From positions 1 through 33,019 of the forward strand of contig SXMN01000090.1 in assembly GCA_005777315.1 (NCBI GenBank): 33,019 nucleotides of DNA, given 5' to 3'. The position numbers were made by a program, and so were the translations under genes. The notes below the pieces were generated by a model. The model was not told where the DNA came from. It did no database searches and saw only the letters and a list, made by a program, of their open reading frames with translations. Source of the DNA: Verrucomicrobiales bacterium. Its GTDB lineage: Bacteria; Verrucomicrobiota; Verrucomicrobiia; Limisphaerales; F1-12-MAGs170. Below are positions 1 through 33,019 of the stretch, in pieces. The stretch's first letter is position 1; each line of letters begins with the position of its first letter.

Positions 1-1
1 A

Positions 2-913
2 ATCGTCGCGCTGGAGAAAGCCCAGGCGGTGAAGAAGAACGGGCTGCTGGAAATCGTTGAGGTCAAGGAAACGCTCAACAGCATCGGTGGGTTGGACCTG
101 CTGAAGGACTGGTTGCTCAGAAGGAAAGATGCCTTCAGCCAAAAGGCCATCACCTACGGTCTGCCTGCACCCAAAGGACTGCTCATTATCGGCATCCCTG
201 GGACCGGAAAGAGCCTCACTGCCAAAGCCACCGCAGCCGTCTTCAACGTGCCACTGCTGAAACTCGACGCCGGCAAGCTCTACGGGGGTATCGTCGGCCA
301 GTCTGAGGCGAACATCCGCGCCGTCATCAACACGGCTGAAGCGATTGCGCCCTGCTGCCTGTGGATTGACGAGCTGGAGAAGGGCTTTGCTGGCTCGAAA
401 TCGTCAGGCTCAACCGATGGGGGAACATCAGCCAGGGTGTTCGGCTCGTTCCTGAGCTGGATGCAGGAGAAGGTCAAACCGGTGTTCGTTGTCGCCACCG
501 CCAACGATGTCAGCCAACTGCCGCCTGAAATGCTGCGCAAGGGACGTTTCGATGAACTCTTCTTCGTGGACTTGCCCGATGAAGTTGAACGGGAAGCCAT
601 CTGGAAAATCGTGGTTGAACGCAGAAACCGAAACGCGATCGACTTCGACCTGCAATTGCTGGCGAGGAGCAGCGAAGGATTGACCGGCGCTGAAATCGAG
701 GCCGTGTTCTTGGAGGCGATGTTTGCTGCCTTTGAGCGCGGCAATGAGCCTACCGAGCTGGACGTAGCCGCCTCAATGAGCAGCTTCGTGCCGCTGTCGA
801 AACTGATGGCCGAGCAGATCGCCGCGTTGAAGCAATGGGCCAACAACCGTGCCCGTTCGTCAACCTCCACCTCTTCAACTTCTGAGCGAAAGCTTCGGAA
901 GTTGGGGGTGTAG
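2..913 (+). CDS. AAA+ ATPase, Ycf46-like, 5'-truncated by the window edge
   Basis: The frame is open to the first bases of the window, so the gene starts outside it and this is the C-terminal ATPase part. A Walker A motif (GIPGTGKS, about nt 191-214) and a Walker B motif (LWIDE, about nt 359-373) are clear, followed by the second-region arginines in LRKGRFDE and a C-terminal helical lid. The preceding stretch (KKNGLLEIVE, then a GGLDLLKDWL-type segment) is characteristic of Ycf46-like bacterial AAA+ proteins, which have an extra N-terminal domain. The partner or substrate of this family is not established. The GTG at nt 29 is an internal valine rather than the true start. The gene ends with TAG and is followed by a possible hairpin terminator, so it is probably transcribed separately from the modification genes downstream. 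Whether it belongs to the island or to the chromosome cannot be decided here. Confidence 0.85.
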   Translation: MVALEKAQAVKKNGLLEIVEVKETLNSIGGLDLLKDWLLRRKDAFSQKAITYGLPAPKGLLIIGIPGTGKSLTAKATAAVFNVPLLKLDAGKLYGGIVGQSEANIRAVINTAEAIAPCCLWIDELEKGFAGSKSSGSTDGGTSARVFGSFLSWMQEKVKPVFVVATANDVSQLPPEMLRKGRFDELFFVDLPDEVEREAIWKIVVERRNRNAIDFDLQLLARSSEGLTGAEIEAVFLEAMFAAFERGNEPTELDVAASMSSFVPLSKLMAEQIAALKQWANNRARSSTSTSSTSERKLRKLGV

Positions 914-916
914 TGG

Positions 917-952
917 GAAAAGAAACTGGCTAACGCTCGTTTCTTTTCTTTA
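917..952 (+). terminator. A/T-stem hairpin after the AAA+ gene, possible terminator
   Basis: A perfect inverted repeat (GAAAAGAAAC, nt 917-926, against GTTTCTTTTC, nt 939-948) with a 12-nt loop lies directly after the TAG stop and runs into a T-rich tract (to about nt 951). The geometry fits an intrinsic terminator, but the stem is A/T-rich, so termination would be weak. Confidence 0.45.
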
Positions 953-1038
953 GCTATCAGGGCTTTGGACGTGGTCGATCCGTGATCATCATGTGACGCA
1001 GAGAACATCAAGTGCAAGCGCTCGAATGTGGGGCCACG

Positions 1039-1079
1039 AATAAATGCTACGCACAATCCGGACAGTGTTTGCATTTATT
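1039..1079. promoter_or_regulatory. Inverted repeat ahead of the plus-strand dpd unit, candidate operator
   Basis: A perfect 9-bp inverted repeat (AATAAATGC at 1039-1047, GCATTTATT at 1071-1079) with a 23-bp spacer lies in the 180-bp gap between the AAA+ gene and the first gene of the modification operon. It ends 14 bp before the ATG at 1094, so it could be an operator or a leader hairpin. No convincing -35/-10 pair was identified. If translation began at GTG 1028 instead, the repeat would be coding. Confidence 0.35.
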
Positions 1080-1093
1080 GCTTGTTCCGGGTC

Positions 1094-2071
1094 ATGTTGA
1101 CGGGCAGCTTCTCACCCGTGGCGCGAAAGGTCCTCAATCTGATTGTAACGTGCAGCGCGCGAAAGACAGTCCAACCATCGTCTTGGACTCGCGCACGCAC
1201 ACTCAAAGCTCAAACGCTACCGGAGCGATTCGATGAATGGACTGGCAAACTTGAACGGTGCGGTGCGCAGAAAATTGCCGCTCAAAATCTCTACTGCGGT
1301 TCTTCTTGGGCCGCAATTCGTCGGGCGATTGCGAATTGGGAGCAGCCTGAGGAAATCAAGCTTTGGATAATTTCCGCCGGACATGGACTCGTAAGCGGAA
1401 CCAGTCCGATTGCCCCCTACGCGGCCACATTTTGCTCCAGGCATGCGGATTTCGTTTTGGGCAGGGAGCGGGAGTGCGGCGGTATCGGGATGTGGTGGCG
1501 CCATTTAGTTCGGTGGCGACGCTCAATTAACTCCGATAGGCCGACGAGCATTGAAGCCGTCGCAAAAGCCTACCGCAACAGTCCGCTACTTGTAGCCCTT
1601 TCAGCGGACTATTTTTCGGCGTTGATGACCGACCTAAGTGCAGCCCGCAGGCAGTTACGGAACCCGTCACATTTGGTAATCATCTGTGCTGGGGCAGAGA
1701 AGGAAAGCGAACTAAAGCAGAATCTGCTCCCATGCGATTCACGTCTGGAGCACATTCTGGGAAGAGGGCGTAGTGCGCTTAATGCTCGCATACTCGGCCG
1801 GATTCTTTCTGACACATTGTTTAAGTCCATCGACTCCACGCAGTTGGGGAAGACATACTCCTCGCTATTGCTTCGTTGCCCTCCCTCCACATACCCAAAA
1901 CGCACTCGTCAGAGTGATGAGATAATCTCCCAGTTTATAAGCGCACGATTCAAAGATGACTCGCAAGCCACGCATTCCTGGTTACTAACCGAGTATCGGC
2001 GAACTGGTTTTGCCTGCGAACAATCACGGTTTCGAGACTTGTTCAAAAGAGTGCAATCACACTTCAAATGA
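1094..2071 (+). CDS. YaaA/DUF6884-like protein heading the DNA-modification operon (possible DpdC counterpart)
   Basis: The protein is about 325 aa from ATG 1094. In-frame GTGs at 1028 and 1118 are alternatives. I favour 1094 or 1118 because residues encoded before them look non-conserved and an inverted repeat lies there. Near the N-terminus is a VTCSARKT-type strand-loop (residues 18-25), then LYCGSSW (about 67-73), SAGHGLV (94-100) and PIAPYAATF (105-113). This spacing resembles the YaaA/DUF6884 superfamily, which typically shows a 'CSK' start, 'SAxxGLv' and 'PYxxTL'. The C-terminal 200 residues are not recognised. Its stop overlaps the next gene (ATGA at 2068), so it is co-translated with the DGQHR protein and DpdA. 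In the Salmonella system DpdA, DpdB and DpdC suffice for the modified base, and this is the only other gene in the plus-strand unit. I infer from position that it may fill the DpdC step (preQ0 to amide), but I could not verify homology. Confidence 0.6.
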   Translation: MLTGSFSPVARKVLNLIVTCSARKTVQPSSWTRARTLKAQTLPERFDEWTGKLERCGAQKIAAQNLYCGSSWAAIRRAIANWEQPEEIKLWIISAGHGLVSGTSPIAPYAATFCSRHADFVLGRERECGGIGMWWRHLVRWRRSINSDRPTSIEAVAKAYRNSPLLVALSADYFSALMTDLSAARRQLRNPSHLVIICAGAEKESELKQNLLPCDSRLEHILGRGRSALNARILGRILSDTLFKSIDSTQLGKTYSSLLLRCPPSTYPKRTRQSDEIISQFISARFKDDSQATHSWLLTEYRRTGFACEQSRFRDLFKRVQSHFK

Positions 2072-3204
2072 AAGCTTTCAGCCAAATATTGGAGCGTAAA
2101 GCACTCTGCGTGCGCCAAAGAGGTGGACGTTGTATCTATCTCATGTCGCTCACCGGCGACGAACTTCTGCAGTTGGCTGGCGTATCCCGTATCTGTAGAG
2201 ATGACCGCGGAAAGCTCATCGGCTACCAGAGGCCAGAAGTGCGTAAGCACGTCCGGGCAATCGCTGAATACCTTCAGGGTGATGACATGCTGCTAGCACA
2301 TCCGGTGATCCTCTCGTTCAATTCTCGAGTGAAGTTTGTTTCCAGCCGAGGCAGGAAAACATCTGATGGACTTGCTGTTGCCGGCATGCTGCGCATTCCA
2401 CTTCCTGACCATCCCGACAAGAAACCGGCGTGGATCGTTGATGGGCAGCAACGGGCACTCGCCATCAGTTTGTGTGACGACAAGAGCTTTTCAGTGCCGA
2501 TCTGCGCTTTTGTCGCGGATGACGTTGAATTGCAACGGGATCAGTTCCTGCGAATTAACAACACTAAGCCGCTGCCTCGCGGATTGGTCACAGAACTTCT
2601 TCCATCAGTATCCTCGCCGCTGCCACCCAATCTTGCCCTCCGCAAGATACCATCAACCCTTTGCGATTTGCTGAATCGCGAAGCAATCTCACCCTTCTTT
2701 GGCTTAATCCGGCGCCCATCGAGCGGGACAGAGGGAGTCGAGCGCGCGGTTGTTGCAGACACGGTAATCGTCAAGATGATCGAGGAGAGCCTCGTGCATC
2801 CTTCAGGTTGTCTCTTCCCCTATCGCAACCTGGCAACAGGGGAGTATGACCATGGCGGCATCTGGGCAGTGTTGCTCACGTACTGGGTCGCAGTTCGGGA
2901 CACTTTTCCGGAGGCTTGGGGGAAGTCACCGACCCAAAGCAGACTGATGCATGGCATCGGCATTCGAGCAATGGGTAAGCTCATGGATCGGATCATGGGG
3001 ACGGTAATCGCTCGGGGTCAGCATGCGCAGAAGCATGTCAAGGCAGAACTCGCAGTCGTCGCTCCAGTATGCCGTTGGACTTCGGGCGTGTGGGAACAAC
3101 TTGGAGGCATTAAGTGGAACGAGTTGCAGAATCTACACAAGCATCAAGCAATGCTTTCAAATCTCCTCATCCGAACCTACTTGGAGCAGCGGGCAGATGC
3201 ATGA
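2068..3204 (+). CDS. dpdB: DGQHR-motif protein DpdB, first copy
   Basis: The protein is 378 aa, starting at the ATG that overlaps the previous stop. The hallmark is IVDGQQR (residues 123-129), the DGQ(H/Q)R signature shared by DndB and ParB-like nucleotide-binding proteins. It is preceded by a YQRPEV element (53-58) and followed by INNTKPLPRGL (about 163-173), both conserved in the second copy at 4448. In characterised Dpd systems DpdB is an ATPase-type partner required together with DpdA for placing preQ0 in DNA. It acts in the cytoplasm on DNA, probably in complex with DpdA, whose gene overlaps it by ATGA at 3201. The two copies differ in length (378 versus about 408 aa) and in their middle sections, so this is an old duplication and not a recent repeat. 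Confidence 0.85.
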   Translation: MKAFSQILERKALCVRQRGGRCIYLMSLTGDELLQLAGVSRICRDDRGKLIGYQRPEVRKHVRAIAEYLQGDDMLLAHPVILSFNSRVKFVSSRGRKTSDGLAVAGMLRIPLPDHPDKKPAWIVDGQQRALAISLCDDKSFSVPICAFVADDVELQRDQFLRINNTKPLPRGLVTELLPSVSSPLPPNLALRKIPSTLCDLLNREAISPFFGLIRRPSSGTEGVERAVVADTVIVKMIEESLVHPSGCLFPYRNLATGEYDHGGIWAVLLTYWVAVRDTFPEAWGKSPTQSRLMHGIGIRAMGKLMDRIMGTVIARGQHAQKHVKAELAVVAPVCRWTSGVWEQLGGIKWNELQNLHKHQAMLSNLLIRTYLEQRADA

Positions 3205-4451
3205 AATTCTTCTTTCCAGACGCACATGACTTGGTTGATCCGTCGTTCGATTTCGTAAGCGAACGGAGGACTTTCTCCGGCAGTCGCCAGCAGGCCCAAC
3301 TGTATGCGCACGAAATTCTAAGTGAACCCCCTTACGATGGGATGCTGTTGTCCAAGGCAATGATTGATCCTCACTTAGGGTCAAAGAGCGTGCGCTACTC
3401 GTTTGCCCAGGTCCAACGATTGAAGCGCGTAGGGGTGCGAGAGTTTCTACGACTCGACCGGCCAGGACTAAAGCGTCAAATTGCTTCTATGGGAGACTGT
3501 GGTTCGTTCTCTTACGTCAACGAAGCCGAACCACCGTATGGAGTCGAGGCTGTCGCTCAGTTCTATATGGACTGTCAGTTTGATTACGGGATTTCGCTTG
3601 ATCATGTAATCTTAGGCTTTCGTGATGCCAGTGTGAAGAAGAGTGACGTGCCACCAGATTGGCGGAGGCGCTTTCAGATTACACTCAGCAAGGCTGAAGA
3701 CTTCATTAAGTTGCAACGCCAAGAACATTTGCCCTTCAAACCCATCGGGGCGGCGCAAGGTTGGAGTTCTGAATCCTACCGGGATGCGGTGAAGAATCTC
3801 CAAATGATGGGCTATGACTACATTGCGCTGGGGGGTATGGTGCCGCTCAAAACTCCGGAAATCCTCGCAAGCCTCGAAGCGATCCGCGAGGTGCGCAAGC
3901 CCTCGACAAAACTGCATCTCCTTGGGATCTCACGACTGGAGAACCTGGACGCGTTCGAGGACGCCGGGGTCTACAGTTTTGACAGCACATCGCCGCTGAA
4001 GAGGGCCTTCATGGATGACCGCGACAACTATCACTCGCTTGAGCGGACCTACACCGCCGTGCGCATACCCCAGGTGGACGGCAACGCCCAACTGAAGAAG
4101 TTGATCTTGGCGGGGGTAGTGGATTTTGGCGCGGCTCGGAAGCTCGAACTGGCATGTTTTGAGGGTGTGCTTGAGTTCGACAAAGGAAAGTTGGGCATAG
4201 AGAGCCTCTTGGAACGACTGCGCGAATATGAACTAGTCTGGCATGGAAAAAAGGACGACGCGGTCCGTTACCGGGAAACTTTGGAGGACAAGCCATGGAA
4301 AAGATGCCGCTGCGCCATCTGCCAGAAACTGGGAATCCACGTAGTGCTGTTTCGAGGGGCCGAGCGAAATCGTAGGCGGGGATTCCACAATCTTTACGTG
4401 CTTCGGCAACGGTTGGACCGACTTCCGGCCAAAGAGAAAGGCAAGACATGA
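3201..4451 (+). CDS. dpdA: DpdA, DNA-acting tRNA-guanine transglycosylase paralogue
   Basis: The protein is 416 aa. The start is ATG 3201 because it overlaps the dpdB stop (ATGA); an earlier in-frame start at 3114 would lie deep inside dpdB. It is a TGT-fold enzyme that exchanges guanine for a 7-deazaguanine without breaking the strand. Visible family elements are GDCGSFSY (98-105, with the Asp corresponding to the DSGGFQ general base), a GGMVPL loop (211-216, base recognition), FDSTSPLKR (260-268, Asp261 as the likely nucleophile) and the zinc site Cys369, Cys371, Cys374 and His396. It is more divergent than a tRNA enzyme, as expected for DpdA, which inserts preQ0 into DNA. It lies between two DGQHR genes and is translationally coupled to both. 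It is the diagnostic gene of the island. Confidence 0.93.
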   Translation: MKFFFPDAHDLVDPSFDFVSERRTFSGSRQQAQLYAHEILSEPPYDGMLLSKAMIDPHLGSKSVRYSFAQVQRLKRVGVREFLRLDRPGLKRQIASMGDCGSFSYVNEAEPPYGVEAVAQFYMDCQFDYGISLDHVILGFRDASVKKSDVPPDWRRRFQITLSKAEDFIKLQRQEHLPFKPIGAAQGWSSESYRDAVKNLQMMGYDYIALGGMVPLKTPEILASLEAIREVRKPSTKLHLLGISRLENLDAFEDAGVYSFDSTSPLKRAFMDDRDNYHSLERTYTAVRIPQVDGNAQLKKLILAGVVDFGAARKLELACFEGVLEFDKGKLGIESLLERLREYELVWHGKKDDAVRYRETLEDKPWKRCRCAICQKLGIHVVLFRGAERNRRRGFHNLYVLRQRLDRLPAKEKGKT

Positions 4452-5674
4452 CAAAAGGTGAAAAACTTGAGGTGCCAGCGATCGCGATCCGGCAAAGCGC
4501 CAAGCACGAGCTTTACGCGTTCGCTGTGGATGGCAAACGGCTCCATGATTTTGCGCAAGTGTCGCGACTCGCTCGAGACGAAAGCGAAAAAATAGCTGGC
4601 TACCAACGCCCCGAAGTCGTCGCGCACATTGCCGAAATCCGGAACTACCTAGAATCTGAGGGACCGATGCTACCAAACGCGATTGTCGTGGCGTTCAACT
4701 CACGCGTCCAGTTCAGGCCATTGAAGGGGACACGCCCTGACAAGGGACCGACCCATGGGCATCTGGTTATCCCAACCGATTCGGACACCGATGGCGCCAA
4801 GGCTGGCTGGATCGTTGACGGGCAGCAGCGAGCAGCAGCGATACGCGACGCTCGTCTGGATGCGTTTCAGGTATTCGTGACCGGGTTCATCACGGACAGC
4901 GTTGTGGAGCAGCGCGAACAATTCATCCTGGTCAATTCGACCAAACCGCTACCCAAAGGATTGATTTACGAACTACTTCCGGCAACGGATGTGCAACTCG
5001 CCAACCATCTGCAGCGGAGACGCTTCCCGGCCTATCTGCTTGACCGATTGAACTACGACTCCAGGTCGCCTTTGCACCTTGCGATCCAGACCCCAACGAA
5101 CCCGTTCTTGGACCTGAAAGTCCGTAGTCGGAGAGGCTTTCAGACAATGCTCCAACCCAAGCCGCAGGAAAGGGGGACTCCTGCCGACCCGAAAGTAGGC
5201 GAAGCCAAGCTTCAAGGCTTCATCAAGGACAACTCCATCCTGCGAATGCTTGAAAATAGTCTGCACGACGGCGCTTTGTATCGATGCCGACTGCAGGCAG
5301 ACGATGAGGCTGACACCGAGCGAATGCTGGAACTGCTCTTCAACTTCTGGGAAGCGGTGGCTGAAGTCTTCAAAGGAGCATGGGGGCAACCGCCGACACG
5401 CTCGCGCCTCACCCATGGTGTCGGGATCGTTTCGTTGGGATACCTGATGGACGCGATCGCCGACAGGTTTCGTTCAAAGGGGATTCCAACGGTAGATGAG
5501 TTTGCCGCGGATTTGTCTCCACTTAGTGCGCATTGCTCTTGGACCGATGGATACTGGAACTTCGGGCAGGGGAATCAGCGAAAGTGGAATGAAGTTCAGA
5601 ACACAACCAAGGACATCCAACTGGTCGCGAACCACTTGCTGATTCAATATAAGCGGCTTATTTGGTCGAAGTGA
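4448..5674 (+). CDS. DGQHR-motif protein DpdB, second copy
   Basis: The protein is 408 aa, beginning at the ATG overlapping the dpdA stop (ATGA). It carries YQRPEV (about 52-57), IVDGQQR (122-128) and a VNSTKPLPKGL segment about 30 residues later, parallel to the first copy at 2068. An insertion of roughly 30 residues (about 215-250, rich in charged residues) accounts for much of the extra length. The C-terminal half keeps the paired motif WGQPPTRSRLTHG, which matches WGKSPTQSRLMHG in copy one. The family is nucleotide-dependent and partners with DpdA. Having two full-length, motif-intact copies around one dpdA suggests a hetero-oligomer or division of labour. The gene ends 7 bp from the oppositely oriented DpdD-like gene with no obvious terminator between them. 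Confidence 0.82.
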   Translation: MTKGEKLEVPAIAIRQSAKHELYAFAVDGKRLHDFAQVSRLARDESEKIAGYQRPEVVAHIAEIRNYLESEGPMLPNAIVVAFNSRVQFRPLKGTRPDKGPTHGHLVIPTDSDTDGAKAGWIVDGQQRAAAIRDARLDAFQVFVTGFITDSVVEQREQFILVNSTKPLPKGLIYELLPATDVQLANHLQRRRFPAYLLDRLNYDSRSPLHLAIQTPTNPFLDLKVRSRRGFQTMLQPKPQERGTPADPKVGEAKLQGFIKDNSILRMLENSLHDGALYRCRLQADDEADTERMLELLFNFWEAVAEVFKGAWGQPPTRSRLTHGVGIVSLGYLMDAIADRFRSKGIPTVDEFAADLSPLSAHCSWTDGYWNFGQGNQRKWNEVQNTTKDIQLVANHLLIQYKRLIWSK

Positions 5675-5681
5675 CAGCCCG

Positions 5682-7955
5682 CTACGACGCGACTTGCGTC
5701 TTCACCGCCGACAAAAGTGATGAAACGATGCTCGAAGAGCCTTTGCCGGATGGGTAAATGAATGGGCTTTTTCCCCGTGGGCGCTGGTTTTTAAGAAACT
5801 CTGTGGCCGCGTGCTTTGCACTGCGCGTTGTGACAACAAAGTAGTCAGCTTCCCGCGCAAGAGACCTCAATCGCTCGGAACCACCCTGATCGTGATTCAG
5901 TCGCACATCGAGACTACTGCAGAGCGCATCGAGCGTTCGTTTGGCACGTAGCCCAGCAGACTCAGTGAGCGTGTAGATTGCCACAAGTTTTCCGCGCAGT
6001 GCTTCCGCCCAATTAGTTCCTTCGGGCGCGGTCGCGTCAGGGGCAGGAAACGTCAACGCCGAATATTCGGCTTCACGCCCAAGATCTGTGCAAATCAACT
6101 TAAACATCTGACGCTCATCAAGACTGACCCTCCGTGCGTTGTCGCTTATTGTTCGCCACACGGCAGTGAAAAACCCATCCCTAGCACCTGGCACAAGTGC
6201 CGGCACCACAATCAACTCATCGAGCATGTCCAATGCCCAGTTTAGATGTAACACGTCACCACGCTGCGACCAGATTGCGCTGAGCAATTCAAGCGCTTCC
6301 TGATATTCGGACCCTGAAGCGCCAGCATTGAGAATCGCGACGCCAAGATTCTGCGCCATCCCCCAGTCTTGGCCACCGAATCGCTGATCAGCGGCCAATA
6401 GCCACAGCAAGCTCTGATAAATTGGAAGAAACACGGGTTCGCCGACTCCATCGTCAAAAAAGAATTGAGCGATGTGCGGTATTGCCGATCTCACCTTAAT
6501 TGCGGCGCTTTCGGGGCGATTTGAAAGCAGTTGTTTGGCAAGCTTGGACACTCTGCCCGGATCTGTTTCATAAGGATTCAACGCCCATTCGCTTACACCT
6601 TGATGTGCTACTTCTAGCGCCTGCGACCAGGTGGAATCCTGATCTAAGGCCTCTAACCAGGTTTCCCAATCGGTGGGTGTTTTCCCAGATTGCGATGCCA
6701 ATAATTCTTCGATCTCCTGCCACGTCCGCAATCGGGACCGCAGCTTTAGAACTTGGCTTCGCTCATCCGGTTGCAGTTGCGCCATCGCATCAAATGTCTG
6801 CCGGGCAACATCGGGACCGAGTAGTTCAATGGCACAATCGAGTCGCAGTTCGCAAGACTTGACGCTTGGAACTGTATTTTGAAGATGCAGCCAGGCCGAG
6901 TCAAAATCTCTTGATGATAGAGCCCGCGCGGTCAGTTCCAGCAGATCAGCCTTTGACTCACGGATTGAAGGCGCTACGTGAGCCGCCATTGCCTCTGCGA
7001 AAGGCCTTTCTGGACAGTCTTGTGGAAGCGCCGCCAGAAGTAGAGGGACCTGCTCCTTGCGTGGAGGAATAGCGGCTACAGCAGCAGTCAGGAAGGCTAA
7101 GACTACGGGCGGTTGTGCAAGAGAACCTCGCGCCTGGAGCAATGCCCCATAATTCTGGAGGATGTTCGCACGGGTGTGCGCAAGCGCATCGGCAACACGA
7201 TTACCTGCCACGAATCCAGCCAACTCAGTCCGCCAAACAGCCTCAACCAGAAGAGATGTGATTCTACTCGGGCGGCGCATTGCCAGCAGCATGCTTAGGC
7301 GAGCGTCCAGCAGCATGTCCGTCCAGCGCCCCAGCGAACCCTGGCGCTCAATCTGCAAAAAGTGCAAATTCTCAGCGCTTAAGCGACCAGACAAGTGCAA
7401 TTGCTGAAGCCAGTAGCTAGAGGACTTCTCGTCTGTATTGAGCAGTGCCGCAAAAAACTCGCGCAACATCGCATCAGTCGTGCGTAGCGGTGCACGTTCT
7501 GACATTGGTTGCAACCGCCAGACCTGCCTCATTCGGTTCAGGGCTTCACGCACCTGATTCTTGCATTCGGGCAACGGGGTGAACCGATATATCCAAGGAC
7601 CCCCAGACCACCGCTCAATAGTCGACTCCAGTACAATCGCGGAGTCCATGTCGGACCGCCGCCCATGGTAGTCAGAGCCGACTGGACCGAGGAAAGCGTT
7701 TAAATGTTCGCGCAATTCTTCGCACTGAGCGTCACTGAACGCTATCGCGAACCATTCGCTTCGCTCATCGTCGTGCAGAACGGGCAGAATCACTGGATGA
7801 TCTCGGGGAGGTGGACAGGCTTCGATCCAGTCGCGTGCGCTACGCCCTCGTGCGCTTGAGGCTTGGTCAATCTCACCCCACGACCAAGCCTGACCAGTCT
7901 CGTAGAACTGCTGCAGCGCCAGACGATCTACTTCATCCCATCCATTCAAGTTCAT
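5682..7955 (-). CDS. dpdD: DpdD-like protein, last gene of the long minus-strand operon
   Basis: The protein is 757 aa, starting at the ATG that overlaps the stop of the helicase gene (ATGA at 7952-7955). No catalytic motif is recognised. The N-terminal 150 residues look globular, with many aromatic residues and a GPWIYRFTPLPE segment. The remainder is rich in Ala and Leu and almost entirely helical in character, like TPR or HEAT-type scaffolds. Size and position in a Dpd cluster fit the protein called DpdD, whose biochemical role is unknown and which is not needed to make the modified base, hence probably restriction. The name rests on context and length rather than on a diagnostic motif; an unrelated island-specific helical protein remains possible. 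Confidence 0.65.
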   Translation of the reverse strand: MNLNGWDEVDRLALQQFYETGQAWSWGEIDQASSARGRSARDWIEACPPPRDHPVILPVLHDDERSEWFAIAFSDAQCEELREHLNAFLGPVGSDYHGRRSDMDSAIVLESTIERWSGGPWIYRFTPLPECKNQVREALNRMRQVWRLQPMSERAPLRTTDAMLREFFAALLNTDEKSSSYWLQQLHLSGRLSAENLHFLQIERQGSLGRWTDMLLDARLSMLLAMRRPSRITSLLVEAVWRTELAGFVAGNRVADALAHTRANILQNYGALLQARGSLAQPPVVLAFLTAAVAAIPPRKEQVPLLLAALPQDCPERPFAEAMAAHVAPSIRESKADLLELTARALSSRDFDSAWLHLQNTVPSVKSCELRLDCAIELLGPDVARQTFDAMAQLQPDERSQVLKLRSRLRTWQEIEELLASQSGKTPTDWETWLEALDQDSTWSQALEVAHQGVSEWALNPYETDPGRVSKLAKQLLSNRPESAAIKVRSAIPHIAQFFFDDGVGEPVFLPIYQSLLWLLAADQRFGGQDWGMAQNLGVAILNAGASGSEYQEALELLSAIWSQRGDVLHLNWALDMLDELIVVPALVPGARDGFFTAVWRTISDNARRVSLDERQMFKLICTDLGREAEYSALTFPAPDATAPEGTNWAEALRGKLVAIYTLTESAGLRAKRTLDALCSSLDVRLNHDQGGSERLRSLAREADYFVVTTRSAKHAATEFLKNQRPRGKSPFIYPSGKGSSSIVSSLLSAVKTQVAS

Positions 7956-10900
7956 GCGTAGTGACCGTGAAGGTTTAATCGGAACTGCGCCACGCGTGCT
8001 GGACTGATTTCTAATTGAACGGCTTCCTCGAGCACTTCGACACCGTTGTAAGTAAAATTCATCGACCCATTCAATGCAAATCCGGCGGTCACCAAACCTT
8101 TCGTGTGAAGCTCGGGGCGGCGATCATCAAGGTTTAAGCGGTCATTGTTGCCATCAAGAGCTATGAGTGTGCGCAGCCTTTCGCAGAAGCGCGCTGTATG
8201 CTCGCCTGGCCGTGTAACAACGTGGAGACGACATTGGGGCTGTGTCCGCAATGCGAAGGCTAGTAATTCTGCGAGGGTTAGATGCCTTTTCGGCCACGAA
8301 GGCTCTAGACCGGAGTAACTGCCCGCACGATTGTCCAGCACTGGAATGTCGGAGATCCACGGCGATACCAACCATATTTCCTCACCCGGATGCAACAACT
8401 CGGCGGCAAGTAAGCTCTCCAGCAATTCGCGCACTTCGTCCCGATTGCTCCTTGCTGATTTCACGATCAGTCGGCAGGTGCTCCGATCAGACTCGCCATC
8501 AGGTGGCGGAACGATTTGGCTGGCGGTCGCAAGTTCAAAGAGCGCAGCAATATTGTCACCGCGACGTTCAATACCACGGAGTCGCGGATAGACTAATAGT
8601 GAACCAGTGTCCACAGGTCGCACAACCAGTTCAGTCAACGCCTCCCTGAATGCGGACAAGCCATTTACGGGCGTGGTCAAGGCGGTTCTTTGGTGCTCAA
8701 TCAAGCACCGCTCGAAATCTACGCGCCACGCGACAGAGCCAAACACAACTTCAGGCTCGACTGGTCCCAAGAGGTCAATCACAAGCAGGCGCTCGGGATC
8801 AGGCATCTCGAAGAAGGATTGGCGAATAGTCAGCGCATGGTTTCGGGCATGACTGCCGCGCGGCCACAGGAGGCCTGACAGCGCATTGAACCGCCAGGTT
8901 CGCCGATCCTCGCCAGCGCCAATAGGCAGCATGCCGTTACTGAGAGACTGGTCCAACTGGTCCCCGGCGCTAAAAGCATATGCCACTGCTCGGGCCTCAA
9001 TCTCCAAGCCTAATCGCCGCTCCTCTTGCCGCCACCGCTCCATTACTCCGTGGACGAGCGCATCACTCTGGGCTGTGCTTCCCGCCTTAAGCAACCGCGA
9101 TGAGAGCGCCGTCATCACCGAATGGCTAGTTTGCAATCCGCGCACCCGCAAATAAGCATGCAGGCTTCGAAAAGCGGCGGTGAGTGTCTCTAGAGTATCG
9201 GCTTGTCGCAGATGCCTGAGATGCTCGCCCAGCGCAGATCCTTCTTCGGCGACGGCCCATAGAGCGAAGCGGCTGAGTTCGCGGTCAGCACACTCAAAGT
9301 CAGATTCACCCATCGCACTCCGGAGGAGATCAAGAAAGCGGCGCGGCGACTCGGCAAGACGTGGAAGCAAACGTTCAACTATGCCTCCACCCCCTGGCGT
9401 GTCCTCGCTGATCCAGAGATCGCTCGTTTCAGTGGTATCTGGCAAATGGCCGGCTTCGTCAGGACCAGGGGTGAGATCTAGTCGCAGACTGTCGGCATCG
9501 ATATCGGGACACATCTGCTGCACGGCTTCGCGAAATGCAGCGGCGACTGTAGCTAGATACTTCTCCCTCAACCACGGGTCCCAGTCATCGCTTGGAGACT
9601 CCCACAGGACGGGAACGCACTCATTCAGAACGACCAGGACACTTTGGTCGCTGATGAGGGTGCGCAGATCAGCAAGACGACGCTGCTCGACGCGCGCTGC
9701 ATCTTCTTCTGCGTCAGATGGAAGTGTCTGGAAAACCACATCCAGAACCGAGGTCAACGGCAGTTCGGCATGCTCATCGCGCAGAGCGGTCCAAGCATCT
9801 GGCAAGAGTAGTGCCTTTTGCACCGCATTCGCTGTGATCGCAGCTAGAACGATTTCTGCCAACCATCCTCGCTCAAAGAAATTGGCAACACCTTCCAAAC
9901 GCGGTTCATGGAGAACAAGCCAGCGGAACCGTGCCGCCCGCAACGATGGCAACTTGCCTGAAGACGCATCGCCACCTGTTAACCGCCAATTTGCAGGCAT
10001 GCGCACGCGCACGCGCACTGCATCCGCTTCAAATGCGAACCCCAGCGCGACCGGTTGCTCTCCGCCGCCTTGATCATGCGTTACGAAGCGCGATGCAAAC
10101 TCTTTAGTGTCGCCTTGTCCAAGGTTTATTTCAGCCTCCGACCCCAGGGCGAATCGCCTCACTTTTGCAGGCTGGTGCAGGTGATGAGTAAAAAAACGGA
10201 TCTCCTCAATCAATGGCGACCATGTCGAAATTGGAGGAAGGTCTATGACCAGCCCAGCGTGCGCCGAAGCAGGAGCGATGATTTGAGAGTGCCATGTGAG
10301 GAAGGCGTTGGAAGAATCCTTCACTTCACGAGGTGCATCGCGATTAACACGCAACACAAACGGACGCAATACGAGCACTCCCTTGATCTCCTGCCCGTCT
10401 AGGTAGTGGAAGACTCCAAGTTCCTCTCGCTCGTCTAGTCCGCAGAACGCAGTCACATCCACGGATTGCTCCGCTGGTCCATTGGGATCAAGGGGCAACC
10501 AGTGGCGTGACAAACCATGCTTAATGCCAAAGCGCTTTGAGATGCGCCCAGGTGCGAATTCGCGCAAAGCACTGGCTGCCGGCATTGGAAACACATCGGA
10601 CTCATCCGTTGTACCCAGCGCAGCTATGACTTGGACCTCGGGCAATTGCAAATCGCTGAATAGCGTAGCGGGAATGAATTCTGGAAGAGGTGACTTGGCG
10701 TGCCACTCTGCACCAACTGTGGATCCACTCTGCCATTGTGTTTTCAAACGACGATATAAGGATGGCAGCACTGCGGTCATCAGCGCTCGCGGCGGCTCCC
10801 ACAGAACAGCCTGCACATCTCCTTGGGACAAGCGTAGCGCGTGGAGCAGAAATTCGCTTAACCGGTCCAAATCGTCTCCACCCGCAAGCACCATTTCAAT

Positions 10901-13123
10901 CAAATCCGCAGCGCTCTTCTGCCGCCTTCGCACCCAGTCAGAGTCGCCTGGGCAACTCGCGTCCTTCCAGAAGCTGCCGTTATTCCCTTTGGGCTGTCTC
11001 ATTGCAATCCAGTCCATGCAGGCATAAACAGCCTGCATTTTGAGAACATGTCGATTGGCCAAAGGCAAATCGCGCGGGCGCAGTTCAGGATCAAAAAGCA
11101 GGTCATAACCCTGATAAGCGAGGCGATCACGACCAAAGTCTGAGAGGACCACTACCGTCCAAGGTCGCATCTCCCGGCTGCGCCCCGCCCGACCTTTGCG
11201 CTGGAGGAAGGCTGATGCCTCGCGAGGCGCCTTATGTTGCAAGACTGCCCCAACGTCGGGATCATTGAAGCCAACTTCCAGAGATGCTGTGGCCACAATT
11301 ATCTCCGCAGATACATCCACACCGCTGTCCTGCGAGCTCACTCGCCCCAAGCGGATTGATGACTGCGGGATTAGTTCATGCCCGAGTCGCTCGCACAAGC
11401 GCCACGACTGCCCATGAGCGAACCGCCGGTTGTCATCCGGATGTGTAGAGGATCGAAGAGTCGCCAGTGAGCCTTCGGGATGTCGTCTAGGGTCGGACCT
11501 TCCGCGGTTATCCTGTCCCTCCGCGTCCAACAAGTTGAAATACATCCGATTGGTCACGTCCAAATCATCCGTGAACAAGAAGACCTTTCGCCCAAATGCA
11601 CCTTGAGAATGCCCTCCGCTCAGCGGATCAAGAATACGGCGGAGCAGCATTGCGGCTTGGATTGAGGTGGAAAGCAAACTTGCGCCCGAGACGGGATCGC
11701 CTCGCAGGGCCAGCATATATTCCATTCCTTCGTGAATCATTTCCGAAGTCTCTGGCGCAACCTCCTCCACACTTGATGCTGCCAGGCCAGTGAGCTGTGA
11801 GAAAAATGACGATGCCTCCATCAGCGTCGCAGACAACCCCACAAAGTGCGGCTTCGCCTGGCTCCGATGCCGCCAGCGCCGGAGCAGATGAGCGACCTGT
11901 GCTCCGTGCGTGCCTGAATAAGTGTGCGCTTCATCGATGAGAACAAAAACCGGCCTTTGTCCGGGAGGTTTGTCCACGCCAAAGAGATGCCAGTTCCACG
12001 AATCAGTGAGATGCTGGTTCATCATCTCCGTGCTGGTAAAAAGCACATCCGGCGGCGATTTTGCCATGCGCTGGCGAGTGAGGATAATCTCATCAGATTC
12101 CAGCGCTATTCCACAGCTATGACAGACAAGGCGCTCCAATTGATTGGCTCGATCTAAATTAGGCCAGACCATCGGACCGCTACAGTCAGCATCCGGGCAT
12201 GCCAGGAACGGACAGACTCGTCCGCTACCAAGAAGCTCCCAAGGTTTTCCCCAATTTGAGTCTTCTACTGCACGTCCGTCATTCGGCGTCGGGCCGAAAT
12301 AGGCACCGATCAGAATAGGTCTCCTCCCCGCAGTCACCAACAAGGTTTTCACCCGGCGCGCCTGTCGGCAGGTTTCCGTAAGCTGATCCTTTAGCAGTTC
12401 ATTGCGGGGATAGATTGCCAGAGCCCGCGTCCAGTGCGACTGATCGCGTTCGATCATGCCGACCAGATGAATTAAAGCGGGTAGGTAGAAGGCCAGGGTC
12501 TTGCCACTTCCGGTTCCTGCGCAGATCATGGTGCCAGCCGAGTGTGGGCTCGAGGCAAACCCAAGAATGCGAGTCGTGGCACGCACCTGAAAACCTGCCA
12601 ATGGGAATCCGTCGCCGCCGCCTGCCACACCGAGCAAAGCCCGGAGGACACTTCCTTGCAGCGAAGTCAAGTGCCCTGAACCGGTCACTGACTGCCACTG
12701 CTGGATGCACTGAGCTGCAATCTGATCGCGCCTGGGATATTGCCGAGCCCGTAGCAGAAACCGAAAGTCAGCCACAAGCGTGGGACTCGTTGCCCAGCCT
12801 CCTGGCTGCCGCAAATGCTTCGGAAACAACTGCCGCAAACGGGCCGTGAGCCGAACGGCCTCCGCCATTCGCGAGCGATAGCGCGTGGCGCCCGAAACGT
12901 TCCACCTAAATAGCAGTCCGCGACGTTCCATCTCGTCCAGCATGGCTAATCCACTCGCGAACAGATTCCAGGCGTCTTGAGACGCGAGCAAAGCTTCTGC
13001 ACGATTAATCAACTCTTCGTCGGTAGAAAAGCCATCGACTAACCCCCAGGAGAGTAGCGCAGCCTCGGAGCGCTCGACGCTGCCCATAAACTCGGCCAGC
13101 AATTTATTAGCGGGCTCGCTCAT
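7952..13123 (-). CDS. dpdJ: DpdJ-type DEAH helicase with a C-terminal phospholipase-D-like (DpdK-like) domain
   Basis: A very large protein (1723 aa). Helicase motifs appear in order: Walker A AGTGSGKT (202-209), DEAH (397-400), SAT (431-433), a TASLEVGFND segment (about 612-621) and motif VI QRKGRAGR (641-648). Between Walker A and DEAH sits a likely zinc site (Cys304, Cys309, Cys314, Cys334, Cys337). A long middle region has no recognised motif. The last 150 residues end in a PLD signature: HTKG (His1673, Lys1675) and GSMNFT (1686-1691), though the usual Asp of the HKD motif is replaced (Ala at the expected position). In the described Dpd systems the helicase (DpdJ) and the PLD protein (DpdK) are, as I recall, separate genes; here no separate dpdK exists and the two appear fused. 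The expected role is DNA unwinding or translocation and cleavage in restriction. It is coupled by ATGA to both neighbours. Confidence 0.85.
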   Translation of the reverse strand: MSEPANKLLAEFMGSVERSEAALLSWGLVDGFSTDEELINRAEALLASQDAWNLFASGLAMLDEMERRGLLFRWNVSGATRYRSRMAEAVRLTARLRQLFPKHLRQPGGWATSPTLVADFRFLLRARQYPRRDQIAAQCIQQWQSVTGSGHLTSLQGSVLRALLGVAGGGDGFPLAGFQVRATTRILGFASSPHSAGTMICAGTGSGKTLAFYLPALIHLVGMIERDQSHWTRALAIYPRNELLKDQLTETCRQARRVKTLLVTAGRRPILIGAYFGPTPNDGRAVEDSNWGKPWELLGSGRVCPFLACPDADCSGPMVWPNLDRANQLERLVCHSCGIALESDEIILTRQRMAKSPPDVLFTSTEMMNQHLTDSWNWHLFGVDKPPGQRPVFVLIDEAHTYSGTHGAQVAHLLRRWRHRSQAKPHFVGLSATLMEASSFFSQLTGLAASSVEEVAPETSEMIHEGMEYMLALRGDPVSGASLLSTSIQAAMLLRRILDPLSGGHSQGAFGRKVFLFTDDLDVTNRMYFNLLDAEGQDNRGRSDPRRHPEGSLATLRSSTHPDDNRRFAHGQSWRLCERLGHELIPQSSIRLGRVSSQDSGVDVSAEIIVATASLEVGFNDPDVGAVLQHKAPREASAFLQRKGRAGRSREMRPWTVVVLSDFGRDRLAYQGYDLLFDPELRPRDLPLANRHVLKMQAVYACMDWIAMRQPKGNNGSFWKDASCPGDSDWVRRRQKSAADLIEMVLAGGDDLDRLSEFLLHALRLSQGDVQAVLWEPPRALMTAVLPSLYRRLKTQWQSGSTVGAEWHAKSPLPEFIPATLFSDLQLPEVQVIAALGTTDESDVFPMPAASALREFAPGRISKRFGIKHGLSRHWLPLDPNGPAEQSVDVTAFCGLDEREELGVFHYLDGQEIKGVLVLRPFVLRVNRDAPREVKDSSNAFLTWHSQIIAPASAHAGLVIDLPPISTWSPLIEEIRFFTHHLHQPAKVRRFALGSEAEINLGQGDTKEFASRFVTHDQGGGEQPVALGFAFEADAVRVRVRMPANWRLTGGDASSGKLPSLRAARFRWLVLHEPRLEGVANFFERGWLAEIVLAAITANAVQKALLLPDAWTALRDEHAELPLTSVLDVVFQTLPSDAEEDAARVEQRRLADLRTLISDQSVLVVLNECVPVLWESPSDDWDPWLREKYLATVAAAFREAVQQMCPDIDADSLRLDLTPGPDEAGHLPDTTETSDLWISEDTPGGGGIVERLLPRLAESPRRFLDLLRSAMGESDFECADRELSRFALWAVAEEGSALGEHLRHLRQADTLETLTAAFRSLHAYLRVRGLQTSHSVMTALSSRLLKAGSTAQSDALVHGVMERWRQEERRLGLEIEARAVAYAFSAGDQLDQSLSNGMLPIGAGEDRRTWRFNALSGLLWPRGSHARNHALTIRQSFFEMPDPERLLVIDLLGPVEPEVVFGSVAWRVDFERCLIEHQRTALTTPVNGLSAFREALTELVVRPVDTGSLLVYPRLRGIERRGDNIAALFELATASQIVPPPDGESDRSTCRLIVKSARSNRDEVRELLESLLAAELLHPGEEIWLVSPWISDIPVLDNRAGSYSGLEPSWPKRHLTLAELLAFALRTQPQCRLHVVTRPGEHTARFCERLRTLIALDGNNDRLNLDDRRPELHTKGLVTAGFALNGSMNFTYNGVEVLEEAVQLEISPARVAQFRLNLHGHYA

Positions 13124-13842
13124 CGTCCTCCCATATTTACTCGAAAAGCCTGCAGCAGATTTTTCTCTCGAAGCCAGGCAAGCACCTTGTCGTTCAATTC
13201 GCCAAGGGAAACACCTCCAGAATTGGCGACCTGCTCAATAAACTTTTTCACCTCTGGCGGAATATCTCCGAAATCCAATTTTTTAACCAACCGATGAATC
13301 TCGCGGCTCTTCTCTTCGGCTCGTTTAAGGACTTCGGCATCGCCAGGCAAGCTCTGCGCGAGAGCGTCCAACTCCTTGTGCAAAGTTTCAATCTTGGTTA
13401 TTTCGCTGCCGAAACGACCGCCTTGAAAGAATGGTAACCAGTCGTCGAGCTTGGGCGCGATTGCTCGTAGATGGGTTTCCCAGATTACGTCCAACGATTT
13501 TTCAAGGGCATCAGCGGCACTTTTCAGCGCGGTATCCGCCTTGGCCCAACCGCTTTGCTGCATAACCTTGTCCGGCTTGCTCACGAGTTTATCCCGAAGA
13601 TCCGGCAAGGTTTTCTGCAGCAGCGCATCAACCCCGTTTGGGACCAGCGAACGACCAACCGGAAGCAATTCGCCGCGTTGCATTCGGCGGAGAACGGCAA
13701 CGAGATGCTTCAAGCGGGCGAGGTGATTCGGCAAATTCTGGAGCAGCGGTTGCCAGGTCCGAAGGATTTGCTCGTTCGCCCCGATAGATTCCACCCGGGC
13801 TAATTTCTCGCGCAAGATCGCGTTTTGCTGAAGGAGTGTCAT
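13120..13842 (-). CDS. dpdI: DpdI-like small helical protein
   Basis: The protein is 240 aa. The start is ATG 13842, which overlaps the DpdH stop (ATGA) and has GGAGG a few bases upstream; an in-frame codon at 13866 would add 8 residues inside dpdH. The sequence is Leu-, Lys- and Glu-rich with heptad-like stretches at both ends (residues 1-60 and 150-220), suggesting coiled coils. No catalytic motif is visible. It lies between the ATPase DpdH and the helicase DpdJ, so it may be an adaptor linking them. The name is given by position and size within the Dpd gene order, and its molecular role is unknown. Confidence 0.65.
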   Translation of the reverse strand: MTLLQQNAILREKLARVESIGANEQILRTWQPLLQNLPNHLARLKHLVAVLRRMQRGELLPVGRSLVPNGVDALLQKTLPDLRDKLVSKPDKVMQQSGWAKADTALKSAADALEKSLDVIWETHLRAIAPKLDDWLPFFQGGRFGSEITKIETLHKELDALAQSLPGDAEVLKRAEEKSREIHRLVKKLDFGDIPPEVKKFIEQVANSGGVSLGELNDKVLAWLREKNLLQAFRVNMGGR

Positions 13843-16800
13843 CGTATTTCCTCCACATCCTGCCAAAGTTTTTCCACGTCCTCCACTTCCTTTGCCCGGC
13901 GCTGACCCTCATCGGCAACGCTTGCTGGGGCTTTGGCGAGTTGCTCATCGACCGACTCGGTCGTCTCCTGTAGAAACACTGCGTATTGCTTGAAAATCCG
14001 CCGGGAGGTTTCTTCGGTGCGAGAATCGGCCTGCGCCAGCGCCGAAAGAATCACGCCGAAATCGTTTGTTTCCGCAACCTTTTTGGCAAACTCCAGCGTC
14101 TCCTTGAGGCGGCACTCCGGCAGTTTGTTAAGTGAATCTCGAAGGCTGTCATAAGTGACCCCGACTCCGCGGAACACATGTGCTTGATGTGCGGCGAGCG
14201 CCGTTTTCTTCATATCATCGCCCAGCACGCGCACGTCGAAATCTTTCCCAACCCATTCGTCAATCTCACGGCGCCATTGCCCGAGTGCAGCGCCCCGCTG
14301 GGCGGCGGCATTTTTCAGCAGATTTTTCAGGTCTCGCAAGTGCTGGAGCAGGGACGGATAACCTCTAAAATATTCCAGATCCCCTTGAAAGAGCCACGAA
14401 CCTCGCAGTTCCTGAATAGCCGCGAGCAATTCCGTAGCGTCGATTGCCTGCACGGTATCTCCGGTTCCCTGGCGGGCTGCCACCAGGCGCAGGAGCAACT
14501 CTCTCGCCTCGCTTCGAAAGCGTCGGGCACCCGACCGCAGCCTGAACCATTGATCTTCCGTGTCGGGCACTGTTCCCTCTTCAGGAGGTGCGCTGGCAAA
14601 GAGCGCGGTAAGATTGTCCGCGTCCGTATTAGCGGACGCGCCCTCCAAACCCAGCAGGCGGGCGCCAATGAGCAACGATTGAGCGAGTGGGCGAATTGCC
14701 TCACGAGGAAGCGAGTGAGCCTGCCTTCGCATCCAGTCCTCAGTCTGTCCGACCATGTGATAGATCAAGTTAGCGTAGGCCGCGCTATCGGCTTCTCCCC
14801 CGTCGTAATTCCAACTGCGGTTACCGTCTTGGAAACGGATCACAGCAGCGAGTGCGCTGAAGAATTGATCGGCGCGCGATTCATCCTTCAACTCCTCATC
14901 GGTGATCGCGACAGCCACAGTACTGGCCGCAGTGGGATTTCCGATGCCCACTTTGGGCAACCAAATTCGGGTGTGATCGAGAGGCGCAGATTCGATCAGG
15001 AGCGATTCCCAGTCAATCCACTGAGCCACAGCATCACACAAAAACTTCCTGACCCTGTTTGCATCCGGACTGCTGATTATACCCTTTACTCGCCAGTCTT
15101 GAAGTTTTTGTAACCAAGGATCGCGATTCTCCTCCTTCTTCTGGCTCGGCTCCTTCCCTTTCGCTTGCTCCACCTTAACCGGTCGAGTCTGTTTTTCCGC
15201 AGCTTCCGACCACTTGACCGGCGGCAGCTTAAAAGCGCGATAAACGGCCTCTGACAAACACGCGGCTTCACTGGGGGCTTGCGGGTCGTTGCCCCAATGG
15301 AAAATAAGCGCGGCTAGCCGATCGACCTGCTCTGGGTCCGCTCGCTGGTTGAGTTCGCGTAGGACGGGTTGCGCCAGTTTTCCTCGGACAAACTGCTGAA
15401 AATTTCCCGGCGGAAAACTCGCGGCGTCAAAAAGGGGACGGTTGGTTAAGAGCGTTTCGCGCAAGACGAGATTGAGCAACTCGCGCGGATTGAAGACGAA
15501 GGTATTGCCCTCTCGCAGATGACGTCGCGCCAGTTGATGAATGACGCCCTGATTGAACGGGAAAAGCGGATGGTTTCCGCGCGAAGAAAAACCGAACTCC
15601 TTCAACGCTGCGGCGCTTTCGGTATCGAGATCATCCTGCCGTTCGTCGTAGAAATTCGGCAACCAATCCTGGAGATCGCTTGCGCCCTTCGCGCGTTTCT
15701 TGAACTCCTTTTGGAGACGCGCTTTGCCCCAGCGCGCCGCATTCAGATATCCGCCAACAAAATTGGTGAAGGTGGCGATGGCTTCTGCTTCTTCGCCACT
15801 TGCGAAAGGACGCTCTTCGATGCGCCACTCATACTGGGCACGGGTCAGAACTGTTTCACGATTGGCGAGATAGCCTTCGGTGACAGCCAGCGCCGTTCGC
15901 ATCACGCAGAGATGTTGCTTTCCATCGCGAATGCCCTCACGAATCATAGCATCGAGCAGGCTTCCCTGAATGCCGGCGAGTGCGGCGAAATCCTCCACCA
16001 GTAGCACGAGTTCCTTGCGGTCTTTGAGCAACTGCTCGCGCAGTTTCACGAAGAGGTCGGTGAGAGAGTTACCGCCAAAATCCAGCAATTCACCGAGCGC
16101 GGGATCGATTACCTCATTGAGAACGCTCACCGCGACTTTTCGAGCCTGCCCATCTCGCAAAGTGAGGTTCATCAGATACGCCTTGGTCGGCTGCGCGAGC
16201 GTGTTGCGATCGAGTTTTTCGTCGAGTCTCAGGTCGTCCTCGGTAAAGTGATAGTCGGTCCCTTTGGCGACGTGCGCGCCTTGCATGTATCGCTCGGCGA
16301 TCCGAGCGATCACGCCTTTGCCGGTTCCTTCGTTAGCCATGAAATGCGCCGTGATTGCAGGATCCTGCAAGAGCGCAGGCAAACCTCTTGGATCACAGTG
16401 CGTCATCCGCTCCTGACCAAGCTTCCGTTCCTCAGGAGTCGCCTTGCCTTCCAGCATCCGGGCACGTGCTTGCCGATGGGCACGCTCCAGCGCGACCAGC
16501 AGTTTCTCGCGCAGTCCATAGGTAGCCGCCAGCAGATCTGGCGGCATGCGCGCGGAGGTGAGTTCCTTGCGGAGCGTGCCGTAGCGTTCCTCGGGCAGTT
16601 TTTCCAAGATCAACTCCAGGACACGCCGCAGGCTCGCGCTTTTCGGGATGCGCACAATGTGCCGCAGCACACCATCATCGCGATTTTGCAAATGTGCATC
16701 CAGCCAGCGGATCATGTGCGATTTGCCGACCCCGGAGTTTCCAACGATCGGAACGAGCAGCGTCCCTGAGGCGAGGTTTTTCGCCAATACCGCCTCGAGC

Positions 16801-16976
16801 AAATCGGTTTCCTTCTTTTCCTCGGGTTCCGTCTGGGCGCGCAGATGGCGACGGACGAGGCGCATCGGCTGATGCACCGCGAGGAACACGGCCACGTCGG
16901 CCGTTTCGGCTTCAGTGACCAGACACTCGTCGCAATTCTGCGGGCTGGGCCAGAATTCTTTAAGTGATAGTTCCAT
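13839..16976 (-). CDS. dpdH: DpdH-like P-loop ATPase
   Basis: The protein is 1045 aa, ATG start 16 nt after the DpdG stop. A Walker A motif GNSGVGKS (79-86) lies after a short N-terminal segment, and a hydrophobic Walker B-type strand LVLLVEDFA (323-331) follows about 240 residues later. This arrangement is typical of STAND/AAA-like ATPases with inserted helices. The region near 600-640 (Lys/Glu-rich) is a charged linker, and the final 200 residues are helical. In Dpd systems this protein is part of the non-modifying, presumably restriction, set. The N-terminal segment contains two close cysteines (CDECL) that could bind metal. Neighbouring dpdG and dpdI suggest a motor complex with the helicases. 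The gene name rests on size, P-loop and synteny. Confidence 0.78.
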   Translation of the reverse strand: MELSLKEFWPSPQNCDECLVTEAETADVAVFLAVHQPMRLVRRHLRAQTEPEEKKETDLLEAVLAKNLASGTLLVPIVGNSGVGKSHMIRWLDAHLQNRDDGVLRHIVRIPKSASLRRVLELILEKLPEERYGTLRKELTSARMPPDLLAATYGLREKLLVALERAHRQARARMLEGKATPEERKLGQERMTHCDPRGLPALLQDPAITAHFMANEGTGKGVIARIAERYMQGAHVAKGTDYHFTEDDLRLDEKLDRNTLAQPTKAYLMNLTLRDGQARKVAVSVLNEVIDPALGELLDFGGNSLTDLFVKLREQLLKDRKELVLLVEDFAALAGIQGSLLDAMIREGIRDGKQHLCVMRTALAVTEGYLANRETVLTRAQYEWRIEERPFASGEEAEAIATFTNFVGGYLNAARWGKARLQKEFKKRAKGASDLQDWLPNFYDERQDDLDTESAAALKEFGFSSRGNHPLFPFNQGVIHQLARRHLREGNTFVFNPRELLNLVLRETLLTNRPLFDAASFPPGNFQQFVRGKLAQPVLRELNQRADPEQVDRLAALIFHWGNDPQAPSEAACLSEAVYRAFKLPPVKWSEAAEKQTRPVKVEQAKGKEPSQKKEENRDPWLQKLQDWRVKGIISSPDANRVRKFLCDAVAQWIDWESLLIESAPLDHTRIWLPKVGIGNPTAASTVAVAITDEELKDESRADQFFSALAAVIRFQDGNRSWNYDGGEADSAAYANLIYHMVGQTEDWMRRQAHSLPREAIRPLAQSLLIGARLLGLEGASANTDADNLTALFASAPPEEGTVPDTEDQWFRLRSGARRFRSEARELLLRLVAARQGTGDTVQAIDATELLAAIQELRGSWLFQGDLEYFRGYPSLLQHLRDLKNLLKNAAAQRGAALGQWRREIDEWVGKDFDVRVLGDDMKKTALAAHQAHVFRGVGVTYDSLRDSLNKLPECRLKETLEFAKKVAETNDFGVILSALAQADSRTEETSRRIFKQYAVFLQETTESVDEQLAKAPASVADEGQRRAKEVEDVEKLWQDVEEIR

Positions 16977-16991
16977 GAGTCGTTTCAGTAG

Positions 16992-17903
16992 TTACTTTGG
17001 GCGGCGGAAGCTAAAGTGGGAATATTCACCCACCACGCCGCGTTTGCGGCCGGTGAGTCGCGCTCGAGAAGGAAAGTCCGAGTCCTTCTTACCTTGCAGT
17101 GTTCCGTCGGATGTGAACCGCAGAAGAGCGCGACTGAGGCTGGTGGAAACTTGACCTGGGGGCGGGGAAAGCCATCCGTCCGGGCTTTCGTGCTCGCGGA
17201 GTTTATTTTCAACCAGTTGCCGATACCCCCCCTGATCCAGAACGGGCACGACGGAGGCGACGGAGGTGAGGAATTCATCCGCAGCCATGGTGGCGCGTTT
17301 TCCAAACACGATGGGGAGAGCATGGCGCAGCGCTTTCGTAGGATCGATGATTAAAGGGCTACCTTTGGTATTTCCAACAGTACCGAAACCAAGATATGGC
17401 ATCCACGCCCGGAGACCATTCCACCGAGTATCGTTCTGTCCAAAGATACCGTCGTTCCCCGGCATTTGTATTTTCATGATCGCCTGAACGCTCGGCCATG
17501 AGCTGTGCTCCGCTTCGTAAACATCTTGCGCCAGCAACCACGCTGTGGCGCGCGTGAAATCGGCGCAGCGGGAGTCTTCTGTTTCCCAAAACCGCTCGTT
17601 ATTTTCGGGAGCGAGGGCCCGCCGACTCGCCCATACGGGAAGCAAATCCTCACGCCGCTCCTCCTTAGGGACGAGTTGGCTTATGGAAATCTTGGGATTC
17701 ATGGCATCCCCGGAACTCTCGAAAAGTCCCAACTCGACCCACGTATTGAGCGTCCCCCGCGCATGCTTTGGCTCGCACAACCCGGCCGGCGCACACAGGC
17801 TGAGCAACCGGTCGCGATCCAGAGATTTTTCGGCTAGAAGCAATCGGTAAATGGCGACAAGCACGCCGCGTTTTCCGTCATTGGTGATGTTGAGTAGACT
17901 CAT
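16992..17903 (-). CDS. dpdG: DpdG-like protein
   Basis: The protein is 303 aa, with an ATG overlapping the DpdF stop (ATGA at 17900-17903). The first 80 residues (NDGKRGVLVAIYRLL, then helices and GTLNTWVELGLFE) look like a winged helix-turn-helix, implying DNA or protein binding. The rest has no recognised catalytic motif. It sits between the RecQ-like helicase DpdF and the ATPase DpdH, where DpdG is found in known clusters, and its length also fits. It could be a DNA-recognition subunit of the restriction arm; this is inference. Confidence 0.72.
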   Translation of the reverse strand: MSLLNITNDGKRGVLVAIYRLLLAEKSLDRDRLLSLCAPAGLCEPKHARGTLNTWVELGLFESSGDAMNPKISISQLVPKEERREDLLPVWASRRALAPENNERFWETEDSRCADFTRATAWLLAQDVYEAEHSSWPSVQAIMKIQMPGNDGIFGQNDTRWNGLRAWMPYLGFGTVGNTKGSPLIIDPTKALRHALPIVFGKRATMAADEFLTSVASVVPVLDQGGYRQLVENKLREHESPDGWLSPPPGQVSTSLSRALLRFTSDGTLQGKKDSDFPSRARLTGRKRGVVGEYSHFSFRRPK

Positions 17904-20575
17904 AGTTGCAGAAGGTTTTCCAGCGCATCCCAGCGCATCATGTTCGGTGGCGAGACATCCCCAATCGTGCGACCAGGGTGGCGGGCATCGGGCGTCCCAT
18001 CTGGCACGAAAATGAGATGGAACGGACGCTCAAGCAAAAGGAGATGCTCGGATATTGGCGCCAGCGTCGGCACGGGCGCAACAACACTCACACGTGGCAA
18101 AGGCCAACCGCTGGAACCGTGCGGATCGGTTTCACAAACCCCACGCACGAGCACAAATCGCTCCGGCGCATGCCGGTGGAGGTTTTGCAGCGGACCGGAT
18201 CCTAAACGCCAGGAGTCTGGCACAGCCAGTTCGCGAATACCGAGTTTCACGAGTCGCTCTACTGCCCGCAAGACTTCGCGCTGCCAGTCGCGGGTGATGG
18301 TGTAGGTGACGATCAAAAGCGGGAGACCGCGTGGCGGGATTATCTGCCGCAAGGCATCAGAGAGTCCTGCGCAAAGGCGACCCGGAGGGCGGACAGGCAA
18401 ACCTTCACTTCCATCGCCAACTTCGATGCCCGCCTCAGGCACGCAGTAAACGTCACGCAGAATGCGGTTGAGGTCGCGACGACCTGCGAGCACTTCGCGC
18501 ATGCGCCTCCAATTCAAACTGGCTGCGGCGAGCGTTTCAAGGCGGTTGCTCGCGACAACGGCCGCCCAATATTCTGGTGTCGACAGGTCGGCAGCGGCGT
18601 GCAATCGCACCGGGCAAAGCGACCAGTGCTCCTCCATTTTTTCTGCCAGACGTTTTTCAAACCCCGCCTCGGTCTCACCTTGCTCGATGGTCACCGTCGG
18701 AGGGCGGCGGCTTTCGATCGTCAGCGCGCCCGCGCGTGCCAGGAGGAGCAGCGTTTTCATGTTCCATCCCATATTGGCCTCGCTGTCCCACGTCTTCCCC
18801 GGTCGCAGGGCGCGAAGATTCGCTAGCATCATCTCGCCATCCCATTTGCTGCTGTGCCGAATGGCCTTCCAGCGCTCAAGCCCAAGTTCTTCGCCGATTA
18901 TCTTTGGGCCGCTGATTCCTTCCGCGACCTTGCAGTCTTCCTGCGCCCAGAGCAGCACTGACACGGAAGGGCAGCCATCGCGTCCGCCCCTGCCGACCTC
19001 CTGGTAAAAACGATCCACCGTTTCCGGCACGCAGGCGTGAATGACGAGGCGCACGTCGCCTTTGTCCATGCCCAACCCAAAGGCGGAAGTGGCCACCATC
19101 ACATCGAGTTGATTCTTGTGCCAGAGATCGATGGCTCGCTCACGCGCTCCGCCGTCAGTGCCACCGTGGATGCAACCGACTCGCAGCCACTGCTCCTTCT
19201 GCAAACGCTGGTGCCACCTCTTCGCCTCGACGCGCTCGGTCACGTAGAGAATCGCCGGGCGCGGTCCCCATCGTAGCACTTCCAGCACGCTCGCGACTTG
19301 CTCCGGCAAGCGGCGATTTTGTCCCGGAGGTGCTCCACCGGGATTCTCCGCAAACAATGACCCGCGCAGTTCCGCTGGGCTTTGGCATTCCGCGATGAAA
19401 TAATCGGGTTCAGGACGGAGATGCACGGAGGCTAGCGTTTCGATCTGATCTGCCGGGCCGAAAAAGGTATGAAGCGTGCGATACGATTCCTCCGTAAGGG
19501 TGGCTGTCATTAACACCGTGCGGAAGGCACAGTCCGAAGGACTTATTTGGCGCAACTGCTGCCAGAGGCCGCTCATTGCCTGAAAATCCGGGCGAAATCC
19601 GTTGCCCCACTGGGCGACGAGGTGCGCCTCATCCACGATGAACGCGCGAAGGAGGCCTTGGTGCGCAGCATCGTATAGGGCGCTGGCGAGGGCGCCGATG
19701 ATGCTTTCGGGCGCGGCGTAGATGATTCGCTGCTGGCCAGAACGGATGCGTTGGCGGATGGCATTCCGCTCATCAGGCTTCAGTTCACCGCGCCAGGCAT
19801 CGATCGGCACGCCCGGAAAAATTTCTCTCGCCTTGAATGCCTGATCATAGGCTAGGGCGATCGTGGGCACCACTACCACAGAGACGCCACCGGCGAAACC
19901 CAGCAACGCTGCGGAAAGACCGACCAGACTTTTGCCGGCACCGGTGGGCAGCGCGACCACCGTTACCGAACCAGGCGGGGAGAGCGCGACTCCGCGCACG
20001 GCATCTGCTTGAGAGGACGATAGATAATGGTCCAGCTTGAAGCGCTCACGAACCGCCGGATCGGCGGGAATAAGGTGCTGTTTCCGCCGCAGTTTTCCCT
20101 CTTCTGCAGCCTGGAAAGGGGGCCATTGCGTTTTCTGCTCAAGCCAATCGGGCAGCCACTCCTTCGCTTCGATCGTGCAGAATCCCGACCGAGGTGCATC
20201 GCTGACGAAGCAGCCATGAGCCTTCCACTCATCTCGGTCCGGCCACGGTGCCACGCATGGCACCTGCAATCGGGGATGCCCGTGAAACTTGGCCGCTTCG
20301 CGCCGGGCGACATAGCGGATGAGGCTCGCCAGATCGGCGGACCCAACGGGCGAAGATCCTTCCTTCAGTGCTCGCAGCGCGAGTCGCACCCGCTCGCACG
20401 GGCCATCAGGAAATGGCGTCGCGGGCATTACCGCATCTGGCCACGTCCTTAGAATTACGCTGATTTGTTGGAAACTCACTGGGAAATCATTGCTGGAGTG
20501 GAACTCCGGCCAGGAAAACCGCTCCGGCTGCGTCCAGTCGAATTCCGTGTTTATGAATGCTCGCCAGGAGCGCAT
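17900..20575 (-). CDS. dpdF: DpdF, RecQ-like DEAH helicase
   Basis: The protein is 891 aa. Superfamily 2 motifs are complete: Walker A PTGAGKS (210-216), DEAH (315-318), TAT (357-359), ATSAFGLGMDKGDV (about 495-508) and motif VI QEVGRGGRDG (525-534). The GLGMDK and GRGGRDG forms are typical of RecQ. An N-terminal 190-residue extension and a C-terminal 300-residue region are specific to this family. The ATG at 20575 lies 89 nt inside the end of dpdE. The next in-frame ATG would remove 49 residues, and GTG codons in between are alternatives, so the exact start is uncertain. The expected activity is 3'-5' unwinding of DNA in the restriction arm. Confidence 0.88.
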   Translation of the reverse strand: MRSWRAFINTEFDWTQPERFSWPEFHSSNDFPVSFQQISVILRTWPDAVMPATPFPDGPCERVRLALRALKEGSSPVGSADLASLIRYVARREAAKFHGHPRLQVPCVAPWPDRDEWKAHGCFVSDAPRSGFCTIEAKEWLPDWLEQKTQWPPFQAAEEGKLRRKQHLIPADPAVRERFKLDHYLSSSQADAVRGVALSPPGSVTVVALPTGAGKSLVGLSAALLGFAGGVSVVVVPTIALAYDQAFKAREIFPGVPIDAWRGELKPDERNAIRQRIRSGQQRIIYAAPESIIGALASALYDAAHQGLLRAFIVDEAHLVAQWGNGFRPDFQAMSGLWQQLRQISPSDCAFRTVLMTATLTEESYRTLHTFFGPADQIETLASVHLRPEPDYFIAECQSPAELRGSLFAENPGGAPPGQNRRLPEQVASVLEVLRWGPRPAILYVTERVEAKRWHQRLQKEQWLRVGCIHGGTDGGARERAIDLWHKNQLDVMVATSAFGLGMDKGDVRLVIHACVPETVDRFYQEVGRGGRDGCPSVSVLLWAQEDCKVAEGISGPKIIGEELGLERWKAIRHSSKWDGEMMLANLRALRPGKTWDSEANMGWNMKTLLLLARAGALTIESRRPPTVTIEQGETEAGFEKRLAEKMEEHWSLCPVRLHAAADLSTPEYWAAVVASNRLETLAAASLNWRRMREVLAGRRDLNRILRDVYCVPEAGIEVGDGSEGLPVRPPGRLCAGLSDALRQIIPPRGLPLLIVTYTITRDWQREVLRAVERLVKLGIRELAVPDSWRLGSGPLQNLHRHAPERFVLVRGVCETDPHGSSGWPLPRVSVVAPVPTLAPISEHLLLLERPFHLIFVPDGTPDARHPGRTIGDVSPPNMMRWDALENLLQL

Positions 20576-23500
20576 CGCGCACCCGCATTTCCATGGCCCA
20601 TTCTTCCTGCGCGAGAGTCGCCTCCCGCAGAGATTGGGAGAGCGCCTCGATCCGGCTTTGGCACTGTTCCTTCACGACGGTGGTTTCGACTTCCAGACGG
20701 GTGGCCAGTTCGCGCGTCAATTGCGCAAGATCCACCTGGCGCACCACCGCATCGGCGGCTGCCGCCCGGGCAGAACGGCAGCGATGCGGCCAGTTAGCGA
20801 GATCGAAATGTGACTGCACCGATGGCCAGCGGTCCTGGTTGATATTGGTGTCGGTGGCGCTCTTCACATAGGGCCGAACCAGTTCGGCGCGGGTCATTTC
20901 GTCTGGTTCATCCAGATCTTCGTTAAGCCACAAGGTTCGGGCGATCGGCGGGAAAACCGCGTCCGCGCGCCGCCGCAGCGCGGCTTCACTCAATTCGGGA
21001 TGCGCCTTCGCGAGCGCAGAGACTGCTTTCAAACCGGCCTCAATGACGAAATCAAAGCGCAGGAAGAGTTGGATCTCTGAGGTCTTAACTAGCGGGGAAA
21101 TTCGCCAGAAAGCGAAGCAGGTGCCACGGTCATCCCAGCGCAAATAGCGATGGAGACAGTCGAGCACCGGATTCCCAATCCGACCCAACCCCACTTTGCG
21201 GGAACGTGCGGTCTCGCGGAAAAAACTCAATGCCCAGGTCAGCGGTTGCTTGAAATGGGTGTGCCTGGCACCGAGTTCCACCGACCGCGTAAACCACAGT
21301 TGGAAGTCACGCACCGACATCAGCGTGGGGCGGTGCTGACCAGGTCGGATGTAGTGATACCGCGCTACATTATCTCTGGGGTTGTTTTCACCGACGCGGA
21401 TGAAGTGCAGGCGCTCGGTGAGCCATGCCTCCACCGGTGCCTGCAGTTTGGCGGAGTCCTCTTCGAGCGCTTCGATGCTCGCAGTTAGATCGCCCGCTTC
21501 GCCGCCGGTCATGACGTTGATGGAGTCGAGTTCATCCTGCGCGCGAATCGCTTTCAGTTCTTTTTGCAACACCCCCTGGTCGCCACCGAGGCGGTTGATG
21601 GACTCGCGAAAGGCCGGTTCGCCGTCCGTGAGCAGCGCGCTCGATAAGCTGCGCATCTCGTCTTCCACCACATATTGCAAAGCCGCGATCGAGCGGGAAA
21701 ACACCGCGTAAGCATCGGTCAAACACTCCAGCCACGCTTCCTGATAAGGACATTCCTCGGGGACTGGCGCCAGCGAGACCACGGCATGGCCCACGCCGAA
21801 GCGATCTAGCCGTCCCATGCGCTGCTCCAGCGAGTTTGGCGACAACGGAAAGTCAGCATGAATCATGCAGGTCCGTCCTCCTTGCAGATTGAGTCCCTCT
21901 TCGGCCCGGAAGTCACAAACCAGCAAAGCCGGAGTCGTCGCATCCCGGAAATCGTGCCAGCTTTCTTCCTCCAACCGATGGCGAAAAACCGGAACCCGAC
22001 GGGCGCGATTGAGCAAGGTAAAAAGCTGATCCGCGAGCGCAGGACTTGAGGTGAAAACCACAACGCGAACCCCCTTGGTCAGTTGCTCGTTCGCGATTTC
22101 ACCGATGCGCTGAATGCGATCCTGATTGGGATTAGGGACGCACTTCGCCGCCTTGAGGATTTCCTTTAGGATCGCCTGTTCCTCGAAAAATTGGGGCTGC
22201 GTTTGGAGAACCAACGCTCGATCTTGCGCCGCTAGCCGACCGAACGATTTGGCGGGAGGTTGCCCGGGGCACATCCGTTCAGCAACACACCACGCGAGCG
22301 CACTCAGATCACATGCACTCGCTTCGAGCAGCACGAGGAAGATGCTGCTGAGCGCGAGTGCTTCATCCGAATTTTGGCGATTCCAGATCGAAGCTGCCGC
22401 AGCCGCGCGCCACTTTTCCAACCCCTGCTCAACCAGACGGGCCACCGGATCGCTATACGGAACGCGAATCAGGCCCTGCCTTCCCGGAAGCAGGCCTTCC
22501 ACTTCTGGAGAACGGCGATTCCGCAGCAAACGGCGATGCAAGCGATACGTCTCGCTGAGATGCGTGCGCACCGCCCGGATTGCAGCGCACCGTTCAACTG
22601 AGTCCTCCGAAACAGAAACCTCCAACCACGGGCGAAGATTATCGAGGAGTCCCAGCATCCGACTATCCCGAGGAAACATCGAAGCCAATTGTTCGACCAT
22701 TCCTTCAATGAAAAAACTCTGCTGCCCTTCTGTGAAGGCGTAGAAAAGATCGGCCAGTTCCTGACGCTTTGAGACCTTCTCGCGAAAAGCCTCCTTATCG
22801 CTCAAACTGTAAACCGCTGGATCAAGTAGATGTAGCAGCGCCAGAAAACCGTCCTCATTGCGTCGGACCGGCGTAGCTGACAACAAAAGCAAACGGGACG
22901 CAGTTTTCGGCGCGGTGATAGCGCGCAGCAGTTCGAAACGGGTTCGCAATGAAGAACTCTTCGGCTGTTCCCATCCACGCACCGCTTGGTGAGCCTCGTC
23001 CACTACCACCATCCCCGCGGTAAGCTGCTCTCGCGGCGTCTCAGCCAATTTCTCCAAGGCCACAATCTTCACGTTGTGATCGAACCGTTCGCCCAACTGG
23101 CAGCGATCGGACAACTCCGATTCCCACTGCCCGACCAATGTCTCTGGCGCAATCACAAGGACGCGATGCGTCTGCAAATGATCCAGCACGTATTGGCGAA
23201 TGATGACACCAGCTTCGATTGTTTTTCCTAGACCGACTTCGTCCGCGAGCAAATATCGCTGCACCGGATCCTGTAATACGCGGCGCACGACTTCTACTTG
23301 GTGCCGCTCCAAAGCGATTGGCGCAGACAGGAACCCGGTCATCCCGGCTGATGCAGCCCGCTGGCGCACGAAGGACGCGAGCAACTCAGCCCGAGAACTG
23401 TGAAAAAACGGCGTCTCGCAAACGCGCGCAGCGAGGTGTTCACATGGGTCTTGAATCGGACGATTCCAGCGCGTGTAGACTTGGCTGTCGTGGAGGAGCA

Positions 23501-23819
23501 TCTCCCTATTGTTGGGAAGGGCGATGTAGCAATTACTATCTATGTGGTCGACGACACGTCCTGATCGCCAACAGGCATCCGTCTGATCGAAGAAATAAAC
23601 ACGGGTCTGAGGGTCCAATCGAACCATTGCGATGTTCGCGGGGTCATCAAGCACCCGATGTCGCTCAGTCGAGATTGGTGAATCGAAGAATTCGATCTCA
23701 ATCTTGTCCCCATTCTTTCCTACGAATTTGCCGAACCCCAATTCGACATAAGATTTGGAACGGACAAAACATCCTATCACTCTAGGGTCCTCCCATCGAA
23801 TATCGACAAATGTTTGCAC
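20487..23819 (-). CDS. dpdE: DpdE, SNF2-like helicase
   Basis: The protein is 1110 aa, GTG start 8 nt after the preceding gene. The first 120 residues look like two small beta-rich modules that could bind DNA (GCFVRSKSYVELGFGKFV, then VYFFDQTDACWRSGRVVD). The motor follows: DEVGLGKT (193-200), DEAH (274-277), SATP (314-317) and a C-terminal helicase lobe with FPLSPNSLEQRMGRLDRFG (about 690), the form seen in SNF2/HepA-like ATPases. Such proteins usually translocate on double-stranded DNA without full unwinding. In Dpd clusters this gene belongs to the set dispensable for base synthesis, so a role in sensing or attacking unmodified DNA is inferred. Its 3' end overlaps dpdF by 89 nt. Confidence 0.88.
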   Translation of the reverse strand: MQTFVDIRWEDPRVIGCFVRSKSYVELGFGKFVGKNGDKIEIEFFDSPISTERHRVLDDPANIAMVRLDPQTRVYFFDQTDACWRSGRVVDHIDSNCYIALPNNREMLLHDSQVYTRWNRPIQDPCEHLAARVCETPFFHSSRAELLASFVRQRAASAGMTGFLSAPIALERHQVEVVRRVLQDPVQRYLLADEVGLGKTIEAGVIIRQYVLDHLQTHRVLVIAPETLVGQWESELSDRCQLGERFDHNVKIVALEKLAETPREQLTAGMVVVDEAHQAVRGWEQPKSSSLRTRFELLRAITAPKTASRLLLLSATPVRRNEDGFLALLHLLDPAVYSLSDKEAFREKVSKRQELADLFYAFTEGQQSFFIEGMVEQLASMFPRDSRMLGLLDNLRPWLEVSVSEDSVERCAAIRAVRTHLSETYRLHRRLLRNRRSPEVEGLLPGRQGLIRVPYSDPVARLVEQGLEKWRAAAAASIWNRQNSDEALALSSIFLVLLEASACDLSALAWCVAERMCPGQPPAKSFGRLAAQDRALVLQTQPQFFEEQAILKEILKAAKCVPNPNQDRIQRIGEIANEQLTKGVRVVVFTSSPALADQLFTLLNRARRVPVFRHRLEEESWHDFRDATTPALLVCDFRAEEGLNLQGGRTCMIHADFPLSPNSLEQRMGRLDRFGVGHAVVSLAPVPEECPYQEAWLECLTDAYAVFSRSIAALQYVVEDEMRSLSSALLTDGEPAFRESINRLGGDQGVLQKELKAIRAQDELDSINVMTGGEAGDLTASIEALEEDSAKLQAPVEAWLTERLHFIRVGENNPRDNVARYHYIRPGQHRPTLMSVRDFQLWFTRSVELGARHTHFKQPLTWALSFFRETARSRKVGLGRIGNPVLDCLHRYLRWDDRGTCFAFWRISPLVKTSEIQLFLRFDFVIEAGLKAVSALAKAHPELSEAALRRRADAVFPPIARTLWLNEDLDEPDEMTRAELVRPYVKSATDTNINQDRWPSVQSHFDLANWPHRCRSARAAAADAVVRQVDLAQLTRELATRLEVETTVVKEQCQSRIEALSQSLREATLAQEEWAMEMRVRDALLASIHKHGIRLDAAGAVFLAGVPLQQ

Positions 23820-23827
23820 GCGACGGT

Positions 23828-24703
23828 CTAGCTCACATTAGATTCTCGAGCACTGCATAGGCGATCTCTGCCGACGCGACACGCCGGATGGTGACAAGGG
23901 TCGGCTGCGGGACAAAAATTCTGCGTCAGCAACTGCCGCGCTCCGGTCTGACCGCCGAAGGCCAGTAGGGCGAGATCGAGTTCGGCGGCACGGCAGGAGT
24001 TCGCGATGGAATACTCCTGGAGGAAGCGAACGCATTGCCTGAAGGCTAGGTCGCCCGTTTCGCGATTCACGATGCCGAGGCGGCGCGCGAGGCGCATGAC
24101 GATGAGGTCGGGTTTGATCGAGTCGTAATCGAGGTCGAGGAGCAACTGCAGCAGGCTGGTGGTGGAACGGAAGAACGGCATTTCGCGGCGCCGAAGGTCG
24201 AACTGGAGCGTATTGAAGCGTTGCCAGAACTGTTCAATGTGCGCCGCAGTGCGAATCCGACGGGGAATCTGAAAACTTTCGAGGTAGGCGGCGAACGAAC
24301 CGCAGTCGCGAATAATCTTATTGAGGATACGGGCGCATAGCACGATACGGCAAACCTTGTTGCGAAATCGGAAGAGCGTGAGGTGCTTCCAATAATTGGC
24401 AAGGATGCGCTCCGGATTACGACGGGCGAGTGCGGCGGGAACAAAACTGGCGAAGGCTTCCTTAAAAACTGGCGTCTGGATCAGGCCGCCAATCAGCGAG
24501 GAACGCGAACCTTGGCTGTAGGCAATAGCCACGCAGATGCGGCGCATGATTTCGTGGTCATCAGGCAGGGGGTCGAAAAAGCGCCGTGAGCGGCGAGCGA
24601 TCTCCTCTCGCCATTCGGGCGTGGCCGAGGCGTCGCAAAGCTTTAGGATGACCGCTACGGCGGTCGAAGGGTTAGGCCCGTGACATTGGGTCAGTGTGAG
24701 CAC
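23828..24703 (-). CDS. HhH-GPD/Tag-like DNA glycosylase candidate inside the Dpd operon
   Basis: The protein is about 291 aa from GTG 24703, which overlaps the folE2 stop by 13 nt. The frame stays open to 24952, but those 83 residues lie within folE2 and are arginine-rich shadow, so I reject them. Two stretches recall base-excision glycosylases: a Tag-like helix pair (RFRNKVCRIVLCARIL, then GSFAAYLESF, 112-144) and IKPDLIVMRLARRLG (196-210), which matches the HhH-GPD pattern 'xVDxxVxRvxxRLG' with Asp199 in the catalytic position. The C-terminus has four cysteines (264, 270, 275, 283) reminiscent of the EndoIII/MutY iron-sulfur loop but with different spacing. It sits between preQ0 synthesis and dpdE. 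Possible roles are excision of mis-inserted or unmodified bases, or strand attack. The assignment is by eye. Confidence 0.6.
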   Translation of the reverse strand: MLTLTQCHGPNPSTAVAVILKLCDASATPEWREEIARRSRRFFDPLPDDHEIMRRICVAIAYSQGSRSSLIGGLIQTPVFKEAFASFVPAALARRNPERILANYWKHLTLFRFRNKVCRIVLCARILNKIIRDCGSFAAYLESFQIPRRIRTAAHIEQFWQRFNTLQFDLRRREMPFFRSTTSLLQLLLDLDYDSIKPDLIVMRLARRLGIVNRETGDLAFRQCVRFLQEYSIANSCRAAELDLALLAFGGQTGARQLLTQNFCPAADPCHHPACRVGRDRLCSARESNVS

Positions 24704-25524
24704 ACGACGGCGAAGGCGGAGTGGTTGTGGATGCTCTCGTGGTTGACAGCGCTGACCTCGAACCAGGCAACTCGCTTGTCTTTCATTAGAAACCCAGCGG
24801 CGTTGCGCACGACATCCTCCACAAAGACCGGGTTGTCGTAGGCCTGCATCGTGACGTGGCGTTCGTCTGAACGCTTCAACAGCGGATAGACGGGAGAGGA
24901 GGCGGAACGCTCGGCAAGTTCGATAAGTTCCTCGAACCAGATCAACTCCCACTGCTTGCCCTTTCGCCGAGGTCGCACCGAAATTGTGATGTAGCCCCGC
25001 TGGTTGTGCGCGCCATAGTCACTGATCTCCTTCGAGCACGGGCAGAGGGTTCCCACGGGCACCTTGACGCGCAGCACGAAGTCATCCTCACTGGCGTTTG
25101 ACTCCGCAACGAAAGCACACTGGTAATCCATCGGTGCCCGCTGTCCGGTGACCGGGGCGGAACGGTGGAGGAAATATGTGAACTCCAACTCGATGTGAGC
25201 CGCCTCGGCCTCGAGTCGCTGCTTCAACTCATGCAGCATGATCGGCAGCGTGTGCATGGTGAACTCGCCCTCGTGGCGGCAGAGCACCTCGACGAAGCGA
25301 CTCATGTGAGTGCCCTTGAAGTGATGTGGAAGATTCACCGACATCGAGACCCGCGCAGCCGTCTGCTGCCGCTGGCTTTCGCGATCCAAAACCGCAATAG
25401 GGAAGGTGAGGTCACAGACGCCGACCTTGTTGATCTCGATGCCCCGCTGGTCGCGCGACTTCTGGATGTCAGCCAAAGGTTTTTTAGCCGCGTAAGTTCC
25501 GACTGGTCGCCGATTATTCTTCAT
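24691..25524 (-). CDS. folE2: GTP cyclohydrolase FolE2
   Basis: The protein is 277 aa, ATG start overlapping the queD stop by 11 nt. It makes 7,8-dihydroneopterin triphosphate from GTP, the first step to preQ0 (and to folate). The FolE2 type is recognised by the N-terminal VGVCDLTFPI segment, the central GTLCPCSKEIS motif with Cys161/Cys163 (catalytic cysteine region), HNQRGYI and the C-terminal ESIHNHSAF. Length fits the family. FolE2 works with metals other than zinc, whereas the common FolE is zinc-dependent. Being in the operon makes precursor supply independent of the host's folate genes. Start and stop are both overlapped by neighbours, so it is translationally coupled. Confidence 0.92.
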   Translation of the reverse strand: MKNNRRPVGTYAAKKPLADIQKSRDQRGIEINKVGVCDLTFPIAVLDRESQRQQTAARVSMSVNLPHHFKGTHMSRFVEVLCRHEGEFTMHTLPIMLHELKQRLEAEAAHIELEFTYFLHRSAPVTGQRAPMDYQCAFVAESNASEDDFVLRVKVPVGTLCPCSKEISDYGAHNQRGYITISVRPRRKGKQWELIWFEELIELAERSASSPVYPLLKRSDERHVTMQAYDNPVFVEDVVRNAAGFLMKDKRVAWFEVSAVNHESIHNHSAFAVVCSH

Positions 25525-25969
25525 ATTCGGCCCATGAGCTGCTGGTTTCCCAGACGCGGACCTTTACGACGCGCACAGTCGGGCGGAGTTGATACTTCGC
25601 CGAAGGATTCGCCGTGTAGGCGGCAAGATTGCGCTTCAACTCTTCGTGCACGCGGCGGGCCATGACCTCCGTAGTGGGGTCAATCCCGTCGAAACTGATG
25701 ATGCGCTCGCCGTAGGCATTCTTGAGCATATCGTGCTGCGGATCCTTGGTGTTCACGCACAGCGCGTGGTCCCACGCCTGAAGAAAATGGCCCATGGCTT
25801 CCTTGAGCGATTTGAAGTCGCAGACCATCTCGTTCTCGTCCAAATCGTCCGCTTCGAGGACGAATTCGACCTTGCGAGAGTGGCCGTGCGGAAACTTGCA
25901 GAGGTCGGGATGCTTGGAGAGCATGTGCCCGCTTTCGATCTCGAAGGTTTTGCAGATTCGGTATGGCAT
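25514..25969 (-). CDS. queD: 6-carboxy-5,6,7,8-tetrahydropterin synthase QueD
   Basis: The protein is 151 aa, ATG immediately after the queE stop (TGAATG). It converts dihydroneopterin triphosphate to 6-carboxytetrahydropterin. Zinc ligands His15 (SGHML) and His28/His30 (FPHGH), catalytic Cys24 (DLCKFPHGH) and the Asp67-His68 pair (WDHAL) are all visible, as is the substrate Glu in VWETSSS near the C-terminus. The length is slightly above the usual 120-140 aa for the family. It is part of the folE2-queD-queE-queC block that supplies preQ0 for DpdA. Confidence 0.94.
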   Translation of the reverse strand: MPYRICKTFEIESGHMLSKHPDLCKFPHGHSRKVEFVLEADDLDENEMVCDFKSLKEAMGHFLQAWDHALCVNTKDPQHDMLKNAYGERIISFDGIDPTTEVMARRVHEELKRNLAAYTANPSAKYQLRPTVRVVKVRVWETSSSWAEYEE

Positions 25970-26662
25970 TCAGGTCCCTCGCGTATGGCCGAACAGTTCG
26001 ACGTGCAGGCGATGGCAAAAACGATACCCATGCCGCTTACAAAGCTCCACCAAAGTTTCATTCCGGCCCCGGATTTTTTCAACCGTGGTCCCCTCGGGCA
26101 TAAGCAGGACTTTGTGCGGCGGAACGGGGAGCTTCAAATCGGCCAGCAAAACGCGGATTTCGCCCACATCATCGGCGGAGGTTACGACGAACTTCAACTG
26201 GTAGTTGCAGTGGTTGATCCACGCGCGGATGACGTCGGGTTGCCGGCGTAGTTGCTCGTGCTTCTCACGCCAACCGGCAGTGAGGCGTTCGTCCGGAGCG
26301 GAGTTGCTGAGCTTGGGACTGAGCGAGGCGAGGTCGCACGCGATGCCCTCGGGCGGAACCGTGGCGGCGGTCTCGATGGTGATGTGTTTGCCCGCGGAGC
26401 GGAGCGCCTGCGCGAGATCGCGGATGCCCTTGGCGACCATCGGTTCACCGCCGGTAAGCACGCAGTGCTGAGCCGGGTGCTTGGCAACTTCGTCGACGAT
26501 CTCCGCGATGGACATCTCCGTGCCTTCGGGATTCCACGAGGCATACATGGTGTCGCACCAGTTGCAGCGGAGATTGCAGCCAGAGGTGCGGACGAACACC
26601 GAAGGAACCCCCGTCAGTTCGCCCTCCCCCTGAACGGAATAGAAAATTTCCGAGACAAACAT
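25970..26662 (-). CDS. queE: 7-carboxy-7-deazaguanine synthase QueE (radical SAM)
   Basis: The protein is 230 aa, ATG directly abutting the queC stop. A radical SAM enzyme that rearranges 6-carboxytetrahydropterin to 7-carboxy-7-deazaguanine. The cluster motif is Cys29-x3-Cys33-x2-Cys36 (CNLRCNWCDT), with the substrate-binding FYSVQGEGE at the N-terminus and TGGEP (SAM-binding) near residue 80. The CX3CX2C form is the canonical radical SAM arrangement. It has the usual QueE length and is in an uninterrupted biosynthetic block. Confidence 0.95.
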   Translation of the reverse strand: MFVSEIFYSVQGEGELTGVPSVFVRTSGCNLRCNWCDTMYASWNPEGTEMSIAEIVDEVAKHPAQHCVLTGGEPMVAKGIRDLAQALRSAGKHITIETAATVPPEGIACDLASLSPKLSNSAPDERLTAGWREKHEQLRRQPDVIRAWINHCNYQLKFVVTSADDVGEIRVLLADLKLPVPPHKVLLMPEGTTVEKIRGRNETLVELCKRHGYRFCHRLHVELFGHTRGT

Positions 26663-27364
26663 TCAGGCAACGGCTGCTGCAGGTTTGGGCGGCAACGGTG
26701 AAGTGCTGGCGTAAACGGTGGGGTCGACCAATCCAGCCACCTGAAAGGCCTCGCGGCGCTCGACGCACGTGCCGCAGGTTCCGCAGTGAACGTCCTCACC
26801 CTTGTAGCAGGACCATGTTTGCGCAAAATCCACACCGAGTTCGTGGCCGCGCTGGGCGATCTCCGCCTTCGTGTTGTGGATGAACGGGCGCAAAATCTCG
26901 ATGGCGGCGTAGGTGCCGAGGCGGATGGCGTCGCCCATAGCCTTCATAAAATCCTCACGGCAGTCGGGGTAGATCGCGTGGTCGCCTGAGTGGGCGGCGA
27001 TGACCAAGCCCTGCGCCTCAATGGACTCGGCGTAGCCGCCGGCGACCGCAAGCATGATGCCGTTACGAAACGGCACAACCGTCTGCTTCATGTTCTGCTG
27101 TTCGTAGTGACCGTCGGGAATCGCGCCGCCGGACTTCAAGAGGTCGGACTTGAAGAGTTGCCCGACGAAATCGAGGCGGATGGCCCGGTGTGGGATGCCG
27201 AGAGCCTGGCAGTGCCGCTGAGCGAAAGGGATCTCTTTGTGGTTGTGCTTGGACCCGTAATCGAAGCTCAAAGCACCGACGGTTTCGTGTTGCCTATGCG
27301 CCTCGTAGAGGGCAGCTACCGAATCCATGCCGCCGCTGATCAAAACTACAACTTTTTTCTTCAT
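26663..27364 (-). CDS. queC: 7-cyano-7-deazaguanine (preQ0) synthase QueC
   Basis: The protein is 233 aa. It converts 7-carboxy-7-deazaguanine to preQ0 with ATP and ammonia. The N-terminal SGGMDS (9-14) is the PP-loop pyrophosphatase motif, and the C-terminal Cys cluster (CYKGEDVHCGTCGTC) is the zinc site of the family. The start codon overlaps the queF stop (ATGA at 27361-27364). PreQ0 made here is the branch point: DpdA can use it for DNA and QueF can reduce it. Confidence 0.95.
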   Translation of the reverse strand: MKKKVVVLISGGMDSVAALYEAHRQHETVGALSFDYGSKHNHKEIPFAQRHCQALGIPHRAIRLDFVGQLFKSDLLKSGGAIPDGHYEQQNMKQTVVPFRNGIMLAVAGGYAESIEAQGLVIAAHSGDHAIYPDCREDFMKAMGDAIRLGTYAAIEILRPFIHNTKAEIAQRGHELGVDFAQTWSCYKGEDVHCGTCGTCVERREAFQVAGLVDPTVYASTSPLPPKPAAAVA

Positions 27365-27825
27365 TTCTTGCCTCCATTGTTGACTGAGCGTTTTGACCCG
27401 CTCTCACCCTGCGGGTGCTCGGCGGTTACGGTCAAGGCCAGGCCACCACGCGCGACAAAACGGCCCTCAACACGCATGCGCCGTGGGTGACAGGCGGCAA
27501 CGAGATCGTCAAGGATTCGGTTGATCACCGCCTCATTGAAGGAATATACATTGCGGTAGGATGACAGATAGAGCTTGAGCGACTTCGTCTCCACGCAACG
27601 GTCGTCCGGGACGTATTCAACAACGATTTCTGCGAAATCTGGTTGGCCAGTTACGGGGCACAGCGATGTGAAGTCCGGGCAATCAATCCGGATCGAGTAG
27701 TCACGCGGCCTGTTAGGGTTCGGGAAGGCCTCAAGCGTGGCCTGCTTCGGCGATTTTGGAAATGCCGCTTGAGGATTACCCAGCAGCGTCAGGGCAGCGT
27801 ATTTTGGGTTTCGGGCACGTTTCAT
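27361..27825 (-). CDS. queF: NADPH-dependent preQ0 reductase QueF
   Basis: The protein is 154 aa, first gene of the long minus-strand operon. It reduces the nitrile of preQ0 to the aminomethyl group of preQ1. Catalytic Cys56 lies in FTSLCPVTGQPDF with Asp63 as proton donor, and the NADPH-binding QueF motif is ETKSLKLY (79-86). It is the short single-domain form. The C-terminal 15 residues are Ser/Gly/Lys-rich and probably disordered. preQ1 is normally the tRNA queuosine precursor and is not needed for ADG in DNA, so its place in this operon is noteworthy. Either the operon also serves tRNA, or the DNA base is derived from preQ1. Confidence 0.94.
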   Translation of the reverse strand: MKRARNPKYAALTLLGNPQAAFPKSPKQATLEAFPNPNRPRDYSIRIDCPDFTSLCPVTGQPDFAEIVVEYVPDDRCVETKSLKLYLSSYRNVYSFNEAVINRILDDLVAACHPRRMRVEGRFVARGGLALTVTAEHPQGESGSKRSVNNGGKK

Positions 27826-27942
27826 TCTTCGCAGCTTGTCACTTGTTGACTTTCATTAAACGAAAAAACTGTGCGGCTTTCATTGCCAGAATTGACCCGA
27901 AGAGTAGTCGGACCTTTGGGGTGCTGCCCGAAGCGCTAGAGG
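27826..27942 (-). promoter_or_regulatory. Upstream region of the queF-to-dpdD operon with a near-palindrome
   Basis: The 117-bp gap ahead of queF must hold the promoter of the 22-kb operon. It contains a near-palindrome TTTCATTAAACGAAA (27851-27865, 12 of 14 paired positions) and three copies of TTTCATT (27820, 27851, 27878) spaced 31 and 27 bp. These could bind a regulator. I could not pick a convincing -35/-10 pair, and I see no preQ1 riboswitch pattern. Confidence 0.35.
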
Positions 27943-28323
27943 CTATGAAATGTTAGCTGGCCTTCCCTGCATTGACCCGTTCTGAAGCGCCTCAACAATC
28001 CCGATCATCCCCCGCGTATCCAGCCCGCAATAGTCGTCGAGTTCGGTGAAGACGCGGCCTCGCTCCTCATCAGCCATCTCGCCAAATACAGCCGCCAAAT
28101 ACAACCTGCTCGCCGTTCCCCCGTCCTGAATGGCCAGTTGCTCGTAACCACTGCCCGTGATCACCGGCAGGACGGCCTTGATGCTCGCGCTACCCCGTTG
28201 TTGAGGATCGTAGAAGTCGAACGCGCGGAAGAAAGGGAATCCCACGGTCGCATTCCCTCCTTCGCCTGTTCCTGGCACAAAGTCCATCGTGCCCATTGAG
28301 GACGAACATGGCCTGATGGACAA
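27943..28323 (-). pseudogene. C-terminal remnant of a DUF2779-family protein
   Basis: The minus-strand frame from about 28243 to 27943 encodes roughly 100 residues resembling the C-terminal end of DUF2779 proteins (FDFYDPQQRGSASIKAVLP, then QDGGTASRLY and YCGLDTRGM). In full-length members this tail follows a long nuclease-like region, which is missing here. The first 25 residues of the open frame (28323 to about 28243) look like an antisense shadow of the neighbouring PcfJ-like remnant. The gene has therefore lost its 5' portion and promoter. The family assignment is from memory of the conserved tail. Confidence 0.6.
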
Positions 28324-28609
28324 ATCGAAAGTGATGCAGCACTGCGCTGAGGATTACTCGGGGCTGGCGCGCGATGGACGCTGCTACCTCTACCGCGTAA
28401 TGGCACCACAACGCGCAACGCTGCGCTTGGAGCGGACCAATGGCGGGCGATGGTTTGTTTCCGAGTTGAAGCTGAAGGCCAACCGTGAGCCATCGCCCGA
28501 TACGTGGCGCGCTGTCCAGCATTGGCTCTACCTGCAGACGCCCATCGAGGGCGAAGGAGAGCGCGAGGAGAGCGAACGAACAGCCGAGAATCATGATGAA
28601 TGCCGCTGA
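28289..28609 (+). pseudogene. 5'-truncated PcfJ-like protein remnant
   Basis: The frame encodes about 106 residues from GTG 28289 or ATG 28316, with similarity apparently extending upstream to about 28253 (PGTKSIVPIEDEHGL). The MQHCAEDYSGLARDGRCYLYRV stretch and LKLKANREPS fit the C-terminal core of PcfJ-like proteins (HC, then Y and GRCxxYR). Full-length members are several hundred residues, so the N-terminal part is missing. It meets the DUF2779 remnant head to head at about 28.25 kb. It may still be expressed as a short protein and overlaps the start of the next gene by 17 nt. Confidence 0.5.
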
Positions 28610-29264
28610 CAAACTGTTGATTATGCTGTTGCAAGGTGGCCACGCCGAGATCAGTTGGACACTGCACATCGGCCCGTCTGAAGCGGCATTCGAATCGCAC
28701 ACGCCCGCTGAGGGAACCTTGTTCAAGGTGCGCTTGGCCAGGAAACTTCAGCCCAGCACGGACACAGCGGCTTCAATCTTCGGTTTCTGGGCAACTCGAC
28801 TTGAGCCTGGAGCGTTTCCGGTTGCCGCCGAGGATCAGTTGAACTCGGAGCGGCTGTTCGCATCGGTGGAGAGATCACAGAAGGAGCGATTGCAGGAGGA
28901 AGTGACATCCCAAAATTTGTTTACCCCATCCCTGCTGCCCAACGACCTTTCCTCAGTGATGGCGTTCATTGCTGCTGCATCAAGGGCCGATGTGCGCGCG
29001 AGCGCGCCGGCGGAGGGGATGGACGAGCGCGGCCGGTTTATCGAGCGGTGCCTCCATGTGGAAATCAATGGCGAGTCGAGTTGGGGTGCTTCAATCCTGC
29101 TCAGCGAGAGGCGCTACCTTGGAGGCACCGCCTTGCCTGCCGCGCAAACCTCGGTGGCGGTTCGGGACAGCACAGGCACGGTCGTTTGCAGGTTTGGCCA
29201 CAGTGCCGAGACCGAGAGTTGCTACCTGGCTGCCCGCCAGAAGATTATGCAAGGACATCCATGA
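28593..29264 (+). CDS. Hypothetical protein upstream of the metallophosphoesterases
   Basis: The protein is about 223 aa from ATG 28593 (a second ATG follows at 28596). An in-frame ATG at 28485 lies inside the PcfJ-like frame and yields an Arg-rich, unlikely N-terminus. I do not recognise the family. The sequence is mixed alpha/beta, without signal peptide or membrane segment. It overlaps the following phosphoesterase by ATGA at 29261, so the two are probably co-translated and functionally linked. Confidence 0.7.
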   Translation: MMNAADKLLIMLLQGGHAEISWTLHIGPSEAAFESHTPAEGTLFKVRLARKLQPSTDTAASIFGFWATRLEPGAFPVAAEDQLNSERLFASVERSQKERLQEEVTSQNLFTPSLLPNDLSSVMAFIAAASRADVRASAPAEGMDERGRFIERCLHVEINGESSWGASILLSERRYLGGTALPAAQTSVAVRDSTGTVVCRFGHSAETESCYLAARQKIMQGHP

Positions 29265-30157
29265 AACAGACGCGCGTCTTGCTCACTTCCGACATTCACC
29301 AGCACATTGCGAAGTGGGAACAACTCGCCTCGATTGTTGAGGAAGAAAAGCCGAACTATGTCTTGATCGCCGGCGACCTGTTGCCCAAGACCGGTGGTTT
29401 CAAGGGCCAGCGCGATTTCTTTCCTCGACTCCGCCGCAACCTGGAGAAAATGCGCGGTGCGGCTGCCCATGTGTTGCTGATGATGGGCAACGACGACTTC
29501 CTCCCCTTGGAGTCCCTGCTTGACGAACTGGCCAAGGAGGATCTTTGCGTCAACCTGAATGGCAAAGTCCTTCGCGAACAAGGTCTGATTTTCTGTGGGG
29601 TTGCTCAGGTGAGGGATTATCCCTTCGCCTACAAGGACTGGTGCGTTGCCGACGAGGAGCACGTTGAGTGCCCCATTCAGTATCGCGGGAAGGGACTGAC
29701 AGTCTCAGCGGACGGACATTGGCTCGAGATCGACGATTTGCGGGAGCATCTGCTGCGCAAGCCCAGTCTGGGCCAGCGCATCGAAGCACTGACGAACCAA
29801 CTGACGCCATCCGAGCTGGCCCGAAGCATCTGGCTGATCCACCAGCCTCCGACGGAGTTGGGAATGGATATTGTCGGGGACGGACAGCAAGTCGGTTCAC
29901 CCACCTTGCTCAATTGGATTCGCACGGGACAACCTTTGCTTGGGGTGTCTGGTCACATACACGAGTCGCCCTATCAGCCAGGAGGGCGTTGGATAAGCGT
30001 CGTGGGTGACACCGTGTGGGTGCAGGCCGGCCAGATGGACACGCGGCTCCATTACGTGACCTTGGAGATCACCAAGAATCGCAACATTCGGAATATCCGC
30101 CATTCGATCATCGGCCCCACAGCGATCGAGTTCGAACGGTTTATCCCGTCAAAGTAG
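29261..30157 (+). CDS. Calcineurin-like metallophosphoesterase
   Basis: The protein is 298 aa, ATG overlapping the preceding stop (ATGA). All five metallophosphoesterase blocks are present: SDIH (10-13), AGDLLP (37-42), GNDDF (76-80), LIHQPP (192-197) and GHIHESP (231-237). The third block reads GND rather than the common GNH, a variant seen in several subgroups. Such enzymes hydrolyse phosphomono- or diesters with two metal ions. The substrate cannot be told. No export signal is visible. It lies 25 bp ahead of a second, truncated family member. Confidence 0.85.
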   Translation: MKQTRVLLTSDIHQHIAKWEQLASIVEEEKPNYVLIAGDLLPKTGGFKGQRDFFPRLRRNLEKMRGAAAHVLLMMGNDDFLPLESLLDELAKEDLCVNLNGKVLREQGLIFCGVAQVRDYPFAYKDWCVADEEHVECPIQYRGKGLTVSADGHWLEIDDLREHLLRKPSLGQRIEALTNQLTPSELARSIWLIHQPPTELGMDIVGDGQQVGSPTLLNWIRTGQPLLGVSGHIHESPYQPGGRWISVVGDTVWVQAGQMDTRLHYVTLEITKNRNIRNIRHSIIGPTAIEFERFIPSK

Positions 30158-30182
30158 CGCAGCCAACACAGCCCCTAACCTC

Positions 30183-30836
30183 ATGCTCCGCATTCTCTCC
30201 ATCGAACAGACCCCGTTTCATTCCTTGCCGTTCCTCAACGTGAGCAGCAGCGGAAAGCCAGTCAGAGAGTTGTTGCCGTTCCTGCGTGGTCAGGTTGAAG
30301 GGCTCCCAAAGGGCCTGGATGCGCTACTTATCACGGCGGATTTGCAGGGACGCATCCGGTCTGTTGGCAGCAGTGCGGACACTCGCCCGCTCGGCGAGAG
30401 CGTGGCCGAATGCGCTGATGAGCTCGCCGCCCAAGGATTGATACCACCGACGGAGCGAGTTGGCGTGGTGCTGGCGGGAGATTTCTATTGCCGCGAAGGA
30501 CTCGACAAGCGTGGCGGATCTGGCGATGTCCGGTCAGTTTGGACGGCGTTTGCACAGCACTTTCGGTGGGTTGCTGGAGTCGCTGGAAATCACGATCTGC
30601 TCGGTGATCACTGGTTGAAAGCGGACTTGGTTGAATTCAAACAGCAGCCGGGAATCCACCTCTTGGACGGGGACTTGAGTGAAGCCGACGGGTTGATGAT
30701 AGCCGGATTGTCCGGTGTCATTGGGAACCCAGAGCGGCCGCTCCGTCGAAACGAGCAGGATTTTAATGCCATCACGCGGGCGCTTGCCGATTTGGAACCC
30801 GACATTCTGGTGATGCACGATGGGCCGGATGGGTTG
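30183..30836 (+). pseudogene. Second metallophosphoesterase, 3'-truncated at the lgt junction
   Basis: From ATG 30183 about 215 residues resemble a calcineurin-like phosphoesterase: TADLQGR, AGDFYC, GNHDLLGD and MHDGPDG. The final GHxH block expected next is absent because the sequence changes to lgt at about 30.82-30.84 kb. The frame stays open by chance and runs on through lgt out of frame and then in frame through the pseudouridine synthase gene to 32168; the Arg/Gly-rich middle of that product is a shadow and not protein. The gene is probably non-functional unless the truncated product folds. Confidence 0.7.
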
Positions 30837-31233
30837 CTTCATGACCGGCTGCTGCCACGGGCGTGCATGCGAGCAGCCGTGGGCGGTGCATTTCCCGGCC
30901 GACCACCCGACGCACGGTGCGGGCGTGCATCCCACGCAGCTCTACGAGGCGGGTTTGAATCTCGCGCTCTACGGCGCGTTGGCTTGGCTGTATCGGAGGA
31001 AGCGGTTCGATGGGCAAATCTTCGCCTTTTACCTGATGGCCTACGCACCGGTGCGCGCGCTGGTGGAACACTTCCGGGGCGATTACGCGCCGACGAAGTT
31101 CATCGGACCGCTCTCGCCGGGGCAACTCGTGAGCATCGGCATCTTCGCGGCGGGCGTGGGGTTCTACGTCTGGTTCAAGTCCGGTGGCGGGCAAAGTCCA
31201 AAGTCCGAAGTCCAAAATCCCAAACCTGCATGA
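30820..31233 (+). pseudogene. lgt: 5'-truncated prolipoprotein diacylglyceryl transferase (lgt) remnant
   Basis: The sequence encodes about 137 residues of the C-terminal half of Lgt: GRMGCFMTGCCHGR (start), GVHPTQLYEAGLN, YRRKRFDGQIFAFYLMAYAPVR and a last membrane segment LVSIGIFAAGVGFYVW. Family proteins are about 260-300 aa with seven membrane helices; here the N-terminal helices and the catalytic His-Gly region are missing. A stop codon lies a few codons upstream in this frame. Lgt is normally essential in Gram-negative bacteria, so an intact copy should exist elsewhere. Its stop overlaps the ATG of the next gene (31230), the original operon arrangement. Its 5' half was replaced by the phosphoesterase gene. 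Confidence 0.8.
31193..31220 (+). repeat. Heptad tandem repeat, AAGTCCA-type
   Basis: About four imperfect copies of a 7-bp unit (AAGTCCA/AAGTCCG) occur at the 3' end of the lgt remnant, coding for its low-complexity tail. Such short GC-balanced tandem repeats can expand or contract by slippage. Confidence 0.6.
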
Positions 31234-32168
31234 GCGAACGTTCCGACACCTTCACCATCGAGGTCACGCTGCCCAGCGAGCGGCTCGATCGCTTCCTGCA
31301 CACGCGTTATCCGATGGCGTCGCGCAGCGCGCTCCAGCGGCTCATCGAGGAAGGCGAAATCACCGTCAACGGCGAGAGGGTAAAACCCACGCACGCGCCG
31401 CACGCGGGCGAGGTAGTAGCCGTCCACTGGCCGGACCCGCGACCCGACAAGGCCGAGCCAGAGGACCTGCCCATCACCGTGCTCTACGAGGACGAGTCGC
31501 TGCTCGTCGTGAACAAGTCGCCGGACATCGCCGTGCACCCTGGCAATGGCCACGAGCGGCACACGCTGGTCAACGCGCTGCTCCATCATTGCAAGGGCCC
31601 GTGGAGCGGCATCGGCGGCGTGGCGCGGCCGGGCAGCGTGCACCGGCTGGATTTGGAGACGAGCGGCTGCCTCGTGGTGGCGAAGAGCGACGCAATCCAC
31701 ACCGCGATCTCCGAGCAGTTCGCCAGTCGTGAGGTGGAGAAGATTTACCACGCACTTATCTGCGGCGCGCCGTCGCGTAACCAAGGCGAGATCAAGGTCG
31801 CCATTGCGCGGCACGTGACGCATCGCAAGCGTATGGCTGCGACCGAGGGCGGCGGGCGCTCGGCGTGGACGAGCTACGAGGTGGCGCGCCGGCTCAAGGC
31901 TTCGACACTCGTGCATTGCCGGCTGCACACGGGCCGCACGCACCAGATCCGCGTCCACTTCGAGCACCTCGGCTACCCGCTCGTGGGCGACTCGATCTAC
32001 GGTAAGAAGCAGAACGCGAAGTTCCGCGAGCTGACGGGCTACGAAGCGCCGCGCCAGATGCTGCACGCGGCGAAGCTGGCCTTCACGCATCCCAAGACGG
32101 GCAAGGTGCTCGCGTGTGAAGCACCTTGGCCGGCGGACTTCGCGGCGGCAGTCGAGGCGCTGAGTTGA
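31230..32168 (+). CDS. RluA-family (RluD-like) 23S rRNA pseudouridine synthase
   Basis: The protein is 312 aa, ATG overlapping the lgt stop. It has an N-terminal S4 RNA-binding domain (about 16-62) followed by the pseudouridine synthase fold. The catalytic motif is VHRLDLETSG with Asp141, and TGRTHQIRVHFEHLGYPLVGD is the conserved C-terminal block. Domain order and length fit RluC/RluD. The rRNA position modified cannot be assigned by eye. Codon use looks markedly more GC-rich than in the dpd genes, as expected for resident chromosome. Confidence 0.93.
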   Translation: MSERSDTFTIEVTLPSERLDRFLHTRYPMASRSALQRLIEEGEITVNGERVKPTHAPHAGEVVAVHWPDPRPDKAEPEDLPITVLYEDESLLVVNKSPDIAVHPGNGHERHTLVNALLHHCKGPWSGIGGVARPGSVHRLDLETSGCLVVAKSDAIHTAISEQFASREVEKIYHALICGAPSRNQGEIKVAIARHVTHRKRMAATEGGGRSAWTSYEVARRLKASTLVHCRLHTGRTHQIRVHFEHLGYPLVGDSIYGKKQNAKFRELTGYEAPRQMLHAAKLAFTHPKTGKVLACEAPWPADFAAAVEALS

Positions 32169-32171
32169 AGC

Positions 32172-32873
32172 ATGGCAAAGTCTGCCTCACGCAACGGACG
32201 CGAAGGGCGAAACGGTGGCAGCAAGTCCGTGGACCGGCTCGCTCACGAGCGCGAGTTGGTGGCTACGGGCGTGACCTTGCTCGCCGGACTTGACGAGGCG
32301 GGTCGCGGGCCGCTGGCGGGACCAGTGGTCGCGGCAGCGGTGATGTTTCCTGCGGAGTGGCTGGGGAGAAACTTTCCTGCTGAGTTGGCGGAGCTGAATG
32401 ACTCCAAGCAACTCACCGAGGCGCAGCGCGAGCATTACTTTGCCTGGCTCACGTCGCGGGTGGAAGTCCGCTTCGCCATCGCGCAGGCGGACGCGGCGGT
32501 AATCGACCGCATCAACATCCTGGAAGCCACGCACCGTGCGATGAACGACGCGCTGGCACAGCTCACGCCCCCGCCCGCGCACGTCCTCGTGGACGGCTTG
32601 CGCGTGAAGTCGCTGCGCTGGGCGCAGACGCCGCTCGTGAAGGGCGACGAGCGCAGCTACTCCATCGCCGCCGCAAGCGTGCTGGCGAAGGTCACGCGCG
32701 ACCGGCTGATGCGCGAGTTCGACCGGCAGTTTCCCGGCTACGGTTTCGCGGAGCACAAGGGCTACGGCACGCCCGCTCACCTCGCTGCCATCGCGCGGCT
32801 CGGGCCGTGCCCCATCCATCGCCGCAGCTTCGCGCCGTTGAAGGCGGAGCAGGAGGAATTCGTTCTAAAATGA
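32172..32873 (+). CDS. rnhB: Ribonuclease HII
   Basis: The protein is 233 aa, ATG 3 nt after the preceding stop. It removes RNA, including single ribonucleotides, from DNA hybrids. The catalytic acidic residues Asp41-Glu42 (GLDEAGRGPLAGP) and Asp141 (VLVDG) are present, and KGDERSYSIAAASVLAKVTRD (158-178) is the family signature. An about 35-residue N-terminal extension is basic and variable. The gene overlaps yraN by ATGA, a common pairing. Confidence 0.95.
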   Translation: MAKSASRNGREGRNGGSKSVDRLAHERELVATGVTLLAGLDEAGRGPLAGPVVAAAVMFPAEWLGRNFPAELAELNDSKQLTEAQREHYFAWLTSRVEVRFAIAQADAAVIDRINILEATHRAMNDALAQLTPPPAHVLVDGLRVKSLRWAQTPLVKGDERSYSIAAASVLAKVTRDRLMREFDRQFPGYGFAEHKGYGTPAHLAAIARLGPCPIHRRSFAPLKAEQEEFVLK

Positions 32874-33019
32874 AGCCCGTGAAGAAACTTTGGCAGAAAC
32901 TTAAAGCTATCGCAGCAACCGACGAACCCGAGCATTTACGGCGCGGTCGGTTGGGGGAGCGCGCGGCCAAGGCGTTTCTGCAAAAGCAGGGGATGAAGTT
33001 TTTGGCGGCCAATTTTCGC
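32870..33019 (+). CDS. YraN/UPF0102 family protein, 3'-truncated by the window edge
   Basis: Only the first 50 codons are in the window, starting at the ATG that overlaps the rnhB stop. The segment GRLGERAAKAFLQKQG followed by FLAANFR matches the N-terminal GxxGExxAxxyLxxxGyxIlxxNxR pattern of the UPF0102 endonuclease-like family. It usually lies next to rnhB, which supports the call. Confidence 0.85.
   Translation, partial: MKPVKKLWQKLKAIAATDEPEHLRRGRLGERAAKAFLQKQGMKFLAANFR

Follow-up and report, generated by a model that had tools for sequence, protein, structure and literature searches.

The best-known relatives of the locus analysed here are the Dpd systems (7-deazaguanine DNA modification/restriction) of Salmonella Montevideo and other Enterobacterales, which are composed of dpdA to dpdK with a single dpdB and draw on the same gene families. 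The first-pass annotation of the present DNA had cited one DpdB for the Salmonella system, in agreement with the Enterobacterales loci read, each of which has a single dpdB. To our knowledge, the work on Salmonella leaves the role of DpdB in the insertion of 7-deazaguanine into DNA unclear.

A complete Dpd cluster was found in the 33,019-nucleotide stretch of DNA that was analysed (the window); it lies on a single contig of a 5.66-Mb genome that is 82% complete. The plus strand carries a dpdC-dpdB-dpdA-dpdB operon, and dpdD to dpdE followed by preQ0 genes run convergently on the minus strand. The operon consists of dpdC, encoding the dPreQ0-to-dADG enzyme (1028..2071; PADLOC DpdC 1.4e-58; GTG at 1028, the real start possibly lying further downstream), the upstream-type dpdB (dpdB-U, product U; 2068..3204, 378 aa; PADLOC PDLC02811 5e-136, 451 bits; NCBIfam NF041060), dpdA, encoding the TGT-like enzyme that inserts preQ0 into DNA (3201..4451, ATG at 3201; PADLOC 2e-164; NCBIfam NF041059, 543 bits), and the downstream-type dpdB (dpdB-D, product D; 4448..5674, 408 aa; PADLOC PDLC02811 2.4e-142, 472 bits; NCBIfam NF041060). 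The minus strand encodes dpdD (5682..7955; NCBIfam NF041061, 476 bits), a dpdJ-dpdK fusion in a 1723-aa frame (7952..13123; NCBIfam DpdJ at residues 15-1536 and DpdK at residues 1551-1722), a dpdI-like gene (13120..13866; PADLOC DpdI 5e-8), dpdH (13839..16976; NCBIfam 728 bits), dpdG (16992..17903; NCBIfam 250 bits), dpdF (17900..20575; NCBIfam 729 bits), dpdE (20487..23819; NCBIfam 925 bits) and the preQ0/preQ1 supply genes folE2, queD, queE, queC and queF (type II) (24691..27825; NCBIfam and Pfam matches). DpdA, both DpdBs, DpdC, DpdD to DpdH and the DpdJ-DpdK fusion pass or clearly match their models, and DpdI falls under its cut-off (NF041066, 72 bits against 150).

dpdJ and dpdK are fused in the window and separate in 17 of the 17 other loci that have both; the fusion may reflect a physical DpdJ-DpdK partnership, a lost stop codon or an assembly error. 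Between dpdE and folE2, the minus-strand frame 23828-24952 gave a borderline methyladenine DNA glycosylase match (25.9 bits, cut-off 25); a base-removal enzyme beside a base-modification system would merit attention. Directly 5' of dpdC lies a gene for an IetA-like AAA ATPase, truncated by the window edge (2-913, plus strand).

Both dpdB frames are intact, as had been proposed, and bracket dpdA. The ATGA overlaps noted on either side of dpdA were read at 3201-3204 (dpdB-U/dpdA) and 4448-4451 (dpdA/dpdB-D), and a further 4-base ATGA overlap joins dpdC to dpdB-U (2068-2071). The motifs IVDGQQR, YQRPEV, NxTKPLPxGL and WGxxPTxSRLxHG are all present in U and D, and the reported divergence in length and middle section (378 versus 408 aa) is largely owing to a 36-residue insertion in D. 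Neither copy falls outside the DpdB family: U scores 399.6 bits and D 470.6 bits against the equivalog NF041060 (cut-off 300 bits), each has the DGQxR motif intact (IVDGQQR) and is linked to dpdA, and no further strong DpdB match was found in the 82%-complete genome. An identity of either copy as DndB was rejected on DGQHR_dnd_1 scores of 46 and 52 bits, far below the cut-off of 450, and pseudogene status on the intact frames, strong NCBIfam matches and low dN/dS.

The in-frame insertion of about 36 residues in dpdB-D (5106..5215, approximate bounds, plus strand) is present in no other D row compared. It is predicted to be disordered, with pLDDT below 50 at residues 229-237 and 247-251. An origin from mobile or repeated DNA was considered and rejected: the genome holds no good second copy, and neither repeats nor an unusual fold was seen.

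The occurrence of the two-copy layout was surveyed by scanning GTDB-species genomes with a DpdA profile and scoring the 80 resulting loci with DpdB and DpdA models. The sample is biased: the DpdA profile was seeded mostly from two-copy systems, and the 80 loci most identical to it were kept. dpdB was found on both sides of dpdA in 52 of the 80 loci; in a further locus, L031, the upstream copy is present and the contig end cuts the downstream one. A downstream copy only was found in 23 loci, including L062, whose contig begins at dpdA, hence the upstream side is not judgeable, and no dpdB was found in four. The two-copy loci span at least eight phyla (Myxococcota, Planctomycetota, Pseudomonadota, Verrucomicrobiota, Actinomycetota, Rhodothermota, Cyanobacteriota and Hydrogenedentota), with a further one in an unplaced MAG and one labelled Minisyncoccota. 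L026 carries the label Paceibacterota and is perhaps a misbinned contig. Within the class of the window, one other genome shows the two-copy arrangement. Nine plasmid records have two DpdB places, and in the two two-copy plasmids that were read both genes around dpdA are annotated 'dbpB'. In the stretches of DpdA-bearing viral contigs (IMG/VR) that were fetched, DpdB was undetected. The rarity implied by the first-pass annotation was thus not borne out: the layout is common (53/80 loci in this biased sample). Extra dpdB copies had also already been counted: according to the available passages of the GATOR-GC preprint (2025; PMC11888242), dpdB has the most extra copies, 801, among 2,335 unique dpd windows, and those passages contain neither the layout nor the phylogeny of the copies.

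The phylogeny proposed at the outset was calculated, and it separates the two copies as distinct paralogues within DpdB. The U copies form one clade with support 100/100, present in 100% of the bootstrap trees sampled (57 proteins, 1000 ultrafast bootstraps) and supported at 100 and 99 in two larger quick trees; all D copies, the single DpdB of Enterobacterales and related taxa included, lie outside it. With distant DGQHR proteins as outgroup in one of the larger trees, U and D emerged as sister groups. The direction of duplication is not fixed by this tree, given poor support for the D branch (82) and long branches in the outgroup. Matching subgroups appear on the U side and on the D side (the window grouped with L026 and L067; an alphaproteobacterial group; L087 with L093), which fits co-inheritance of the two genes. 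The neighbours of the window's two DpdBs point to Verrucomicrobiota as its probable phylum. On the sequence evidence, U and D are two ancient paralogue types that have been inherited together. A recent tandem duplication was rejected, the copies being 35% identical (BLASTP E 6e-77) and U forming a single clade across phyla. Retention of redundant copies for dosage would suit two full-length members of one family; it is contradicted by the tree, with its ancient split, fixed type residues and fixed position across phyla, and is highly improbable. We did not find the split of DpdB copies into two ancient types described in the literature consulted, which did not cover the first descriptions of Dpd (PNAS 2016, Mol Microbiol 2018).

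The order dpdC-U-dpdA-D is fixed for U, and the U stop and dpdA start share a 4-nt overlap in 44 of 56 pairs. U without D was seen in none of the 80 loci (the D of L031 being lost to the contig end), and D without U occurs. Across 19 genome loci of the D-only kind and an Enterobacter plasmid, dpdC abuts dpdA at the U position, with gaps of -4 to 92 nt; D-only and U+D loci seem to differ by one gene that is either cleanly present or missing. With the caveat of a weak root, the single-copy arrangement resembles a reduced version rather than the starting state.

Several DpdBs lacking a nearby dpdA were also found (L114, L115, L116 and L024), on plasmids of Euzebya, Nonomuraea and Variovorax and in Myxococcus phage Mx4. 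These orphans mostly carry the D-type diagnostic residues and fall outside the U clade in the tree. On a Variovorax plasmid the orphan shares an overlap with a DUF6884 gene (PADLOC PDC-M57A), with a type I-E CRISPR locus next to them, and in phage Mx4 a DUF6884 domain piece precedes it; orphan DpdB and DUF6884 are possibly a separate two-part system. Three cyanobacterial loci (L076, L095 and L099) have DpdA and no DpdB, and their 715-721-aa frame begins with a DpdC-like domain (weak matches), which suggests a DpdC-DpdA fusion in loci that lack DpdB. Some two-dpdB operons are followed on the opposite strand by a third DGQHR gene that is only distantly related (93-138 bits to DpdB), for example at L032:11793-13370(-), L035:10972-12111(-) and L098:14245-15750(-), among others. 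In L069 (Photobacterium) and L072 (Vibrio) two different dpdA-dpdB pairs adjoin, of which the second encodes a highly divergent DpdB (stem length 2.85).

DGQQR, GxQR and the Asn of VNxTKP are 100% kept in the U and D alignments. Other residues are fixed by type in every row: Arg216 and Ser218 in U, and Thr217 in D (window protein numbering). Where it could be computed, dN/dS between close relatives was 0.02-0.16 for U and D. Both are under strong purifying selection, and both look functional, judging from their sequences. Distinct paralogues with their own fixed residues would fit either a heteromer or a division of labour.

One form of such a division is that separate U and D homodimers steer DpdA to different DNA sequences or substrates and broaden the modified set. 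The differing type-fixed residues, the retention of the nucleotide-binding motifs in each type, the conservation of each on its own terms and the finding of D alone are all compatible with it. Independent specificities are, however, at odds with the fact that U is never seen without D, and DpdA covaries far more closely with D than with U. We consider separate homodimers unlikely.

The covariation was measured as partial distance correlations over 41 loci, giving 0.69 for D-DpdA, 0.40 for U-DpdA and 0.28 for U-D given DpdA. Given DpdA and D, U-DpdC gave 0.33, and D-DpdC gave -0.02 (22 loci only). Coevolution cannot be separated here from co-inheritance because the distances carry shared ancestry. 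The modest U-D value means that an obligate tight U:D pairing is unsupported by the distances, D tracking DpdA more closely.

The correlation with DpdC bears on a reading in which the main partner of U is DpdC, the two channelling dPreQ0 to dADG, and D serves DpdA. Such a partnership would also suit the position of dpdB-U between dpdC and dpdA, overlapping both in the window. dpdC is nevertheless present in D-only systems as well, and in L061, a U+D locus, none was detected; we give this reading only a small probability. The looser coupling of U to D and DpdA and the weak hint of a coupling to DpdC lend some plausibility both to a DpdC partner role and to separate specificities.

The looser coupling of U to DpdA would also fit a regulator in place of a modification subunit, for instance a repressor of the operon comparable to DndB in phosphorothioation. 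Both proteins match the Pfam family named for DndB, which the available part of one source describes as a regulator of phosphorothioation (PMC4507180). A repressor would need no dependence on D, however, and U retains all the D core motifs; its gene is embedded in the operon, where it overlaps both neighbours in the window and, in most loci, dpdA. A regulatory U therefore seems quite improbable.

Models of U and D were obtained with AlphaFold (mean pLDDT 86.5 and 89.2, respectively). The best fold matches of D were nucleotide-bound ParB CTPases (7bnr, Z 9.9, 94 residues, 2.5 Å), and the top Foldseek matches of U were the same ParB chains (7bm8, probability 0.97, E-value 0.026); the Foldseek E-values of the DpdB models to ParB are weak, at about 0.03 or higher. 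The predicted structures place both proteins in the ParB/Srx superfamily nucleotide-binding fold, at the level of fold. A sequence search of the PDB gave no solved DpdB relative. DpdB is treated as a ParB-like ATPase in a 2026 comparative paper (PMC12839542).

The reading that we prefer, at about even confidence, is that D partners DpdA constitutively, that U is a second subunit with a dedicated role, and that a U:D heterodimer acts as an NTP-switched DNA clamp. ParB proteins are dimers that close on DNA upon nucleotide binding, and a U:D heterodimer clamp for DpdA is therefore favoured. An anciently duplicated pair of ParB-like NTPase subunits, inherited jointly, would thus serve the Dpd modification enzyme. 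D would partner DpdA throughout, alone in Enterobacterales-type systems, and U, encoded between dpdC and dpdA, would be a specialised accessory relying on D. Pairing in the manner of ParB, the two would form a nucleotide-switched DNA-binding clamp that holds DpdA, and perhaps DpdC (encoded beside U), on the DNA, where guanine would be exchanged for preQ0 and the latter then converted to the amide. The heterodimer, the clamp, its contact with DpdA or DpdC and a need for U in activity are what we infer. Single-copy systems reportedly function with D alone in the Salmonella work, so U would not be universally required. A bolder version is doubtful, if possible: outside Enterobacterales-type systems, Dpd would normally depend on an obligate U:D heterodimer, a ParB-like clamp gated by NTP, to load DpdA (and DpdC) on DNA, and the Salmonella system with its single DpdB would be a reduced form.

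Compared with ParB, Noc and KorB CTPases, the likeness lies in the predicted N-terminal domain of U and D, which matches nucleotide-bound ParB structures; D aligns over about 95 residues at 13-18% identity, and the C-terminal helical half is without a clear match. Like the DndB/DGQHR phosphorothioation proteins, the window DpdBs have the DGQxR motif and the DndB domain of Pfam, but the window genes are linked to dpdA and not to dnd genes, and their products score far below the DGQHR_dnd_1 cut-off. Among the two-dpdB islands (Agrobacterium vitis, Skermanella, Myxococcus, Planctomycetota, a Verrucomicrobiota MAG and others), the order dpdC-U-dpdA-D is that of the window, and the window U and D both group with L067 (a Verrucomicrobia MAG) and L026; the 36-residue insertion in D and the dpdJ-dpdK fusion set the window apart from them. 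The Enterobacterales loci read share the order dpdC-dpdA-dpdB with the window, a D-type DpdB being encoded directly 3' of dpdA, whereas the window adds a U-type dpdB between dpdC and dpdA, the dpdJ-dpdK fusion and the attached preQ0 genes. One annotation name shared by U and D masks a real distinction, and the U/D split opens a direct test of what DpdB does. The existence of two ancient DpdB types suggests that the best-known, Salmonella-like system is the D-only form.

What the first reader, a model, noticed from the sequence alone, without database searches (positions are those of the whole stretch)
23828..24703. HhH-GPD-like DNA glycosylase candidate with a C-terminal four-cysteine cluster embedded in the Dpd operon
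The IKPDLIVMRLARRLG segment matches the region around the catalytic Asp of HhH-GPD glycosylases, a Tag-like helix precedes it, and Cys264/270/275/283 resemble a displaced Fe-S loop. It lies between preQ0 synthesis and the helicases. A base-excising enzyme here could remove mis-inserted deazaguanine or attack unmodified DNA, making it a possible effector or proofreading component of the system.
Basis: partly seen in the sequence, partly recalled or inferred. Interest (0 to 1): 0.75.

Follow-up and report, generated by a model that had tools for sequence, protein, structure and literature searches.

The report
Tag-like glycosylase riding a preQ0 operon
A gene inside a bacterial DNA-modification (Dpd) island really does encode a base-removing enzyme of the DNA-glycosylase type, but its relatives show that it travels with the genes that make the modified base (preQ0) rather than with the Dpd defence genes, so it is probably an accessory base-handling enzyme and not a standard Dpd effector.

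Summary
A 291-aa ORF lies on the MINUS strand (24703-23828), overlapping folE2 by 13 nt and ending 8 nt before dpdE, with IKPDLIVMRLARRLG, Asp199 and Cys264/270/275/283 as described. It is a divergent HhH-GPD-type glycosylase: it passes the Pfam Adenine_glyco cut-off (26.7 against 25 bits), its family profile matches TAG (hhalign 97.6%), and a relative's model finds OGG2, MutY, TAG, EndoIII and Qng1 in the PDB. Asp199 (KPD) is invariant, but the hairpin glycines, a Schiff-base lysine and TAG's own catalytic Glu and Zn motif are missing. The four cysteines are conserved only in the nearest homologue (52% identity), with non-EndoIII spacing.

The 'Dpd component' reading is not supported. The nearest Dpd island (G275, same dpdJ-K fusion) joins folE2 directly to dpdE; four other Dpd clusters lack the gene, and no plasmid carrying dpdA has it. 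Five genomes with a relative have no dpdA above cut-off. The nearest homologue (G820) sits at the same place, the end of queF-queC-queE-queD-folE2, in a genome without detectable dpdA. So it most likely belongs to the que cassette: a monofunctional N-glycosylase, substrate unknown, possibly a 7-deazaguanine.

The parts
23828..24703 (-). Tag-like HhH-GPD-type glycosylase gene (291 aa, GTG start)
   Evidence: ORF; PF03352 26.7 bits; homologue G820 begins at the matching position
24512..24517 (-). SQ motif (Ser63-Gln64), at the place of the Gln of the EGxQAGLSW helix of TAG
   Evidence: Ser63 invariant and residue 64 Gln or Asn where the family alignment covers it; alignment with TAG
24134..24181 (-). 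degenerate helix-hairpin-helix region MPFFRSTTSLLQLLLD (no hairpin glycines, no Schiff-base Lys)
   Evidence: comparison with EndoIII LPGVGRKTA from general knowledge
24107..24115 (-). KPD motif with putative catalytic Asp199
   Evidence: invariant in all 8 family members and in 4 of 4 sister-family proteins
23855..23914 (-). C-terminal C-X5-C-X4-C-X7-C cluster (Cys264/270/275/283), putative variant Fe-S or Zn loop
   Evidence: all four conserved in G820 homologue, absent from more distant members
24691..25524 (-). folE2 (GTP cyclohydrolase), directly upstream, overlapping
25514..25969 (-). queD
   Evidence: TIGR03367, sub-cutoff
25970..26662 (-). queE
   Evidence: QueE models, sub-cutoff
26663..27364 (-). 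queC
   Evidence: TIGR00364 above cut-off
27361..27825 (-). queF (preQ1 synthase), first gene of the que cassette
   Evidence: TIGR03139 above cut-off
20487..23819 (-). dpdE, directly downstream; start of the Dpd restriction block
   Evidence: NF041062 above cut-off

Best explanation
The gene encodes a divergent TAG-related N-glycosylase of the HhH-GPD fold that belongs to a queF-queC-queE-queD-folE2-glycosylase cassette. That cassette supplies preQ0/preQ1 and, of the genomes examined, runs on into a Dpd island only in this one. Proposed mechanism: a flipped-out or free nucleotide base enters the helical pocket, invariant Asp199 stabilises the oxocarbenium ion (no Schiff-base Lys, hence monofunctional), the base is released, and the C-terminal Cys4 loop braces the C-terminus or a DNA contact. 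Shown here: fold class by profile and predicted structure, position and invariance of the Asp, cassette linkage in two genomes, absence from other Dpd islands. Inferred: catalysis, metal binding, and a purine substrate. A 7-deazaguanine substrate (mis-incorporated dPreQ0/dPreQ1/dADG in DNA, or a nucleotide from which the base is recovered) is a guess from linkage, about 0.35.
For: Pfam PF03352 above cut-off for the window protein (26.7 bits) and for G820 (27.8 bits). Family profile matches solved TAG chains (E 1.7e-4). hhalign to TAG 97.6% and to a KPD/Fe-S sister family 97.4% with KPD and Asp243 in register. Foldseek: TAG ranks 1-9 with prob 1.0; OGG2, MutY, TAG, EndoIII and Qng1 fill ranks 1-14 for the L003 homologue model. 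Cassette: G820 has queF-queC-queE-queD-folE2-glycosylase in the same order, 53-74% identical gene by gene, with no dpdA. The closest Dpd island, G275, has folE2 15 nt from dpdE with no glycosylase and no queF, and its queE/queD are only 36/29% identical to the window's, against 60/64% for G820.
Against: Only one independent cassette copy was found; other que operons of the order lack the gene (five closest). In the window it is tightly packed into the Dpd transcription unit. Direct profile match to Nth/MutY is not significant (5.7%). The AlphaFold models are modest (pLDDT 53 and 64), the C-terminal third of the window model is below 50, and no Foldseek E-value is below 0.001. The G820 genome is 94% complete, so a missed dpdA is possible. 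More distant homologues are linked to neither que nor Dpd.
Confidence: 0.55

Rival explanations
1. Accessory Dpd effector or proofreader: it removes unmodified guanine at Dpd sites in invading DNA (restriction by base excision), or mis-inserted deazaguanine in host DNA.
For: Tight packing with folE2 and dpdE in one transcription unit. Base-excision defence exists: Brig1 (PMC11078745) and restriction glycosylases (PMC10273834).
Against: Absent from the closest Dpd island and four others and from all plasmid dpdA records. Homologues occur in genomes without dpdA. Not among the co-localised domains listed in the passages read of a survey of 2,335 Dpd windows (PMC11888242). Dpd already has its own PLD-like protein and helicases.
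Confidence: 0.15
2. 7-deazaguanine nucleotide hydrolase (functional analogue of Qng1 or QueK): it frees preQ0, preQ1 or a queuine-like base from nucleotides for reuse, without acting on DNA.
For: Linkage to the que cassette in both close members. Loss of hairpin glycines that contact the DNA backbone in related enzymes. Qng1 (DUF2419) is among the structure hits (prob 0.33 and 0.66). Such hydrolases exist (PMC11130926).
Against: No match to the Qng1 Pfam family appeared in the scan up to E = 1. OGG2, MutY, EndoIII and TAG score higher. A de novo pathway needs no salvage. The Cys loop position is typical of DNA-acting members.
Confidence: 0.2
3. Ordinary DNA-repair glycosylase for an alkylated or oxidised purine that happens to sit next to the que genes.
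For: Closest to TAG in sequence. Distant homologues lie in unrelated contexts.
Against: The genome already has Nth, MutY, AlkA-like and Ogg-like genes and a TAG fragment. Same position after folE2 in two families of the order.
Confidence: 0.25

Closest known systems
DNA-3-methyladenine glycosylase I (TAG, PF03352)
   Same: Helices around residues 48-182, conserved Lys116 and Ala124 region; profile match 97.6%
   Different: Lacks the N-terminal RCxW / YHDxEWG region and the catalytic Glu of the EGxQAGLSW helix; has the KPD Asp and, in two members, a Cys4 tail
Unnamed TAG-like/KPD/Fe-S proteins (L030, L031, L032, L036)
   Same: KPD motif, C-terminal Asp-helix-YGQ then Cys4 loop; hhalign 97.4%
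   Different: Loop is C-X6-C-X2-C-X5-C as in EndoIII in L030-L032 (PF10576 20.7 bits in L031); hairpin glycine kept
EndoIII / MutY / archaeal OGG2 (HhH-GPD)
   Same: Predicted fold, Asp position, Fe-S-like loop position
   Different: No LPGVG hairpin, no Schiff-base Lys, different Cys spacing; no significant sequence-profile match to own-genome Nth/MutY
Qng1 / DUF2419 queuosine-nucleotide glycosylase
   Same: Fold hit (prob 0.33-0.66); link with 7-deazaguanine genes
   Different: No sequence match in the Pfam scan; substrate untested
Dpd island of G275 (same class)
   Same: Same dpd gene set and dpdJ-dpdK fusion (59% identity), folE2 next to dpdE
   Different: No glycosylase, no queF, different queE/queD

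Membership tests
HhH-GPD superfamily | HhH-GPD core fold | tested here: met
   PDB hits of two models are TAG, OGG2, MutY, EndoIII, most with prob 0.7-1.0, but E above 0.005 and modest pLDDT
HhH-GPD superfamily | Catalytic Asp after the hairpin | tested here: met
   Asp199 invariant in 8 members and the sister family; pocket position itself not seen
HhH-GPD superfamily | Glycine-containing HhH hairpin (LPGVG type) | tested here: not met
   MPFFRSTTSL in the window protein; no glycine in most members
EndoIII/MutY Fe-S subgroup | C-X6-C-X2-C-X5-C loop | tested here: not met
   C-X5-C-X4-C-X7-C; conserved in 2 of 8 members only
EndoIII/MutY Fe-S subgroup | Bound 4Fe-4S cluster | not testable with these tools
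   needs purified protein
TAG (PF03352) | Score above Pfam cut-off | tested here: met
   26.7 against 25 bits; other members straddle the cut-off
TAG (PF03352) | Zn-site / RCxW N-terminus and catalytic Glu | tested here: not met
   match starts at model position 22; position of Glu is Ala61 in a hand alignment
Dpd system component | Recurs in Dpd islands | tested here: not met
   1 of 6 islands examined by profile (the window itself); 0 of 26 plasmid records with a dpdA match by tblastn
Qng1 (DUF2419) | Sequence match to the family | tested here: not met
   not in the Pfam scan up to E = 1
que cassette | Same position after folE2 in another genome without dpd | tested here: met
   G820 contig C313, one case

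The most novel reading that the evidence does not exclude
A dedicated 7-deazaguanine glycosylase: an enzyme made with preQ0 that excises 7-deazaguanine bases from DNA or nucleotides, either to keep them out of the genome or to recycle them, and which could give Dpd-type modification an erasing step.
Probability: 0.25. Interest if true: 0.78.

Novelty: new variant of a known kind. Interest (0 to 1): 0.42.

Why it matters
No enzyme that removes 7-deazaguanine bases from DNA came up in the papers searched here. A glycosylase encoded at the end of a preQ0 operon is a concrete candidate that can be assayed directly. The analysis also points to a TAG-like subfamily with an EndoIII-type Fe-S loop (L030-L032) that links the two enzyme types in sequence, and it corrects a natural but unsupported assignment of this gene to the Dpd machinery.

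Tried and rejected
Fe-S loop as evidence from one sequence: rejected, 23% of shuffles give 4 Cys in 20 residues; conservation in G820 is the real evidence. Phages: no relative. Viral contigs: three scans, none. preQ1 riboswitch or other RNA in window, L082 and L114: none. The weak hits L005-L016 and L078-L081 that were read out are mostly ordinary TAG genes, not members of this family. Direct homology to the genome's Nth/MutY by profile: not significant. Key primary papers on Dpd and Qng1 are not held.

Full report
What is there. The reported span holds one ORF on the minus strand, 24703 to 23828, 291 aa from a GTG. Upstream on the same strand lie queF, queC, queE, queD and folE2; downstream lie dpdE, F, G, H, I, a dpdJ-dpdK fusion and dpdD. 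A divergent operon on the plus strand carries a DUF6884 gene (dpdC-like, below the Pfam cut-off), dpdB, dpdA and a second dpdB. The ORF overlaps folE2 by 13 nt and ends 8 nt before dpdE, so co-transcription is likely (inference).

What the protein is. Pfam gives PF03352 (methyladenine glycosylase I) at 26.7 bits, above its cut-off of 25; NCBIfam and PADLOC give nothing. Relatives at about 30% identity were found in three Desulfuromonadales-type or deltaproteobacterial MAGs, on Vibrio megaplasmids, and as a partial copy in G498. A 52%-identical homologue lies in G820 of the same order. In the eight-sequence alignment Lys116, Ala124, Trp160, Lys197-Pro198-Asp199, Asp243, Gly250 and Gln252 are invariant. 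The profile matches solved TAG chains at E 1.7e-4 and a TAG profile at 97.6% by hhalign. Foldseek of the window model (pLDDT 53) puts TAG at ranks 1-9; the model of the L003 homologue (pLDDT 64) puts archaeal OGG, MutY, TAG, EndoIII and the queuine-salvage glycosylase DUF2419 in the first 14. The E-values of these fold matches are weak (best 0.0067), so they support but do not prove the fold.

Active site. Asp199 takes the place of the catalytic Asp of EndoIII-type enzymes by sequence pattern (VDTHIF against KPDLIV; EndoIII letters from general knowledge) and by profile alignment with the sister family L030/L031/L032/L036, which also has KPD. The Schiff-base Lys of bifunctional enzymes is replaced by Ser/Thr and the hairpin glycines are missing (MPFFRSTTSL), so a monofunctional enzyme with altered DNA contact is predicted. 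TAG's own catalytic Glu and its N-terminal Zn motif are not present.

The cysteines. The protein has 12 Cys, and chance gives four within 20 residues in 23% of shuffles. The more distant members end before this tail. But G820 keeps all four with the same spacing, C-X5-C-X4-C-X7-C, in a tail that is otherwise diverged. In the sister family the same place holds C-X6-C-X2-C-X5-C in L030-L032, recognised by PF10576 in L031 just above cut-off (20.7 against 20.5). A variant Fe-S or Zn loop is therefore plausible but unproven.

Is it part of Dpd? Against: the closest Dpd island found, G275 in the same class, has the same dpdJ-K fusion and folE2 placed 15 nt from dpdE with nothing between. Profile searches of Dpd clusters of Enterobacter, Methylobacterium, Allocoleopsis and Paenibacillus found no homologue. 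Of 26 plasmid records with a dpdA match, none is among the three records with a glycosylase match. G388, G389, G390, G498 and G820, which carry homologues, have no dpdA above cut-off. For a que link: in G820 the gene follows queF-queC-queE-queD-folE2 in the same order as here, and the window's que block resembles those of its order (queC 72-80% identity for five genomes, with queF) far more than that of the G275 Dpd island (queE 36%, queD 29%). The simplest account is that a lineage-type que-glycosylase cassette was joined to a Dpd island here. Other que operons of the order lack the glycosylase, so it is an optional part of the cassette, and the link rests on two genomes.

What it does. The genome has its own Nth, MutY, AlkA-like and Ogg-like genes and a TAG fragment, so a housekeeping repair role is less needed, though not excluded. 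Linkage to preQ0 synthesis makes a 7-deazaguanine substrate attractive: removal from DNA, or release from nucleotides as Qng1 and QueK do (PMC11130926). [quoted passage not shown]

Limits. Taxonomy is not given; the class pattern suggests Verrucomicrobiota (inference).

Noticed in passing
window 7952-13123 (-): dpdJ and dpdK are fused into one 1723-aa ORF (DpdJ 1-1536, DpdK 1551-1722); the same fusion occurs in G275 (L053:7824-12950).
   Followed up: partly
window 27361-27825 (-): The que block feeding this Dpd island includes queF (preQ1 synthase), which would draw preQ0 away from DNA modification; no queF was found in the G275, Methylobacterium or Paenibacillus Dpd regions examined.
   Followed up: partly
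L114 (G952) 9309-18347: A very similar queFCED operon with a shortened folE2 lies next to a divergent 318-aa TGT (PF01702 92 bits, DpdA model only 63 bits) and two Hel308-like helicases with HhH domains: possibly another deazaguanine system.
   Followed up: partly
L030:1480-2268, L031:1213-2016, L032:1204-2007 (+): TAG-like proteins (PF03352 48-61 bits) with a KPD motif and an EndoIII-spaced C-X6-C-X2-C-X5-C loop: an apparently undescribed TAG/Fe-S glycosylase subfamily (NCBIfam not tested).
   Followed up: partly
window 27943-28323 (-): A short coding remnant upstream of queF reads ELDDYCGLDTRGMIGIVEAL, resembling the end of a DUF2779-type protein (from memory); looks like a truncated gene at the cassette border.
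   Followed up: no
L059:19212-21278 (+): Paenibacillus DpdA is 689 aa with about 280 extra N-terminal residues before the DpdA domain, and a second TGT-like gene lies about 1 kb downstream.
   Followed up: no
window 2068-3204 and 4448-5674 (+): Two dpdB copies flank dpdA, as in G275 and Methylobacterium.
   Followed up: partly
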